Positions 1-64,000 of a stretch of DNA of 64,000 nucleotides are shown here, in pieces (positions within the stretch are counted from its first letter, which is position 1; the number at the start of each line of letters is the position of its first letter). The notes below the pieces were generated by a model. That model was not told where the DNA came from. It saw only the letters and a list, made by a program, of their open reading frames with translations, and ran no database searches. Made by a program: the position numbers and the translations under genes. This stretch comes from Oerskovia merdavium (GTDB taxonomy: Bacteria > Actinomycetota > Actinomycetes > Actinomycetales > Cellulomonadaceae). The DNA is taken from the NCBI RefSeq assembly GCF_014836755.1, contig NZ_JACSQF010000008.1:129542-193541 (forward strand), written 5' to 3'.

Positions 1-23
1 CCCCCCCCCCCCCCCCCCCCCCC
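1..23. repeat. poly-C run at window edge
   Basis: The window opens with 23 consecutive C residues, directly downstream of murA in its direction of transcription. No other homopolymer of this length is visible in the window. It could be a real G/C tract, a collapsed repeat, or an assembly edge artefact. The sequence alone cannot decide. Confidence 0.6.
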
Positions 24-59
24 GGCGCCCGTGGGTCGGTCGCTCGGGGTCGGTGCCTG

Positions 60-1376
60 TCAGCCCCGGCTGACGTCGGCTCCGAGCGCGTCGAGCTTGT
101 CCTGGAAGTACTCGTACCCGCGGTCGATCAGGCCGATCCCGCGCACGGTCGAGGTGCCCTTGGCCGTGAGCGCTGCGATGAGGTGGCTGAACCCGCCGCG
201 CAGGTCGGGGACCTCGATGTCCGCCGCGGACAGGGGCGTGGGCCCCGAGACAACCGCCGAGTGGTGGAAGTTGCGCTGCCCGAACCGGCACGGCAGCCCG
301 CCCAGGCACTCCTTGTAGACCTGGATGGTCGCGCCCATGCCGCGCAGCGCGTCGGTGAAGCCGAAACGGTTCTCGTAGACCGTCTCGTGCACGATCGACA
401 GGCCCTTGGCCTGCGTGAGCGCCACGACCAGGGGCTGCTGCCAGTCCGTCATGAAGCCCGGGTGCACGGCCGTCTCGAGCACGATCGCGTTGAGGTCGCC
501 ACCGGGGTGGTAGAACCGGATGCCGTCCTCCTGGACCTCGAACTCGCCGCCGACCTTGCGGAACGTGTTGAGGAACGTCATCATCTCCGGCTGCGTCGCG
601 CCCTTGACGGTGATGTCGCCGCCCGTCGCGAGGGCCGCCGAGCCCCAGGAGGCCGCCTCGATGCGGTCGCCCAGCGCGGTGTGCTGGTAGCCCATGAGCT
701 TGTCGACGCCCTCGATGCGGATCACGCGGTCGGTGTCGACCGAGATGATCGCGCCCATCTTCTGCAGGACGGCGATGAGGTCCATGATCTCGGGCTCGAT
801 CGCGGCGCCCGAGAGCTCGGTGATGCCCTCGGCACGCACCGCGGTGAGCAGGAGCTGCTCGGTGGCCCCGACGCTCGGGTAGGGCAGGGAGATCTTGGTG
901 CCCTGGAGGCGGCGAGGGGCGCGGATGTGGATGCCCTGCTCGCGCTTGTCCACCACGGCTCCGAACTGGCGCAGGATGTCCAGGTGGTAGTTGATGGGGC
1001 GGTCGCCGATCCGGCAACCACCCAGGTCGGGGATGAACGCCTCGCCCAGGCGGTGCAGCAGCGGACCGCAGAAGAGGATCGGGATGCGGCTCGACCCGGC
1101 GTGCGCGTCGATGTCCGCTACGTGCGCCGACTCGACGTCGGTCGGGTCGAGGTGCAGCGTGCCCCCGACCTCGTCCGCGACGACCTTGACGCCGTGCAGC
1201 TCGAGCAGCCCCGTCACGACGCCGACGTCGCGGATCTGCGGCACGTTGCGCAGCACGCTCGGCCCCTCGCCGAGCAGGGAGGCCACCATCGCCTTGGAGA
1301 CGAAGTTCTTCGCCCCTCGCACGGTGATGGTCCCGTTGAGCGGTGTGCCACCGTTGACGTACAGCAGATCGTTCAT
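60..1376 (-). CDS. murA: UDP-N-acetylglucosamine 1-carboxyvinyltransferase MurA
   Basis: Cytoplasmic first committed enzyme of peptidoglycan synthesis; it transfers enolpyruvate from PEP to UDP-GlcNAc. The 438 residues match the family length. The N-terminus carries the substrate-binding Lys23-Asn24 pair (GAKN). The active-site loop reads GGCRIGDRP with the catalytic Cys at about residue 121. The start is the ATG giving MNDLLYV, where homology begins; upstream in-frame codons encode low-complexity residues. A TAATCT hexamer on the minus strand at 1544-1549 could be the -10 box, which would leave a leader of about 160 nt. In many Micrococcales murA follows leuD directly; here leuD lies 41 kb away. 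Because the loop has Cys rather than the Asp of mycobacterial MurA, fosfomycin sensitivity is expected (family knowledge). Confidence 0.95.
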   Translation of the reverse strand: MNDLLYVNGGTPLNGTITVRGAKNFVSKAMVASLLGEGPSVLRNVPQIRDVGVVTGLLELHGVKVVADEVGGTLHLDPTDVESAHVADIDAHAGSSRIPILFCGPLLHRLGEAFIPDLGGCRIGDRPINYHLDILRQFGAVVDKREQGIHIRAPRRLQGTKISLPYPSVGATEQLLLTAVRAEGITELSGAAIEPEIMDLIAVLQKMGAIISVDTDRVIRIEGVDKLMGYQHTALGDRIEAASWGSAALATGGDITVKGATQPEMMTFLNTFRKVGGEFEVQEDGIRFYHPGGDLNAIVLETAVHPGFMTDWQQPLVVALTQAKGLSIVHETVYENRFGFTDALRGMGATIQVYKECLGGLPCRFGQRNFHHSAVVSGPTPLSAADIEVPDLRGGFSHLIAALTAKGTSTVRGIGLIDRGYEYFQDKLDALGADVSRG

Positions 1377-1719
1377 GTGGTCGTCGTCGCCTAGCTCTCT
1401 CGATGGTCGTGCGGATGGGTCGTGCGTCTGACTCGGTCCGTGCGTCCCTGCGGCGCCCGTCGGCCTGGCGGGCCGCTCCGGCGTCGGTGCGCGGACGCCG
1501 CGCGCGGCGCCGTGCTCCCTGTCCCCCAACGCGGGGCATCCGAAGATTATTCACCCACCGGGGCCCGTCCGACGACGGCGGACCCTGCGGCACGTCGCTG
1601 ACCAGCAGCGACGCGGCCCGACCGGGCCCGGCGCCAGAGTGCCCGCTCCCCCGGGCGCCCGACGGCGCAGGCTCGCCTCACGCGTGAGGCGGGCCCCGCC
1701 GTCGGGCACCTGCTGTGTC
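1377..1719. other. gene-free interval: murA leader and deaminase terminator
   Basis: This stretch separates murA from the deaminase gene. It holds the likely murA promoter (minus-strand TAATCT at 1544-1549) with a long GC-rich leader, and the terminator hairpin of the deaminase at 1657-1707. I see no credible gene in it. Confidence 0.6.
1657..1707 (-). terminator. terminator hairpin with CCCGACGGCG-type arm
   Basis: The arm GCCCGACGGCG (1657-1667) pairs perfectly with CGCCGTCGGGC (1697-1707). A second perfect palindrome lies inside, gcctca/tgaggc at 1675-1690. It sits just after the stop of the deaminase gene. The same arm sequence recurs in other terminators of the window. Confidence 0.75.
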
Positions 1720-2757
1720 CTAGGCCTGGGCGGGCTCGTACTGCTCGACGTAGCGGTCGACCGCCGCGAGGTAGTCCGCGCGGCGGTCCTCGTCGATCCA
1801 GGAGGCCTCGAACGAGTTCTTCGCGAGCGTCACGACCTCCGCGGACGTGAGGCCGGCCTTGGCGGCGACCGCCGCGTAGTTGTCGGCGACGTACCCACCG
1901 AAGTACGCGGGGTCGTCGGAGTTGATCGTGATCTTGACGCCGTCGCGCAGGAGCTGGGCGACCTCGGCGGCCTTCATGTCGTCGGTCACGAAGCTGTTGG
2001 ACACGGGGCAGCTCGTCAGGCCGATGCCGCGCGCCTTGACCTCGGCGACGAGCGCCGGGTCCTCGACGATGTTGGTGCCGTGGTCGATGCGGTCGACCTG
2101 GATGGTCTCGAGGACCGTGCGGATGTTGTCGATGCTCCCGACCTGGTCGATGTCGCAGTGCATCGTGAGGCGGTAGCCGAGCTCGCGGGCGCGCTCGAAG
2201 ACCGCGGCGAACTTCTCGGGCGGGTTGCCCCGCTCGTCGGAGTCCAGGCCGACGCCCAGGATCAGGCCCTTGAACGGCACCGAGGCCTCGAGGGTCTCCG
2301 CGGCGCTCTCGGCCGAGTGGTCGCGCAGGAAGCACAGGATGAGGTCGGCGTCGACGCCGAAGTCGGCCGCGGCCGCCGCTGCGCGGTGGTAGCCCTTGAC
2401 GACGGTCTCGAACGGGACGCCGCGCGAGGTGTGCGCCTGGGGGTCGAAGAACATCTCGGCGTGCTGGACGCCGTTCGCGGCCGCCCGCAGGAGGTACGCG
2501 TGGGCCAGCTCGAAGAAGTCGTCCTCGGTCTGCAGCACGTCCATGGCCGGGTAGTAGACCGCGAGGAAGCTCGTGAGGTCCGTGAACCGGTAGGTCGCCT
2601 GGACCTCCTCGACCGTGCTCTGGCCGATGTCGATGCCGTTGCGCTCGGCGAGGCGGAGCTTGAGGTCCGGCTCGAGCGTGCCTTCGAGGTGCAGGTGGAG
2701 CTCGGCCTTGGGCAGCCCGGTGACGAAGTCCAGAGTCGGCTGGAGGGGCAGGGGCAT
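1720..2757 (-). CDS. adenosine/adenine deaminase family protein
   Basis: Purine deaminase of the metal-dependent amidohydrolase fold, 345 residues. The metal ligands are visible: His21-x-His23 in ELHLHLEG, His200, and the NSDDP motif at 279-283. The active-site His is in DRIDHG (about 226). HLHLEGTLEP and PFFDP/FFDPQ-like segments resemble adenine deaminase-type members more than classical adenosine deaminase, so adenine is a possible substrate. Oddly, the family HAGE motif with its proton-donating Glu is replaced by HCDID at 200-204. The start is the ATG preceded by GAAGGAG on the minus strand (around 2761-2768). It is divergent from a transporter gene, which may import the substrate (inference). 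Confidence 0.85.
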   Translation of the reverse strand: MPLPLQPTLDFVTGLPKAELHLHLEGTLEPDLKLRLAERNGIDIGQSTVEEVQATYRFTDLTSFLAVYYPAMDVLQTEDDFFELAHAYLLRAAANGVQHAEMFFDPQAHTSRGVPFETVVKGYHRAAAAAADFGVDADLILCFLRDHSAESAAETLEASVPFKGLILGVGLDSDERGNPPEKFAAVFERARELGYRLTMHCDIDQVGSIDNIRTVLETIQVDRIDHGTNIVEDPALVAEVKARGIGLTSCPVSNSFVTDDMKAAEVAQLLRDGVKITINSDDPAYFGGYVADNYAAVAAKAGLTSAEVVTLAKNSFEASWIDEDRRADYLAAVDRYVEQYEPAQA

Positions 2758-2947
2758 GGTTCTCCTTCGTGAGGGGGTCGTCCTCCCATCATGCCCCCGG
2801 CTCTCGCCGTGACCACATCGCGAGACGGCCACTTCGCCATGTGGGCACGGTCCTTACCGTGGGAGGGAAGTTACCGGGTAGTACGGTCCCCTTCCGTCGC
2901 GCAGGGAGACCTCCCCGAACCATCGTCTGCACCAGGAGCGCACCCCC

Positions 2948-4315
2948 GTGACCACAACGGCCGCCCAACCGTCCGCCGACCCCGAGGCCCCCGCCAACAG
3001 CAAGGGCCGCGTGATCTTCGCGAGCCTCATCGGCACCTCGATCGAGTTCTACGACTTCTACGCCTACGCGACCGCGGCCGTCCTCGTCTTCCCGACCGTC
3101 TTCTTCTCGGCGCTCGACGGCGGGACGTCCCAGCTCCTCGCGTCGTTCGCGGTGTTCGGGGTCGCGTTCGTGGCGCGCCCGCTCGGCTCGATCGTGTTCG
3201 GTCACTACGGCGACCGGATCGGGCGCAAGGGCACGCTCGTCGCCTCGCTGCTGACCATGGGGGTCGCGACGTTCCTCATCGGCCTGCTGCCGCCGTCGAC
3301 CACGCCCGGCTGGGCCGTGCTCGCCCCCGCGCTGCTCGTCGTCATGCGCTTCTGCCAGGGCCTGGGGCTCGGCGGCGAGTGGAGCGGCGCCGCGCTGCTC
3401 GCGACCGAGAACGCCCCCGCGGGCAAGCGCGCGATCTGGGGCACGTTCCCCCAGCTCGGCGCGCCCATCGGGTTCATCCTCGCCAACACGACGTTCCTGG
3501 TCCTCGCCGAGACGCTGACCGACGCGCAGTTCGCCGCGTGGGGCTGGCGCGTGCCGTTCCTGGCGAGCGCGATCCTCGTCGTCGTGGGCCTGTGGGTGCG
3601 CCTGCGGCTCGTCGAGACGCCCGCGTTCCAGAAGGTCGTCGAGACCGGAGCGGTCGCCAAGCTGCCCGTCGCCCAGGTCTTCCGCACGTCGTGGCGCCAG
3701 ATCGTGCTGGGCACGTTCATCATGCTCGCGACGTACGTGCTGTTCTACCTCATGACGACGTTCACCCTGACGTTCGGCACGGCACCCGCCGAGGTCCCCG
3801 CGGGTGCCGACGCCGCCCCCGGGCTCGGCTACGCACGCACCGACTTCCTCGTGATGCTCATCGTCGGCGTCGTGTTCTTCGGGATCTTCACGCTCGTCTC
3901 GGGCCCGATGGCCGAGCGGTTCGGCCGCCGCAAGCACCTCATCTGGACCACTGTCGCGATCATCGTGTTCGGTGCCCTGTTCGTGCCGCTGTTCACGGGC
4001 GGGACCGTGGGCGTCATGACGCTCCTGATCGTGGGCTTCACGCTCATGGGTCTGACGTTCGGCCCCATGGCCGCGATCCTGCCCGAGCTCTTCCCCGCCA
4101 ACGTCCGGTACACGGGCTCCGCGATCGCGTACAACCTGTCGTCGATCCTCGGGGCGGCCGTCGCGCCGTTCATCGCGGTCGCGCTGTGGAAGCAGGCAGA
4201 CGGCTCGCCCGTCCTGGTCGGGGTCTACCTCTCGGCCATGTCGGTCCTCACGCTCGTCGCGCTGCTCATCAGCAAGGAGACCAAGGACGTCGACTACACC
4301 GACAACGTGAGCTGA
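2948..4315 (+). CDS. MFS transporter, metabolite:H+ symporter (MHS) type
   Basis: Inner-membrane secondary transporter of 455 residues with about 12 hydrophobic segments. The N-terminal signature (IGTSIEFYDFYAYATAA, about residues 28-45) is typical of the MHS group (ShiA/KgtP/ProP-like). The loop motif GHYGDRIGRK between TM2 and TM3 and RFGRRKH after TM8 are the usual MFS loops. Substrate is not readable from sequence; MHS members carry organic acids, osmolytes or shikimate. The start is GTG 2948 with AGGAGCG upstream at about 2932-2938. It is divergent from the deaminase gene and closed by a strong terminator. Confidence 0.9.
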   Translation: MTTTAAQPSADPEAPANSKGRVIFASLIGTSIEFYDFYAYATAAVLVFPTVFFSALDGGTSQLLASFAVFGVAFVARPLGSIVFGHYGDRIGRKGTLVASLLTMGVATFLIGLLPPSTTPGWAVLAPALLVVMRFCQGLGLGGEWSGAALLATENAPAGKRAIWGTFPQLGAPIGFILANTTFLVLAETLTDAQFAAWGWRVPFLASAILVVVGLWVRLRLVETPAFQKVVETGAVAKLPVAQVFRTSWRQIVLGTFIMLATYVLFYLMTTFTLTFGTAPAEVPAGADAAPGLGYARTDFLVMLIVGVVFFGIFTLVSGPMAERFGRRKHLIWTTVAIIVFGALFVPLFTGGTVGVMTLLIVGFTLMGLTFGPMAAILPELFPANVRYTGSAIAYNLSSILGAAVAPFIAVALWKQADGSPVLVGVYLSAMSVLTLVALLISKETKDVDYTDNVS

Positions 4316-4327
4316 CGCCCGTCCGGG

Positions 4328-4380
4328 TGCCCGACGGCGGGGCGCACCTTCCCACGGAAGGCACGCCCCGCCGTCGGGCA
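4328..4380 (+). terminator. strong 17-bp terminator hairpin
   Basis: TGCCCGACGGCGGGGCG (4328-4344) pairs perfectly with 4364-4380. The loop contains a further ccttcc/ggaagg stem. It lies 13 nt after the transporter stop codon and shares the CCCGACGGCG arm with other hairpins here. Confidence 0.85.
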
Positions 4381-4481
4381 TCCGCTCCGTGAGACCCGCA
4401 CGAGCCCGTGGCATGTACTTCTGCGGAAGCACGACTTCTCCGCCATGCTGAGGGAACGACGCGGGGGAAGAGGCCGATCCG

Positions 4482-5831
4482 ATGGAGGACGAGGCGCGGG
4501 ACGGGGCGAGCGGCCGTTCGGGAGCAGCTCCCGGGTCGGCACAGCGCACCGAGCGCTCGCAGGACGACGCGAGGCCCGCCCCCGAGGCCGACCAGCTCGA
4601 CTACCGTGCGGTGTTCGCCGCGCTGTCCGCGCCCAAGGTGGTGCTGGCACCCGACCTGACCGTCCTCGACGTCAACGACGCCTACCTCGACATGCTGGGC
4701 CTCCCGGCGACCGCGCTCGTCGGCCGCTCGCTCGACGCGGGCTTCACCTTCTCGCCCGCGGACGACGAGCACGTCGGACGGATCGTCCGCTCATTGGAGA
4801 AGGTCCTGCAGACCGGTCGGATCGACCTGCTCGAACCGTTGCGCATCGACCTGCCCGGTGACCGACCGGGCGAGTGGGTCGAGCGCCACTGGCTCGTGAC
4901 GAACCTCCCGGTCTTTGACGCGAGCGGCCGCGTCGCCGCGCTCGTGCACCGCGCGGAGGACGTGACCGGGGTCGTCCGGAGCTCGCAGCGGACCGCGGCC
5001 GACCGGAGCATCGGGCTCGACGCCGCGGTGGTCGACCAGGCCCTGCACCTGGGGTCCTCGGTCGGCCGGTTCCAGGAGGGCCTCGACCGCGAGCGCCGCG
5101 CGGCGCTGCAGCTCCAGGACTCGATCCTCACCGCGCCCGCCCAGCCCGAGGGGCTGCGCATCGACGTCCGCTACCGGCCCGCCTCGCGCGAGATGCACGT
5201 CGGCGGCGACTGGTACGACGCGTTCGAGCTGGCGTGCGGGTGCACGTTCGTGGTGGTCGGGGACGTCGTCGGGCACGACATCTCCGCGGCGGCGACCATG
5301 GGTCAGCTCCGAGGGGTCATGCGCGGCGTCGCGTACGAGTCGGGCACGTCCCCGGCGACGATCCTCGAACGCACCGAACGAGCGGCCGAAGGACTCGGCA
5401 TCGAGACGGCGGCGACGGTGGCCGCGGCACTCGTGGGGCTCCCCGGCCCGGCCGGCGACCGGGCGCTCACCTGGGTCTCGGCCGGTCACCCTCCGCCCGT
5501 CCTGGTGCGCGCCGACGGCTCGGCCGAGCTGCTCGCGCGGCACAACGACCGGATGTTCGGCCTCGGCTCGGGCACCTCGCGGACGAACCACGCGGACGTC
5601 CTGCACCCCGGCGACACCCTGCTCCTCTACACCGACGGCCTCGTCGAGAGGCGGGACCGACGGCTGCGCGACGCCCTGCGGGACCTGCCGGGGGTCGTCG
5701 AGGAGATCGCGGACGGCTCCCGGGACCGGTTCCTCGACGCCCTGGTCGCCCGACTCGTCCCCCGGCCCAGCGAGGACGACGTCGCCCTCGTGTCGGTCGA
5801 GGTGCTGACGGGTGATGCGAGCGGCGGCTGA
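4482..5831 (+). CDS. PAS domain-containing SpoIIE-type PP2C phosphatase
   Basis: Soluble 449-residue regulator. A disordered N-terminus (1-40) is followed by a PAS sensor domain (about 42-165, containing VLAPDLTVLDVNDAYLDM), a helical linker, and a SpoIIE/RsbU PP2C domain (about 205-440). Metal-binding motifs are present: GGDWYDAF, VVGDVVGHD, LYTDGLVE and EDDVAL. Family members dephosphorylate anti-sigma-factor antagonists in partner-switching networks. No anti-sigma partner gene is adjacent, so its target is unknown. The start ATG 4482 follows a purine-rich GGGGAAGAGG. It is monocistronic between two hairpins. Confidence 0.9.
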   Translation: MEDEARDGASGRSGAAPGSAQRTERSQDDARPAPEADQLDYRAVFAALSAPKVVLAPDLTVLDVNDAYLDMLGLPATALVGRSLDAGFTFSPADDEHVGRIVRSLEKVLQTGRIDLLEPLRIDLPGDRPGEWVERHWLVTNLPVFDASGRVAALVHRAEDVTGVVRSSQRTAADRSIGLDAAVVDQALHLGSSVGRFQEGLDRERRAALQLQDSILTAPAQPEGLRIDVRYRPASREMHVGGDWYDAFELACGCTFVVVGDVVGHDISAAATMGQLRGVMRGVAYESGTSPATILERTERAAEGLGIETAATVAAALVGLPGPAGDRALTWVSAGHPPPVLVRADGSAELLARHNDRMFGLGSGTSRTNHADVLHPGDTLLLYTDGLVERRDRRLRDALRDLPGVVEEIADGSRDRFLDALVARLVPRPSEDDVALVSVEVLTGDASGG

Positions 5832-5871
5832 CGGGACCGGCGGGTGACGGACCGGCGGCTGACGAGGCCCG

Positions 5872-5943
5872 CGCGAGGTAGAGGGATACCGTCGAGACAG
5901 AGGGCCCTGGGCCTCTACCCCGACGCGTCCCCTCTACCTCGCG
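5872..5943. terminator. bidirectional hairpin with CGAGGTAGAGGG arms
   Basis: CGCGAGGTAGAGGG (5872-5885) pairs with CCCTCTACCTCGCG (5930-5943). A smaller agagg/cctct stem lies within the loop. It stands between two converging genes. The arm is shared with a hairpin at 53841-53907. Confidence 0.65.
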
Positions 5944-5962
5944 GAGGGGCGCCCGACGACGG

Positions 5963-6427
5963 CTACGGGTTGTGCACCCGTGCGACGTCGAGGCTCTCGC
6001 GGACCAGTCCCAGGACCACGGCCATCTCGTCGGCGTCGCGCGGCCCGTAGACCATGATCTCGGTCGCGTGGTCGGCGTACTGGTGCGCTTCTCCCCAGCC
6101 TGCCGCGCAGACCTCCTGGGCCCGTTCGCGCGGCAGGCACAGGTGCAGGCTCGTGTCGGTCACGCCGTGCAGGTGGACCGGTTCGAGGCGCTGGTCCGGC
6201 GTCGCGAGGGACGTCGTGGGGTTCGAGGTGCGCTCGTGGCCATCGAGGAACAGTGCCCGGGACGACGCCGGGGAGACCGAGCTGTGCCCTTCTCGGACGC
6301 CCTCGATCGTGGTCGCCGCGAGCACGAGCTCGCCCCACAGCTCGGCCGGCGCCAGCTGGTCGACCTGCCGGTGCGGTCCCTCGTCGGACGTGGTGGGACG
6401 AGGGCCTCGGCGCGGGGTGAGAGTCAT
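5963..6427 (-). CDS. DUF5519/luciferase-like domain protein
   Basis: A 154-residue cytoplasmic protein of unknown function. The C-terminal half, with LHLCLPRERAQEVCAAGWGEAHQYA and EIMVYGPRDADEM, matches my memory of the small DUF5519 family; its metabolic role is not established. The start chosen is the ATG at 6427 (MTLTPRR). No clear Shine-Dalgarno is visible, so a start further in is possible. It converges on the PP2C gene and is flanked by hairpins on both sides. Confidence 0.7.
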   Translation of the reverse strand: MTLTPRRGPRPTTSDEGPHRQVDQLAPAELWGELVLAATTIEGVREGHSSVSPASSRALFLDGHERTSNPTTSLATPDQRLEPVHLHGVTDTSLHLCLPRERAQEVCAAGWGEAHQYADHATEIMVYGPRDADEMAVVLGLVRESLDVARVHNP

Positions 6428-6490
6428 GGGCGGGACGCTAGCGGGACCGGCACGGCTGCGGCGAGGGAATTGCCGGCGCGGGCAGGCTGA

Positions 6491-6549
6491 AGGCGCCCGA
6501 CGACGGAGCGCACCCTCGCGGTGAGGGTGCGCTCCGGCGTCGGGCGCCT
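6491..6549. terminator. 27-bp terminator hairpin
   Basis: AGGCGCCCGACG (6491-6502) pairs with CGTCGGGCGCCT (6538-6549). The stem continues after one mismatch with a perfect 14-bp inner stem (6504-6517 with 6523-6536) and a 5-nt loop. It follows the minus-strand GH3 gene. Arm sequence belongs to the recurring CCCGACG family. Confidence 0.85.
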
Positions 6550-6620
6550 GGGTTCTGCAGCCCTGCCCGGCCTCGGCGGGAGGTGAAGCCTCCCACCGGG
6601 GCCCGGGACGGGCGCCGGGA

Positions 6621-9365
6621 TCAGGCGAACAGGTTCGTCTGCAGGACCGTGTAGAGGATGGTGTGGACGCGCTCGCGCAGGCCGTTGCCGACCCCCACCG
6701 GGTCTGCCTCGACCGCGGCCCGGGTGGCCTTGTCCGACCCCGGGAGCATCGCGAGCATGAGGTCGTTGCCGTAGCGGGCCGCGAGACCAGGATCCATCCA
6801 GGATCCGAGCACCGCGTCGGTCGAGACGATGCCCTGGAAGCCCCACTCCCCGCGCAGGACGTCCTGCAGGAGCGCCTCGTTGCCACCGGCCCAGGTGCCG
6901 CCGATGTTGATGAAGGAGCTCATCGCGCCGGTCGGGTCGGCCTCCTTGACCGTGATCTCGAACGGCTTGAGGTACAGCTCGCGCAGGGCCTGCTCGTCGA
7001 CGAAGACGTTCACGCCCGTGCGGGCGTTGACCTCCTGCTCGTTGAGCGCGAAGTGCTTCATGAACGTGAGCACGCCCTTGCTCTCTGCGCCCGAGACCAT
7101 CGCGGCGGACATCATGCCCGACAGGTACGGGTCCTCCGAGAAGTACTCGAAGTCACGCCCGCCCAGAGCAGAGCGGTGCAGGTTCATGCCCGGTGCGTAC
7201 CAGCCCTCGATGTCGTAGGCGACGGCCTCGTCGCCCACCGACTCGCCGAGCGCGAACGCGAGCTCGTCGTTCCACGTCGAGGCCACGACGATCTGCGTCG
7301 GGTAGGCGGCGGCCTCGAGCGGGCTGAACAACGAGTTGAGACCCGCCGGCCCGTCGAGCAGGTCCATCGCGGGGATGCCGAGGCGCTCGACCTCGTGCGT
7401 GCGGTACGCGCCCTTGGCGAAGAGGTCGATCTGCTCGTCGAGCGTGAGCTGGTCGAGGAACTTCTCCCACTGCGGGTCGTCACGGTCGAGGCCCGCCAGG
7501 TCGGCCAGGACGAGGCCGTTGTCGGCGCCGTAGCTCGGGACCTCGCCCTCCGCGGGCTCGATCTCCGGGTCCATGCGCGCGAGCAGCTCGTCGGAGGCCG
7601 TGGCACCCGGCTCAGGAGCCTGCGGGTACGTGCCCTCCCAGTCGGCGCGCGAGAGGGAGGTCAGGTCGCCCTCGGCGTCGGCGAAGCGGTTGGTCAGCTC
7701 GTACCCCGTGTCGGCGTCGGTGTCGTAGACGACGTCCTCGGCCACCACGTGCTCGAACTGCGCGACGGGCGTGTGCACGTCGGTGCGCACCGAGATCTGG
7801 TACGTCCCGGCCTCGAGCAGGTACGCACCGTGGCCCTCGGTGTCCCAGGAGGCCATGTCGCGCACGTCGAACGAGACGGTCACGGTCTCGGACTCGCCCG
7901 GCTCGAGCATCGTCGTCTTGTCGTAGCCCGCGAGCTCGATCGCTGACTTCTCGATGCCGCCCGGCGTCCAGGGCGCCGAGAAGTAGACCTGCACGACGTC
8001 CTTGCCCGCGACGTCACCGGTGTTGGTCACCGTGACGTCGACGCTGATCGTGTCGTCCTCGACGCGCGGGGCGGCGGTCTGCTGCTCGAACGTGGTGTAG
8101 CTCAGGCCGTGCCCGAACGGGAACTGGACGGCCTCGGCGTAGCCCGCCTCGTCGCCCGCGTACCGGGTCTCGTAGTAGCGGTAGCCGACGTAGATGCCCT
8201 CCTCGTAGTCCATGTACGAGCGCTTGACGTTGGCGTAGTCGAAGTCGCCGACGTTCTCGATCGCCGGGGCGCTCGTGACGTCGTAGGCGTAGGTGTCGGT
8301 CAGGCGGCCGGACGGGTTCACGTCCCCCGTCAGCACCTTGGCGAGCGAGACCGCGCCGCGGGGACCTGGGGTCCCGATCCACACCGCGGACTTGATCTGC
8401 GGGTACGCGTCGAGGAACCCGAGCTCCAGCTGGTTGCCCGAGTTCACGACCACGACGACGTCGTCGAACGAGGCCGTGACACGGTCGAACAGGGCGCGCT
8501 GCTCGTCGGTCAGACGCAGCTGCCCGGGGCTCATGTCCTGTCCCTCGACGCCGTCGTTGCCGACGACCACGAGGGCCGTGCCGGAGAACTCGGCGGCCTG
8601 GGCCATGACGTCGTCGGTCAGGTAGTCGGGAGCGGGCTCGCCCTCGTCACCGCCGCCCAGCATGGCGCCCGCGATCTGCACGAGGCCGTTGGCGCCACCG
8701 GTCTCGGTCTTGGCGCCCGCGTCCTCCATGGTCGCCTTGAGGTCGGGGTTGACCGTGATCCCCTGGTCGGCGAGCGCGTCGTAGAACGGCACGGCCTGCG
8801 ACTGGTTGCTGCCGCCGGACCCGCCGCCCCCGAGGATGAGGTTGAAGGACGCGAAGCTGAACACGTTGAGGGACTTCTCGGCCAGCGGCAGGACGTCGTC
8901 CTCGTTCTTGAGCAGGACGATGCCCTCGTCGGAGATGTCCTCCGACACCTGGGCCGCGTTCTCCCGGGCGGCCACGCCTGCCGGGGAGGACGAGTCGTAC
9001 TCGATCGACATGAGGCGGCCGAACGCGCTCGCGAACGGCGCGACCAGTCCCCCGATCGCGATCACGGCCACGGCCGTGACGCCCCACCCGACCGCGCGGC
9101 GCGGACGGTGCTCTACCTTGCGGTTGATCCGTGCGCGCCGCCTGTCCTCGCGGCGCTCCGCGCGGGTCATCCCGGCGCGGGCAGCAGCCCGCTCTGCCTT
9201 GGCGCTCTTCTTCGCCTCCCGGGCTGCGACCTTGTCGGCTGCCCGGGCTTCCTTGCGGTCCTGCGGCGCCATCGCCTTCAGCTCGGCGCGTCGGGCCCGC
9301 CTGGCCGCGCGCAGCTCCTGTGCGCGCGCGACCGCGTCCCGCTTGATCTCTGTGCGTGTCGCCAT
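6621..9365 (-). CDS. membrane-anchored GH3 glycoside hydrolase with permuted domain order
   Basis: A 914-residue family-3 glycosidase (probable beta-glucosidase/xylosidase). Domains run in the reverse of the usual order. A highly basic Arg/Lys/Ala-rich segment (1-90) comes first, then one membrane segment (about 91-113). Next is the GH3 C-terminal (alpha/beta sandwich) domain (about 125-420), then an FnIII-like domain (about 425-560). The GH3 N-terminal TIM barrel comes last (about 640-914). The likely nucleophile is Asp850 in GIVSTDAV. With a single N-terminal anchor preceded by a positively charged tail, the catalytic part should face outside. The start ATG has GAAGGA upstream and lies 5 nt past the stop of the next GH3, so the two form an operon. 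Confidence 0.88.
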   Translation of the reverse strand: MATRTEIKRDAVARAQELRAARRARRAELKAMAPQDRKEARAADKVAAREAKKSAKAERAAARAGMTRAERREDRRRARINRKVEHRPRRAVGWGVTAVAVIAIGGLVAPFASAFGRLMSIEYDSSSPAGVAARENAAQVSEDISDEGIVLLKNEDDVLPLAEKSLNVFSFASFNLILGGGGSGGSNQSQAVPFYDALADQGITVNPDLKATMEDAGAKTETGGANGLVQIAGAMLGGGDEGEPAPDYLTDDVMAQAAEFSGTALVVVGNDGVEGQDMSPGQLRLTDEQRALFDRVTASFDDVVVVVNSGNQLELGFLDAYPQIKSAVWIGTPGPRGAVSLAKVLTGDVNPSGRLTDTYAYDVTSAPAIENVGDFDYANVKRSYMDYEEGIYVGYRYYETRYAGDEAGYAEAVQFPFGHGLSYTTFEQQTAAPRVEDDTISVDVTVTNTGDVAGKDVVQVYFSAPWTPGGIEKSAIELAGYDKTTMLEPGESETVTVSFDVRDMASWDTEGHGAYLLEAGTYQISVRTDVHTPVAQFEHVVAEDVVYDTDADTGYELTNRFADAEGDLTSLSRADWEGTYPQAPEPGATASDELLARMDPEIEPAEGEVPSYGADNGLVLADLAGLDRDDPQWEKFLDQLTLDEQIDLFAKGAYRTHEVERLGIPAMDLLDGPAGLNSLFSPLEAAAYPTQIVVASTWNDELAFALGESVGDEAVAYDIEGWYAPGMNLHRSALGGRDFEYFSEDPYLSGMMSAAMVSGAESKGVLTFMKHFALNEQEVNARTGVNVFVDEQALRELYLKPFEITVKEADPTGAMSSFINIGGTWAGGNEALLQDVLRGEWGFQGIVSTDAVLGSWMDPGLAARYGNDLMLAMLPGSDKATRAAVEADPVGVGNGLRERVHTILYTVLQTNLFA

Positions 9366-9370
9366 CGTTC

Positions 9371-11896
9371 TCAGTCCTTCTTCGGAGCCCGCGCGGCCTT
9401 CGCGTGGGCACGCCATGCCGGGACGAGGCGGCGCATGCCGCCCCAGAACCGGCCGTTGACCATCACGAGCAGGGCGTCGAGCATCGCGTCGTCGACCTTG
9501 CCCGCGCTCATCCGCGACACCGACCGGAACGGCAGGTCGAGCGCGAAGCGGGTGTTGTTCGCCGCCAGAGGGCGGCCCAGTGCCATGAGCAGTCGGCCGG
9601 CGGTGTCGATGAGCCCGACCAGCAGCCCCCCGACACCGCCTCGGCCCCGCGCCTGGGCGACGATGTCGTCGCGCGTGAGCGGCAGCCCGACAGGCCAGTC
9701 CGCGGCCGGGGGCGTGCGCCCCAGGAGCGCGGCGAACTCGTCGGCCGGGACACGGTCCACCTGGCCGCTGACGTAGTGCGGCAGGGCCGTGGCGCCGGGC
9801 GCGGTCGCACCGGGCGTCCACGGCTCGCCGTCGACCTCGACGGGCGCGCTCACCCGGAGGTCGCGCGACGAGGCGCCCACCTGGACCGTGGAGATGCCCG
9901 GCACGGTGCGCCACTGGTGCGTGACGACGTCGTAGGCGTCGAACGCGTGCTCGGCCAGGTCGACCGTCACGGTCGCACTCTCCCCCGCGTCGAGCGTGAC
10001 CTTCGCGAAGCCCGCGAGCTCGCGGGGCGCGCGGAACGCGCCCTCCGCGGCGCCGGGCGCCTCGACGTACACCTGCACGGTCTCGGTCCCTGCACGGTCC
10101 CCGGTGTTGGTGACCGTGACGGTGACCTGCTCCCGGCCCGCCGTCAGGTCGCTGTACGCGAACGTGGTGTAGCTCAGCCCGTGCCCGAACGGGTAGCGGA
10201 CGGGCAGGCCGACCTTGTCGGCGTAGCGGTAGCCGACGTAGATGCTCTCGCGGTGCTCGGACGTCGCCTCGGTCCGCCCGAACGTCGCCGACGACGGAAC
10301 GTCCGCGTAGCGCAGCGGGTACGTCTCGGCGAGGCGACCGGCCGGGTTGACCGCGCCGGTCAGCACGTCGGCGACCGCCTGCCCGCCGCCCTGGCCCGCG
10401 AGGTAGCCGTGCACGATCGCGTCGACGTGCTCGGCGAACGGGAGCTCGACGGGGGCGCCGCCGGCCAGGACGACCACGACCGGGACCCCGAGCGCCGTCA
10501 GCTCGCGCGTGAGAGCGAGCTGGTTGCGCGCGAGGCGCATGTGCGTCCGGTCGACCCCCTCGGCCTCGGCGGACTCGTCCAGGCCGAGGAAGAGCAGCAC
10601 GACGTCGGCGCGCTCGGCCAGGCGGACGGCCTTGCGTCGGCGTCGCACCGACGACGGCGAGTCCCACGCGCCCCGGCCCGCGTCGCGGCGTGCGTAGCCG
10701 GGCTCGTAGCCGACGACGTCCAGCTCGCTCGCCCGCAGCGCGTCGAGCGCGACGTCCACCCGGGTCGGGTTCACGAGCGAGCTGCCAGCCCCCTGGTACC
10801 GGGGGCTCGCCGCGAAGTCGCCGATCACCGCGACGCGGCCCGAGTGCGACCCGAGCGGCAGGGTCCCGCGCGCGTTGCGCAGCAGGACGACCGAGCGTCG
10901 CGCCGCCTCGACCGCGAGCGCGTGGTGTGCGTCGTGGTCGACCGGTGCGGCGCCGTCGGGCGTGCTGGCGGACCCGGTGCGCGCGGCGCCGACGCGCGTG
11001 CGGCTCGTCTCGCGGGCGCGCTCCGTGCGCGCGATGAGAGCGAGCAGCTCGTCGACGCGGGCGTCGAGGACCGCCTCGTCGAGGCGCCTCTCCTCGACCG
11101 CGCGCACGACCTCGGCGTCGGTCACCCCGTCGGTCGACGGCATCTCGAGCGCGTTGCCCGCGACCAGGCCTGCGACGCGGTCGTTGTTGCCGCCCCAGTC
11201 GGTCACGACGAGGCCGTCGAAGCCCCACTGCTTGCGCAGGATCTCGTCGAGGAGCTCGCGGTGCTCGTTCGCGTAGGTCCCGTTGACCTTGTTGTACGAG
11301 CTCATGACGGTCCAGGGCCGGCCCTCGGTGACCGCGATGCGGAAGGCCTCGAGGTAGGTCTCGTGGAGCGCGCGCTCGTCGACGACCTCGTCCACCGACA
11401 TGCGGTGCGTCTCCTGGCTGTTCACCGCGAAGTGCTTGGCGCTCGCGGCGACGCCCTGGGACTGGATACCGCGGATCTGCGCCGCGGCGAGGCGGCCCGC
11501 GAGCAGCGGGTCCTCGGAGAAGTACTCGAAGTTGCGGCCCGCCAGCGGGTTGCGCTTGATGTTGAGGCCAGGACCGAGCAGGACGCTGACGTCCTCCGCG
11601 GCGGCCTCGGCGCCGAGGGCCTCGCCCACGCGCTCCACGAGGCCCGGGTCCCAGCTGTTGGCGAGCGTGGCCGCGGTGGGGAAGCAGGTGGCGGGGATGC
11701 TCGCGTTGAGACCGAGGTGGTCCGCTGCCCCGCCCTGCTTGCGCAGACCGTGCGGGCCGTCGGTGAGCATGATCGAGGGAACGCCGAGCCGGTCGACCGG
11801 CTTGGTGTTCCAGAAGTTCGCGCCTGAGGTGAGCGATGCCTTCTCGGTGAGGGTCATCTCGCTACGGGCACGTCGTCGGGCGTCAGGAGTGAGCAC
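9371..11896 (-). CDS. GH3 glycoside hydrolase, classical domain order
   Basis: An 841-residue beta-glucosidase-like GH3 enzyme without a signal peptide, so probably cytoplasmic. The N-terminal TIM barrel (about 20-300) has KHFAVNSQE and the nucleophile motif GFDGLVVTDWGG, Asp233. The C-terminal sandwich domain (about 350-580) includes LFLGLDESAEAEGVDR. An FnIII domain (about 610-690) and a tail follow. The GTG at 11896 is preferred: a TATCCT hexamer lies 6 nt upstream, fitting a leaderless transcript. The internal ATG at 11857 is the alternative. It is first gene of a two-gene operon, divergent from a TetR regulator with a palindrome between them. Confidence 0.9.
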   Translation of the reverse strand: MLTPDARRRARSEMTLTEKASLTSGANFWNTKPVDRLGVPSIMLTDGPHGLRKQGGAADHLGLNASIPATCFPTAATLANSWDPGLVERVGEALGAEAAAEDVSVLLGPGLNIKRNPLAGRNFEYFSEDPLLAGRLAAAQIRGIQSQGVAASAKHFAVNSQETHRMSVDEVVDERALHETYLEAFRIAVTEGRPWTVMSSYNKVNGTYANEHRELLDEILRKQWGFDGLVVTDWGGNNDRVAGLVAGNALEMPSTDGVTDAEVVRAVEERRLDEAVLDARVDELLALIARTERARETSRTRVGAARTGSASTPDGAAPVDHDAHHALAVEAARRSVVLLRNARGTLPLGSHSGRVAVIGDFAASPRYQGAGSSLVNPTRVDVALDALRASELDVVGYEPGYARRDAGRGAWDSPSSVRRRRKAVRLAERADVVLLFLGLDESAEAEGVDRTHMRLARNQLALTRELTALGVPVVVVLAGGAPVELPFAEHVDAIVHGYLAGQGGGQAVADVLTGAVNPAGRLAETYPLRYADVPSSATFGRTEATSEHRESIYVGYRYADKVGLPVRYPFGHGLSYTTFAYSDLTAGREQVTVTVTNTGDRAGTETVQVYVEAPGAAEGAFRAPRELAGFAKVTLDAGESATVTVDLAEHAFDAYDVVTHQWRTVPGISTVQVGASSRDLRVSAPVEVDGEPWTPGATAPGATALPHYVSGQVDRVPADEFAALLGRTPPAADWPVGLPLTRDDIVAQARGRGGVGGLLVGLIDTAGRLLMALGRPLAANNTRFALDLPFRSVSRMSAGKVDDAMLDALLVMVNGRFWGGMRRLVPAWRAHAKAARAPKKD

Positions 11897-11902
11897 GGCG
11901 CC

Positions 11903-11908
11903 AGGATA
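11903..11908 (-). promoter_or_regulatory. -10 box of the GH3 operon (leaderless type)
   Basis: TATCCT on the minus strand, 6 nt before the GTG start. This spacing puts the transcript start at or next to the start codon. No convincing -35 box is visible; the TetR palindrome overlaps that region. Confidence 0.5.
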
Positions 11909-11916
11909 GCCCAACC

Positions 11917-11932
11917 TCCACCACTTGGTGGA
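11917..11932. promoter_or_regulatory. palindromic operator, probable TetR site
   Basis: TCCACCA (11917-11923), two central bases, TGGTGGA (11926-11932): a perfect 7-2-7 inverted repeat midway between the divergent GH3 operon and the TetR gene. It overlaps the upstream promoter region of both. Its position and size fit a TetR dimer site (inference). Confidence 0.7.
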
Positions 11933-11973
11933 ATTACGTGGCAGGGTAGCCTCTGACCTCGGAGAGGATCGTC

Positions 11974-12591
11974 GTGACCACACAGCAAGCAGCCCCCACG
12001 GGGCGACCCGACGGGTACGCCACCGGGCGGGCGACCAAGCAGTCGATCGTCGCCCGCGCAGCCGAGGCCTTCGCCCAGAAGGGGTTCTACGGAGCCTCCC
12101 TGCGAGGCATCGCGCGTGAGGCCGGGGTCGACCACTCGACGCTCCTGCACCACTTCGGCAACAAGACCGCGCTGCTCCTCGCCGTCATCGAGTGGCACGA
12201 CGCGCAGCACGCGCCGCCCGAGATGCCCACGGACTTCACCCCCGAGGACCTCGCCGACGGGTTCGTGCACGTCGCCGAACGCAACCGCGAAGCACCCGGG
12301 CTGGTGCAGCTCCTCTCGACCCTCTCGGCGGAGGCCGGGACCCCTGGCCATCCCGCTCGCGCCGTTCTTCAGGAACGGCACCAGGTGCTGGTCTCGATCA
12401 TCGGCGGGATGATCCGGTCGCAGCGCGAGCGCGGGGTTCTTGCGGACACCGGCGCCTCACCCGAGGAACGCGCGGCGCTCTTCATCTCCACCTGGGAAGG
12501 GCTGCAGGTCTACGACGCGCTGCACCCGGGGACGGTCGACGTGCCGGGAATGGTTGGGGAGATGCTGCGGCGGGAGTTCGGGATCGCGTGA
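11974..12591 (+). CDS. TetR/AcrR family regulator of the GH3 locus
   Basis: A 205-residue repressor. The N-terminal HTH (about residues 22-68) includes AFAQKGFYGASLRGIAREAGVDHSTLLHHFGNK, the classical TetR DNA-binding fold. A ligand-binding helical domain follows. The start is GTG 11974 with GGAGAGGA about 8 nt upstream. It is divergent from the two GH3 genes, and the palindrome between them is its likely site. The inducer would plausibly be a glycoside or a product of the GH3 enzymes (inference). Confidence 0.9.
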   Translation: MTTQQAAPTGRPDGYATGRATKQSIVARAAEAFAQKGFYGASLRGIAREAGVDHSTLLHHFGNKTALLLAVIEWHDAQHAPPEMPTDFTPEDLADGFVHVAERNREAPGLVQLLSTLSAEAGTPGHPARAVLQERHQVLVSIIGGMIRSQRERGVLADTGASPEERAALFISTWEGLQVYDALHPGTVDVPGMVGEMLRREFGIA

Positions 12592-12639
12592 GTTCCTGCG
12601 CTGCGGCGCCGTCGTAGCCGCGGGCGCGGCCCCGGGTTC

Positions 12640-12850
12640 CCGACGGCGGAGCACACCCCAGCCCTTCGACGGGCATCGCTACCAAACAGGCCGCGACCGA
12701 CACCCTCGAGCCCGTCGATGACTTCGTGACCACGATCGCCGTGACGCCACGCTGGCCGAACTGAACCGCCGCCTTTTCGACGGCTTCACGGACGACGAGC
12801 TGACCACCGCCGCCCGCCGGCTCGAGGACGTGACGCGTACCCTCCCCTAG
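12640..12850 (+). pseudogene. MarR-family C-terminal remnant next to a broken terminator
   Basis: From about 12746 to the stop at 12848-12850 one frame reads ATLAELNRRLFDGFTDDELT and on, which closely resembles the last helices of MarR regulators. No start or HTH is present, and the preceding segment (ATKQAATD, FVTTIAV) is in a shifted frame, so this is a gene fragment. At about 12629-12653 there is the left arm of a CCCGACGGCGGAG-type terminator whose right arm is missing. Together they suggest a recombination or deletion scar at the left edge of the defence island. Confidence 0.55.
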
Positions 12851-13281
12851 TTCGCCAGCGCAGCCGTCAGTTGGTCGACCTGAAAGCGATTGACGTAGCG
12901 GAAGGACTGCGGTGGCTCGAGTCCCGCATTGGCCCGGATACTGTGAAGGGGCGTGGGAGTTGCGAGCGGGACGGCATCCCTGAGCCGCAGGCCGTATCCA
13001 CGTGACGCATCCTCGTAGTACTGGTCGAACTCGATCTGCGTCACTCCGGCGTCGTCCTTAACTCGTGGCCAAAGCTCTGTCGGGTGCGCCTCGATGATCT
13101 CGTCGAGGACAGCAGTGCCAAGGACAGAACGGGTTGGGCTGCTGGAGTACAGGACAACGAGCGTCCCGGCGTGGGCGTGAATCCGGGTACGGCGGAGCTC
13201 AACCGTCTTGTCGCCTCGAAGGATCGCTTCGGCGAAACGCGGTCGGATGCTCAGCATGACGCCCCGCCACTCAGCCTCCAC
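12847..13281 (-). CDS. ASCH domain protein
   Basis: A 144-residue protein dominated by an ASCH (PUA-like) domain: MLSIRPRFAEAILRGDKTVELRR at the N-terminus, then LVVLYSSSPTRSVLGTAVLDEI. ASCH proteins bind RNA or nucleotides and some are nucleases or effectors; the role here is unknown. The start is GTG 13281 with GGAAGG upstream; ATG 13257 is the alternative. The gene overlaps the end of the GNAT-PIN gene by 11 nt, so translation is probably coupled. The stop region overlaps the end of the MarR remnant on the other strand. Confidence 0.8.
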   Translation of the reverse strand: MEAEWRGVMLSIRPRFAEAILRGDKTVELRRTRIHAHAGTLVVLYSSSPTRSVLGTAVLDEIIEAHPTELWPRVKDDAGVTQIEFDQYYEDASRGYGLRLRDAVPLATPTPLHSIRANAGLEPPQSFRYVNRFQVDQLTAALAN

Positions 13282-15325
13282 GACGGGTGCCTTCCCGGTA
13301 GAGCCAGCTGAACACCTGCGAGTCGATCACGGTCGGAGACTGTATCGTGCCGAGCCGCTTCGAAGATCCTCCGGCACGCTCCTTGAGTCGCTCGAAGCGC
13401 ACTGGGCGGACGAACAACTCGGTGTCCGCGAACCGCAGAGCCGAGGCGCGGCCCTCCCGTGCACTCTGCCGGACGTCGGAAAGATCCCATACGCCAAGTT
13501 GACTGTTGCGTCGGTGCAGACGCTCCGGCGAATCGACGTCGACGCTCACGAGACGTGAAACTCCGACCACCGCGCTCACGTGATCGGCACCCGACCTGCT
13601 TGCGTACCACGCGATGCGACTGCGGACCGTCGGGTTCGCTCTCGGCGTCCGGTAGTAGACGAGTTCGCGACCCAGGCCTAGCTCTGCCGGACGCTCAAGG
13701 AGCGTCGGACGGAACGCGAGGAGCCGGTCGGCGTAGTGCGGCTCGATCGGTATCACGACGTTCGCTACATCGCGGTCGAGCAGCTTCAATGGCCACAGCT
13801 GGCGTTCGAGTACCGCCACTTGAGCAGGGCGAGTCGCCTCAGCGATCGCGGCCGAGGCGCGCTGCTCGAGCGGGTGATCCCGAAGCAGTGCGATAGCGTC
13901 CGTGCTCGACCGCGCATCGAGCACGGCTGCAACACGCCGCAGTGGGTCGTCGGCCTGAAAGAAGCCGTCGTCCTCCAGGTCAGACACGAAACCACGGTGC
14001 AGATGCTGGTCAGTGATCCAAATCCGGTCTGCGCCCGCATCAAGCGCCTCCGTCTTGATCGACTGCAGGAGCCTGCGTCCGATCGTGACGCCCGTTGCCT
14101 CATGGGCGTGAACCCTTAGCAGAGGGACCACGAGTGCCCGCTCCTCGCTCTCCATCCGGGTCGCCCATACCGCTTGCGCCCTCCCTGTAGGGTCACGCAC
14201 CCATCGGCGATGAGTGTTGGGGTCGCTCGCCTGCTCGCGCAGAAGCGCCTTGAAAACAGACTTTCGCTCGCCTCCGGCGTTATCGAGGAAGTCCAACAGG
14301 GCAGGCTCTGTCTCGGCGCCGCAGTCACTGACGCGGTACGCCGTGCCTTGAAGCTCGACCGGCCGGTACCGTGCGGCACTGGTCACCTCGTCCTGGTGAG
14401 CTGCAAAGTCTGAAGGAAGAAGCACGCGGAGACCCAGCGACTCGGCAGCTGCCTCGGCGTACCGCTCGATCATCTTCTCGTCGCGTGTGACGAGGATCCT
14501 GGCACCGCCCGCTGCCGCACTGATGATGTGGCGCACATCAGCCTTGTCCTTTAGGGGAATCTGTTCTGAGGGGATTCGCTTGCCGAACGCCCGTCGAACC
14601 TCGGCCTCACGCTCCGGCGGGTAGTCCATGTCCCGAAAACGGCCTAGCGTGCTGCGCTGACGCGCGCGCTCCTCGGCACTGGAGTTCTTGTCGATCTCGT
14701 TATGAGTCTCGCGCGTGATGGCAAGGCGAATCGAACCTCGCAGCCAGTCCGACTCCAGCACCCGAGCTTCCTCGGGCCCGGTCCCTGGGCGGTCCGTGAT
14801 CAGATCGAGGAACACGTTGTGATCAATCGCGACCAGAGTCTCGGCGTCGCCGACGCCCTCGGAAAACAAGTCAGGGTGACCGTGGGAGCGCCACCAGCAG
14901 CACAGTGGCTTACTCTCCCTGCCACGCCCAGGCACTTCAGCACGCAACTCGAACCCCAGCGAGGGCCACATCTGGTTGGCAGGAAAGTCGCGTCGGCACT
15001 TAAGAAAGACGCCACGTAGATCCTGATGTCGAGCGCTCAGGGCCTCCGCAAGCGCGTGTGCAACCTTCCGCGAGCGGAACTCGGCCGCAACACAGAGATG
15101 GATGACACGCACCCGCTCACGCGCGATATCGTACAGCGTATACCCAGCGACCTCGTCGTCGACCTTCGCCGCCAGGATCCGGCCTTGCTCTGCGAACGAC
15201 TGCAAAGCACCCCACGGCATGTGCCCAAGGATGCTTCGATGAGCGTCCGCGAGCTTGACGACGGCTGTCATATCGTCGGAGTTGGACTGCACAACTACAA
15301 CCTCGACAGGTACGGCATGACCCAT
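13271..15325 (-). CDS. GNAT-PIN-GNAT-ASCH multidomain protein, candidate defence/toxin component
   Basis: A 684-residue cytoplasmic fusion. An N-terminal GNAT acetyltransferase-like domain (about 10-140) has the acetyl-CoA segment CVAAEFRSRKVAHALAEAL. A PIN nuclease-like domain (about 163-305) has candidate acidic residues Asp168 (AIDHN), Glu206/Glu210/Asp212, Asp260/Asp263 and Asp282 (TRDEKM). A second GNAT-like domain (about 325-465) has ATGVTIGRRLL. A C-terminal segment (about 520-645) looks ASCH-like: IPIEPHYADRLL, RELVYYRTPR, IAWYASRSG..AVVGVSRL line up with the adjacent ASCH protein. The start ATG 15325 has GTAGGA upstream. It lies 145 nt after drmC on the same strand and overlaps the ASCH gene. 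The domain calls are by eye; I do not know a characterised protein with this architecture. Confidence 0.75.
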   Translation of the reverse strand: MGHAVPVEVVVVQSNSDDMTAVVKLADAHRSILGHMPWGALQSFAEQGRILAAKVDDEVAGYTLYDIARERVRVIHLCVAAEFRSRKVAHALAEALSARHQDLRGVFLKCRRDFPANQMWPSLGFELRAEVPGRGRESKPLCCWWRSHGHPDLFSEGVGDAETLVAIDHNVFLDLITDRPGTGPEEARVLESDWLRGSIRLAITRETHNEIDKNSSAEERARQRSTLGRFRDMDYPPEREAEVRRAFGKRIPSEQIPLKDKADVRHIISAAAGGARILVTRDEKMIERYAEAAAESLGLRVLLPSDFAAHQDEVTSAARYRPVELQGTAYRVSDCGAETEPALLDFLDNAGGERKSVFKALLREQASDPNTHRRWVRDPTGRAQAVWATRMESEERALVVPLLRVHAHEATGVTIGRRLLQSIKTEALDAGADRIWITDQHLHRGFVSDLEDDGFFQADDPLRRVAAVLDARSSTDAIALLRDHPLEQRASAAIAEATRPAQVAVLERQLWPLKLLDRDVANVVIPIEPHYADRLLAFRPTLLERPAELGLGRELVYYRTPRANPTVRSRIAWYASRSGADHVSAVVGVSRLVSVDVDSPERLHRRNSQLGVWDLSDVRQSAREGRASALRFADTELFVRPVRFERLKERAGGSSKRLGTIQSPTVIDSQVFSWLYREGTRRGG

Positions 15326-15470
15326 ACCTCATTCCTACCCGACGGCCAGCCAGTTCGCGTCGGGCCACGCTACGCCTTGCCGAGCAATGCATGGTTCAGC
15401 GGGTGAAATGTGCGACCTCGACTTGGCTCAGCGCTAGATCACTCGATCGGCCACGCGGGACAGGTACATC

Positions 15471-16208
15471 TCATCGATCTGCTACCTGCTGGTAGACCTG
15501 GTCCTCAGCGTCGCGCATCTCCCTTTCCACGCGTTCGGTCAGGCCAGGGTCGTCGAGACGCACACCGAGTTCGACGTTCGCATACTCAGCGCTCCACGAC
15601 AGGTTGGCGCTGGTGACGACGAGCCAGCGATGGTCGACAGCGAGAAACTTGGCGTGGTTGCGGACGGGTTTGCCACCGAACTTCTTGCTGATGAGAACGG
15701 TCGCCGGCGAGAGCCAATCGGCGATCTCGACAGCCGTCGGGCCGGAGCCCTTGGCAGCGGCGACGCCGTCTAGGTAGACGCGGACGTCTAGGTGCGGTCT
15801 GTGCGCAACTTCGCGAAGCGCCTGCCACATCCCGGAAGACTTCTGGATATTGAAGGTGGAGCAAACGACCGAGGTCCGGGCACGGGCGACCAGATCGACG
15901 AGCCGTGAGGTAAGGGCCCCCGCGCCGGCGACGTGGCCCGGCATCGTCCAGAGCGTTTCGGCTCGGGTCACATGCGACCGCGCTCCCTCGATTCCGGTAA
16001 GGACGGCGGCGAGCGTGTCCCGTTGATGCGAGAGTCCGGCATTCTTCACCAGCGAGAGCGCCTTGTACCGTCGGCCGGATTCGACCATCGCGAAGGCAGT
16101 CGACACCGATGACCCGTCAACCAGTGCCTGGGATACCAGCCGAGCCTCGGTGCCTGTCAGCAGGGCGCCGAGGTCGCGGAAGGCTTGCCGCTCAGCGGAA
16201 GAAGCCAA
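15471..16208 (-). CDS. drmC: DISARM protein DrmC (phospholipase D-like)
   Basis: A 245-residue phospholipase D-superfamily protein with a single HKD motif: His185-x-Lys187-x4-Asp192 in NHAKFLAVDH, followed by TSANLSWSAEYANVELGV. DrmC is a core DISARM member, and its PLD domain is reported as dispensable or accessory in some settings. The start appears to be TTG 16208, inside the end of drmB with a 17-nt overlap and a GGGAGCGCAGGGA stretch upstream. It is the last canonical gene of the operon. Confidence 0.9.
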   Translation of the reverse strand: MASSAERQAFRDLGALLTGTEARLVSQALVDGSSVSTAFAMVESGRRYKALSLVKNAGLSHQRDTLAAVLTGIEGARSHVTRAETLWTMPGHVAGAGALTSRLVDLVARARTSVVCSTFNIQKSSGMWQALREVAHRPHLDVRVYLDGVAAAKGSGPTAVEIADWLSPATVLISKKFGGKPVRNHAKFLAVDHRWLVVTSANLSWSAEYANVELGVRLDDPGLTERVEREMRDAEDQVYQQVADR

Positions 16209-18213
16209 GTCCCTGCGCTCCCGGTAGGTCGACGAGGAATCGGCGGTCTAGGAACCGGTTGGCCTTCTCACAGGAGGTCTCGGACGCCATGGCGCAGGTG
16301 TGGCAGGCAGCGCCGTGGAGAAAGTCCTCGGGATCCTTCGGGGTTCGCTGCGCGCACACCGGGTCGGACGAGCACCGCACTGCACGCTCGAGGGCCCGAT
16401 GCGCGACCCGCCAGAGCTGCTCAGGGTCGGAGAGCTGGACAAGACCACCCAGCGTCCCGTCCGAGTCGGACGCCGTGGTGACGATGAGCAACCCCGCTGA
16501 CGGGCCGCGCCCCTCGCGTCCCTCCCACGCGTAGATGCGTTCGGACAGCGACGCCGCCGAGTAACCGGAGTACATTGCCATCTCGCGCAGCAGCACGTGG
16601 GACAGGGTGTGCAGGAGCCAGTACCGCGGAGGCGCCATGCGAGAGTCCGGGGCGACGTCCTTGGACGTCTCCGAGTACCGGGCGTTGTAGTTGCGCTCGT
16701 GCGACTGGCGGTGCGCCTCCCACAGCGGGGTGTCGTAGATCCGCTTCTCCCAGGCGGCGACGGCGCTCTCGTCGAACTGGAGGTAGACCCCTTCGCCTCG
16801 GTCCTCGGTGGCGATGGCCCACGTCGGACGGCCGGAGCGACTGAGGGGCACGATGCGCGCCGGCATGTCGTTGGCACGCTCCATCTCGTCGATGCGCGTG
16901 AACCCGACGACGGCGTTCACTTTGCGCAGCCGGTCGACCGCGAGGACGCGCGAGACGTGCCGCGCTTTCAGTTCTTCGTGGACGGCCTTCTTCGTCAGCG
17001 CGAGCCCGCTCTTGGCATCACCTTCGTGCTGCGGTCCCAGGGGGTCCTTTTGGAGGTAGTTCCACTCGGGCACGAGGAGGTCGGTCGGGTCCCAGTCCCG
17101 CAGCGCCTCCGTCTGCTCCTCGAGGGTCGGCTCGGGCGCCAGTGCCTGTTCGACGGCGAGCGCGAGCGTCTCGTCAGACCATGCGGCGAGGTCTGACTCC
17201 TCATCCTCGAGGTACTCCCTGAGATCGTCGAGCCGATCGTGGTACTTCTCGACGCGCTTCTTCCCGGCTTCCGCGAGGAGTTGGACACCGAGTGTCTCCT
17301 GCGTGGCGGCTTCAGCTTCGGGCATGACGACGATCGCCTGGGTCGCCGGGAACCACAGGTTCGAGGCGCCCAGCAGCATGAACCTTGTGCCGTTCTTGCA
17401 GCCCCGCTTGTCGAACGCGCCGAGGTGCGGGTGCCGACCGCGGCACCCTGGGAGCTTAGCGCGCCCGGCCTCGCCCTGCGCTTCGTTCATCGGCCGGGTC
17501 GCGCTGCACGCACCGCACCGGATGGACGCCGACGCACCCTTACCGACGGTCCGTTCGTCCATCGTCAGTGGAGCGAACTCGACGCCGGCGGGACAGGAGG
17601 CGCCCTGGTGCACCCACCAGTCGTACGGGAACTCGTCGAGGTGACCGTCAGGGCAAGCGAGAAGGTAGCGGGCAGGCACGGCCTGGCGGGGCACCTTACT
17701 CTTGCCCTGTCCCTTGCGCCCGGGGCAGTTCGGGTGCTCGAAGCGCGCCTGATCAGGGCGGTACGGATTGGTATTGACGTAGGCAAACCGGTCGAGGCGG
17801 CCCAGCAGATCGCAGCCGGTGCATCGGAGCCACTGCGGGAAGACGCGGGCCGGGACGCCGAGGTCGTCCCCTTCCTTGGAGAAGATGCTCTCCTTGGGCG
17901 CCCAGGGGAAGGGACGCAGTTCCTGCACGGTCCACTGACCGGGGAACCGGCGGACGGCGTCGAGCAGTCGCGGGGCGTGCACGGTGGGAATGCTGGAGCG
18001 ACGAGCCCAGATGCGCTCCCAGTCGTCGGTGCCAGCCGGCATGACGGTGAAATGGGGCAGATCCATGACCGAACCGGGACCGTACGTGTACAGCAGCGAC
18101 GACGGCCGCGCGGATCCGACCTTGGCCCGGTTCTTACTGGCCTTCTGCGCGGCGTCGGCGTCGAGGTCGCCGAGCGGGTCGAGCACCTCGGTGGTGGTGA
18201 AGTGTTCAGTCAC
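16192..18213 (-). CDS. drmB: DISARM protein DrmB (DUF1998)
   Basis: A 673-residue core DISARM protein that partners DrmA. The N-terminal half carries several cysteine pairs (CTGCDLLG, CPDGH, CGACS) that could bind zinc. The DUF1998 region is near the C-terminus (YWLLHTLSHVLLREMAMYSG, then GLLIVTTASDSDGTLGG, and C-rich CHTCAMASETSC). The chosen start is GTG 18213 (VTEHFTTTEV), which overlaps the drmA stop by 8 nt and has GGAGGACAGGGG upstream. An upstream in-frame start at 18258 lies fully inside drmA and is less likely. Confidence 0.92.
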   Translation of the reverse strand: MTEHFTTTEVLDPLGDLDADAAQKASKNRAKVGSARPSSLLYTYGPGSVMDLPHFTVMPAGTDDWERIWARRSSIPTVHAPRLLDAVRRFPGQWTVQELRPFPWAPKESIFSKEGDDLGVPARVFPQWLRCTGCDLLGRLDRFAYVNTNPYRPDQARFEHPNCPGRKGQGKSKVPRQAVPARYLLACPDGHLDEFPYDWWVHQGASCPAGVEFAPLTMDERTVGKGASASIRCGACSATRPMNEAQGEAGRAKLPGCRGRHPHLGAFDKRGCKNGTRFMLLGASNLWFPATQAIVVMPEAEAATQETLGVQLLAEAGKKRVEKYHDRLDDLREYLEDEESDLAAWSDETLALAVEQALAPEPTLEEQTEALRDWDPTDLLVPEWNYLQKDPLGPQHEGDAKSGLALTKKAVHEELKARHVSRVLAVDRLRKVNAVVGFTRIDEMERANDMPARIVPLSRSGRPTWAIATEDRGEGVYLQFDESAVAAWEKRIYDTPLWEAHRQSHERNYNARYSETSKDVAPDSRMAPPRYWLLHTLSHVLLREMAMYSGYSAASLSERIYAWEGREGRGPSAGLLIVTTASDSDGTLGGLVQLSDPEQLWRVAHRALERAVRCSSDPVCAQRTPKDPEDFLHGAACHTCAMASETSCEKANRFLDRRFLVDLPGAQGLGFFR

Positions 18214-21200
18214 GGGCGTTCCCCTGTCCTCCCGGAGCGGGCCGCCACGCGGGCGCATCGAGCAATTCGTAGGCCATGAGCTTCTTCTTGTCCGGTGTCA
18301 CCAGGAGGTTGATCTCTGGCTGCACCTCACGCATCGAGTTCGCCACGGTGAACGGCACGCTGTCGTGGCCGTCCGCGGCGCGCGTGTTCTCCGGGGAGCG
18401 CAGCAGCGCGCTCTGCTTGGTCTCGTCGCGGACCTTCTCGTAGACGAGCTCGTGCTGATTCTGCGCGACGAACTTTCGACGGCTGGCCCACTGCCCGAGA
18501 CGGTTGTGGAGTCGGTCCTGGACGATGACGCCCGCGTCCTCGCCGCCGGCCACCTTGGCGCGAGCCACCAGCCGGTCGATGAGCGCCTCGAGGCGCGGCA
18601 AGGCGTCGTCAATGCGCCCCGGAGACTTCTCCGGAGACAGTCCGCTCTCGCGGGCAGCGTCCATCACTCGGGCCGCACTCACGAGCACGCCGTCGAGGGA
18701 CCGCTCGAGCGACGTCAGCGAGTACGGGGTGACGGACAGCGGCTCCACCTGCGAGTAGAAGGTCTCGTGGTAGTACCTGAACTGTTCGAAGTGCGCGAGG
18801 TCGCGGGGCCGGGCCCAGTTCCCGAGCGTGACGACGAGGCCCGGCCGGTCGGCGTCTCGTCCGACGCGGGACGACGCCTGGATGTACTCGGCGGTGTTCT
18901 TCGGCTGCCCGACCATCAGCATCAGGCCGAGCCGGGTGACGTCGACGCCGACCTGGAGCATGGAGGTGGCGAGCACCACGTCGAGGGGGTTGGTGTCTCG
19001 TCGTTCGGTCTTCTCCCCCGCCTTGTACTTGGCGGCTTGGTCGCGCTGCGCCTGCGTGGTGTCGACGTCGGCAGAGAACTGAACGCCCATCTGGTCCAGC
19101 GTCGAGGTGATCTCGGTCGAGGCGACGCGGGACGTGAGCTCGGCGAGATTGAGGCTGCCGTAGCTCGTGCCGAATCGCAGCGGGAAGTACTTGCCAGCGC
19201 GACGCTTGCGGATTGCGGTCTGCACGTCGTCCTGAATGTACCGGGCCATGCCGGCCAGCTCGCGGGTGGCATTGAAGTACCCGACGAGCGTCATGTACGG
19301 GTCGGCGGCGTCGCCAGCCTCGTCCATGAGGAGCTGACCGGCGGAGAGCAGGTTGCTCGCCACAGCGATCTCGGCGGTGGTGAGCCGCACGCCGGTGGTG
19401 CTGACGCCGATGTACCGGCGTCCGGGGTTCTCCGGCGAGACCGGCACCTCTTGCGAGAAGTACGTGTCTTCGACGTTAAGCACCTGCGGGGGGAACATCG
19501 TCACGGCGCGCCCATACAGGCCGCGGATCTGTTCGCCCGCGTTGCGGACGGTCGCGGTGGAGGCGACGACGAGCGGGCGAACGTCACGCCCCTCGGCGTC
19601 ACGCCACGAGGTCAGCACGTCGATGGCCATCTCGAAGGCGCCGACGGCGGTGCCCAGTGCCCCGGTGATGAGGTGCAGCTCGTCCTGGATGATGAGGTCC
19701 GGCGGTCTCAGCCTGCCGACCTTGCGCACTCGCGCCGACGGGTGGTCACCGGACTTGGGGTGCTGACCGCCAAGCTTCACGTCGCAGCCGTCGTAGTCCT
19801 CGTGGACGTACCCGTGACGGTCGCACTTGCGGCTGACGTAGCCGAACAGGGCAGCCGCCTCGCCTTCGCGGGCGAGCCTGGCGAACTTGTCGACGGTCGC
19901 GATGACGAATGCGGGGGTGAGGCGGTAGATCTCCTCGTCGACGGTGAGGACGGGCAGGCCTTCCCCGTCCGCGGAGCCCTCGGCGAAGGGGCAGTCGCCG
20001 AACTCGTCGCCGCAGTACACGTAGATGCGCCGGGTGGTCTTGTCGCCGCGGATCTGCTTGGCACCATCGATGGTGGTGCCGCACCAGGGGCACCGCTGGA
20101 GCTGGAGCACGGTGAGGCCGTACTTGGAGTTGTGCTCGTTGGCCTTCTTGAGCTGTTCCTCGGCCTCTGAGTACCGCTTCGGGGAGACGGCGGTGCCCAC
20201 CCACAGGCCGATGCGGAACGGCGTGGTCCCCCAGGTCTCCGGGTCCTTGCGGCGTTCGACCTCAGCGGCACACACGAGCGCGGTGGCGCGCTGGAACTGC
20301 TGAGCAGTGAGCAGCCGCAGCGTGTAGCGCATGAGGACGGCGATGCCGTCGCTGCCGTCGATCTTGCCGTCCGGGGTCTCGATGACACCCTGGCGACGCC
20401 GGACCGCGAACGTGAAGGCCGCGAGGCCGAGGTACGCCTCAGTCTTGCCACCACCGGTGGGGAAGAATAGCAGCTCGGCGCGAGCGGCTTCCCCGGAGCG
20501 ACGAGTGATGGTGGGGTCGGCGAGTGCCTGGACCTGCATGAGCACGAACGCGAGTTGGAAGGTGCGCCACGAGTGGGCCCTGGGCCCACTCGCGATGACG
20601 GCGTCCCGTGCCTCAGAGAGGTCGAGTTCGGGCTTCTTGGACCGGTTGTCGGCGACTTGCGACTGAATGCGCTGGTCGGCCATGACCCGGTTCATGAATC
20701 GGAAGCAGCGGCGTGCTTCCTCGTTCTCAGGGTGGAGAAGGTAGTCGAGGCCGGCGCGGAGCTGGGTCGCGACCATCTGTGCGTCGCGGACGACATCGAT
20801 GGCCACGTCGCGCAGATGCGCGCGAAGGGTCTCCGCCTCGTCCTGACGCTCCGCCAGCCAGGCGTCGTAGCCGTCGATGATGGGGCTGAGGCCCGCACGG
20901 AGTTCCTCCGTACCGGCGACGGCCAGCTGCTCCATGTCGAGGAGGGCGCCGTCGATCTCCTGGGCTCGGGTCTGCGGGGTGTCGGAGACGGGGAGCCAGC
21001 GGGTGCGGACCTGGGTGGCGCGCCGGGCACCGGGCGCGACGGTCCAGTCGACGGAACAGGTGCGGCCGATGGCGAACTCGAGCCGGTCTCGGTACTGGAG
21101 TTGGAGCAGGGCGATCTCGGGGTGGGAGTCGACCGCTGACTCCTCGACCACGTCGGCCACGGGGAGGAAGACGGCCTCGCCGCCTGCCTCGACGTGGAGC

Positions 21201-21937
21201 TGGGTCTGGTACATCCACGCGTCGGTGGGGATACGGCGGGGGGTCTCCCGGTCGTTGCAGAGTGCGACCTCGACGATGCGCCTCGAGCCGGAGTCCATGA
21301 CGTCGATGCGGAGCAGCACGTCCTGCTCGAGCGGGACGTCGTGGGTCTGACCCGCCTGGAGGGCGCCGACCGCCACCAACTTCGCGTGGTCGTGCGGAGT
21401 GCGAACGTACGTGCGCTTCTCCCGACCGGACGCCGTGACCTCGCCCGTCGACTTCGCGGCGTACGAACCCCAGGAGGCGCGGATGGTCACGCGCTCCTGG
21501 TGAAGGGGAACTTGGAAGCGCAGCCCCATGGACGCGGGGATCATGAGCCCCTTGCGCAGCGGGGCGTCCTCGACGCCGTCGTCATCAGCCGACGCCGGCT
21601 CCTCACCTGCGGTCGAGACCGGGACGCCGCGGTCCTCGCCGACGTCACCAGGATCGATCACCTCGTCGTCGGCGTCATCCGCGTCGGCCGACATGACCGC
21701 ACCCTTGCCGACAAGCTTGGCGGGCGCAATCCGACCGACCAGGTAGAGGCCGTCCGGCTGCGCGTCGAGTTCTTCCTCGTCGCCGTGCGCGGGGCCGAGG
21801 AGTTCCCGGTCGAGGATGTCGGCCAGGTTCTCTCGCACGGTCCACGAGTCCCAGTCGCCTTCAGGGCGGTGATTCAACTCGTACTCACGTCGGGCTGGGG
21901 CCGTCGGCGTGTCAGTAGCCGCCGTCGTGTCACTCAT
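18206..21937 (-). CDS. drmA: DISARM helicase DrmA
   Basis: A 1243-residue helicase of the DISARM core. Walker A reads FPTGGGKTEAYLG (Lys near 499). A DEAD-like box is PDLIIQDELHLITG. A CPWC...CG zinc-ribbon-like insertion lies between them. The C-terminal helicase motifs are VATSMLQVGVDVTRLGLMLM and QASSRVGRD. DrmA with DrmB recognises invading DNA with a 5' overhang in published work on class 1 DISARM. The start is the ATG at 21937 (MSDTTAATD), 20 nt after the drmMI stop with AGCGGAG upstream; an upstream start overlapping drmMI is possible. Confidence 0.93.
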   Translation of the reverse strand: MSDTTAATDTPTAPARREYELNHRPEGDWDSWTVRENLADILDRELLGPAHGDEEELDAQPDGLYLVGRIAPAKLVGKGAVMSADADDADDEVIDPGDVGEDRGVPVSTAGEEPASADDDGVEDAPLRKGLMIPASMGLRFQVPLHQERVTIRASWGSYAAKSTGEVTASGREKRTYVRTPHDHAKLVAVGALQAGQTHDVPLEQDVLLRIDVMDSGSRRIVEVALCNDRETPRRIPTDAWMYQTQLHVEAGGEAVFLPVADVVEESAVDSHPEIALLQLQYRDRLEFAIGRTCSVDWTVAPGARRATQVRTRWLPVSDTPQTRAQEIDGALLDMEQLAVAGTEELRAGLSPIIDGYDAWLAERQDEAETLRAHLRDVAIDVVRDAQMVATQLRAGLDYLLHPENEEARRCFRFMNRVMADQRIQSQVADNRSKKPELDLSEARDAVIASGPRAHSWRTFQLAFVLMQVQALADPTITRRSGEAARAELLFFPTGGGKTEAYLGLAAFTFAVRRRQGVIETPDGKIDGSDGIAVLMRYTLRLLTAQQFQRATALVCAAEVERRKDPETWGTTPFRIGLWVGTAVSPKRYSEAEEQLKKANEHNSKYGLTVLQLQRCPWCGTTIDGAKQIRGDKTTRRIYVYCGDEFGDCPFAEGSADGEGLPVLTVDEEIYRLTPAFVIATVDKFARLAREGEAAALFGYVSRKCDRHGYVHEDYDGCDVKLGGQHPKSGDHPSARVRKVGRLRPPDLIIQDELHLITGALGTAVGAFEMAIDVLTSWRDAEGRDVRPLVVASTATVRNAGEQIRGLYGRAVTMFPPQVLNVEDTYFSQEVPVSPENPGRRYIGVSTTGVRLTTAEIAVASNLLSAGQLLMDEAGDAADPYMTLVGYFNATRELAGMARYIQDDVQTAIRKRRAGKYFPLRFGTSYGSLNLAELTSRVASTEITSTLDQMGVQFSADVDTTQAQRDQAAKYKAGEKTERRDTNPLDVVLATSMLQVGVDVTRLGLMLMVGQPKNTAEYIQASSRVGRDADRPGLVVTLGNWARPRDLAHFEQFRYYHETFYSQVEPLSVTPYSLTSLERSLDGVLVSAARVMDAARESGLSPEKSPGRIDDALPRLEALIDRLVARAKVAGGEDAGVIVQDRLHNRLGQWASRRKFVAQNQHELVYEKVRDETKQSALLRSPENTRAADGHDSVPFTVANSMREVQPEINLLVTPDKKKLMAYELLDAPAWRPAPGGQGNARD

Positions 21938-21956
21938 CGCGTCGTTGCTCCGCTCT

Positions 21957-24900
21957 TCACTTAACCTGCTCCGCCTCGAGGGCAGCACGGCGGTGGTTCT
22001 CCTCGAGCAAGCGGTCGATGATCTCGACGCGAGCCGGGGGGCTGACGGTCCAGCGGGTTATCTGCCGGTAGGTGTGGAACCCGTGGTCGAGTGGGACGTC
22101 GCCCCACCCGTAGGCAGCCATCACAGCCTCGTCGAGCTCGACGTGAATCTTGCGCAGTCGCGCAACGTCAGCGTCGTCAGCGTCTGCGATCTCCGGGTCG
22201 TTGATCCGGTTATAGAGCTTGGTCAGGCCCAGGTCCTGCTCCATCATGATGTAGCGACGCTCGGTGTCGAGAGTCTTGCCAATCTCGGCCAATCGTTCCG
22301 TTGGCTCGGGACGCGGAAATGTCTCGAAGACGTCGGACGGCGTGTAACGAGGATCACTCCGCATGGCAGAGCCGTATCGAATAACCCACGCCTGGTGAGA
22401 ACTACTGGAAAGAACAGCCTGCGTGGAGAACGATGAATCGACGATAATAGTGAGCATATTGCTTAGACACTGACCCGTCGTGACACGCATCGGCATCAGC
22501 GACTTGCTAACGATTGTCACAGCCAGCACTTCGCTCAATCCAGCGATGCGATTCCGCAATTTTGGACGCTTCTCCGCGAACTGCCACCAGTAGTCTCGAT
22601 AGGTCTTCCGATTGTTCCTCATTCGCTCCGGGTAGACTTGTTCTAGAACCCGCTCGAATGGCAGCTTGTATCGACGAGACTCATCCTCGCTTCGATTGCC
22701 GAAATCGATCACCCAGCGCCGCCCAGAAGAGTCCGGTCGCTGGTTCAGGTCCTCCCCGTTAAGGTAGGGCATGAGAACGTCTCTATTTGAAGGGTCAGCG
22801 CCTATCCACTCGTTCGCCTCTTGCGGACTGAGCAAAAACCCTGCACCCAGGACATAGTTGCCAATGAAGGACCCTCCTTGGTTCTCGGCGAGACGAAGCG
22901 GGTTCCCATTTATCCTACCCGCCGGCTCAAGCAGTGAATTAATGGACCGCACCCGACGCCCCCCGATCCAAGCACCCTGGCCACGATCGCCCGCGCGCGT
23001 TCCCCAGACCGCAGCGAATTCTAGATTTGCACTTTCCGCGGGCCACGCGGCGGACTGTATAGCACGCGTGATTGTGAGACCGGACGCCGTCATGTGGTCG
23101 AGTCCTACCTGACGAGTATCACCTTGGGCAATAGTGTTAGTCGCAATTAGCCCAATGTACCCATGCGGCGAAAGAAGTTCTTGCGCGCGCAGGAAGAAGT
23201 ACGCTACAAGATCCGCACTTCCGCGCCGCATACCGGCCAGAACATTCACGAACCAATCGCGAATATCGACGCCCATGGCTCCGGTCAACTTTTGCCCTCC
23301 GAGGAATGGAGGATTTCCAATAACGGCATCGAAACCGCCACGCGCTATCACGTCCGGTACCACGACAGCCCAGTGCAGCGGCTTCCAGCGCTGATAGTCG
23401 GTCTCGACCTCTGGGGTCAGCCCACTCTCGATAATCCCGTCGAGCATCATCGAGTCAGCCGTGCCATGGGTGAACGCGCGGTCGACCGCGATGCGGAGGT
23501 TGTCGTACGCCTCGTCGAGCTGCTTTCCAGGCTTGCCGCCGAGCCGCAGGCCAGCGGCGATCACACCATCGGCCACGGTCGAGAGCTGCTCGACGAGCTT
23601 CTGATAGTCGCGCCACAGCCGGTTCTTGGCGTTCGTGTTGCGCTGAGGATCGTTCTCGTCGACTGGCGTGGCGAGCCGCTTGCGCAGGTCGATCGCACGC
23701 CGGATCACGCCGCGCACATCGAGCATCTCGACGCCGGTCGCCTCCGAGCCTGCGCCGAAGAGCGCGCCCGAGGAGTATGCCTTGGCCCGACCGCTCTCTC
23801 CGGTGAAGGTCTTCGAGCGCTTCGGGTCGATGTGCAGTGCCTCGAGCTGGTCAAGATCGGTGATGCCCAGCAGCGAGTTGCCGTGCAGGATCTTGTCGTC
23901 CACGAAGCTGAACGGCTGGTTGGGGTCGAGTGACACGAGCCAGAGCGAGAGCTTGCACATCTCGACAGCCATGCCGTTGATGTCTGCGCCGTAGAGGCAG
24001 TTCGCCACCACCTGACGTCGGGCGTAGATCTCGAGGTCACGGCCCGACTTGGTGTGGTCACCCTCGCGGTGCAGCGCCTCGATGTACTTCCCAGCGAGGT
24101 ACTCGGCGGCGGCCACGAGGAACGCCCCGGAGCCGCAGGCGATGTCGGCGATCTTGAGATCGAGGATCTCGTAGGAGGCGATCGGCTTCCACTGGTCTCG
24201 GTCCGCCGTCTGATGCGGACCCGGCTGGTACACCAGCGGCTCGAGGGCGTGGAGCACGACCTCCTGCGCCAGGGACTTCGGCGTGTAGTGGGCGCCGGCG
24301 TTCGCGCGCGACGGCGTCTCCGCGACGGCGAGGCCACCGGGCTGGATGACCACCGGCCGGTTCCGCAGGTCGCGGCGGATGATGCCCGCGTACGGGCGAA
24401 GTTGGTCGAGCAGGTCCTCGTCGCGGGTGATCGAGAGCAATGCACGGTCCCGCTCGGCGAGCACCTCGGCGTCAGACTCGGCCAACAGCTTCTTGAGCTG
24501 AGCCGCCGACTTGGCGGTCGCGCCCGACTGCTCGGCTTTGATCCAGTCCCGCAGCGCGGCGACGGCGGCTACGTCGTCGCCGTGGTGCTCCCAGAGGTCG
24601 TCCAGCACGCTCAGCGGCGCCTCGGGCTCTTCACCCTCGGCACCGACGAGCCCGAGCGTGACCTCATCGACCTCGACCGCGGTGTAACCCAGGAGACCCT
24701 CATAGATGTAGCCGATCTGCTCCACGTCGATGTCGCGGAACGAGATGCGGCGGTACTCCCTGCTCACGGTCGCGTACTGCACCGAACGCAGCACCTCGAG
24801 CATCACGCGGTCGCTCACGGTGACGGCGAGGGCACCGCGCTCGTCCAGCGCCGTGAGGAATGGGAAGCGCTTCGGGTCGAAGAGCGACCCGCCGTACGAG

Positions 24901-26036
24901 GGCAGGCGCATGTCCTCGGTGTTCACGCCGGTGTAGAGGGCATGGGAGGTGGCGAGCAGCCGGTGCCAGGTGTGGTGGGTGGCGTCCAGCGCCTCGGAGG
25001 ACTCGTCGCGGTCCCGCTGGTCAAGGGCATCCAGCTCGTCACTGATGCCGTATGCCTCCGTGAAGAGCGGCGTCTGCGGCATCATCGAGCGCTCCTCCGC
25101 GAACAGGAGGAACACCACCCGCATCATGGCAGTCACGGCACCCTCGTACACCTCACCCTTGTTCGCCGGGAGGGGGTCAGGGCGGCCGGCAGCGCGGGCA
25201 TCCAGAGCGGACTCCGAGAAGGCGGTGACCAGCAGTTCCACCGCGCGGCGCACCTGCGTGCCCAGCGCGACGGTGATCTCCTCGGCGGCCGTCACCGACT
25301 CCTGGAAGAGTGCGGGCAGGCGATCCACCTCAGCACCACCGAAGAACCGCTTCGGCGCGATCAGCTCGAAGAAGGCGTCCCGGGTGTCCCGCTCCTCGAT
25401 CCACGTCTGGGCGTCCACCACACCGGACGCCGTCATCACGCCGTCCTGCGCCGAAACCAGCGCCCACCACCGGCCGTCCGTCACGATGCCGATCGACACC
25501 TGCGATGCGCGCAGCAGGGCGTCCATCCGGTCGATCGGCCCAGCAGACCATCCATCGACGCCGGGCTGGCGCAGCGAGGTGACCGGGTCCACGGCCAGCA
25601 CCAGGGCGCCGACCACCCCGTTGCGGACCAGGGCACCCGTCGCCGTCACCGTGACATCGTGGTTCGGCGACTTCGCCGTCGGTCTGCCACCGGGCAGGGT
25701 GGCGGTGTCCCACGTGAGATGGGAGCCCCAGCCGGCGACGTCCTGGAGGACGGTCGAGACCCACTTGTCGCGCGCCCCCCGGTACGCCGCATCAGCGTCG
25801 TCGAGCGCGGCCGGGTCCTGCCCCGCAGCCCCGACCGCCGTCGTCCACTTGTCCCACGCCCGGTCGAAGTCCGGCTTCGCGTCCCGAAGCGCCATCATTG
25901 CCGGGTCGCTCAGCGCGCCGATGCCCTGCGGCCACACGCGCTTCAGCGCCGGGATCGCGACGAACGGGCCGTCCCGGTCCACGAGCTCGAGCCAGGAGCG
26001 GTGGCGCTCGGTCACGTCAGAGGTACGGCGGATCAT
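21957..26036 (-). CDS. drmMI: DISARM class 1 adenine methyltransferase DrmMI
   Basis: A 1359-residue N6-adenine DNA methyltransferase that marks host DNA. Motif I DIACGSGAF is at about 632-640 and catalytic motif NPPF at about 908-911. Upstream helical domains and a C-terminal target-recognition region (about 920-1250) complete it; the architecture resembles BREX PglX and Eco57I-type enzymes. The start ATG 26036 overlaps the drmD stop by 4 nt (ATGA). The C-terminal region, at about 22360-23350, is visibly poorer in GC than the rest of the gene, which suggests exchange of the specificity module. Confidence 0.93.
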   Translation of the reverse strand: MIRRTSDVTERHRSWLELVDRDGPFVAIPALKRVWPQGIGALSDPAMMALRDAKPDFDRAWDKWTTAVGAAGQDPAALDDADAAYRGARDKWVSTVLQDVAGWGSHLTWDTATLPGGRPTAKSPNHDVTVTATGALVRNGVVGALVLAVDPVTSLRQPGVDGWSAGPIDRMDALLRASQVSIGIVTDGRWWALVSAQDGVMTASGVVDAQTWIEERDTRDAFFELIAPKRFFGGAEVDRLPALFQESVTAAEEITVALGTQVRRAVELLVTAFSESALDARAAGRPDPLPANKGEVYEGAVTAMMRVVFLLFAEERSMMPQTPLFTEAYGISDELDALDQRDRDESSEALDATHHTWHRLLATSHALYTGVNTEDMRLPSYGGSLFDPKRFPFLTALDERGALAVTVSDRVMLEVLRSVQYATVSREYRRISFRDIDVEQIGYIYEGLLGYTAVEVDEVTLGLVGAEGEEPEAPLSVLDDLWEHHGDDVAAVAALRDWIKAEQSGATAKSAAQLKKLLAESDAEVLAERDRALLSITRDEDLLDQLRPYAGIIRRDLRNRPVVIQPGGLAVAETPSRANAGAHYTPKSLAQEVVLHALEPLVYQPGPHQTADRDQWKPIASYEILDLKIADIACGSGAFLVAAAEYLAGKYIEALHREGDHTKSGRDLEIYARRQVVANCLYGADINGMAVEMCKLSLWLVSLDPNQPFSFVDDKILHGNSLLGITDLDQLEALHIDPKRSKTFTGESGRAKAYSSGALFGAGSEATGVEMLDVRGVIRRAIDLRKRLATPVDENDPQRNTNAKNRLWRDYQKLVEQLSTVADGVIAAGLRLGGKPGKQLDEAYDNLRIAVDRAFTHGTADSMMLDGIIESGLTPEVETDYQRWKPLHWAVVVPDVIARGGFDAVIGNPPFLGGQKLTGAMGVDIRDWFVNVLAGMRRGSADLVAYFFLRAQELLSPHGYIGLIATNTIAQGDTRQVGLDHMTASGLTITRAIQSAAWPAESANLEFAAVWGTRAGDRGQGAWIGGRRVRSINSLLEPAGRINGNPLRLAENQGGSFIGNYVLGAGFLLSPQEANEWIGADPSNRDVLMPYLNGEDLNQRPDSSGRRWVIDFGNRSEDESRRYKLPFERVLEQVYPERMRNNRKTYRDYWWQFAEKRPKLRNRIAGLSEVLAVTIVSKSLMPMRVTTGQCLSNMLTIIVDSSFSTQAVLSSSSHQAWVIRYGSAMRSDPRYTPSDVFETFPRPEPTERLAEIGKTLDTERRYIMMEQDLGLTKLYNRINDPEIADADDADVARLRKIHVELDEAVMAAYGWGDVPLDHGFHTYRQITRWTVSPPARVEIIDRLLEENHRRAALEAEQVK

Positions 26037-29000
26037 GCGAGGGCTCCGGGCTGGGCGTCGGCGGGGGTCAGGGCGAAGACGACGGCTGCGGCCGAGACGT
26101 ACGGCTGGACGTCGGCGTAGCGGGCACGGATGGAGTCCAGCTCGCGCTTCTCCTCGTCGTCGAGGGTGTCGAGGCGGTCCTCCATGGCGCGCATGTCCCG
26201 CTGGAACTGGCGCTCCTGCTCGGGCAGGAGACCAAACAGCGTGCCGTCGGCGTCCTCCCGCTCCCGGCGCAGGGCCTCGAGGGAGTCACGCAGGTTACGA
26301 CGGAACGCGGCGTAGATCTCCCGCGCCCTGTCGACGTCGGCGTCCTTGCGCTTGACCAGCGACTCAGCGACCGCCTGCTGCTTGCGTTCGGCGGCCTTCC
26401 GCATGGCGTCGTCAAGACGCTCCCGTAGACCTCGCTCCCCCGCGCTCGCGTTCCAGTCGTCCGCGAGCGCCGCCCGGACGGCGTCCGGCGCCAGCTCGAG
26501 GTCGGTGCGGTCGAGGGTCTGTTCCACGAGGTTCTCGGCCTTGGACTCGGCGAGGGCGCGGCCCTTGATGCGGATACCGGCGAGAAAGACCTCTTCGTGG
26601 AGGCGCAGGCCGCCACGACCGACCAGCACGAGACGGGCGACGGCCGCGACGCAGGACTGCTCGAGGTCGGGCACCACCACGGCCGTCGCGCGGTGTACTG
26701 CGGAATCCGCGCTGAACAGGCTGGACCGCAGGATGCGGCTGGCCTTCTGCATGAGGGCGTGCCCGAGGTGCACGTAGACGACCTCGTTGTTCGGCACCTC
26801 CGTCGCGGCGGCGCCGTCGAACGTGATGGGGCGCAGCCTTGCGTCCAGGCGCGTGTTGAGGCCGCGGAGCGCGGGCTGCCAGGCCTGGCCGAGGTTCGGC
26901 ACGGTGTAGACGGCCGCGTCGGTGTCCTGATGGCCTGACACTTCGAGGGTCGGCTGGTCCGTCAATCGCAGCGCGGTATCCACGACGCGCCGGGCGTTGT
27001 CCGGCGTGAGGTGCATCCGCTCCTTGATGTTCTCGTACTGCTCCTCGAGGCGCGTGAGCGAACGGTTGAGCTCGGCCGAGCCCGCCATGACCGACGTGAC
27101 AGCCTCCGCCTCGGTCGTGGGGCGCCGTCGGGGTGTCTTGTCGATGTGGCCGAACTTGTTCTGGATCTCGGCGTCGATCACCGGGTTCACCGAGCCGAGG
27201 TCGCCATGCACGTTGGCGACCTTGCGGGCGATGTACTCCATGAAGTGCATGTCCGCGCCGAACGTCGACGACGTCGACTCCGGCACGAACTGCACCACCT
27301 GCGGGTTCTGCGTCTGCCCGTACCGGTCGATACGCCCGATCCGTTGCTCGAGGCGAGACGGGTTGAACGGCACGTCGAAGTTCACCAGGCGGTGGCAGTG
27401 CGCCTGGAGGTCGATGCCCTCGCCGGCCGCGTCCGTGGCGACGAGCACACGCAGCGGCTCCTTCGACGGGTCCGCGTTGAAGCGGGCGCGCGTAACCTCG
27501 CGGGTCTCGGTGTCCGTCGAACCCTGGATCGTGGCCAGGCGGGACTCGTCGTAGCCGCGCTGGCGCAGGTTCTCCACGATCCAGTCGAGGGTGTCCGCGT
27601 ACTCGGTGAAGATGACGACCCGCTCGTTGGACCACTCCCCACTCGGGCGGCAAATCGCCGTCAGCCAATCGATGAGCGCCTTGAGGCGCGAGTCCGCCTT
27701 GGGGCGATACCCGGTGCCCCACGTGACGAGGCAGTCGATCTCCTCCGTGGTCGCCGAGACCAGGGGGTCGTGGGTGGAGGTGCGCTCCCGGCGCAGCGTC
27801 GTGAACTCCGGGTGCTCGAGAGCGCCCTCCTCCTCGTCGGACGCCTCCGAGCCGAGCACCTCGGCGTAGTAGTCGTCCTCCTCGAGGTCCGAGCCTGCAC
27901 TGAACTGCGCCGCGCGGTAGTTGGCGAGCGTCGTGCCGAAGGCGTACGGGCTCGACAGGAAGCGCTTCTTGAGGAGCATCGCGACGATGTCACCAGAAGC
28001 CTTCATGCCGTTCGCCCGAGCCGACTTTGTCAGCAGGCCGTCGAGCAGGTCGAACATCTGCTGCTCGTCCTGGGCGGGTTCGAACGGGATGGTCGAGATC
28101 TCGCGCGGCTTGAAGTTCTTCGCCACGATGTCGCCCTTGAGGCGGCGGACCGTAACCTCCTTGAGCGCCGTGTCATCCACCGTCGCGCCGCGGCTGAACC
28201 GGCGGTTGTCGATCATCTCGAGCAGCGCCGTGAACGACTCGCTGTGCCCGTTGTGCGGCGTTGCAGAGAGGAAGAGTCGATGCTCGCACAGGCGGGCCAG
28301 GTCACGGACGGCGGTGGTGCGCTGAGAGTCCACCGCGTAGCCGCGGGCCTTGCCGATGGTGGACGGGCTCGACGGCGCCACGTGGTGGGCCTCGTCGACC
28401 ACGAGCACGTCGAAGGCGTACCGTTTGGCGCTGTTGACCGCGCCGACCCCGCTGGTTGCCTCCCGGAAGAGCCGCTGGGCGCGAACGCCAGGCAGCCACG
28501 CCATCGACACGATGACGCGCGGGAACAGGCGGAAGGGGTTCGCGTTGAGGCCGTGCGAGCGCCGCACGCGCGCCATGAGATCGGAGTTCACGATCTCGAA
28601 CTCAAGACCGAACTTCTCCCGCATCTCGTCCTGCCACTTCAGCGCGAGGCTCGGCGGGCACACAATGATGACGCTGCGGGCGCGGTGCCGGAGCAGCAGC
28701 TCCTGGACCACCAGGCCGGCCTCGATCGTCTTACCGAGGCCGACGTCGTCAGCGAGCAGCAGGTTCGTGCGGGGTGCCTGAAGAGCTCGGCGGAGTGGCT
28801 CGAGCTGGTAGGCCTCGACGTTCGCGCCCGAGCGGAAGGGTGCCTGGAACTCCCCCGCGTCGGCCGACGTGATCGCGCCCCATCGCACGGCGTCCACGTA
28901 GGCGGCAAGGGTGTTGGGGTCGTCAAAACCGCCGATCTGCTCCGGCAGGCCGCGATCCGGGGCGACCGAGTGGCCAATCTCCAGTTCCCAGACGACCGCC

Positions 29001-29221
29001 AACTCCTCGCCGCGGCGGTCCTCGTCCAGTGACTGGAGGCTGACCACATGATTGAGGCCGGGACGTCCCTCATCGGCAGGGCTGCGCGGCAGGCCTTGTC
29101 GTCGGATGTCCGTGATGGCCCACGTCGACCCGCGCACAGTAACCACCTGTCCCGGCTCCGGGACCAGCGGTCCTGCCGGCCGAACTTCCGCAGCGGTGGG
29201 GTCGATGGCTGTGCTGGTCAA
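26033..29221 (-). CDS. drmD: DISARM SNF2-like helicase DrmD
   Basis: A 1062-residue SF2/SNF2 ATPase, the marker of class 1 DISARM. Walker A is LADDVGLGKTIEAG (about 157-170), Walker B VVDEAHHVAP, motif III LFLSATPHNG. The C-terminal helicase half has VIFTEYADT, VATDAAGEGIDLQ and RLEQRIGRIDRYGQ. It is followed by a long Arg/Glu-rich helical C-terminus (about 950-1040). The start is TTG 29221 with GAGAGG about 9 nt upstream. It is the first gene of the operon and diverges from an SF1 helicase gene. Confidence 0.93.
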   Translation of the reverse strand: MTSTAIDPTAAEVRPAGPLVPEPGQVVTVRGSTWAITDIRRQGLPRSPADEGRPGLNHVVSLQSLDEDRRGEELAVVWELEIGHSVAPDRGLPEQIGGFDDPNTLAAYVDAVRWGAITSADAGEFQAPFRSGANVEAYQLEPLRRALQAPRTNLLLADDVGLGKTIEAGLVVQELLLRHRARSVIIVCPPSLALKWQDEMREKFGLEFEIVNSDLMARVRRSHGLNANPFRLFPRVIVSMAWLPGVRAQRLFREATSGVGAVNSAKRYAFDVLVVDEAHHVAPSSPSTIGKARGYAVDSQRTTAVRDLARLCEHRLFLSATPHNGHSESFTALLEMIDNRRFSRGATVDDTALKEVTVRRLKGDIVAKNFKPREISTIPFEPAQDEQQMFDLLDGLLTKSARANGMKASGDIVAMLLKKRFLSSPYAFGTTLANYRAAQFSAGSDLEEDDYYAEVLGSEASDEEEGALEHPEFTTLRRERTSTHDPLVSATTEEIDCLVTWGTGYRPKADSRLKALIDWLTAICRPSGEWSNERVVIFTEYADTLDWIVENLRQRGYDESRLATIQGSTDTETREVTRARFNADPSKEPLRVLVATDAAGEGIDLQAHCHRLVNFDVPFNPSRLEQRIGRIDRYGQTQNPQVVQFVPESTSSTFGADMHFMEYIARKVANVHGDLGSVNPVIDAEIQNKFGHIDKTPRRRPTTEAEAVTSVMAGSAELNRSLTRLEEQYENIKERMHLTPDNARRVVDTALRLTDQPTLEVSGHQDTDAAVYTVPNLGQAWQPALRGLNTRLDARLRPITFDGAAATEVPNNEVVYVHLGHALMQKASRILRSSLFSADSAVHRATAVVVPDLEQSCVAAVARLVLVGRGGLRLHEEVFLAGIRIKGRALAESKAENLVEQTLDRTDLELAPDAVRAALADDWNASAGERGLRERLDDAMRKAAERKQQAVAESLVKRKDADVDRAREIYAAFRRNLRDSLEALRREREDADGTLFGLLPEQERQFQRDMRAMEDRLDTLDDEEKRELDSIRARYADVQPYVSAAAVVFALTPADAQPGALA

Positions 29222-29389
29222 GCTCGCAACCTCTCAATTGTGGACAAGTCCATCCGGAATGAGACTGTGGACGATGGTAGGCGCACCCACTGACAGGGTT
29301 GATCACTCACGTGCCCTCCGGAAGGATTTCACCCGGTACAGGTCGACGCACAATCGAGACCTCACGTGCGAGTCGCTATCCTCGCGGAC
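29222..29389. promoter_or_regulatory. divergent promoter region of DISARM and SF1 helicase
   Basis: This 168-bp interval separates drmD (minus) from the SF1 helicase (plus). TATCCT at 29377-29382 lies 7 nt before the ATG at 29390, fitting a leaderless start for the helicase. The heptamer TGTGGAC occurs twice about 30 bp apart (near 29239 and 29268) and could be a regulator site. I cannot place the drmD -10 box with confidence. Confidence 0.45.
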
Positions 29390-31615
29390 ATGCCGCAGGT
29401 CTCGATCGGTCCCGACAAGTCAGGTGGAGTCGACGGAAGCGTCGCCGGCGCCGTCCTGACATTCCTGCAGAAGCTCGGACGAGACGACACCTCACCTGGC
29501 CTGCACATCGAGCCGGTAGTCGGCGGCGCTGATCACCGCTTGTACACCGGCCGGGTCACCAAGTTCTGGCGGGCCCTACTCGCCAAGGTCGGCGACGGCC
29601 CCAGCGCCACCTATGTCTACTTCGGCACGTTTCAGCACGACGAGGCCTACGAGAAGGCTAAGCGGCTCAAACTCACCGTCAACCCCCAGGCCAACGTGCT
29701 CGAGCTCGTCGAAGCTGCTGCGCCGCCGACGATCCTCGAGAACGTCCCACGGTTCACACAGCCCGAATACGTCGCTCCGCCTCCGTTCCCGACACCTACC
29801 CTGCCCGAGCCTGTACTACGAGCACGGGGGTACTCCGTCCACGATCTCCTCGAGCTCGGCATCGACGACACCCTCGCCTCGGACGCCATCCTGCAGACCG
29901 ACGAGCTCGAGCTCGTCGCTCTCACCGACGACGCGCCCGCTCGCTGGCAGCAGAACGTCCTCCTCGAGCTCGCCGACGGCGTACCGCTCCACGAGATCAA
30001 GGCCCGCTACGGCCTCGAGAAGGTGCAGGGCGATCCTGATTCCGACTCCGTCGTGCTCGCCGCGCTGGATCGACCCGCGTCCCGGATGGACTTTGCCCTC
30101 GTCACCGACGATGCGGAACTGCGCGCCGCACTCGAAGACCCCGACTTTGGTCGCTGGCGCACCTTCCTCCACCCTGAGCAGCGGGCCTATGCCTACGGGG
30201 AGCGTAGCGGCTCGTTCCGCCTCTCCGGTGGCGCCGGAACCGGCAAGACGGTCGTCCTGCTGCACCGCGCCCGACACCTCCAGCGCGAGAACCCACAAGC
30301 ACGGATCGTTCTCACCACGTACAACAAGACGCTTGCCAGCTCGCTGAGGGACAGTCTGCTGTTCCTCGATCCACAGACCCACCTCGCCAAATACCCCGGC
30401 GATGTCGGCATCTTCGTCGGCACAGTCGACGCCATCGCTTGGCGGCTCGTCACGCAGGGCGCCGCCCACGGCCTGCCCATCACCGACGCGGCCGGCCTCG
30501 TCCTCGGCACCGCCAGGAGTACCGTCGTCCAGGCGACCACCGGTGACGCGTGGAGACGTGCGCTCTCCCATGCAGGCCACGAGCTGCCGGAGTCCCTTCG
30601 GACGCCGGGCTTCTTCGCCGCCGAGTACGGCACCGTCGTCGTCCCCCACCGCATCACCACCCGCGACGAGTACCTCGCCGCCCCGCGAGCGGGACGGCGG
30701 GTCCCCCTCGACCGCGAGCGCCGCAGCCTGGTGTGGGATGTCATCGACGCCTACCGCGAGGCCGGCATCCAGTCCCGCACCACGGACTACGACGAGAAGT
30801 CGATGATCGCCGCCATCGCTCTCGATCAGGCCGCACCGACCATCGGTCGGCCCGTCGACCACGTCCTCGTCGACGAGGCGCAGGACCTGTCACCGTCGCG
30901 TCTCATCCTGCTGCGGGCCCTCGTTGCCGACGGGCCAGGCGACCTCCTCCTCGCCGAGGATGCTCAGCAGCGCATTTACGCCCCCCTCGTGGTCCTCAGC
31001 AGGTACGGAATCCTGATCCGCGGACGTTCCCGGCGTCTCACGCTCAACTACCGCACCACCGCCCAGACCCTCCGCTTTGCGAGCAGCATCCTCGCCGGTG
31101 AAGAGCTCATCGACTTCGACGGCGAGCCGACGCAGGACGACGGTGCGCGATCCGCCCGGGTTGGCCTGGCACCGCGCACCGAAGGAGCGTCGTCGCTGGA
31201 CGGCGCCTACGCGACGGCGGCGCTGACTCTCCTGAGTTGGATCAACGACGGCGCGACGCCCGAATCTCTCGCCGTTCTCGTGCGTGGAGGCAACGAAGGC
31301 ACCTACCTGCTCCCCGAGCTGGCCGATCGCGGAGTGACCGCCACCTATATCGGACCGCGCGACACGCCCTCCAAGGGGGCGGTGTCCGTCATGACAATGC
31401 ACCGCTCCAAGGGCATGGAGTTCCGCCACGTCTTGCTCTTCGGTGTGACGGCCGAGGCGCTGCCCGCTCACGTGGACGATCTGCCCGAACCCGAACGGAA
31501 CGACGCCGTGCAGCGGGAGCGGTCACTGCTCTACGTCGCGACGACTCGGGCTCGCGACGAGCTCGTCGTCCTGTGGGACGGCGAGCCGAGCGAACTGCTC
31601 CCGCTCGCCGTCTGA
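29390..31615 (+). CDS. SF1 (UvrD-like) helicase with N-terminal accessory domain
   Basis: A 741-residue UvrD/Rep-type helicase. Walker A is GGAGTGKT (280-287), motif II VDEAQDL, motif IV LNYRTT, motif V MTMHRSKGMEFRHV, motif VI LYVATTRARDELVVLW. The first ~110 residues (GLHIEPV, RVTKFWRALL, YVYFGTFQHDEAYEKA, TVNPQANVLEL) resemble the N-terminal domain of a helicase family in which I recall a RelE/ParE-like fold; this is inference. The start is ATG 29390 with TATCCT 7 nt upstream; GTG 29366 is an in-frame alternative. Its divergent placement beside DISARM suggests a defence or repair role. Confidence 0.85.
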   Translation: MPQVSIGPDKSGGVDGSVAGAVLTFLQKLGRDDTSPGLHIEPVVGGADHRLYTGRVTKFWRALLAKVGDGPSATYVYFGTFQHDEAYEKAKRLKLTVNPQANVLELVEAAAPPTILENVPRFTQPEYVAPPPFPTPTLPEPVLRARGYSVHDLLELGIDDTLASDAILQTDELELVALTDDAPARWQQNVLLELADGVPLHEIKARYGLEKVQGDPDSDSVVLAALDRPASRMDFALVTDDAELRAALEDPDFGRWRTFLHPEQRAYAYGERSGSFRLSGGAGTGKTVVLLHRARHLQRENPQARIVLTTYNKTLASSLRDSLLFLDPQTHLAKYPGDVGIFVGTVDAIAWRLVTQGAAHGLPITDAAGLVLGTARSTVVQATTGDAWRRALSHAGHELPESLRTPGFFAAEYGTVVVPHRITTRDEYLAAPRAGRRVPLDRERRSLVWDVIDAYREAGIQSRTTDYDEKSMIAAIALDQAAPTIGRPVDHVLVDEAQDLSPSRLILLRALVADGPGDLLLAEDAQQRIYAPLVVLSRYGILIRGRSRRLTLNYRTTAQTLRFASSILAGEELIDFDGEPTQDDGARSARVGLAPRTEGASSLDGAYATAALTLLSWINDGATPESLAVLVRGGNEGTYLLPELADRGVTATYIGPRDTPSKGAVSVMTMHRSKGMEFRHVLLFGVTAEALPAHVDDLPEPERNDAVQRERSLLYVATTRARDELVVLWDGEPSELLPLAV

Positions 31616-32255
31616 CACCACTCGTTGCCATCCGGAGGGCTGATGTCGGATGCCGACGTTCCAGACCTGCTCGGGTTGGCAGACATGCATCTCCACTTGG
31701 CCATCTGCTACTCGATCACCCGCTTCCCCTGCTCGTTGTCGCTCTGAACCTTGATGGTGAGACTGATAAACCAGCGTCAACGCGTCAGGCGAGCACCACG
31801 AGAACGGCGAGCATGATCTTGGCACCTTCCGCGGCCACGGACGGGAGCACTCCCTTGGCTGGCCCCATGCACGAACTGGTCGGCACACGACCGAAGACGA
31901 CCTCCGACGTGTGCCCGCAACAAGAGTGATTCCGCCGCTCACAACGCCAGCCAGCTAGACCTTTCGCTCCTCGACGCCGCTCGCGAGCGCTCGCCAGCGC
32001 TGGCAGAAGCCCTCCGGACAGTAGAGCTACAAGTGATCCATGCTTTGCTCCCGCGTCCACGAGCTGGCTCATGAGTCCATCAGCGCTTCCTCCGGTGACT
32101 GAGGCTCCCGGTGGTGGTCTCCGAACGCCCTGTACATCGCCATCGGCGTCAAGACCGCTCGCGCAATGGCGCACCCCGTCGGGTCTCGACTTGCTGGAGG
32201 AAATCCTTTACAGTTGGAGCACTGGTGTATAGGTTTCCCTACGGAGGTGGTCGTC
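31616..32255. other. gene-poor interval before abiE
   Basis: About 640 bp between the SF1 helicase and abiEi. A 34-codon frame starts at ATG 31643 with GGAGG just upstream, but nothing in it is recognisable. Its composition is mixed and open frames on both strands look like GC-driven shadows or decayed genes. The end carries the abiE promoter region. Confidence 0.4.
32205..32231 (+). promoter_or_regulatory. candidate abiE promoter
   Basis: TTTACA (32205-32210) and TATAGG (32226-32231) are separated by 15 bp, a little short for a sigma-70 promoter. They lie about 25 bp before the abiEi start, and AbiEi proteins normally repress their own promoter. Confidence 0.4.
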
Positions 32256-32831
32256 GTGTCCGCGGACCTGCTGGCCGCCCTGCCTCCGACGTTCCGCTAC
32301 TCGCAAGCCCGGGAGTGTCTCAACGAACGGCAGTTCCGGAAGCTCATCGACGAGGGGGAGATCATCGCGATCGCCCGCGGCCTGTACCGCAAGCGCGGCC
32401 TCGCGGGCGACGACGATCTCATCGATCTTGCCTCCCGCTCCCCCGACGCAACACTCTGCTTGCGGTCGGCCTTGGCCCGCCACGACCTCATCGACGACAT
32501 CCCCGCCGAGATCGACATCGCGATACCTCGCGGGGCATGGACCCCGCACACCGAGGCGCCGGTGCGCTGGCGACACTTCGATACCAAGACATTCCCCATC
32601 GGTAGGGGCCTGCTAGACATCGGGGACGAATCGACCATCGGCCTGTACTCGGCGGAGCGCAGCATCATCGACGCGTTCCGGATGCGAAACATCGAGGGCC
32701 CCGAGCTCGCCAACGAGTCCCTGAAACGGTGGCTGCGGTCCGGCGGCCGGCCGTCGGAACTGCTGCGCGTGGCCCGCGACTTTCCCCGCACCCTGACCCC
32801 TCTGCGACAGACCATGGAGATCCTGCTGTGA
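32256..32831 (+). CDS. abiEi: AbiEi antitoxin-family protein (type IV TA)
   Basis: A 191-residue antitoxin and transcriptional autorepressor. The N-terminal winged helix includes LPPTFRYSQARECLNERQFRKLIDEGEIIAIARGLYRK (about residues 8-47). The AbiEi C-terminal domain follows (GLYSAERSIIDAFRMRNIEG). The start is GTG 32256 because GGAGG lies 8 nt upstream; earlier GTG codons encode residues without homology. The stop overlaps the abiEii start (GTGA), the usual arrangement of the pair. Confidence 0.88.
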   Translation: MSADLLAALPPTFRYSQARECLNERQFRKLIDEGEIIAIARGLYRKRGLAGDDDLIDLASRSPDATLCLRSALARHDLIDDIPAEIDIAIPRGAWTPHTEAPVRWRHFDTKTFPIGRGLLDIGDESTIGLYSAERSIIDAFRMRNIEGPELANESLKRWLRSGGRPSELLRVARDFPRTLTPLRQTMEILL

Positions 32832-33733
32832 TCCGCCCGACGCACGGCACGCCCGCAGGGGATGCCTACCTGGATCTGCAGAATCAAGCGCGCCGCTCCA
32901 AGCGGCCTACCCAGGAGCTGCACCAGTTGTACGTGCTCGAGGGTTTCCTTGCGCGACTGGCCGCGAGCTCCGAGCGCAACCACTTCGTCCTCAAAGGTGG
33001 CGTGCTGCTCGCCGCCTTCGGAGCACGCCGCCCCACCAAGGACATCGACCTCGCGGCGCTCGAGACCGCCAACGATGTCGACACCGTCAGGGCACTCGTG
33101 GCCGACGTCGCCGCGACCGCGCTCCCGCAGGACGACGGGATCGAGTTCCTACCGGAGACAGCGCGAGCGGAGGCGATCCGCGAGGACGATGAGTACCAGG
33201 GCGTGCGCGTGCACGTCGACGCACGCTTGGCCACGGCCCGCCTTCCCTTCCACGTGGACGTGAACGTCGGCGACCCGATCTGGCCCGCGCCGTCAGACAT
33301 CGCCGTCCCACGCCTGCGTGGCGGTGAGCCGATCACCCTGCGCGGCTAACCGATCCATATGGTCTACGCCGAGAAGGTCGTCAACGCCGTCCAACGCGGC
33401 CTGGCCAACACTCGATGGCGCGACTTCGGTGACGTATGGAGCCTGTCCAGGAACCACGCTGTCAACGCGGACGATGTCATCCGCGCTATCGACGAGGTTG
33501 CACACCACCGCAAGGCGACGCTGAACCCGCTGGCCGACGTGCTCGACGGGTTCGCTCCGCTCGCCCAGACGCGGTGGCCCCGTTGGCTGCGCGGCTCGGG
33601 ATCACTTCACCTGCCGGCCGACATCGCACCCGTGCTCGACGACGTCATCGCGTTCGCCGACCCCGTGCTGACCGGCCAGGCCGCTGGCCTCACGTGGGAC
33701 CCCACCAAGTCCATCTGGTACGAACCGCGATAG
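32828..33733 (+). pseudogene. abiEii: AbiEii nucleotidyltransferase toxin, interrupted by an in-frame stop
   Basis: The intact frame would encode 301 codons of an AbiEii/DUF1814 nucleotidyltransferase: FVLKGGVLLAAFGARRPTKDIDLAAL (catalytic GG...DxD), then VDVNVGDP, LRG-PIHMVYAEKVV and GLANTRWRDFGDVWSL. At 33347-33349 a TAA stands where the family normally has a Tyr codon (LRGYP-type motif), and the reading frame resumes unchanged. One C-to-A change (TAC to TAA) explains it. The N-terminal product would be 173 residues and lack the conserved C-terminal lysine region. The GTG start overlaps the abiEi stop by 4 nt. It could be a real loss of toxin, a sequencing error, or read-through. Confidence 0.85.
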
Positions 33734-33738
33734 CCGGT

Positions 33739-33999
33739 TCACAGACTCCGGACCCCGAAAAGACCCGCCCCGTGGGAACCGTCTACCTGTCGCTTCGCCC
33801 ACACGGCGATCTCGCTCAGCATCTTGACCAACGGACGCTGGCCGCCGCGTAGGAAATCCTCGACAGCACCAGCTTTGCTGTCGAGGAACCCCTGCGCGCA
33901 CGCCGACTCGATGAGTCGATGAGTCGATGAGTCGATGAGTCGATGAGTCGACCTTGTCACGGTGATCAGAAGTTGATCCACTAGGGTTTGACAACCCAA
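33739..33999 (-). CDS. short ORF of unknown function containing an octamer repeat
   Basis: An 86-codon frame. The N-terminal part is made of the translated GATGAGTC repeat (THRLIDSS repeated), and the rest reads ACAQGFLDSKAGAVEDFLRGG. I do not recognise it. It may be the tail of a degraded gene whose 5' part was replaced, or non-coding. No Shine-Dalgarno is seen. Confidence 0.25.
   Translation of the reverse strand: MGCQTLVDQLLITVTRSTHRLIDSSTHRLIESACAQGFLDSKAGAVEDFLRGGQRPLVKMLSEIAVWAKRQVDGSHGAGLFGVRSL
33857..33887. terminator. 12-bp hairpin downstream of abiE
   Basis: TCCTCGACAGCA (33857-33868) pairs perfectly with TGCTGTCGAGGA (33876-33887) around a 7-nt loop. It lies 124 bp after the abiEii stop and may end that transcript. 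No U-tract follows. Confidence 0.5.
33910..33949. repeat. five tandem copies of the octamer GATGAGTC
   Basis: Five perfect head-to-tail copies of an 8-bp unit, flanked by partial copies (GACTC before, GAC after). Unit length is not a multiple of three, so slippage would shift any reading frame through it. No function is known to me. Confidence 0.95.
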
Positions 34000-34188
34000 G
34001 ATCGCTACAATTCCGAGGTCCCGATATCGATGTTTCTTGGTGCGCCCCCGGTGTACCCTTTGTGGCAGCGCGAGTCGCCGAATCGCCTTGAGGGCGGTGC
34101 CTGCTTGGGTAACCTTGACGCCCTCCGTAGGGCTCTCTCTACCCGAGGAGAGTATCGGTGGCGGGTTGGTTTGACTGGGATCTTTGAC
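33950..34188. other. gene-free interval left of the IS5 element
   Basis: About 240 bp of mixed composition with an imperfect ctctc/gagag stem near 34135-34155. I find no credible gene or known site here. Confidence 0.4.
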
Positions 34189-35150
34189 GTGTTCTCACCA
34201 GGGCTGACGGTGTGATGGCGCGCTGACCAGCAGGTTCGGTGTCCGGGAGGCTTGGTGGGCGGACCCCGGGCGTCAGGATGTAAGTCGCCAAACACACAAC
34301 CGCGACATCCTGGGGTCCCGTTTGATCACCTATCGTGCCAGCCTCGACGTGCCCGCTCACACCCTGAGGGTCGTCACCCGGTGGATCGGCGCCCACCGCC
34401 GCGCCCACGACGTGCGCCCCAAGCAACGGGTCGCGACCGCCCGCACGCAGGCGATCTTGGTGCTGCGCTGGTTCAAGGACGCCACACGGATACGACAGCT
34501 CGCGATCGACGCAGGGATCTCGCTCGCGACCGGCTACCGGTACCTGCACGAGGCCATCGACGTGATCGCGGCCCACGCCCCGAGCCTGCACGAGGTCCTC
34601 GCCATCGCGAAACAAGAGGACTGGCCGTTCGTGTGCCTGGACGGCACCCCTGGTCCCGATCGCCCAGCTGCACGGGCCCCGCAACCCGACCGGCGCCGAC
34701 TCGTGGTACTCGGGCAAGCACCACCGCCACGGCGGGAACGTCCAGGTCGTGTGCGAGCCGACCGGGTACCCCGTGTGGGTCTCGCCCGTGTGCCCGGGCT
34801 CGACCCACGACATCACCGCAGCCCGCACCCACGTCCTGCCCGCTCTCTACCCGGCTGCCGCGGCCGGCATCGTGACCCTGACCGACAAGGGCTATCAAGG
34901 CGCAGGGATCGGGACCGGGCACCCCCACCGCCTGAGGGCCGACGCGCACGTCGACGACGTCACCCGCAACAAGCTCCTCACCAGCCTGCGCGCCGTCGCC
35001 GAACGCGGCAACGCCCTGATCAAGAACACCTGGCGAGCCCTACGCCTGATCACCCTCGACCCCGCCCGCATCACCGAGATCACCGCCGCAGCCCTCGTCC
35101 TACTCCACCTTCAACGAGGAAGCAGGTGACACCACCGCTGGTGAGAACAC
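34189..35150. mobile_element. IS5-family insertion sequence, 962 bp
   Basis: The element is bounded by GTGTTCTCACCAG at 34189-34201 and its perfect inverted copy CTGGTGAGAACAC at 35138-35150. Between them lies one DDE transposase reading unit. No clear target-site duplication is visible in the flanks (gac / cac). The boundaries were set from the inverted repeats alone. Confidence 0.8.
34322..35129 (+). pseudogene. IS5-family (HARBI-like DDE) transposase with a +1 frameshift
   Basis: The first part (MITYRASLDV... WFKDATRIRQLAIDAGISLATGYRYLHEAID) is the HTH domain. The second part, in another frame, continues as the DDE catalytic domain (LVPIAQLHG, WYSGKHHRHGGNVQVV, SPVCPGSTHDITAAR, LTDKGYQGAG, ERGNALIKNTWRALR). 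The frames meet at a CCCC run at 34647-34650; removing one C restores a single frame of about 269 codons. This is either an inactivating insertion, a homopolymer sequencing error, or a programmed shift; the site lacks a typical slippery heptamer. Confidence 0.85.
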
Positions 35151-35455
35151 CACTTTGCCTGCTTGCCACCTGAGTCCCCCACCCCCGCGTCGCTTCCTGA
35201 GTGTTGACGACTGCGCTGACGAGGTCGGGGTGTGCTGCAGTCAGTACCCTTGGTTCGACAAGCCCAGGACCCGGCACGCCACCGCGACCGGCACCCGCAC
35301 TTCCGAGTTCCGGTCGCGGCCATCTCACGAACGAGCAGGAAGACAATCGATCCGGCGGGTTCGCCTGAGACAGGCCTCCCGAAACCGAACGATTCCCTGC
35401 CGGATCAGCACAATTTGGCAACTCGCTTCTTACTGCCAACATGCCCACACCGTTG
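35151..35455. other. gene-free interval right of the IS5 element
   Basis: About 305 bp between the IS right end and the HNH gene stop. Composition drifts from GC-rich to AT-richer toward the Septu-like genes. No recognisable gene, tRNA or repeat. Confidence 0.4.
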
Positions 35456-36295
35456 CTATTCAACGAAAAACTCTCGAAATCCGCCATCACAAAACTCCAG
35501 ACTCCCAGCTAGCACCGCCAGGGCGACTGGCTTCCAGTGATTGACCCCCAGGCGTGCACGAGTACTACGTGAAGCGCGGGCCAAATGGTCAGCAACTCGC
35601 GAGGCACCGCCTATCCCGTGCAGTTCTTGGAGCCCACCAGCTTGCTCGGCGACCTCCTCAATCGCCTGCGTTTCGTATAGCTCGCCCAGTCGAAGGAACG
35701 CAAACTGTCGACGCAGCCCTGAAGCAAGACTCTCGGGGAGCGAACTAGATGACTGCACGGAGTACTCAATACTGAAATGCGGCTCGAAACTCAAGGCCGC
35801 ATGCAAGAACTGCACAGTAGAACTGGAGAACACGGAGTAGGGGTGCACAAAGAGAGGCCCTAGAGCATCCGAGGTCTTGTCACCCTTGAGGTTATTGCAC
35901 ACGCTGCAACAGGGCACTAGGTTTATTGGAAGGACCGAGTACTCTGGGTATATTGACTTTGGTAGGAAGTGGTCAAGTTGCGATGTATCCCGATGGCCAC
36001 AAAGGCAGCACCTGAGGCTAAGTGAGAGGATTGCCGACCCTTCAGATCTGAGTCTCCCGCTCCGGATTACTTTGTAAGACTTCTGGAGAAGACTGGCGTC
36101 CGAGTCGTCCCAAGCGACTGTTGGGTGGGCGCCGTCAACCAGTTCAAGTGAGTAAGATTCGCACCGTTCCGAAACCACAGGCCGTAAAAGACGCATGCGG
36201 GTAAGCGTATCTTCAGCGGTGCTGGAACTATGGACGCGATCGTATAGCTCCATAGCCGGTTGTTCAGGCGGGTAAAGGAAGATGATCTCAACCAC
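35456..36295 (-). CDS. HNH endonuclease of a Septu-like pair (PtuB-like)
   Basis: A 279-residue HNH nuclease. The core reads CCLCGHRDTSQLDHFLPKS then NLVPCCSVCNNLKGDK: zinc-binding Cys96-x2-Cys99 and Cys130-x2-Cys133, catalytic-type Asp108-His109, Asn125 and Asn134. The start chosen is GTG 36295 (VVEIIFLYPP), which overlaps the ATPase stop by 8 nt and suggests coupled translation; a start at 36337 would overlap by 50 nt. In Septu systems an HNH protein acts with an ATPase to cut nucleic acid during phage infection (family knowledge). It is low in GC relative to the chromosome. Confidence 0.82.
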   Translation of the reverse strand: MVEIIFLYPPEQPAMELYDRVHSSSTAEDTLTRMRLLRPVVSERCESYSLELVDGAHPTVAWDDSDASLLQKSYKVIRSGRLRSEGSAILSLSLRCCLCGHRDTSQLDHFLPKSIYPEYSVLPINLVPCCSVCNNLKGDKTSDALGPLFVHPYSVFSSSTVQFLHAALSFEPHFSIEYSVQSSSSLPESLASGLRRQFAFLRLGELYETQAIEEVAEQAGGLQELHGIGGASRVADHLARASRSTRARLGVNHWKPVALAVLAGSLEFCDGGFREFFVE

Positions 36296-37811
36296 CCCTG
36301 TTCGAGAATCGAAGAAACAAGGCGTGCGCTTGCGCACTCAGACCCATCGGAAATATCTGCTCAAGGTCAGCCTCGGACCTACTCTGGGCAAGTTCTCGTA
36401 GAACGCCTTGATAGTCGGTAGAGCTGCTATCGAGAGAAAATACATGTCTTGTGATCTCACCGATGTTCGATCCGAATGTCTCGATCGTCGGAGTCTGAAC
36501 TGTGGTTCTACTGCCGATGCGATTCAGGACGCGAACTGACGACGCTGGGACCTCCTGGAGCACAACAGGGCTGTGCGTTGCGATCAATCCAAAAGAGTCA
36601 AACTCCTCAAGCAGATACTGACTCGCCTTCAGAAGCGCAGCCAGAAGGGGTGGATGGAGGTGGCTTTCGGGCTCGTCAAGAAGGACTAATGAACGTTTCC
36701 TGAGGTGAGCGGCGAGCTGCACCACGATGTTTAGGACGATCTTATGGCCAGTACTCAGTTCCCTAATGCTTGTTGCCGCTTCAGAGGGATCGTCTACCCA
36801 TTCATCTGGTCGGATCCCGATTCGACCAAACGAGGGCTCGGCTCCAATGATTTGCAGGGCACGTCGCACGACGTTTGCACCTTTGGAGTTCAGAGTGAAT
36901 TCTAGCGCCCGCAAAAATTCGCGGTCAATCTCACTAATGCTTTTCAGCTCAGGTTCCAAACTTTGTGCACCGACAATTCGGCGCAGACCGCAGTAAGTAT
37001 ACCCGAAGAACTCGGTCTTTCCCCGCTTGTCGTCCGTTGAGCCTTGAAGCGAGTCAATCTCAGGGAGTTTGAACGTATCGAATGCGCTATACGAGACCGC
37101 GACAACGGCCGCGAATGTACGGTCTTCCCCAGTTAGATGGGGTGACCCCTTGGTCAACTGGCTATTAGCACCGACTTTGCTAACCAGCCTAGCAATTTCG
37201 GCAAGCAGGCGGGTTTTCCCTGCGCCATTGTATCCGATCAGGGCATTACAGCGTCCGGGTACCGGCCCAGTGTCGTCGAAGTTGAACTGCACCTCTGAGC
37301 CGCTTGAGGGATCTACGTACGAAAAGCTCGCGCGCTGACGGGCACGGGCGGAACCACCACCGATGAACTCTACTGCGGTCTCAAGCACATGTTGAGCTTC
37401 GCCAAACCGCAAGAGCGATATCTCCCATGCTGTGTACTGTTCTGCCCGCTCTCTAGTTTCAGAACTGGCGATTGCGTCGTTCATGGCTTCAAGGTACGCA
37501 TCGCGCATCGCCTTCGGGAGCGTGCCGAGCTTCTCGTAGTACTCGATATCTTGACCAAGCGAAACGTACTCGCCAGAAAGTCGCTCAAGCGGCGCTAGGG
37601 GGATTTCTGTGCGTCCCGATTCTTGTCCTAGTTTCATGATCTTTACGCCACCGAGGTCAATGGGATTGAGGTCTGGGGCGGAGATTTCCACGCCGTACAG
37701 AGTCTTGAATCCGAAGTCGTCCCAGTTGTCGTCTAAGAGTGAGATGTGTAGGCGCGAGTGTCCCGACCGGGTGCTATGAGCCCACTGTGACCTCTGAATG
37801 TTTACTCTCAT
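36288..37811 (-). CDS. AAA/ABC-type ATPase of a Septu-like pair (PtuA-like)
   Basis: A 507-residue ATPase. Walker A GYNGAGKT (193-200), ABC-like signature ELSTGHK (351-357), Walker B LVLLDEPE (375-382) and H-loop LIATHSP are all present, as in the AAA_21/SMC-like defence ATPases. A conserved-looking N-terminal extension (about 20-150: DDNWDDFGFKTLYGVEI, YVSLGQDIEYYEKL) precedes the ATPase core. With the overlapping HNH gene it forms a Septu-like system. One line inside the gene (36901-36960) has 28 G/C of 60, against 44 of 60 at 24541-24600 in drmMI, so it was probably acquired recently. The ATG start at 37811 is not well supported by an RBS. Confidence 0.82.
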   Translation of the reverse strand: MRVNIQRSQWAHSTRSGHSRLHISLLDDNWDDFGFKTLYGVEISAPDLNPIDLGGVKIMKLGQESGRTEIPLAPLERLSGEYVSLGQDIEYYEKLGTLPKAMRDAYLEAMNDAIASSETRERAEQYTAWEISLLRFGEAQHVLETAVEFIGGGSARARQRASFSYVDPSSGSEVQFNFDDTGPVPGRCNALIGYNGAGKTRLLAEIARLVSKVGANSQLTKGSPHLTGEDRTFAAVVAVSYSAFDTFKLPEIDSLQGSTDDKRGKTEFFGYTYCGLRRIVGAQSLEPELKSISEIDREFLRALEFTLNSKGANVVRRALQIIGAEPSFGRIGIRPDEWVDDPSEAATSIRELSTGHKIVLNIVVQLAAHLRKRSLVLLDEPESHLHPPLLAALLKASQYLLEEFDSFGLIATHSPVVLQEVPASSVRVLNRIGSRTTVQTPTIETFGSNIGEITRHVFSLDSSSTDYQGVLRELAQSRSEADLEQIFPMGLSAQAHALFLRFSNRGG

Positions 37812-38169
37812 CCTACTCTTTCACGTCCGAGTTAATCGGAACATCGCGAATGTCCGATCCGGCGGGCAGATGCTTGCTCGATTGTCGCATCGCTCGCGGG
37901 CGATTGGCGCTTCTCTGCGGGCGAGTCTTCCGATTGAGGGCACGCTGGGCCGTGATGGGACGTAGAGCCAGAGCGTTGACCCCATGCGTGAGCGCGCCTC
38001 TCCACAGCGCCCTACCTCGCCATGTTGGTGCGAGCCGTTGCGTTCGCGGCTGGCAGCGTAGATGCGACCCGCCTACCTGACTGGGCATGTCTTCGACACG
38101 CGGGTCCACGTGATGCAGGCTGAGAGGCTGACGGCGGCGTGATCGGCGATGGAGAGCTTCCCGTAGCCG

Positions 38170-38355
38170 GTCGCTAGGGCGCGCCACTACTTGGCCATGC
38201 AAAGCAGCGCCCGGCGACGTTGCATCGGCGCTCTCCAACTGCAACCGCTTGATCTCCCCCGTGTCCGCGGACGTCCCACCGGGCCGCTCGCCCGCTTCGA
38301 CCTGCGCACGCCACTGCCACAACTGCAACGTCTCCAGCCCATCCCAGACACCCAC
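38170..38355 (-). pseudogene. IS3-family OrfA transposase remnant
   Basis: The minus strand encodes LQLWQWRAQVEAGERPGG and TSADTGEIKRLQLE, which match the centre of IS3-family OrfA proteins (usual form: vWvRqAEvDaGxRPGxTsxdxaEIKrLkrEN). Neither the full HTH nor OrfB is present, and downstream frames are scrambled. It is a decayed mobile-element fragment. Confidence 0.6.
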
Positions 38356-38422
38356 ATGGAATACCTCGCCGCTGCCGTCGGGTTCGGGTGGCTACTGTCC
38401 ATCACGATCGAGGCACGGATAG

Positions 38423-38460
38423 AGGCCCTGACCTGCGGCTATGCCGCAGATCAGGGCCTT
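38423..38460 (-). terminator. lpd terminator hairpin
   Basis: AGGCCCTGACCTGCGGC (38423-38439) pairs with GCCGCAGATCAGGGCCT with one mismatch around a 4-nt loop. It lies 40 nt beyond the lpd stop in its direction of transcription. Confidence 0.8.
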
Positions 38461-38499
38461 TCAGCAGGACGGTCAAACCTGTCCGTTTTGTCCCTGGTC

Positions 38500-39903
<1,404 letters not shown>

Positions 39904-40119
39904 GTGGACCAGCCTAGATCGTCTGCCCGACGGCGGTGCGACCGATCGCGTCACACGTCACCAGGGCACGGGGCCAGGTCCGCGTAGGCGGCCCGGGGTG
40001 TGCTCTCGCGCGGACGCACCGCGACGGCGCACCGCCCGAGTCGTTACGATGCGCTACAGCCGCGTCGGATCCCGACCTCAAGGGCTCGTGGGCGGCGACA
40101 CGGGCCTCGTGGAGACCTC

Positions 40120-41055
40120 ATGTCCGTCGGACTCGTAGCACTGCTGGACGACATCGCAGCATTCGCCAAGCTGGCAGCAGCGTCCATCGACGACATCGGT
40201 GCCGCCGCGGGGCGCGCGAGCGTCAAGGCGACCGGCGTCGTGATCGACGACACCGCGGTCACGCCCCGCTACGTCGAGGGTCTGGCCGCGAAGCGCGAGA
40301 TCCCGGTCGTGAAGCGCATCGCCCTGGGCTCGCTGCGCAACAAGCTCCTGTTCATCCTCCCGGCGGCGCTGCTGCTCAGCCAGTTCCTGCCGTGGCTCCT
40401 GACCCCGTTGCTCATGGTCGGCGGGACGTACCTCGCGTACGAGGGGGCCGAGAAGCTCTGGGAGATGATCTCGGGCAAGCACACGAAGGCGATCGACGAC
40501 GCGGCCGCGAAGAAGGCCGTCGACGAGGACCGGGTCGTGTCGAGCGCGGTGCGCACCGACTTCATCCTCAGCGCGGAGATCATGGTCATCGCGCTCAACG
40601 AGGTCGCCGACGAGGCGTTCTGGTCGCGCGCGATCATCCTCGTGGTCGTCGCGCTGCTCATCACGGTCCTCGTCTACGGGATCGTCGGCCTGATCGTGAA
40701 GATGGACGACATCGGCCTGCACCTCGCCCGGCAGCGCACGGGGTGGGTCCAGTCGTTCGGCCGCGGCCTCGTGACCGCGATGCCGCGCGTCATGGCGGTC
40801 ATCTCGACCGTCGGCGTGGTGGCGATGCTGTGGGTCGGTGGGCACATCCTGCTGCAGGGCACGTACGACCTCGGCTGGCACGGCCCGTACGACCTGCTGC
40901 ACTTCCTCGAGTCGGGCGTGCACGGTGTCCCGGTCGTCGGCGGTGTGCTCACGTGGCTCGTCGACACCCTGGGCTCGGCGATCGTCGGCACCATCGTGGG
41001 TGCGGTCGTCGTCACGGTCGTGCACTTCATCCCGCGCAAGAACAAGCACCACTGA
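40120..41055 (+). CDS. DUF808 family membrane protein (YedI-like)
   Basis: A 311-residue integral membrane protein of the DUF808/YedI family, with several hydrophobic segments (about 73-105, 180-215, 245-270, 280-305). The N-terminal signature LVALLDDIAAFAKLAAASIDDIG is typical. Function is unknown. The start chosen is the ATG giving MSVGLVALLDD, where family similarity begins. A 17-bp terminator follows 16 nt after the stop. Confidence 0.88.
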   Translation: MSVGLVALLDDIAAFAKLAAASIDDIGAAAGRASVKATGVVIDDTAVTPRYVEGLAAKREIPVVKRIALGSLRNKLLFILPAALLLSQFLPWLLTPLLMVGGTYLAYEGAEKLWEMISGKHTKAIDDAAAKKAVDEDRVVSSAVRTDFILSAEIMVIALNEVADEAFWSRAIILVVVALLITVLVYGIVGLIVKMDDIGLHLARQRTGWVQSFGRGLVTAMPRVMAVISTVGVVAMLWVGGHILLQGTYDLGWHGPYDLLHFLESGVHGVPVVGGVLTWLVDTLGSAIVGTIVGAVVVTVVHFIPRKNKHH

Positions 41056-41071
41056 TCCCCTGACGACGCCC

Positions 41072-41114
41072 GAAGGCCCGCTCGCCCGCGAACTCGCCGG
41101 GCGAGCGGGCCTTC
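41072..41114 (+). terminator. 17-bp terminator hairpin
   Basis: GAAGGCCCGCTCGCCCG (41072-41088) pairs perfectly with 41098-41114 around a 9-nt loop, just after the DUF808 gene. It is followed by TCGTCG rather than a U-tract, as is common in high-GC actinobacteria. Confidence 0.85.
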
Positions 41115-41189
41115 GTCGTCCGGCCCGCGGCGCGTGTGGGTGGCCGGTCCTACCGTGGGAGGACCGCCAACGAGTCGCAGGAGGACGTC

Positions 41190-42029
41190 ATGGCCTTGAA
41201 GTTCGGGTTCGTCGGGAGCTTCGGTTCCGCATCAGAGCTGGTCTCCATGGCCCGCGAGGCCGAGGACCACGGCTGGGACGGCTACTTCACGTGGGACGGC
41301 ATCAGCCTGCCCGGCATGGAGGGCTACGACCCGTGGGGCATCCTCGCCGCGGCGGCCGTCCAGACCGAGCGCCTGACGCTGGGTGCGCTCGTGTTCGCAC
41401 TACCGCGCCGGCGTCCGTGGGAGCTCGCGCGCCAGGCTCTGACGGTCGACCACCTCTCGGGCGGGCGGCTCGTGCTGCCAGCAGGCGTCGGGGTGCTCGA
41501 CGACGCGGGCTTCAGCGCCGTCCCCGGCCAGCTCACGTCGCTGCGCGAGCGCGCCGAGCTGCTCGACGACGTGCTGGCCTTCCTCGAGCGTTCCTGGTCG
41601 GGCGAGGCGTTCTCGTTCGACGGGAAGCACATCTCGACGGGCGAGATGACGATCTCACCACAGCCCGTCCACGGGCGCATCCCCGTGTGGCCCGTGGGGG
41701 TGTTCCCGAGCGAGAAGTCCATGAGCCGAGCGGTCCGCTGGGACGGCGTGACGGTCCAGCTCCGGGGCGACCGCGGCCTGGACCCGCTCACACCGGAGGA
41801 CGTGCGCGAGGTCGCGACCTGGGTGGGCGACCACCGTGACCCGGCGGCCGGTCCGTTCGAGCTCGTGGTCCAGCGGGACTTCGCGACCGACCTCGACGCC
41901 GCGGCCCAGGACGCGCGCGCGCTCGAGGCCGCGGGCGCGACGTGGTGGCTCGAGGCCGGGTGGGACCCGTCCACGATCACTGCGGAGTCGCAGCTCGCGC
42001 GGATCCGCCAGGGGCCGCCGCGACCGTGA
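41190..42029 (+). CDS. LLM-class flavin-dependent oxidoreductase
   Basis: A 279-residue luciferase-like monooxygenase (TIM barrel, FMN or F420). Visible features include MALKFGFVGSFGSASELVSMAREAEDHGWDGYF at the N-terminus, PWGILAAAAVQTERLTLGALVF and ALTVDHLSGGRLVLPAGVG. The substrate cannot be deduced. The start ATG 41190 has AGGAGG about 7 nt upstream. It converges on leuD, with a shared hairpin between them. Confidence 0.9.
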   Translation: MALKFGFVGSFGSASELVSMAREAEDHGWDGYFTWDGISLPGMEGYDPWGILAAAAVQTERLTLGALVFALPRRRPWELARQALTVDHLSGGRLVLPAGVGVLDDAGFSAVPGQLTSLRERAELLDDVLAFLERSWSGEAFSFDGKHISTGEMTISPQPVHGRIPVWPVGVFPSEKSMSRAVRWDGVTVQLRGDRGLDPLTPEDVREVATWVGDHRDPAAGPFELVVQRDFATDLDAAAQDARALEAAGATWWLEAGWDPSTITAESQLARIRQGPPRP

Positions 42030-42116
42030 GCGCGTGCGTCGCGCCACGTGCGACGCCCGTCGACGACCCTCCGTCCAGTCCCGGCGAACAGGTACGTCCC
42101 CCTCGTCCCGCACACG

Positions 42117-42157
42117 CCGACGGCGCCGCTCCCCTGGGTGGGGAGCAGCGCCGTCGG
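42117..42157. terminator. bidirectional terminator between LLM gene and leuD
   Basis: CCGACGGCG (42117-42125) pairs with CGCCGTCGG (42149-42157). The stem continues over nine more pairs with one mismatch (42126-42134 with 42140-42148) and a short loop. The arm belongs to the recurring CCCGACGGCG family. Confidence 0.8.
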
Positions 42158-42185
42158 GCCGTGCGAACCGTTTGCGACCGTCAGG

Positions 42186-42824
42186 TCATGCGGACGGGCG
42201 GGCCGCCTCGATGTCGACCGTCGGCAGGTGCTTCGCCGGCAGCGTCTTGGGGCGCCACGACGCGCGCGTCTGCTCGAACGCCGTGATGTCGGCCTCGTGC
42301 TGGAGGGTCAGACCGATGTCGTCGAGCCCCTCCATGAGGCGCCAGCGCGTGTAGTCGTCGATCTGGAAACGGACCACGACGTCGTCGGCCGTCGCCGTGC
42401 GCTCGACCAGGTCGACCGTGACCTCGGTGCCGGGCTTGGTCTCGAGGACCTTCCACAGCAGCTCGATGTCCTCCTGCGCGACGATGCCCGCGACGAGGCC
42501 CTGCTTGCCCGAGTTGCCGCGGAAGATGTCCGCGAAACGCGAGGCCAGGACGACCTTGAAGCCGTAGTCCTTGAGGGCCCACACGGCGTGCTCGCGCGAC
42601 GAGCCGGTGCCGAAGTCGGGGCCCGCGACCAGCACGGAGCCGGACGAGTACGCGGGCTGGTTCAGGATGAACGCGGGGTCCCCGCGCCACGCCGCGAACA
42701 GCGCGTCCTCGAACCCCGTGCGCGTCACGCGCTTGAGGTAGACGGCGGGGATGATCTGGTCCGTGTCGACGTTGCTGCGGCGCAGCGGGACACCGACACC
42801 GGTGTGGGTGGTGAACTTCTCCAT
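42186..42824 (-). CDS. leuD: 3-isopropylmalate dehydratase small subunit
   Basis: The 212-residue swivel-domain subunit of isopropylmalate isomerase in leucine synthesis. Hallmarks are [33 protein letters not shown] and [16 protein letters not shown]. The ATG start at 42824 lies 80 nt after the leuC stop, so the two are co-transcribed. In related genomes murA usually follows; here a terminator and 41 kb of other genes intervene. Confidence 0.97.
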
Positions 42825-42904
42825 GATGCTTCTGCTTCCTCGATGAGTCGGTCGTCAGGTGGCCTGCCGGGGTGGCGCCCCGCATGGGGTGCCGGGACCC
42901 GGTG

Positions 42905-44386
42905 TCAGACCTGCAGCGGGACGCGCGGGTCGAGCGGCGCGAGCGGCGTGCCGTCGAACGACGTGATGTCGACGTCGGCCGGCAGGTCCAGGTCGGCCAG
43001 CGAGGACAACGTCCCGCGGATGGCCGTCGCGGCCGCGACGAGCGGCGAGACCAGGTGGGTGCGTCCACCCTTGCCCTGGCGACCCTCGAAGTTGCGGTTG
43101 GACGTGGAGGCCGAACGCTCCCCCGGAGCGAGCTGGTCCGGGTTCATGCCCAGGCACATCGAACAGCCGGCGTTGCGCCACTCGGCACCGAAGTCGAGGA
43201 AGATCTGGTCGAGCCCCTCGGCCTCGGCCTGGAGGCGGACGCGCGCCGACGCGGGCACGACGAGCACGCGCAGCGAGTCGGCCTTCTTCTTGCCCTGGAC
43301 GACCTTGGCGACCGAGCGCAGGTCCTCGATGCGGCCGTTGGTGCACGAGCCGATGAAGACCGTGTCGATCGCGATGTCGCGCAGCGGAGCACCCGGGGTC
43401 AGGCCCATGTACTCGATCGCGCGCTCGGCGGCGACGCGCTCGTTCTCGTCGGCGATCTCCGCCGGGACCGGGACGTTCGCGGACAGGGGCAGGCCCTGGC
43501 CGGGGTTGGTGCCCCAGGTGATGAACGGCTCGAGGTCGGCCGCCTCGAGCACGACCTCCTCGTCGAACGTGGCGTCGTCGTCGGTCTTGAGCGTCCTCCA
43601 GTACTCGACCGCGGCGTCCCAGTCGGCACCCTCGGGCGCGTGCGGACGGCCCTTGAGGTACTCGAACGTGGTCTCGTCAGGAGCGATCATGCCGGCGCGT
43701 GCGCCCGCCTCGATCGACATGTTGCAGACCGTCATGCGGGCTTCCATGGTCAGCTTCCGGATGGCCTCGCCGCGGTACTCCAGGACGTAGCCCTGGCCGC
43801 CGCCCGTGCCGATCTTCGCGATGATCGCGAGGATGATGTCCTTGGACGTCGCGCCCGGGGGCAGCTCGCCGTTGACCGTGATCGCCATGGTCTTGAAGGG
43901 CGCGAGCGGCAGGGTCTGGGTCGCGAGCACGTGCTCGACCTCCGAGGTCCCGATGCCGAACGCGAGGGCCCCGAACGCGCCGTGGGTCGAGGTGTGCGAG
44001 TCGCCGCACACGACCGTCAGGCCCGGCATGGTGAGCCCGAGCTGGGGGCCGACCTGGTGCACGATGCCCTGGTCCGCGTCACCCAGGGAGTGGATGCGCA
44101 CGCCGAATTCCTTGGCGTTGTTGCGCAGCGTGTCGATCTGGGTGCGGCTCGTGAGGTCCGCGATCGGCAGGTCGATGTCGAGCGTGGGGGTGTTGTGGTC
44201 CTCGGTCGCGATCGTCAGGTCGGTGCGGCGCACCTGCCGGCCGGCGAGACGCAGGCCCTCGAAGGCCTGCGGACTGGTGACCTCGTGGATGAGGTGCAGA
44301 TCGATGTAGAGGAGGTCGGGCGACCCGTCGGTGCCACGTCGCACCAGGTGCGCGTCCCAGACCTTCTCCGCCAGCGTGCCGGCCAT
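42905..44386 (-). CDS. leuC: 3-isopropylmalate dehydratase large subunit
   Basis: A 493-residue aconitase-family subunit that isomerises 2- to 3-isopropylmalate. [4Fe-4S] ligands lie in [12 protein letters not shown] and [44 protein letters not shown] is the classical signature, and [18 protein letters not shown] closes it. The start is the ATG giving [10 protein letters not shown], with AGGTAGGAG upstream. It is divergent from the NdgR-type regulator. Confidence 0.97.
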
Positions 44387-44520
44387 GTTGGTTTCTCCTA
44401 CCTGTGTCCTGCGGTGGTCGCTCACGCGGGGGCCGTGGGCGACGATCGGGGGGTACAACTCGGTCGTGGTCCGGGTGATCTTCCCGGTCCTTCGGCGACA
44501 CCGACACCCGCAAACTTGCA

Positions 44521-44535
44521 TCTCACTGTGCGAGA
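44521..44535. promoter_or_regulatory. imperfect palindrome in the leuC/ndgR intergenic region
   Basis: TCTCACTGTGCGAGA is an imperfect 15-bp inverted repeat (TCTC/GAGA arms) 15 nt before the regulator start. It is a candidate site for the IclR-type regulator, which in relatives controls leuCD. CAATAT at 44539-44544 lies 6 nt before the ATG and may be the regulator -10 box. Confidence 0.45.
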
Positions 44536-44550
44536 CGTCAATATCGACCT

Positions 44551-45270
44551 ATGGACAATTCTAGCGGAGTCGGCGTGCTGGACAAGGCGGCGTCCGTTCT
44601 GGGCGCTCTGGAGTCCGGACCAGCCACTTTGGCCCAGCTCGTCACCGCCACCGGACTCGCCCGTCCGACGGCTCATCGCCTCGCTGTCGCGCTCGAGCAC
44701 CACCGCATGGTGGCTCGCGACATGCAGGGCCGTTTCGTCCTCGGACCGCGCCTGAACGAGCTCGCGACCGCAGCAGGCGAGGACCGCCTGCTCGCCGCCG
44801 CGAACCCCGTTCTCACGGCGCTGCGCGACCACACGGGCGAGAGCGCCCAGCTCTACCGCCGCCAGGGCGACCATCGCATCTGCGTCGCCGCGGCAGAACG
44901 CCCGGTCGGACTCCGTGACTCTATCCCCGTGGGGGCGACCCTCACGATGGGCGCGGGCTCGGCCGCCCAGGTCCTGCTCGCCTGGGAGGAGCCGGACCGC
45001 CTCCACCGCGGCCTGCGTGAGGCCGTCTTCACGGCCACGATCCTCTCGGGAGTCCGACGGCGCGGCTGGGCACAGTCCGTCTCGGAGCGCGAGCTCGGGG
45101 TCGCCTCGGTGTCGGCGCCCGTACGCGGACCGTCGGGGCGGATCGTCGCCGCGGTCTCGATCTCGGGACCGGTCGAGCGCCTGACGCGCCAGCCGGGCCG
45201 CCTGCACTCGGGCTCCGTCGTCGCCGCGGCCAACCGCCTGACCGAGGTCCTGCGCCGCGCCGGCGAGTGA
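44551..45270 (+). CDS. ndgR: IclR-family regulator, NdgR/LtbR type
   Basis: A 239-residue IclR regulator. The N-terminal winged HTH is at about 8-60 (VLDKAASVLGALESGPATLAQLVTATGLARPTAHRLAVALEHHRMV). The effector-binding domain ends with SVSAPVRGPSGRIVAAVSISGPVERL. Divergent location from leuCD is the conserved setting of NdgR (Streptomyces) and LtbR (Corynebacterium), which control leucine and related amino-acid genes. The symbol is given on that synteny. The start ATG has a -10-like CAATAT 6 nt upstream and no Shine-Dalgarno. Confidence 0.88.
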   Translation: MDNSSGVGVLDKAASVLGALESGPATLAQLVTATGLARPTAHRLAVALEHHRMVARDMQGRFVLGPRLNELATAAGEDRLLAAANPVLTALRDHTGESAQLYRRQGDHRICVAAAERPVGLRDSIPVGATLTMGAGSAAQVLLAWEEPDRLHRGLREAVFTATILSGVRRRGWAQSVSERELGVASVSAPVRGPSGRIVAAVSISGPVERLTRQPGRLHSGSVVAAANRLTEVLRRAGE

Positions 45271-45287
45271 CCGTCCACCGACCCTGA

Positions 45288-45323
45288 CCGAGGGGCGGGT
45301 GCCGTGAGGCGCCCGCCCCTCGG
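45288..45323 (+). terminator. terminator hairpin after ndgR
   Basis: CCGAGGGGCGGG (45288-45299) pairs perfectly with CCCGCCCCTCGG (45312-45323), 18 nt after the stop codon. Confidence 0.8.
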
Positions 45324-45407
45324 CGTTCCTGACTGGCGTTCCTGCCGGTCCTCGCCGCACCCGTCAGCGCTCGCCCCGGGGCAGGTCCCGCTGCGTAGAC
45401 TCGGGCG

Positions 45408-45773
45408 ATGACTCTCCTTGCTGCCGAGCACGCGCTCCAGGCCGCCCAGCGTGCCGGCGACGTCGACGCGCTGGACGCACTGCTGCATCCTCGGTGCGTC
45501 GGTGCAGGTCCGGACGGGTCCGTCTTCTCCAAGGAGGACGACCTGGAGAGCTACCGCTCGGGGTTCCTGCAGATCACCCGCCTGGAGGAGGAGTCGCTCG
45601 ACGTCCAGGAGCACGTCCTGAGCGGCGTGACCAGGCTGGTCGCCGCTGTCGAGGCGGTCCAGGGCGGGACCGTGGTCTCCGCACGGTTGAGCTACACGCG
45701 CCTCTGGGTGCGGGCGGACGAGGGGTGGCTGGTTCTGGCCGCCACGCTCGCACCGGCTGCTGCGCCTGCCTGA
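45408..45773 (+). CDS. NTF2-like (SnoaL/DUF4440) protein
   Basis: A 121-residue cytoplasmic protein with the NTF2-like cone fold: LLAAEHALQAAQRAGDVDALDALLHPRCVGAGPDG at the N-terminus, and LSYTRLWVRADEGWLVLAATL at the C-terminus. Such proteins bind small ligands; no function can be assigned. TAGACT at 45396-45401 is 6 nt before the ATG, suggesting leaderless transcription. Confidence 0.82.
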   Translation: MTLLAAEHALQAAQRAGDVDALDALLHPRCVGAGPDGSVFSKEDDLESYRSGFLQITRLEEESLDVQEHVLSGVTRLVAAVEAVQGGTVVSARLSYTRLWVRADEGWLVLAATLAPAAAPA

Positions 45774-45789
45774 CCGGACGCGTCGTCGC

Positions 45790-45848
45790 GCTCGGCGCCC
45801 CCTGCGCGACCTTGTCCGGCGCTCCGCGCCCTCTGTGCGACCTTGTCC
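45790..45848. repeat. two imperfect 28-bp direct repeats upstream of the membrane-protein operon
   Basis: The segments 45790-45817 and 45821-45848 match at 25 of 28 positions, both ending in GCGACCTTGTCC, with a 31-bp period. They lie upstream of a likely -10 box (TAGACT near 45891) and of the small membrane-protein gene. They may be regulator binding sites. Confidence 0.7.
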
Positions 45849-45986
45849 TGACACGGGACCCACGACCGATTCGGGCGAAACGCTAGACTCGTCGTCGGCG
45901 CGCCTCCGACGGCGTCCCGTCTGCTCTGGTCACCATGGCGAGCAGAGCACCACCGCCCCGATCGACGACCACGTGAGGACCACACG

Positions 45987-46154
45987 ATGCCCGGCAAGGC
46001 CAAGACCATCCTGATGTGGGTCGTCATCGTCTTCCTGCTCTACGCGGTCATCAAGAGCCCTGACCGCGCAGCAGACATCGTCCAGGCGATCTGGGACGTC
46101 ATCATGGGCGCGTTCGCGAGCTTCGGACAGTTCGTCCAGTCCCTCATCGAGTAG
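45987..46154 (+). CDS. small single-pass membrane protein
   Basis: A 55-residue protein: MPGKAKT, one membrane helix (about 8-22, ILMWVVIVFLLYAVI), a short KSPDRAAD linker and an amphipathic C-terminal helix (IVQAIWDVIMGAFASFGQFV). The ATG start lies 8 nt after CGTGAGGACC. It precedes the PH-domain gene by 8 nt on the same strand, so the two likely form an operon. Function unknown; it is a plausible partner or anchor for the PH-domain protein. Confidence 0.75.
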   Translation: MPGKAKTILMWVVIVFLLYAVIKSPDRAADIVQAIWDVIMGAFASFGQFVQSLIE

Positions 46155-46162
46155 TCGACGGC

Positions 46163-47182
46163 ATGGCGCGCGAGCAGCTGGAGGTGGAGGGCGCGGGTCG
46201 CCCTCCCCGCCTGAGCGCGCGTCATCTGCGCCGCTACATCATCCCCGGCGAACGGGTCGTCCTTGCCACACGGGCCCACTGGGGCAAGCTGGCCGAGCCC
46301 GTCGCCACGACGTTCGCCGCGTTCCTCGTCGTCGCATGGCTCGTGAGCGCGTCCGGTCCCACCGTGGGCGACGGCGCCCTCATGCTCTGGTGGGTCTGGC
46401 TCGCGGTCGCCCTGCGTCTCCTGTGGAAGGTCCTGGACTGGCGCAACGAGTGGTTCGTGGCGACCGACAAACGCATGCTGCTGATGTTCGGGCTCGTGAC
46501 GCACAAGGTCGCGATGATGCCCCTCGGCAAGGTCACCGACATGAGCTACAGCCGTTCGATCGTCGGGCGCGTGCTCGGCTACGGCCAGTTCATCCTCGAG
46601 TCCGCCGGGCAGGACCAGGCCATGAGCCGCATCAACTGGGTCGCCAAGCCCGACGCGACGTACCGCAAGCTGTGCGACACGATCTTCCTCCCGGGGGGCA
46701 AGGGCGGCCCGGGCGGCTCCGGCGCTCAGAACGCCTCGGGTGGCGCCGACGGCTCCGCAGGCCGGCAGCAGGCCGCCCCGACGGCGCCCGGCCCTTCGAC
46801 CACTGCTCCCCCGCCGCCACCCCCTCCGCCGGCCGCGGCACACCTCGCGTGGGCGCCGACGAGCGTCGGACCGGAGCGGGACCCTGCCGCGGCAGCGACC
46901 CAACCGGTCGCGGTGCGGTCCGTCCAGAAGGACGGCCAGGGGCACCTCTTCGTGGCCCCGCGCGGGAGCGCGCCCCGCCTGGCGGGGACCGACCGCCCCG
47001 TCATGGCGCCGCCGCTGCCCCCGCTCCCTCCGGCGAACCGTCTCGACGGCACCGACGGCGAGGCGGAGGGTCCGGCCTGGGAGGTCTCGGACGAGGACCG
47101 TGCGACGTTCGTGCCGATCGGCCGCTCGACGTCCTCCCCCGGGGCGCGCACCGAGCCCCCGGTCCCGCCGCCCCCCGCCTGA
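46163..47182 (+). CDS. bacterial PH domain membrane protein
   Basis: A 339-residue protein. N-terminal basic segment, two membrane helices (about 52-70 and 74-95: FAAFLVVAWLVSA, LMLWWVWLAVALRLLW), then a bPH_2-type domain (about 100-175: WFVATDKRMLLMFGLVTHKVAMMPLGKVTDMSY). A long low-complexity Pro/Ala/Gly C-terminus (about 180-339) follows. Bacterial PH proteins bind the membrane or partners and are seldom characterised. The start ATG is 8 nt after the small membrane-protein stop. Confidence 0.85.
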   Translation: MAREQLEVEGAGRPPRLSARHLRRYIIPGERVVLATRAHWGKLAEPVATTFAAFLVVAWLVSASGPTVGDGALMLWWVWLAVALRLLWKVLDWRNEWFVATDKRMLLMFGLVTHKVAMMPLGKVTDMSYSRSIVGRVLGYGQFILESAGQDQAMSRINWVAKPDATYRKLCDTIFLPGGKGGPGGSGAQNASGGADGSAGRQQAAPTAPGPSTTAPPPPPPPPAAAHLAWAPTSVGPERDPAAAATQPVAVRSVQKDGQGHLFVAPRGSAPRLAGTDRPVMAPPLPPLPPANRLDGTDGEAEGPAWEVSDEDRATFVPIGRSTSSPGARTEPPVPPPPA

Positions 47183-47349
47183 CCTCGCCCGACGCCCCGT
47201 CCTGGGCTCTCCCAGGCCGTTCCGGTCAGCGTCCCGGCACGTTCGGGTCCTTCGACCCTGGCCGCGCGCCGCCCCGCAACCTACGGTGCAGTAACCACCC
47301 GTTCGGCGGTGGCAGCAGCACTCGCACCAGGCATGAGAAGAGTCCACCT

Positions 47350-48849
47350 GTGACCACGCTTTCCTTGACCGTCCCGTCGCCGTGCCCGCCGCTCCCGCGG
47401 GTCATCCAGGGCGGGATGGGCATGGCGGTCTCGTCCTGGCGCCTCGCGTCCGCGGTCGCGCACGCAGGACAGCTGGGCCTCGTGTCGGGCACGGCCCTCG
47501 ACCTGGTGCTGGCGCGCAGGCTGCAGAACGGTGACCGCGACGGGGCGGTCCGTCGAGCGCTCGCCGCCTTCCCGGTCCCCCGGTTCGCCCAGCGGGTGAT
47601 CTCGCGCTACTTCCGTCCCGAGGGGCGCAGCGAGGGTCAGCCCTACGCGCCGGTCCCGCGCCTCGCGCTGCGCCAGACCCGGCTCGCGCAGGAGCTCATG
47701 GTCCTGGGCAGCTTCGTCGAGGTGTGGCTCGCCAAGGAGGGTCACGACGGGCGCGTGGGGATCAACTTCCTCGAGAAGATCCAGATGGCCGCACCCGCCG
47801 CGGCGTACGGGTCGATGCTCGCGGGTGCCGACTACGTCGTGACCGGGGCAGGGATCCCCCGGGACGTCCCGCACCTGCTCGACCAGCTCGCGGAGCACGA
47901 GCACGTCGAGTTCCCCGTGACGGTCGTCGGCGGGAGCCACCACACGGTCGACTTCGACCCCGAGACGCTCCTCGGCGGCTCGCTGCCTGCCGTGTCACGT
48001 CCGACGTTCCTCGCGATCGTCTCCGCGCACGCCCTGGCCGAGCACCTGGTGCGCGAGGACCGCACCCGCCCGGACGGGTTCGTCGTCGAGGGGCCCCCTG
48101 CCGGCGGGCACAACGCGCCGCCCCGCGGACGGCTCACCCTCGACGAGGTCGGCCAGCCCGTGTTCGGCCCGCGCGACCAGGCCGACGTCTCGAAGGTGGC
48201 GGCGCTGGGGCTGCCGTTCTGGATCGCGGGCGCGCAGGGGACGCCCGAGGCGCTCGTCGCGGCCCGTGAGGCGGGAGCCGCCGGCGTCCAGGTGGGCACC
48301 CTCTTCGCGCTCGCAACCGAGTCTGGACTCGACCCCGCGCTCCGCGACGACGTCCTGACCCGGTTGCGCGACGGGACGCTCGACGTCCGGACCGAGGCCC
48401 TCACGTCCCCCACGGGCTTCCCGTTCAAGGTCGCGCAGCTCCCGGGGACGCTCGCCGAGGAGGGGCTGGTGGCGGCACGCCCTCGGCTGTGCGACCTGGG
48501 GTACCTCCGCACGCCCGTGCAGAAGGACGACGGCAAGGTCGCCTACCGCTGTCCCGCTGAGCCCGTCCACATGTACGAGCGCAAGGGCGGAGCCGCGGCG
48601 GACACCGTCGGCAGGTCCTGCCTGTGCAACTCCCTCGCTGCGAACGTCGAGCTCGGGCAGACCCGCGCCGACGGCTACGTCGAGCCGCCGCTCGTGACGC
48701 TCGGCGTCGACGTCGCCGGGGCTGCCCGGCTCTCCGCGCAGCACGAGGGCTCCTGGTCGGCCCGCGACGCCCTGGACTGGCTCCTGGGAGAGGGCTCGGC
48801 GGTCAGGGTGACGGACCTCACTGAGCGAGCGGTGCCCGTCGGCTCCTGA
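47350..48849 (+). CDS. nitronate monooxygenase family protein
   Basis: A 499-residue FMN-dependent enzyme of the 2-nitropropane dioxygenase/nitronate monooxygenase superfamily (longer than the usual 320-380). VIQGGMGMAVSSWRLASAVAHAGQLGLVSG is the flavin-binding N-terminus. PPAGGHNAPPRG, IAGAQGTPEALVAAREAGAAGVQVGTLFA contain the phosphate-binding loop. The C-terminus holds Cys clusters (YRCPAEP, GRSCLCNS). The substrate is uncertain; nitronates are typical. The start is GTG 47350. It overlaps the tail of a convergent zinc-ribbon gene. Confidence 0.87.
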   Translation: MTTLSLTVPSPCPPLPRVIQGGMGMAVSSWRLASAVAHAGQLGLVSGTALDLVLARRLQNGDRDGAVRRALAAFPVPRFAQRVISRYFRPEGRSEGQPYAPVPRLALRQTRLAQELMVLGSFVEVWLAKEGHDGRVGINFLEKIQMAAPAAAYGSMLAGADYVVTGAGIPRDVPHLLDQLAEHEHVEFPVTVVGGSHHTVDFDPETLLGGSLPAVSRPTFLAIVSAHALAEHLVREDRTRPDGFVVEGPPAGGHNAPPRGRLTLDEVGQPVFGPRDQADVSKVAALGLPFWIAGAQGTPEALVAAREAGAAGVQVGTLFALATESGLDPALRDDVLTRLRDGTLDVRTEALTSPTGFPFKVAQLPGTLAEEGLVAARPRLCDLGYLRTPVQKDDGKVAYRCPAEPVHMYERKGGAAADTVGRSCLCNSLAANVELGQTRADGYVEPPLVTLGVDVAGAARLSAQHEGSWSARDALDWLLGEGSAVRVTDLTERAVPVGS

Positions 48850-49093
48850 GACGCACGAGCTGAGCGGTCAGGTCCCAGTCGGCCGGCCGTTCCTCGGGCA
48901 CGAACCATCGCGCCCCCGCATCGAGCCACACCTTCCGGGCCCGCAGCGCGGTGCGCCAGGAGAGGTCCTCGACCCCGCTCTCGGAACCGCAGCAGTCGCA
49001 GATCGCGTAGAGGGGAGTCCCGCCGCGCCACAGATCCTCCGGGACCGATGGATCCGACCATCCGCAGACCCTGCAGGTCGTCTCGACGAACAT
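48818..49093 (-). CDS. small zinc-ribbon-like protein
   Basis: A 91-residue protein with two Cys pairs (TTCRVCGWSD and ICDCCGSESGVED) that could form a zinc ribbon, followed by a Trp/Arg-rich helical tail (LSWRTALRARKVWLDAGARWF). Its exact family and role are unknown to me. The ATG at 49093 is used; an adjoining GTG at 49096 is equally possible. It overlaps the nitronate monooxygenase 3' end by 32 nt, tail to tail. Confidence 0.7.
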   Translation of the reverse strand: MFVETTCRVCGWSDPSVPEDLWRGGTPLYAICDCCGSESGVEDLSWRTALRARKVWLDAGARWFVPEERPADWDLTAQLVRLRSRRAPLAQ

Positions 49094-49177
49094 CACAGAA
49101 ACCTAGCAGCCGGCTCCAGCCGGGAGGCGACCTCGCCGGGTCGCTCCTCGGCAGGCCGTCGCGGCCCACGAACGACG

Positions 49178-49209
49178 AAAGCCCGGTCATCTGACGATGA
49201 CTGGGCTTT
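49178..49209 (-). terminator. terminator of the tRNA transcript
   Basis: AAAGCCCGGTCAT (49178-49190) pairs with ATGACTGGGCTTT (49197-49209) with one mismatch, just past the last tRNA-Glu. A related sequence (gcccggtcatctgacgatgg) stands between the two tRNA-Glu genes at about 49337-49356. Confidence 0.75.
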
Positions 49210-49217
49210 CGTGGTGG

Positions 49218-49290
49218 TACCCCCAACGGGATTTGAACCCGTGTTACCGCCGTGAGAGGGCGGCGTCCTAGGCCGCTAGACGATGGGGGC
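49218..49290 (-). tRNA. tRNA-Glu (CTC)
   Basis: A 73-nt cloverleaf on the minus strand. Acceptor GCCCCCA pairs with TGGGGGT, T-loop GGTTCAAATCC, and anticodon loop CTCTCAC with CTC. CCA is not encoded. It is an identical copy of the next tRNA upstream. Confidence 0.95.
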
Positions 49291-49371
49291 CAGGACAGCT
49301 CTCCCACTCCGAAGAGTGATCGAGCGTCATCGAGGCCCGGTCATCTGACGATGGCCAGGCCTCGTACTACG

Positions 49372-49444
49372 TACCCCCAACGGGATTTGAACCCGTGTTA
49401 CCGCCGTGAGAGGGCGGCGTCCTAGGCCGCTAGACGATGGGGGC
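49372..49444 (-). tRNA. tRNA-Glu (CTC), second copy
   Basis: Identical in sequence to the tRNA-Glu at 49218-49290, including the CTC anticodon. It arose by duplication together with its 3' flank, since the following spacer resembles the terminator of the other copy. Confidence 0.95.
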
Positions 49445-49538
49445 CTAAGCTCGTCACCCCGAGGGGCGCCGTGCCGTTGAGAACTGTACTGCACGATTCG
49501 CGTCGGTTTGACCGACTCGATGCGCTACTTGCTCTGCG

Positions 49539-49610
49539 CTGGGGTACCAGGACTCGAACCTAGAATGACGGTACCAGAAACCGTTGTGTTGCCAATTACA
49601 CCATACCCCA
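49539..49610 (-). tRNA. tRNA-Gln (CTG)
   Basis: A 72-nt cloverleaf on the minus strand. Acceptor TGGGGTA pairs with TACCCCA, T-arm GGTTCGAGTCC, anticodon CTG in a TTTCTGGT loop. It is the first of a three-tRNA transcript (Gln-Glu-Glu). The Glu/Gln pair near gltX is a conserved actinobacterial arrangement. Confidence 0.95.
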
Positions 49611-49881
49611 AGGAGGTATCAGCGCCGCGCCCTCTTCCCGTTCCCGGGCTTCGGGTGAGCGCCTCACCGAGAGAAAACATTACCGGAGAGTCCCGGTCCG
49701 GCCAAATCGCCCTCAGCCGGCCTGCCAGTCGCTGCCAGTCGCTGCCCACTCCCGCCCGCACCCCGGGGTGGGCCGCGTCCGGAACGGACGTGCCGCCGTC
49801 GGGCACCACTGCTCCGACACGTCGCGGCCGACCGCGAGGAAACTGTGGACCTCGCCCACGCGACGTGGCACCGTCGAAGAC

Positions 49882-50685
49882 ATGAGCACCGCAGCACCCC
49901 CTGAGCCTCCGTCCTCCACCCCGCGCGCGTCCCACGCCGAACGCGCGTCGTCGTTCGGCGCAGGTGCCGACGACTACCGGGCCGTCCGCCCCTCCTACCC
50001 TGACGCCGCGATCGACTGGATGCTGCCCGCCGGGGCCTGCCACGTGCTCGACCTCGCGGCAGGGACGGGCAAGCTCACCGAGAAGCTGGTCGCGCGCGGC
50101 CTCCACGTGACCGCGGTCGAGCCCTCGGACGGCATGCGCGCCCAGCTCAAGGACGCCGTGCCCGGCGCCCACGTCCTGCCCGGCACGGCCGAACGCATCC
50201 CGCTCGAGGACGGGAGCGTCGACGCGGTCCTCGTGGCCCAGGCCTGGCACTGGTTCGACGTCGCGACGGCCGTCCCGGAGATCGCGCGCGTGCTGCGCCC
50301 CGGCGGCCGGCTCGGCGTCGTCTGGAACGTCCGCGACCACACGGTCGACTGGGTCGAGCGCTTCACCGAGATCATCCACCGCGGCGACTCGCTCGAGCCC
50401 GTCCACCGGACCCCGCAGCTCGACGGGGTCGACGAGTCCTTCACGCCGCTCGAGCACGCGACCTTCGACTGGGCCGACCACCTCCCCGCCGCAAGCCTCC
50501 GGACGCTCGCCGCGACCCGGAGCCATCTGCTCACGCTGCCGCCCGCCGAGCGAGACGAGCTGCTCGACGCCGTCGACCACCTCGCGGCGACCCACCCCGC
50601 GCTCGCGGGGCTCACCGAGGTCGACCTCCCCTATCGCGCCGAGTGCTGGCGCGCGGACCGCACCGACCGCGCGGTCGACGAGTGA
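49882..50685 (+). CDS. class I SAM-dependent methyltransferase
   Basis: A 267-residue methyltransferase. SAM-binding motif I HVLDLAAGTGKLTEKLVARG is at about 56-75, motif II VTAVEPSDGM, then GTAERIPLEDGSVDAVLVAQAWHWF and VLRPGGRLGVVWN. It resembles the UbiE/COQ5-like group annotated as class I methyltransferase with AWHWFD; the substrate is unknown. The start is the ATG giving MSTAAPPEPP. The next gene overlaps its stop by 4 nt, so they form a two-gene unit. Confidence 0.88.
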   Translation: MSTAAPPEPPSSTPRASHAERASSFGAGADDYRAVRPSYPDAAIDWMLPAGACHVLDLAAGTGKLTEKLVARGLHVTAVEPSDGMRAQLKDAVPGAHVLPGTAERIPLEDGSVDAVLVAQAWHWFDVATAVPEIARVLRPGGRLGVVWNVRDHTVDWVERFTEIIHRGDSLEPVHRTPQLDGVDESFTPLEHATFDWADHLPAASLRTLAATRSHLLTLPPAERDELLDAVDHLAATHPALAGLTEVDLPYRAECWRADRTDRAVDE

Positions 50686-51347
50686 GCGCGCAGCCCGAGG
50701 ACCCCGGCGTCTCGGTCGTCCGGCTCGCACCCGGCCCCGTCACGCCCGACGACGTCCGCACCGCCGCACGCTGGCTCGCCGACGGCGTGGGTCGCCATCC
50801 GGACGCCGCGTTCGACGCGCAGGCCGGGCCCGTGCGGTGGTCGTGCTGGGCGACGGCCGAGCACGTCGTCGACGACCTCCTCGCCTACGCGCTCCAGGTC
50901 GCAGGGCTTCCCCTGCTCGACTACCTGCCGCTCGCCGGCCCCAAGGGCGAGGACGAGATCGCGCACGTCAAGCGCGAGGCGGGCCCGCCCGGGATGGCCG
51001 AGGTGCTCCTCGCGGGCGGCGAGCTCCTCGCCGCCCAGGTGGGCGCCCGTCCGGACACGGCCCGCGCCTACCACCCGTACGGGCTCTCGGACCCGCAGGG
51101 GTTCGCGGCCATGGGGATCGTCGAGATCCTCGTGCACGGGCGCGACATCCTCGAAGGGCTCACGGGTATCGCCCCCGACCTTCCCGAGGGCCTCAGCACC
51201 CGCGTGCTCGCGCGGCTCTTCCCCGACCTGCCGGACGCGAGCCGCGAGCTCCCGGCAGCACAGGTGCTCGTGTGGGCGACGGGTCGCTGCGAGCTCCCCG
51301 GACTCGCGCGCCGCACCCGCTGGCGCTGGGACGCGACCGTCCGGTAG
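50682..51347 (+). CDS. maleylpyruvate isomerase/DinB-like protein
   Basis: A 221-residue four-helix-bundle protein of the mycothiol-dependent maleylpyruvate isomerase/DinB superfamily: VRWSCWATAEHVVDDLLAYALQVA and MGIVEILVHGRDILEGLTGI carry the usual His positions for a metal site. Members use mycothiol or are uncharacterised. The GTG start overlaps the methyltransferase stop (GTGA). A 14-bp terminator hairpin follows. Confidence 0.78.
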   Translation: MSAQPEDPGVSVVRLAPGPVTPDDVRTAARWLADGVGRHPDAAFDAQAGPVRWSCWATAEHVVDDLLAYALQVAGLPLLDYLPLAGPKGEDEIAHVKREAGPPGMAEVLLAGGELLAAQVGARPDTARAYHPYGLSDPQGFAAMGIVEILVHGRDILEGLTGIAPDLPEGLSTRVLARLFPDLPDASRELPAAQVLVWATGRCELPGLARRTRWRWDATVR

Positions 51348-51354
51348 CGCGCGT

Positions 51355-51387
51355 CGAGCGGTGCCCGGTCTGCCCGGGCACCGCTCG
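51355..51387 (+). terminator. 14-bp terminator hairpin
   Basis: CGAGCGGTGCCCGG (51355-51368) pairs perfectly with CCGGGCACCGCTCG (51374-51387) around a 5-nt loop, right after the DinB-like gene. Confidence 0.85.
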
Positions 51388-51450
51388 GTACATCAGCAGG
51401 CCGGCTCACTCCCCCGCGTCGAGCGCGGGCTGGGCAGCTCGCCACCCGCC

Positions 51451-52662
51451 TCAGGTCAGCGCCAGCACCGCCACGAGCGAGGTGCCGGTCACGACGGCGG
51501 CCGACGCCGTCCCGAGCACGAGCGCGCGCCGACCCGTGCGGACCAGGTGGGCGACGTCGACCCCCAGACCCATCGCAAACATCGCCGCGGTGAAGAGCAG
51601 CGTCGTGACCACGGTCGTCACCTCCACGACCGACGCGGGCAGCAAGCCTGTGCTGCGCACCAGCACGGCCACGAGGAAGCCCACGACGAACAGGGGCACC
51701 GGCGGCGTCCTGCGGGCCGCACGGGCCCCCGTGGCGGCCTCGACGTCCGCGGGGCGCGCCATGCGCTCGCGGCGCGCCCGCAGCACCCCGGCCCCCGCCA
51801 CGAGGGGGGCGAGCAGCACGACGCGGGCGAGCTTGCTCACCGTCGCGGTCGCGAGCGCGGCCGCGGAGATCGCGCCACCTGCGGTCACGACCTGCGCGAC
51901 CTCCTGGACGCTCGCCCCGATCCAGAGCCCGGCCCGGTCGTCGGCGAGCCCGAGCAGCCCGGCGAGCCAGGGCAGCACGAAGATCGCGAGCGAGCCGAAG
52001 ATCGTCACGAGCGCGAGCGCGGTCGCCACGGCGTCGTCGGCCTCGCGGCGTGACTCGTCGTCGTCGCCTCCTCCGACCACGCCCTGCATGGCCGAGATCG
52101 CGGCCGCGCCGCAGATCGAGAACCCGGTCGCGACGAGCAGCGAGGTCACGCGCGGGACACGCAGCACGCGCCCCAGGGCGAGCGTCGCGCTGAACGTCAC
52201 GGCGACCGTGATCGCCACGACCGCGAGGCCGCGCCAGCCGAGCGCGAGCACCTCGGGCAGCGAGAGCTGGAGCCCCAGGAGGACCACGCCCGCGCGCAGG
52301 ACGCGCATCGCGGTCCACCGGGTCCCTTCCTGGGTCCGGGTGGTGAGGGCGTCCGCCCACCTCGCGGCACGCGTCGTCTGCCCGACGGCGTCGCTCGCCC
52401 CGCGCGCGCGGCGCAGGCTTCCGAGCACCGAGCCGACGACGGCACCGACGAGCAGGGACAACACGAGGGGCGAGAGCGGGACCACCTGCGCAAGGAGGTA
52501 GGCGACGACGGTCGCGAGCGCGCAGAACGCCAGCCCGGGGGCTGCGCGGCGGATCCAGGGAGCCGAGGCGGTGGCCTCGGTCGAGGGGGCGGGCGTGGTG
52601 GGCCGGCGAGCGGCGTGGTCGACGCCCGGGGTGGGGGTGTCGAGGTCGGTCGTGGGGGTCAT
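51451..52662 (-). CDS. YeiH-family putative sulfate exporter
   Basis: A 403-residue inner-membrane protein of the YeiH/UPF0324 family with about 10 membrane segments. Family marks include LRAGVVLLGLQLSLPEVLALG, ATGFSICGAAAISAMQGVV and GLWIGASVQEVAQVVTAGGAIS. Proposed to export sulfate or related anions; direct proof is limited. The start is the ATG giving MTPTTDL; CACATT lies 6 nt before it. It is divergent from a LysR regulator, the usual partner. Confidence 0.88.
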   Translation of the reverse strand: MTPTTDLDTPTPGVDHAARRPTTPAPSTEATASAPWIRRAAPGLAFCALATVVAYLLAQVVPLSPLVLSLLVGAVVGSVLGSLRRARGASDAVGQTTRAARWADALTTRTQEGTRWTAMRVLRAGVVLLGLQLSLPEVLALGWRGLAVVAITVAVTFSATLALGRVLRVPRVTSLLVATGFSICGAAAISAMQGVVGGGDDDESRREADDAVATALALVTIFGSLAIFVLPWLAGLLGLADDRAGLWIGASVQEVAQVVTAGGAISAAALATATVSKLARVVLLAPLVAGAGVLRARRERMARPADVEAATGARAARRTPPVPLFVVGFLVAVLVRSTGLLPASVVEVTTVVTTLLFTAAMFAMGLGVDVAHLVRTGRRALVLGTASAAVVTGTSLVAVLALT

Positions 52663-52681
52663 GTTCTCAATGTGCCGCGCC

Positions 52682-52735
52682 GGCCTTCTCGTCAGAAGGC
52701 CCACCTGACGACCGAGCCATAGGATGAACCTATGG
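52682..52735. promoter_or_regulatory. two inverted repeats between yeiH and its LysR regulator
   Basis: GGCCTTCT (52682-52689) and AGAAGGCC (52694-52701) form a perfect 8-4-8 repeat. CCATAGG (52717-52723) and CCTATGG (52729-52735) form a 7-5-7 repeat that overlaps the regulator start codon and its TAGGAT -10 box (52720-52725). Either could be the LysR box. Confidence 0.6.
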
Positions 52736-53799
52736 CCGCGAGCACCCCGCAGACACCTGCGAGCCCCCCTCCCCCACGTCGGGACCGGACCTCGCTCGGG
52801 CTCCTGGAGCTGCTCGTCGCGACCGACAGCCACGGCTCGATCAGCGCCGCGGCGCGTGCGCTGGGCATCTCCCAGCCGAGCGCCTCGGCCGGCATGCGGC
52901 GCCTCGAGAGGCACCTGGGGCTCGAGCTCGTCGCCCGCTCGACGCGCGGGGCCCGCCTCACCGAGACCGGGCGCGCGACCGCGACCTGGGCCCGCGAGGT
53001 CGTCGACGCCTCGGACCGGTTCGAGACCGCGGCCGCGGCCCTGCGCGAGGCCCCCTCGGCCCGGATACGGCTCGCGGCCAGCCTGACGATCGCCGAGTAC
53101 CTCGCCCCTCGCTGGCTCGCGACGCTCGCGCTCGACGGCCTCACCCCGGTGCCCGGGGCCGGTGCGGGTCTGCCGGCGGGGCAGGGCAGCGCGTCGGGGC
53201 AACGCGGACCGTCGGAGGCCGCCCGCGGGCCGTCCTCTCCCGACGTCGAGCTGCTCGTGCGCAACTCTCGGGCCGTGATGGAGCTCGTCCTGTCGGACGA
53301 CGCCGAGCTCGGCTTCATCGAGAGCTCGACCATGCGTCGCGGGCTGCGCAGCCGGACCCTGGCCCACGACGAGCTGGTCGTGGTCGTCGCGGCGGCGCAC
53401 CCGTGGGCCCTGCGCCGGCGTCGCACCGCGACGGTCGAGGAGCTGCTGAGCGGTGGGCTCGTCGTCCGTGAGCGCGGCTCAGGAACGCGCGAGACGCTCG
53501 AGAAGTCGCTCGTGGCGGCCGGCGCCCGCCTCCCGGACCACCTGCCCTACCTCGGCTCGACCGCGTCGCTCAAGACCGCGGTCCAGTACGGCGGCGCGGT
53601 CGCGGTGCTTTCCCGGTTGACGGTCGCGGACGACCTGGCTCGTGGCACGCTCGTCGAGATCCAGGTGCCCGGCCTGGGGCTCTCGAGGCGGCTCCGGATG
53701 ATCTGGAAGGACGGCACCGAGCTCTCGGCGGCGGCCAGGCGGATCGCGGCGGTCGCGGCCGGGAGTGCCGGGGCATCGCACCCGAGGGCCGGGCGGTAG
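52732..53799 (+). CDS. LysR-family regulator of the yeiH gene
   Basis: A 355-residue LysR-type regulator. The HTH is at about 22-85 (LLELLVATDSHGSISAAARALGISQPSASAGMRRLERHLGLELVARSTRGARLTETG). The effector domain follows, with a Gly/Ser/Pro-rich insertion near 135-165 that is unusual for the family. Divergent pairing with a YeiH exporter is common and suggests it activates that gene (inference). The ATG has TAGGAT 6 nt upstream. Confidence 0.9.
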   Translation: MAASTPQTPASPPPPRRDRTSLGLLELLVATDSHGSISAAARALGISQPSASAGMRRLERHLGLELVARSTRGARLTETGRATATWAREVVDASDRFETAAAALREAPSARIRLAASLTIAEYLAPRWLATLALDGLTPVPGAGAGLPAGQGSASGQRGPSEAARGPSSPDVELLVRNSRAVMELVLSDDAELGFIESSTMRRGLRSRTLAHDELVVVVAAAHPWALRRRRTATVEELLSGGLVVRERGSGTRETLEKSLVAAGARLPDHLPYLGSTASLKTAVQYGGAVAVLSRLTVADDLARGTLVEIQVPGLGLSRRLRMIWKDGTELSAAARRIAAVAAGSAGASHPRAGR

Positions 53800-53840
53800 G
53801 CCCCCGACCACCGGCCCCTGCCCCCTGACACCTGCCACCG

Positions 53841-53907
53841 CGAGGTAGAACGTGCGGCGCGAGGTAGGACGCGCCGCGCACTACCTCGCGCAGCACGTTC
53901 TACCTCG
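53841..53907. terminator. long bidirectional hairpin with GAGGTAG arms
   Basis: CGAGGTAGAACGTGC (53841-53855) pairs perfectly with 53893-53907, and inside GCGCGAGGTAG (53857-53867) pairs with CTACCTCGCGC (53881-53891), leaving one mismatch and a 13-nt loop. It stands between converging genes and shares the GAGGTAG arm with 5872-5943. Confidence 0.85.
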
Positions 53908-53966
53908 CCCGGCAAGACGTCGCACCTCGCACCGCAGGACGGGCGGCACAGGCAGAAGTCCGACGG

Positions 53967-54821
53967 TCAGCGCCTCGCGAGCACCAGGTCGCCGACCTCG
54001 TCGAGCGTCGCCACGACGTGCACCCCCGCCGCGCGCGCGGCCTCGGGGTCCTCCTCGTGCGGGCCACCGCGCCGGGTGCCCGGACGGTCGATCCACACGC
54101 CCGTCAGGCCTGCAGCGGCCGCGGCCCGCGCGTCGACGTCGAGCTCGTCGCCCACGTAGACCGTGCGCGCCGGGTCCGTGCCCAGGCGCGCGCACGCCTC
54201 GACGAAGACCCGCGGGTCCGGCTTGCCGAATCCCAAGGTGTCGACGCCCACGAGCATGGGCACGTCCGAGAGCCCCGACCGGGTCAGCTTGTCCGTCTGG
54301 AGCGCGACCGACGCGTTGGACAGCGCACCCACCTTGACTCCTGCCGCGGCGAGCCGTGCGAGCACAGGTGCGGCGTCGTCGTGCGCGCGCCAGCTCTCCT
54401 CGAAGGTGCCCCAGAACACCGTCTTCCACGCCGCGTACCCGTCCTCGTCGAGGACCACTCCGCCGAACGTCTCCTGCAGCTCGTTCGCGCGCAGCATGCG
54501 CTGGCCGTCGAACGTCAGCTCGCCGCGCGTGTACGCCCGGTACCAGCCGTGCGGGTCGCTGCGCCACAGCGCGAGGACCTCCCCGTACCTCTCGACCGGC
54601 AGGCGGGGCAGGTACACCTCGCACACCGCGTCGATCGCGAGCGCGAACGCGCCGCGGGTGTCGACGAGCGTGTCGTCGACGTCGAACAGGACTCCGTCAA
54701 CTCCGTCAACGCCGTCGACGCTGTCGACAGCCGCGCCGGGCGCGACGTCCCCCGCGAGGGGAGCGACGCCGTCGGGAAGCGAGGGCAGCACCGTACCGGG
54801 CGACGGCTCGGGCGCGGTCAC
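53967..54821 (-). CDS. HAD-superfamily hydrolase
   Basis: A 284-residue haloacid dehalogenase-like phosphatase. Motif I is [15 protein letters not shown] (nucleophile Asp in DVDDT), motif [10 protein letters not shown], motif [11 protein letters not shown], motif [16 protein letters not shown]. An N-terminal extension contains a short DGV repeat ([11 protein letters not shown]) encoded by imperfect 9-nt repeats. The ATG overlaps the gltX stop (ATGA), so it is translated with gltX. The substrate is unknown. Confidence 0.9.
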
Positions 54822-56317
54822 AGCGACGCGCGCAGCGCCCGCAGACGCGCCAGGGTGGACTCCTTGCCGAGGATCTCCATCGACTCGAACAGCGGCGGCG
54901 ACACGCGACGTCCCGTCACGGCCACGCGCAGCGGCGTGAACGCGAAGCGGGGCTTGATGCCCAGCTCCTCGACCAGGACCGCCTTGAGCGCCTCCTGGAC
55001 CGGGTCCGTCGAGAAGTCCTTCAGGGCGTCGAGCACGCGGATCGCGGCGTCGAGCACGGCCGGCGCCTCCTCGCGCAGCGCGGCACGCGCCTCGTCCTCG
55101 ACCGGCACGGCGTCGTCGGCCACGAACAGGAAGCCGAGCATGCCCTTGGCCTCGCCGAGCAGGACCATGCGCTCCTGCACGAGCGGCGCACCCGCCGTGA
55201 CGAGCGCCTGGTGCTCGGCCGAGAGGTCCGCGAACGAGTCGGCCGGGACGAACCCGCCCTGGTGCAGGTACGGGACCAGGCGGTCGCGGAAGTCCTCGGG
55301 CGCCAGCATGCGCAGGTGCGTCGCGTTGATCGCCTCGGCCTTCTTGAGGTCGAAGCGGGCGGGGTTGGGGTTGACGTCGGCGACGTCGAACGCCGCGACC
55401 ATCTCCTCGACCGTGAAGATGTCGTTGTCCGCCGAGATGCTCCAGCCCAGCAGCGCGAGGTAGTTGAGCAGGCCCTCGGGCGTGAAGCCGCGCTCCTTGT
55501 GCAGGAACAGGTTGGACTCGGGGTCACGCTTGGAGAGCTTCTTGTTGCCCTCGCCCATGACGTACGGCAGGTGGCCGAACTGGGGCATGACGTGCGCGAC
55601 GCCCAGCTCGAGCAGCGCGCGGTACAGGACGACCTGGCGCGGGGTCGAGGACAGCAGGTCCTCGCCGCGCAGCACGTGCGTGATGCCCATGAGGGCGTCG
55701 TCGACCGGGTTGACCAGCGTGTACAGGGGCTGGCCGTTGCCACGCACGATCACGTAGTCCGGGACCGAGCCCGCACCGAACGAGATCTCGCCGCGCACCA
55801 GGTCCGTGAACGCCACGTCGGTGTCCGGCATGCGCATGCGCAGCACCGGCTCGCGGCCCTCGGCGCGGAACGCGGCCTTCTGCTCGTCGGTCAGCGTGCG
55901 GTCGAACCCGTCGTAGCCCATGGCCTTGGGCCGACCGGCCGCGACGTTGCGCGCCTCGATCTCCTCGGGCGTCGAGAAGGACTCGTACGCGTAGCCGCCC
56001 TCGACGAGCCGACGGATGACGTCCTGGTAGATGTCACCGCGCTGCGACTGGCGGTAGGGCTCGTGCGGACCGCCGACCTCGACGCCCTCGTCCCAGTCCA
56101 TGCCGAGCCAGCGCAGCGCCTCGAGGAGCTGCTGGTAGCTCTCCTCGGAGTCGCGCGCGGCGTCGGTGTCCTCGATGCGGAAGACGAACGTCCCGCCCAC
56201 GTGCCGGGCGTACGCCCAGTTGAACAGCGCCGTGCGGATGAGGCCGACGTGCGGCGTACCGGTGGGCGACGGGCAGAAGCGGACGCGGACGGGCGAGGAA
56301 CCAGGTGCAGGGATCAC
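54818..56317 (-). CDS. gltX: glutamyl-tRNA synthetase
   Basis: A 499-residue class I aminoacyl-tRNA synthetase that charges tRNA-Glu and, through the non-discriminating route common in actinobacteria, probably tRNA-Gln. The HIGH-like motif is [11 protein letters not shown] (HVGL at 23-26) and KMSKS-like [10 protein letters not shown] is in the middle. It lies 5 kb from its tRNA-Glu/tRNA-Gln genes, as in many actinobacteria. The start is GTG 56317, with TAGGCT 7 nt upstream (56325-56330), suggesting a leaderless transcript. Confidence 0.95.
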
Positions 56318-56364
56318 GTCCCACAGCCTATCGCCGCTGGGTCCTCGGGACCGTGCGCGGCCCG

Positions 56365-57807
56365 TCACGGGCCGCCGAGCGCCCGGACGAGCAGGTCGAG
56401 CGCCCGTGAGACCTCAGGCTCGCTGGGCGTTCCGTAGCCGACGACGAGCCCGGGCACGCCCTCGCCCGGCACGTGCCGGTGCTCGGCGAGGCCCGTGACC
56501 TCCAGGCCGAGGTCGGCCGCCCGCCTGACCACCGCGGCCTCGTCCACCGCGCCCGGGAGCCCGATGAGCGCGTGCAACCCCGCAGAGATCCCGGAGACCT
56601 CGACGGCGCCGCCCCCGACCAGTCCCGCCAGTCGACCGACCAGCAGGTCCCTGCGTCGGCGGTACCGCCCCCGGACCGCCCGGACGTGGCGGTCGTAGCC
56701 GTGGGACTCGATCAGGTGGGCCAGGGCGAGCTGGTCGGCGCTCCCCGTCCGGTAGTCGGCGTGGGTCTTCGCGTCCACGACGGCGTCGAGCCACCGCTCG
56801 GGAACGACCATCCACCCGAGGCGGACCGCCGGACCGATCGTCTTGGAGACGCTCCCCGCGTACACGACCTCGTCCGGGCCGATCCCCTGGACCGCCCCGA
56901 CCGGCTGGCGGTCGTAGCGGAACTCGCCGTCGTAGTCGTCCTCGATCACGAGGCCTCCGGTCGACCGCGCCCAGTCGAGGAGAGCGCGCCGCCGGGCGGG
57001 CGCCAGCGTCGACCCCGTCGGGTACTGGTGGGCGGGGGTCACGACGACGGCGCCCACCTCGTCGAGCCCCGCACCTGCGAGCAGATCGGTTCGCGCCCCG
57101 TCCCCGTCGACCGGGAGCGCCCGGACCTCCAGGCCGGCCCGGCGGACGATCTCACGGTGGAACCCGAGGCCCGGGTCTTCCATCGCGACGTGGCGGACGT
57201 CGGCACCGTGGAGCACCTGAGCGACCAGCGCGAGCGACTGGGCGTACCCGGTGGTGACCACGACGCGTCGGGGGTCCGCCACGACACCGCGGGTGCGTGC
57301 GAGGTACTCGGCGAGCGCCGTGCGCAGCTCGGGCCGACCCCGTGGGTCCCCGACCCCGAACGCCTCGGTCGGTGCCGTGGCGAGCGCGGCCCGGGTGGAC
57401 CTGGACCACGCGGCGCCGGGGAACGTCGTGGCATCGGGGCTGCCCGGTACGAGCCGGAGCATGCGCACCGGACGCAGGTCCGGAACCCGTCGCTCGGGAG
57501 GCGCCTGGGGGGCACCCCTTGCCGACGAGACCCGCGTGGCATCGAGTGCGGCCACGCGGGTCCCCGACCCTGCCCTGGCCTCGAGGTACCCCTCGGCGAC
57601 GAGCTGGTCGTACGCCGCAGTGACGGTCCCGCGAGCGCAGCCCAGGTCGTGCGCCAGAGCCCGGGTCGAGGGCAGTCGGGAGCCGGGGGCGAGCCGTCCT
57701 GCACGGATCGCGTCACGCAGCGCGCCCTCGAGACCGGACCTCTTCCCGGTGCCATCGCCCATCTCGAGGTGCAGGTCCGCTCCGGAAGTGGACCACCGAT
57801 CATTCAT
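56365..57807 (-). CDS. MocR/PdxR-family regulator (GntR HTH + aminotransferase)
   Basis: A 480-residue PLP-dependent regulator. An N-terminal GntR winged HTH (about 25-95: [52 protein letters not shown]) is fused to an aminotransferase-I-like domain with the PLP lysine in [17 protein letters not shown]. Members control vitamin B6 or other genes. It diverges from an AhpD-like gene, with an operator-like repeat between them. The ATG at 57807 is used; TAAGGT lies 8 nt upstream. Confidence 0.92.
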
Positions 57808-57812
57808 GCAAA

Positions 57813-57832
57813 CGGACCTTACCGCTGGTCCG
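57813..57832. promoter_or_regulatory. inverted repeat between MocR and AhpD-like genes
   Basis: CGGACC (57813-57818), 8-bp spacer, GGTCCG (57827-57832), in a 47-bp divergent intergenic region. GGTCC-containing repeats are a common MocR site type (inference). TACCGT at 57842-57847 is 7 nt before the AhpD-like start. Confidence 0.6.
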
Positions 57833-57854
57833 TACGCTCCGTACCGTCAGACGC

Positions 57855-58328
57855 ATGACCACTGAGACCGCGCCCCAGACCGTTCCTGTCCCCTCCCGCC
57901 TTGCCGTCGACGAGCTCGCTCCGCTCATGAGCCGCGCGATGGCGTCGTTCGCCGCCGCGACCCGGAAGTCCTCGATCGAGCCCGCGCTGCTCGACCTGGT
58001 CTCGGCACGCGCTTCGCAGATCAACGGCTGCGCCTACTGCGTCGACACGCACAGCGCTGACGCGATCGCCGCGGGCGAGGACCTCCGCAGGGTCCTGAGC
58101 CTGTCCGTCTGGCGGGAGACGCCCTTCTTCACGGCTCGCGAGCGCGCGGCGCTCGCGCTGACCGAGGCGGCCACCCGGTGCGCCGAGGGTCCGGTGCCCG
58201 CCGAGGTCGTCGAGGAGGCTGCCGAGCACTTCGGCCCGACCGAGCTCGCCGAGCTCGTCTGGGCCGTCGCCGCGATCAACGCCTGGAACGTGGTCGGGGC
58301 TTCCCTCCACCCCTGGCCGCTCGACTGA
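57855..58328 (+). CDS. carboxymuconolactone decarboxylase/AhpD-like protein
   Basis: A 157-residue all-helical protein of the AhpD/CMD superfamily with the redox motif NGCAYCVDTHS (Cys59-x2-Cys62, His66). Such proteins act as alkylhydroperoxidases or in peroxide defence. It is divergent from a MocR regulator, a recurrent pair in actinobacteria. ATG 57855 follows a TACCGT hexamer by 7 nt and lacks a Shine-Dalgarno. Confidence 0.9.
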   Translation: MTTETAPQTVPVPSRLAVDELAPLMSRAMASFAAATRKSSIEPALLDLVSARASQINGCAYCVDTHSADAIAAGEDLRRVLSLSVWRETPFFTARERAALALTEAATRCAEGPVPAEVVEEAAEHFGPTELAELVWAVAAINAWNVVGASLHPWPLD

Positions 58329-58403
58329 CACGACTGCCCCGGTGCCCGGTGCGGCCGTCGCCCCACCGGGCACAGAGCACGCCCCGCGGGCACAATCGCG
58401 TAC

Positions 58404-59804
58404 ATGTCCTCCTCCCCGCAGCCCACGCCCGACCCGGGCCGCACCGGCGCGAGCGAGCTCATCGCCGACGCGCTCGCCGCGGTCCACGAGGCGTTCCGCG
58501 ACCTCGACGAGGGCACGGTCGCGACGTACATCCCCGAGCTCGCCACGGCCGACCGCTCACTGTTCGGCGTGGCCCTCGCAGGGGTCACGGGCAGCATCTA
58601 CACCGCGGGCGACGCGGACGCCCCCTTCACCATCCAGTCGCTGTCCAAGCCGTTCGTATTCGCCCTGGCCCTCATGGACCGCGGGCTCGCCGAGGTCCTC
58701 GAGCACGTGGGCGCCGAGCCGAGCGGCGAGGGGTTCAACTCGATCCGCCTCGACCCCGCCACGGGGCGCCCGCCCAACCCGATGGTCAACGCGGGCGCGA
58801 TCGTCACGACGTCCCTGGTCCGCGGGGCCTCCGAGGAGGAGCGCTTCGCGCGCATCCTCGACCTGCTCGGCGCGTTCGCGGGCCGCCCGCTCGACGTCGA
58901 CGGGCGCGTCTACGTGAGCGAGTCCGAGACCGGGGACCGCAACCGCGCGATCGCCTACCTCATGCACAGCGCTGGCTCGCTCACCGCGGACGTCGAGGCG
59001 ACGCTCGACACCTACTTCCGCCAGTGCTCGGTGCTCGTCACGGCCCGGGACCTCGCGGTGATGTCGGCGACGCTGGCGAACGGAGGCGTCAACCCGGTCT
59101 CGGGCGAGCGTGTGGTCGACGAGATCGTGACCGAGTGGGTCCTGGCCGTCATGGCCACGAGCGGCATGTACGACTACGCGGGCGAGTGGCTGCTGCGGGC
59201 CGGGCTGCCGGCCAAGAGCGGCGTCTCGGGCGGGCTCGTGTCGGTCGGTGTGGGGCAGTTCGGCCTGGGCCTGTTCAGCCCGCCGCTCGACGCACGCGGC
59301 AACAGCGTGCGCTCGGTCGCGGCCGCGCAGGAGATCTCCCGGCAGTTCGACCTGCACCTCATGCACCGCCCCGACCGCGACGTGCCGACGCTCTACCGGA
59401 GCACGCGCGCCGACCGGCTTCGCCAGCTCGCGCACCGCACTCCCTCCCAGCTCCGCCGCCTGCGGGACCTGGGCTCGGCGATCTCGGTGCGGGCCGTCCA
59501 GGGCACGGTCGAGTTCGCGGCGGCCGAGACGATCCTGCGCTCGGTCGACGAGCTGCCGTCGCCCCTGCCGAGCGGCGAGCGGTGGCTGATCCTGGACCTG
59601 CACCGCACGTCTCGTGTCGTGACGCTCGGGGCACAGCTCCTGCGCGGGCTCGTCACACGCCTGCAGGGGCAGGGCGTGCACGTCGTGGTGGTCGACCCGT
59701 TCGAGCGCGGCTTGCTGCCAGGCGTCGACGGGGAGTTCACGACGTTCGAGGACGCGCAGCGCTGGTGCGAGGACCGGTTGCTCGACGCGGCCCGGGCCGC
59801 CTGA
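58404..59804 (+). CDS. glsA: glutaminase with C-terminal STAS domain
   Basis: A 466-residue serine-dependent glutaminase that converts glutamine to glutamate and ammonia. Catalytic Ser79-x-x-Lys82 lies in TIQSLSKPFVF; NPMVNAGAIV, ESETGDRNRAIAYLMHS and SGMYDYAGEW are family marks. A STAS-like domain (about 360-466: GERWLILDLHRTSRVVTLGAQLLRGLVTRLQGQG) follows, an arrangement I recall from other actinobacterial glutaminases. CACAAT at 58391-58396 lies 7 nt before the ATG. Confidence 0.93.
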   Translation: MSSSPQPTPDPGRTGASELIADALAAVHEAFRDLDEGTVATYIPELATADRSLFGVALAGVTGSIYTAGDADAPFTIQSLSKPFVFALALMDRGLAEVLEHVGAEPSGEGFNSIRLDPATGRPPNPMVNAGAIVTTSLVRGASEEERFARILDLLGAFAGRPLDVDGRVYVSESETGDRNRAIAYLMHSAGSLTADVEATLDTYFRQCSVLVTARDLAVMSATLANGGVNPVSGERVVDEIVTEWVLAVMATSGMYDYAGEWLLRAGLPAKSGVSGGLVSVGVGQFGLGLFSPPLDARGNSVRSVAAAQEISRQFDLHLMHRPDRDVPTLYRSTRADRLRQLAHRTPSQLRRLRDLGSAISVRAVQGTVEFAAAETILRSVDELPSPLPSGERWLILDLHRTSRVVTLGAQLLRGLVTRLQGQGVHVVVVDPFERGLLPGVDGEFTTFEDAQRWCEDRLLDAARAA

Positions 59805-59843
59805 CCCGGGCCGCGCGACCGGGGCCGCGCGACCGGGGCCGCC

Positions 59844-59933
59844 GTCGCAGCGGACGGAGAGGTCGCAGCGGACGGAGAGGTCGCAGCGGACGGAGAGGTC
59901 GCAGCGGACGGAGAGGTCGCAGCGGACGGAGAG
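59844..59933. repeat. five tandem copies of an 18-bp unit
   Basis: The unit GTCGCAGCGGACGGAGAG is repeated five times without mismatch (59844-59933), in the intergenic region after glsA. A 14-bp unit (ccgcgcgaccgggg) is repeated twice just before it. No gene reads through it on a recognised frame. Confidence 0.95.
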
Positions 59934-59993
59934 GAGGTCACCGTCCCGTGCGGGACGGCGACCTCCTCCGACGACCACGACGGTCAGGAGCAG

Positions 59994-60776
59994 TCAGCTC
60001 CGCCGGACCACCGGGTTCGCGAGCACGCCCAGGCCCTCGACCTCGCACTCGACGCGGTCGCCCGCCTCGATGCGGCCGACGCCCGCGGGCGTGCCCGTGA
60101 GGATGACGTCGCCCGGGAGCAGCGTGAACGCCTCGGAGATGTACGACACCAGGTACGGGATGTCGAAGATCATGTCGCGCGTGCGGCCGTCCTGACGGAT
60201 CTCGCCGTTGACGCGCGAGCGCACCGCGACGTCGTCGATGTCGAGGTCGGTGTCGATCCACGGGCCGAGCGGGCAGGCCGAGTCGAAGCCCTTGGCACGG
60301 GCCCACTGGCCGTCGGTGCGCTGAGCGTCGCGCGCGGTCACGTCGTTCGCGATCGTGTAGCCCAGGATGTACGACGCCGCGTGCTCGGGGCTCACGTCCT
60401 TGGCCATGCGGCCGATCACGACCGCGAGCTCGGCCTCGTAGCTGACCTCCTCGGAGAAGTCGGGCAGCACGATGGGGTCGTCCGGACCCACGACCGAGGT
60501 GTTGGGCTTGAAGAAGATGAGCGGCGACGTCGGGACGTCGTTGCCCATCTCCGCGGCGTGGGCCGCGTAGTTGCGTCCGACCGCGACCACCTTGGAACGC
60601 GGGATCACGGGCGCGAGGAGGCGGACGCCGTCCCCGAGCTCGATCCGTTCGCCCGTCGGCAGGACAGGCATGTAGAGGGGGTCGCCGTTGAGGACGGCGA
60701 GATAGGTCTTGCCCGCCTCCTCCTGCACGAGGGCGTAGCGGGGGTCTTCTCCGGTGGTGAATCTGGCGATGCGCAC
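59994..60776 (-). CDS. fumarylacetoacetate hydrolase family protein
   Basis: A 260-residue FAH-fold metal hydrolase (C-C bond hydrolase, decarboxylase or isomerase). The catalytic domain carries VAVGRNYAAHAAEMG, FFKPNTSVVGPDDPIVLP, EVSYEAELAVVIGR (metal-binding Glu), NDVTARDAQ and GDVILTGTPAGVG. Location near gltX is conserved in actinobacteria. The start is GTG 60776 with TAGGCT 6 nt upstream (60783-60788). Confidence 0.92.
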   Translation of the reverse strand: MRIARFTTGEDPRYALVQEEAGKTYLAVLNGDPLYMPVLPTGERIELGDGVRLLAPVIPRSKVVAVGRNYAAHAAEMGNDVPTSPLIFFKPNTSVVGPDDPIVLPDFSEEVSYEAELAVVIGRMAKDVSPEHAASYILGYTIANDVTARDAQRTDGQWARAKGFDSACPLGPWIDTDLDIDDVAVRSRVNGEIRQDGRTRDMIFDIPYLVSYISEAFTLLPGDVILTGTPAGVGRIEAGDRVECEVEGLGVLANPVVRRS

Positions 60777-60792
60777 GAGCCCAGCCTACCGA

Positions 60793-60836
60793 CGAGAAGG
60801 CCGCGGCCCCCTGGGCAGGGGTCCGCGGCCTTCTCG
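60793..60836 (-). terminator. 14-bp hairpin between methyltransferase and FAH genes
   Basis: CGAGAAGGCCGCGG (60793-60806) pairs perfectly with CCGCGGCCTTCTCG (60823-60836). It ends the upstream methyltransferase transcript and abuts the FAH promoter. Confidence 0.85.
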
Positions 60837-60922
60837 TGGTGGTCGTGCTGGTGCGTGCGGAGCGTGGCGTCCGCGGGTCCGTCGGCTCGCCTCCGGCGCG
60901 GGGACGTGGCCCGACGGCGGCG

Positions 60923-61834
60923 CTAGACCCGGGCGAGCACCTCGCCGTTGAGGACGGCGAACCATCCGGCGGGCTCCTCGGCCCAGCGCAGCCACTCCTG
61001 CGCGAGCTGTTCGAGGGCGACGTCGTCCGCGAGCGCCGACTCCTTGGCCTGGACGGCGAAGTTGGAGGCGATGCAGCGCTCGGCCCACAGGCCGCCCCAC
61101 CAGGCGCGGTCGGCGGGGGTCGAGTAGCACCAGACCCCGGCGGACGGCACGATCCCGGCGGGGTCGAACCCGGCCTCCTGCACCCAGGCGAGGAGGCGCC
61201 GGCCCGCGTCGGCCTGGTAGCCGTAGGCGTGCGTGACCTCGTGGTAGAGCTCGTTCCACTCGGTGAGGCCCGCCGACTCGGGGTACCAGGTCATGGCGGC
61301 GTAGTCGGCGTCGCGCACGGCGACGAGGCCGCCGGGCTTGGCGACGCGCTTCATCTCGCGCAGCGCGGCGAGCGGGTCGGACAGGTGCTGGAGGAGCTGG
61401 TGGGCGAACACGACGTCGAACGTGTCGTCCGCGAACGGCAGCTCGTAGGCGTTGGCCTGCTGGAACGAGACGTTGCTGAGCCCGGAACCGGCGGCGAGCT
61501 CACGGGCGCTGTCGAGCACCGCGGCCGAGGCGTCGACGCCGATCACGGTGCCTCCGGGAACGTGCCGCGCGAGGTCGACGGTCACGGTCGCGGGGCCGCA
61601 GCCGACGTCGAGGATCGCGTGGTTGGGGCGCAGGTGCGGCAGGAGGAACCCGGCGGAGTTCTCCGCGGTGCGCCACCGGTGCGAACGCAGGACGGACTCG
61701 TGGTGGCCGTGGGTGTACGACTCGGACTCCATGCTGGGAGTGCTGCCCAGGGCCCCGGTGGGGGCGTCGGGCGCGTGGGTGTCGGCCGCGGCGTCGACGG
61801 TGACGTCCTGGTCCGGCGTGGGGGTGTGGGTCAT
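60923..61834 (-). CDS. class I SAM-dependent methyltransferase
   Basis: A 303-residue methyltransferase. A disordered acidic N-terminus (1-45) precedes motif I AILDVGCGPATVTVDLARHV, motif II GVDASAAVLDSA, and FAHQLLQHLSDPLAALREMKRVAKPGGLVAV. The C-terminus has several Trp residues (WCYSTPADRAWWGGLWAERC). The substrate is unknown. The start is the ATG at 61834; TACCGT lies 6 nt upstream (61841-61846). Confidence 0.88.
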   Translation of the reverse strand: MTHTPTPDQDVTVDAAADTHAPDAPTGALGSTPSMESESYTHGHHESVLRSHRWRTAENSAGFLLPHLRPNHAILDVGCGPATVTVDLARHVPGGTVIGVDASAAVLDSARELAAGSGLSNVSFQQANAYELPFADDTFDVVFAHQLLQHLSDPLAALREMKRVAKPGGLVAVRDADYAAMTWYPESAGLTEWNELYHEVTHAYGYQADAGRRLLAWVQEAGFDPAGIVPSAGVWCYSTPADRAWWGGLWAERCIASNFAVQAKESALADDVALEQLAQEWLRWAEEPAGWFAVLNGEVLARV

Positions 61835-61998
61835 GCTTGCACGGTAGAACGCTTCCACGGTTACCACAGCCCCGTTCTCACATCATGGGCGGTGGAGGGT
61901 CGGGGTGCGGGTCGCACGTCGTCGCGAGGCCCTGTCGGGTGCCGCCGCGTCCGGTGCGTCCCGCACGCGCGGAGCGCTCCCGGGGGCAGGATTCTCCC

Positions 61999-63312
61999 GT
62001 GACCACACCCGCGGCCGAACTGTCCCTCCCGAGCCTCGCGACGCCGTCGGGCGGGTTCTGGCGGCGGCACGCCGACCTGCTCCTGCCTGCGGGAGACCGC
62101 GTCCCCGGGGTGGACCTGGCGCGCGGCCTGGCGATCCTGGGGATGTTCGCGGCGCACGTGGGCGTGACGTCGGACGACTTCGCGACCGGCGAGGGGTGGC
62201 TCTCGCTCGTGCACGGCCGGTCCTCGATCCTGTTCGCCCTGGTCGCGGGCGTCTCGCTCGCGCTCGTCTCGGGGCGCCGCACCCCGCTGGTCGGCGTGCC
62301 GGCGCTCCAGGCGCGCACGCGGATCCTGGTGCGAGCCGTGCTGCTCCTCGCGATCGCGGGGCTGCTCGACCTGCTGGGAACGCCGGTCGCGCTGATCCTG
62401 GGCTTCTACGCGGCGTACTTCGTCCTGGCGCTGCCGTTCCTGCGGTGGTCGCCGCCCCGGCTCGCGGGACTCGCGCTCGTCGTGGCGGTCGTGGGGCCAC
62501 CGGTCGCGTACTGGCTGCCCGAGGTCATGCTGCGGGCCGAGCTCTGGCTGCCGATGGACGGTTCGGGCGCTCTGACGGACTTCCTCCTGACGGGCACGTA
62601 CCCGGCCGTCGTGTGGATGGCGTTCGTGCTCGGGGGGCTCGCGGTCGGGCGCCTCGACCTGGCCTCGCGCCGACTGCAGGTGTCGTTGCTCGCGGGCGGC
62701 CTCGTGACGTCGCTCGCCGCCTACATGGCGTCGGCGCTCGTCACAGGTGGCTGGCTGACGGCGGTGCTCGCGGGGAGCGGCCCGGCGGCACGGATCGAGC
62801 AGCGGGCGCTCGACGCGTCGGGCGTGTTCCAGCCCGAGCCGCTGCCGTGGACGACGCCCCTGCCGACGTCGGAGTACCTGTGGCTCGCGGGCCCGCACAC
62901 CGACACGACGCTCGAGGTCGTGGGGTCGGGAGCCTTCGCGCTCGCGGTCCTGGGGCTGTGCCTGCTGGTGGGCGACCGTCGTCCGCTCCTGCGGGTCCTG
63001 GCCCCGCTCGCGGCCGTGGGTTCGATGGCGCTCACGGTCTACTGCCTGCAGGTCGTCGCGATCTGGGCGTGGCAGGACCAGCTCATGGCGGACGAGGGGA
63101 ACGGCGAGCTGCTGCTCCTCGTGGTCGCGAGCCTGGTGCTCGCGACGGTGTGGCGGTGGTCGCTCGGTCGGGGCCCGCTCGAGCGGTTCGTGGGCGGGGT
63201 CGCGGGGCGCGCGGCGTCGATTCCCTCGGCCCCCGCACCGGGTCCCACCAGGCGAGACGTCGGCCCGACGGCGCCACCCACCCCGGGGGGCGACGTACAG
63301 TCGGGCGCATGA
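61999..63312 (+). CDS. DUF418/heparan-acetyltransferase-like membrane protein
   Basis: A 437-residue membrane protein with about 10 hydrophobic segments. The N-terminal RVPGVDLARGLAILGMFAAHVG is the DUF1624/DUF418 signature seen in acyltransferase-like membrane proteins, and RSSILFALVAGVSLALVSGRR follows. Its substrate is unknown. The start is GTG 61999 with CAGGA upstream. The stop overlaps the aldo/keto reductase start by 4 nt. Confidence 0.85.
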   Translation: MTTPAAELSLPSLATPSGGFWRRHADLLLPAGDRVPGVDLARGLAILGMFAAHVGVTSDDFATGEGWLSLVHGRSSILFALVAGVSLALVSGRRTPLVGVPALQARTRILVRAVLLLAIAGLLDLLGTPVALILGFYAAYFVLALPFLRWSPPRLAGLALVVAVVGPPVAYWLPEVMLRAELWLPMDGSGALTDFLLTGTYPAVVWMAFVLGGLAVGRLDLASRRLQVSLLAGGLVTSLAAYMASALVTGGWLTAVLAGSGPAARIEQRALDASGVFQPEPLPWTTPLPTSEYLWLAGPHTDTTLEVVGSGAFALAVLGLCLLVGDRRPLLRVLAPLAAVGSMALTVYCLQVVAIWAWQDQLMADEGNGELLLLVVASLVLATVWRWSLGRGPLERFVGGVAGRAASIPSAPAPGPTRRDVGPTAPPTPGGDVQSGA

Positions 63313-64000
63313 CGACTTCTTCACCCGACGTCCCTGCCCGCCCCGAGGTCCGACGCCTGGGCTCGTCCGGCCTCGCGGTGTCCGCGATCGGTCTGGGCTG
63401 CAACAACCTGGGACGCCCGCGCACCGCGACCGAGTCCCTCGACGGGTCGCGCGCGCTGATCGACGCCGCGCTGGACGCGGGCATCACGTTCTTCGACGTC
63501 GCGGACGTGTACGGCGCCCGGCCGGGCCTGAGCGAGGAGCTGCTCGGCAAGGCGCTGGGCGGCCGGCGCGACGACGTCGTGGTCGCCACGAAGTTCGGCA
63601 TGCCCATGCACGGGGCCAACGGCGAGGACTTCCGGGCGCGGGGTTCGCGTCGGTACGTCGTCAAGGCGGTCGAGGCGTCGCTGCGGCGTCTCGGCACCGA
63701 CTGGATCGACCTGTACCAGTTCCACACCCCGGACAGGCGCACGCCCGTCGAGGAGACGCTCTCCGCGCTCGACGACCTGGTCCGTGCGGGCAAGGTCCGC
63801 TACGTCGGCCACTCGAACCGGGCGGGCTGGCAGATCGCCGACGCCGAGTACCAGGCCCGCCTGACCGGCACGGTCCGCTTCGTGTCGGCGCAGAACCAGT
63901 ACAACCTCATCGACCGCGAGGCCGAGCTCGAGGTCCTGCCCGCGGCGAAGGCCTACGGGCTGGGCGTGCTGCCGTTCTTCCCGCTCGCGAACGGCCTGCT
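63309..64000 (+). CDS. aldo/keto reductase, 3' part outside the window
   Basis: The first 230 residues of an NADPH-dependent aldo/keto reductase (TIM barrel). LGSSGLAVSAIGLGCNNLGRP, ITFFDVADVYGARPGLSEELLG (catalytic Asp/Tyr region) and DWIDLYQFHTPD with the His are visible, then KVRYVGHSNRAGWQ. The ATG overlaps the stop of the membrane-protein gene (ATGA), and TACAGT at 63296-63301 lies 7 nt before it. The gene continues beyond the window end. Confidence 0.9.
   Translation, partial: MTTSSPDVPARPEVRRLGSSGLAVSAIGLGCNNLGRPRTATESLDGSRALIDAALDAGITFFDVADVYGARPGLSEELLGKALGGRRDDVVVATKFGMPMHGANGEDFRARGSRRYVVKAVEASLRRLGTDWIDLYQFHTPDRRTPVEETLSALDDLVRAGKVRYVGHSNRAGWQIADAEYQARLTGTVRFVSAQNQYNLIDREAELEVLPAAKAYGLGVLPFFPLANGL

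Follow-up and report, generated by a model that had tools for sequence, protein, structure and literature searches.

Closest described systems

Among described systems, the class 1-type DISARM of Serratia sp. SCBI (PDB 7s9v, 7s9w) contains DrmA and DrmB proteins homologous to those encoded by the stretch of DNA analysed here, 64,000 nucleotides of Oerskovia merdavium hereafter called the window. Serratia Val1296 is proposed as a methylation sensor, and the Serratia operon has an additional cytosine methyltransferase that has no counterpart in the window operon. The methyltransferase DrmMI has in turn a described relative in MmeI, a type IIL restriction-modification enzyme whose methyltransferase and target recognition domain are related to those of DrmMI and whose specificity positions can be aligned with it, but which is, unlike DrmMI, a stand-alone nuclease-methyltransferase. 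The specificity rules of MmeI were measured by others. A further system, ARMADA type II, has in common with DISARM class 1 a BrxHII-like helicase, a PglX-like methyltransferase and a YprA helicase, according to PMC12458937, from which the definition of class 1 DISARM is also drawn in part.

A complete class 1 operon in the window

A complete class 1 DISARM had been proposed for positions 15471-29221 in the initial annotation, and five full-length minus-strand genes matching DISARM models were found there.

26033..29221, minus strand: drmD, SNF2-family helicase, 1062 aa, TTG start (PADLOC PDLC02621, 1261 bits; NCBIfam NF038317, 1215 bits, cut-off 610)
21957..26036, minus strand: drmMI, MmeI/PglX-like adenine methyltransferase (predicted), 1359 aa, ATG start (PADLOC PDLC02643, 1635 bits)
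18206..21988, minus strand: drmA, YprA-type SF2 helicase (NCBIfam NF038325 (DrmAS), 1355 bits, cut-off 950; solved DrmA 7s9v, E 5.5e-224)
16192..18258, minus strand: drmB, DUF1998/MZB protein (NCBIfam NF038324 (DrmB_fam), 665 bits, cut-off 240; solved DrmB 7s9v, E 8.9e-120)
15471..16208, minus strand: drmC, single-HKD phospholipase D-like protein, 245 aa, TTG start (NCBIfam NF038319 (DrmC_I), 149.8 bits, cut-off 133; Pfam PLDc_2)

A search with DISARM profiles assigned the window genes to DISARM families through PADLOC and NCBIfam, with PADLOC best matches of 1261 (DrmD), 1635 (DrmMI), 988 (DrmA), 246 (DrmB) and 326 bits (DrmC); for DrmMI, NCBIfam gave weak PglX and MAD2 matches only, far under cut-off. 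The core genes drmA, drmB and drmC are present (PADLOC and NCBIfam models over cut-offs; 7s9v homologues), as are drmD and drmMI, in the order drmD-drmMI-drmA-drmB-drmC that is identical in relatives. Because drmD and drmMI are both there, the operon belongs to class 1. DrmA measures 1260 aa if it begins at the GTG 21988 and 1243 aa if it begins at the ATG 21937, the latter being the likelier true start; DrmB measures 688 aa as a full open reading frame and 673 aa with its likely start, the GTG 18213.

The catalytic motifs had also been described as intact, and helicase, methyltransferase and nuclease motifs were all read in the translations and accompanied by Pfam matches: DDVGLGKT, DEAH and QRIGRIDR in DrmD, IADIACGSGAFL and NPPF in DrmMI, FPTGGGKT and SSRVGRD in DrmA, and one HxKx4D (HAKFLAVD) in DrmC. 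The target recognition domain of DrmMI covers residues 1064-1244 (Pfam Eco57I, MmeI_Mtase and MmeI_TRD; MmeI 5hr4 by sequence), and N6-adenine methylation by DrmMI is predicted from the Eco57I, N6_Mtase and MmeI Pfam matches together with NPPF. A dip in GC content across this domain was considered as a mark of recent transfer and rejected, the same region showing a fall in all eight full-length relatives compared.

As read from its sequence, the window operon is thus a complete, ordinary-looking class 1 DISARM, an already known kind of system. Gene identities and motifs are directly visible; from them we infer that it probably works as phage defence and methylates a defined motif. By analogy with MmeI, the site of DrmMI should be of the form NNNG(mA)G, with L1195, R1226, D1228 and R1230 sitting in the alignment at MmeI positions 774, 806, 808 and 810. 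Against the solved Serratia DrmAB homologue, V1222 aligns with Val1296, C629, C635, C652 and C655 with the four published zinc cysteines of the solved DrmB, and an acidic stretch (about residues 91-145) with the Serratia trigger loop 176-232. In such a system, DrmMI would methylate adenine within a short asymmetric site of host DNA, while DrmA and DrmB would form a helicase complex kept shut by the trigger loop, which would load onto unmethylated DNA having a 5' single-stranded end and then translocate. DrmD (SNF2 helicase) and DrmC (PLD nuclease) may assist.

Junctions and integrity of the genes

Three overlaps had been claimed and all were recovered: 4 nt between drmD and drmMI (ATGA), 8 nt between drmA and drmB (GTGACTGA, with GTG 18213 taken as the drmB start) and 17 nt between drmB and drmC. 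With starts picked by script, the overlap of 8 nt was also observed in loci L003, L004 and L014, and that of 17 nt in L003, L004, L005, L014 and L049. The drmMI/drmA junction had been passed over; it is a 32-nt overlap if drmA starts at the GTG 21988, and otherwise the following gap.

21938..21956, minus strand: drmMI/drmA gap of 19 nt, from the drmMI stop to the drmA ATG at 21937

Tight translational coupling, as proposed for the operon, is therefore a fair reading of the three overlapping junctions and does not extend to drmMI/drmA. This 19-nt gap stands against a 4-nt start/stop overlap in 27 of 28 cassette-free relatives of the wider clade. A hidden form of that conserved overlap was sought in the window and discarded: a GTGA exists but is out of frame with drmA, and it is uninformative because any TGA preceded by A, G or T makes such a start.

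An operon complete on paper could still be silent or degenerate, an inert cluster in a variable island. The missing drmMI/drmA overlap, the in-frame stop that breaks the neighbouring AbiEii gene and the absence of the island from the same place in 4 congeners (those with both flanks in the fetched stretch) would fit with this. On the contrary, all five genes are open, their motifs are present, and the window deviates at 4 of 756 pooled columns that are otherwise invariant: 1/210 among 57 others for DrmD, 0/156 among 50 for DrmMI, 2/261 among 51 for DrmA, 1/103 among 52 for DrmB and 0/26 among 35 for DrmC, in alignments from which rows containing a stop or falling short of a fixed length had been removed. 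None of the DISARM genes looks damaged from its sequence, and inertness is quite improbable.

Genes beside the operon

29366..31615, plus strand, divergent: GajB-like UvrD helicase, candidate accessory gene (PADLOC GajB and NERD+UvrD matches; Pfam UvrD)
13271-15325, minus strand: GNAT-PIN protein (PADLOC candidate pair PDC-M11B/A, with the ASCH protein; the pair follows immediately downstream of drmC)
12847-13281, minus strand: ASCH protein (same candidate pair)

The N-terminus of the divergent UvrD gene is read here as RelE-like; no library searched gave it a name, that piece is without a Pfam match, and its AlphaFold model (pLDDT 46, pTM 0.32) is too poor to judge a RelE fold. The neighbouring AbiEii gene contains an in-frame stop. 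The ASCH/GNAT-PIN pair is a neighbour and no DISARM gene.

It could be argued that the window DISARM also works through its neighbours, namely the RelE-like/UvrD gene together with the ASCH/GNAT-PIN pair. UvrD relatives adjoin DISARM in L024, L030, G481 and G383, with a fragment in L022 at the edge of the fetched stretch, the ASCH/GNAT-PIN pair does so in L042 and L045, and in published ARMADA type II the last gene is almost always a GajB-like helicase to which a RelE-like domain is fused (PMC12458937). Nevertheless, the UvrD match was found in 4 of 59 loci (two of them by the helicase part only) whose flanks cover a few kb and are sometimes cut, the pair was found in 2 of 59, and the orientation of the neighbours varies, so that such a role is unlikely. 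The divergent gene resembles the fourth gene of ARMADA type II. The locus itself was found not to be ARMADA type II: there the YprA helicase is not split from the OB-CON-DUF1998 part, whereas in DISARM and in the window drmB encodes that part separately from drmA, and the split of drmA and drmB is the DISARM state.

A probable inversion cassette in related loci

In 13 class 1 loci, a recombinase gene adjoining drmA is accompanied by a second, inverted copy of the DrmMI C-terminus. The cassettes occupy the interval that separates drmMI from drmA; 11 are of serine and two of tyrosine type, and nine are whole or nearly so while four are interrupted by contig ends. Inverted repeats were found in all five loci searched for them. 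Exact stretches measure 467 bp in L060, 404 in G360, 334 in L021, 221 in L015, 111 in L016, 89 in L004 and 31 in G332, and a 35-nt element occurs in both arms of L004, L016, L060, G360 and G468. The contig pairs of L017, L022 and L024 finish in the same repeat (99, 189 and 127 nt; 99-100%), directly beyond which the recombinase is found, and two contigs of G051 each terminate inside the shared site.

Two Streptomyces loci, L015 and L021, are colinear and about 92% alike except at 13034-14921 (1.89 kb), a segment whose entire length aligns to the opposite strand; it is by inversion of precisely this segment that the two loci differ. This sole observed inversion concerns the tyrosine type and one pair; for the serine type, no pair in opposite orientation was found among the cassette loci examined.

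Silent copies matched Pfam MmeI_TRD in 2/2 tested. Active and silent copies differ at residues aligned with the MmeI specificity positions, and their specificity codes were unlike in 9/9 pairs. Since pairs of cassette-free loci also mostly differ (901/990), the 9/9 indicate two codes and not selection for difference. In L016 and L060 an E-R code faces an R-D code, so that the N6-adenine motifs predicted for the two orientations would differ most at position 6.

Decaying duplications or assembly errors would be another way to explain the inverted copies. Several of the relatives are draft assemblies, and two of the 13 cassettes look to have lost the ability to switch: G332 has a silent copy of about 180 residues and no site, and in G512 the active copy is broken with no site at up to 5 mismatches. 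However, cassettes lie inside very long contigs (G360 7.4 Mb, G468 4.25 Mb, L015 6.6 Mb), and the exact repeats reach 467 bp, whereas outside them the two copies are about 38-62% alike (residues 1191-1355) in L004, L015, L021, L060, G360 and G468 (55-77% in L016). With one full-length natural inversion and two unrelated recombinase types occupying the same place, decay or error is very improbable.

The best reading of the cassette is recombinase-driven switching of the DISARM methylation target. Cassettes, repeats and one natural inversion between two genomes are seen in the sequences; flipping by this recombinase, with a change of motif, is inferred from them. Crossing over between these repeats, which lie inverted within drmMI, would swap the C-terminal part together with its specificity residues and so switch the protected sequence. 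Class 1 DISARM of Actinomycetota is probably phase-variable in part, an operon recombinase flipping drmMI between two recognition domains so that two self/non-self codes may exist per population, with the window as a fixed member.

The serine recombinase was detected above 670 bits in 6 of 50 DISARM genomes (next match 148 bits), the very six that show a serine cassette or a repeat-ended contig break, and above 700 bits in 3 of 394 genomes of the class (next 300 bits), the same three flagged by a separate screen. A tyrosine-type recombinase was found in 2 of the 50 (L015 and L021). Relatives of the serine recombinase (64-67%) occur on 4 viral contigs, and DISARM genes are absent from the 4-11 kb available of these; therefore, the recombinase is not exclusive to DISARM. 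A plasmid location of the cassette was considered and rejected: at E 1e-60, none of 72,556 plasmid records gave a recombinase match.

The fixed form of the window and its ancestry

The window's DrmMI recognition domain is fixed: its genome holds one copy of the DrmMI C-terminal segment, an inverted second copy beside drmMI was not found, and neither a serine-type (E 1e-15) nor a tyrosine-type recombinase (E 1e-5) was found in this genome. In the window, drmMI and drmA are 19 nt apart with no recombinase gene between them, and no inverted repeat or relic cassette was found. A recombination site was ruled out there, with more than 12 mismatches of 35 throughout drmMI.

Descent from a switching ancestor that lost its cassette is plausible because the three nearest relatives carry one, and it is on balance the favoured history. 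Alternatively, the window never had a cassette, the tail of its drmMI having been shortened by ordinary mutation. This could well be so, though it is somewhat doubtful: the branching order inside the 4-row clade is left ambiguous, the 35-nt site is lacking, and G481, which is cassette-free with normal coupling, sits just outside the clade, but all three nearest relatives (L017, L022, L024) have the recombinase, and the window resembles cassette loci more than cassette-free ones both in its uncoupled drmA start and in a DrmMI tail that is short and non-acidic. Whichever its history, the combined picture of a complete, probably working window DISARM with a fixed DrmMI domain and of recombinase switching of the DrmMI C-terminus in 13 relatives is held with high confidence.

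Significance and comparison with known systems

With the window, a further intact class 1 DISARM is described from an actinobacterium, situated in a defence island. In current models, DISARM distinguishes self from non-self by methylation, and a switch of the target domain would change this code within a clone. If the switch is real, how a cell survives while its DNA has the old mark and its enzyme reads the new one becomes a puzzle, and the cassette strains (among them Streptomyces tuirus PHM034 and Cellulosimicrobium cellulans PW), with their predicted motifs and predicted crossover site, offer a test bed in which to ask if DrmAB recognises specific methylation or just the ends of DNA.

No description of invertible DISARM specificity was found in the titles and abstract openings searched; an earlier mention in the 2018 DISARM or the 2015 BREX paper is possible. 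Two known systems come close. In phase-variable type I restriction-modification with invertible hsdS, inverted target recognition domains change methylation, like the proposed DISARM switch, but the specificity subunit there is a protein of its own, whereas the part inverted in the DISARM cassette belongs to the methyltransferase. In the system of PMC7513527, an MmeI-like methyltransferase gene, a partial second copy and a recombinase lie side by side as in the DISARM cassettes; that system is however BREX and not DISARM, in which the cassettes lie between drmMI and drmA and carry a serine recombinase in 11 of 13 cases.

Class 1 DISARM operon of the window

The initial annotation described a complete class 1 DISARM operon (drmD-drmMI-drmA-drmB-drmC, 15471-29221, minus strand), and the five open reading frames are indeed all present, full length and in class 1 order. 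PADLOC and NCBIfam models, a profile check of the kind that it had proposed, identified the genes as DISARM: DrmD, DrmA, DrmB and DrmC scored over the curated NCBIfam cut-offs, and DrmMI was identified through PADLOC together with Pfam methyltransferase and MmeI domains. The overlaps of 4, 8 and 17 nt reported in the operon are likewise genuine and are shared by close relatives.

The solved Serratia DrmAB chains were found as matches for DrmA and DrmB. As described in PMC9142583, Serratia DrmA Val1296 is the proposed methylation sensor, and it aligns with V1222 here. In the same way, C629, C635, C652 and C655 of DrmB align with the four zinc cysteines published for Serratia DrmB. An acidic stretch near residues 91-145 aligns with the trigger loop (176-232). 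When compared with 35 to 57 aligned relatives, the window deviates from them at 4 of the 756 columns that are invariant.

Inverted DrmMI copies in related loci

The search with DrmMI provided 59 loci, of which one, the short distant fragment L061, was left out. In L004, L015, L016, L021 and L060, drmMI and drmA are spaced by 2.1-2.7 kb in which the DrmMI C-terminus is encoded a second time, on the opposite strand, next to a gene for a recombinase of the serine type in L004, L016 and L060 and of the tyrosine type in L015 and L021. This arrangement is called here a cassette, with an active DrmMI C-terminus, an inverted silent copy and inverted repeats as arms. In L017, L022 and L024, the contig breaks off within drmMI, and each genome has another contig that carries this repeat at one end, with the serine recombinase and drmA beyond it.

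A DrmMI C-terminal match was observed in 31 of 394 sampled genomes of the class, with an inverted second copy in G360 and G332 and two contigs ending inside such a copy in G051. Within 1.5 kb of the class-sample loci (n=29), drmA was found in 12, a recombinase in 3 and neither in 14, among them G383 (L139), where a wider stretch has a gap of more than 4 kb before drmA. The family sample, with a match in 9 of 200 genomes including the window's, added cassettes in G468 and G512; judged by their coordinates, G553 and G521 are the L004 and L022 genomes again. The total is 13 cassette loci, 11 serine and 2 tyrosine. Two look decayed: in G512 (L180) the active C-terminus is broken and the silent copy open, and in G332 (L134) the silent copy is cut to ~180 residues.

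Insertions of more than 4 kb between drmMI and drmA were also observed at L054 (14090 onward), with a 1144-aa helicase-like ORF, and at L139 (9301-13636). Neither recombinase type matched in L139 or, at the thresholds used, in the L054 genome.

Evidence for inversion

On sequence comparison, the cassettes are best read as a putative switch of the DrmMI C-terminal part. In six loci the active and silent copies share exact repeats of 89 to 467 bp; in G332 the exact stretch is 31 bp. L015 and L021 are colinear at ~92% except for 13034-14921, where the full 1.89 kb aligns in reverse. The active copy of L015 is 89% identical to the silent copy of L021 along 923 nt, whereas its match to the L021 active copy is confined to the 400-nt arm. 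In the 50 of 58 DISARM genomes searched, the serine recombinase scored above 670 bits in exactly six, those that have a serine cassette or a contig break like that of L017; the tyrosine recombinase was confined to L015 and L021. Among the 394 class genomes, where at most four candidates were scored in each, the serine type exceeded 700 bits in exactly three, the same three found independently. On the other hand, the sole natural inversion seen is of the tyrosine type, which counts against a switch, as do the two decayed-looking cassettes.

The swapped part includes the residues aligned with the specificity positions 774, 806, 808 and 810 of the type IIL enzyme MmeI. The four-letter codes are unlike in 9/9 active/silent pairs, four of which oppose E-R to R-D. 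MmeI-type rules for position 6 assign E-R to C and K-D to G; extended here to R-D, they predict that this swap would alter the last base. However, codes were also unlike in 901 of 990 control pairs of cassette-free loci. The comparison thus indicates that inversion would alter the code, and is no evidence of selection for difference.

A 35-nt element and the origin of the recombinase

A 35-nt element, derived from L004, L016, L060 and G360, is present in both arms of each. After its derivation it was also found in both arms of G468 with 2 mismatches, and the two contig ends of G051 each carry its first part. In 50 cassette-free loci, no match came closer than 8 mismatches. It contains a GTGGAT-8-ATCCAC dyad, and only 2 of 200 shuffles of its 20-base core fold as well or better.

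A further point against the switch is that relatives of the serine recombinase (64-67%) were found on four viral contigs (L187, L188, L189 and L190) with no DISARM genes nearby within the viral stretches examined. The recombinase is thus not confined to DISARM and probably has its origin in a mobile element.

Place of the window among cassette loci

DrmD trees group the window with L017, L022 and L024 (SH-aLRT 100), and a careful 24-row tree supports the group as a whole at bootstrap and SH-aLRT 100/100. The recombinase is present in all three; the window's genome has one DrmMI C-terminus and no match to either recombinase type.

In the 43-row clade around the window, drmMI and drmA share a 4-nt start/stop overlap in 27 of 28 cassette-free loci, L028 being the sole exception; three more loci lack drmA on the contig. 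The in-frame overlap also occurs in three of four further cassette-free loci (including G635, whose DrmD is at zero distance from L014) and is absent from G581. In the window, by contrast, 19 nt separate the two genes, and the DrmMI tail is short and lacks the acid run common in cassette-free loci of the clade. Cassette loss would explain this unusual junction, as would a simple mutation.

Genomic island and neighbouring genes

The operon sits within an island (~12.6-38.4 kb) whose third-position GC is below that of the flanks; both flanking genes were found in stretches of 4 of 6 congeners, just 1.25-2.7 kb apart. The island features are:

12847-15325, ASCH and GNAT-PIN genes (PADLOC PDC-M11B/A)
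29366-31615, divergent GajB-like UvrD helicase
32166-33733, AbiEi/AbiEii pair
34749-35129, DDE transposase fragment, within the island
36288-37811, PtuA-like ATPase (PADLOC PDC-M01A)

The ASCH/GNAT-PIN pair also adjoins DISARM in L042 and L045, and relatives of the UvrD helicase adjoin other DISARM loci. The AbiEii frame is broken by one in-frame stop, and the PtuA-like ATPase stands in the lowest-GC stretch of the window (0.55-0.56).

A second DrmA/DrmB pair was found on another contig of the same genome, with other genes around it:

L095 683-11934 (own genome, contig C3 from 86000), second DrmA/DrmB pair

Upstream are a 1577-aa TmtA-like/helicase ORF and a 511-aa NERD/UvrD-like ORF, and downstream a cytosine methyltransferase ORF. 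A related DrmA is present in G005 too.

Comparison with known systems

The first 110 residues of the UvrD helicase appear to resemble a RelE-type toxin, and the protein is similar to ArmD of ARMADA type II. For invertible DISARM specificity, no report was found in the titles and abstract beginnings of the open literature searched, a scope outside which the founding DISARM and BREX papers fall. The nearest parallel found is the BREX system of Lactobacillus rhamnosus, for which PMC7513527 describes a full and a partial pglX with an integrase between them.
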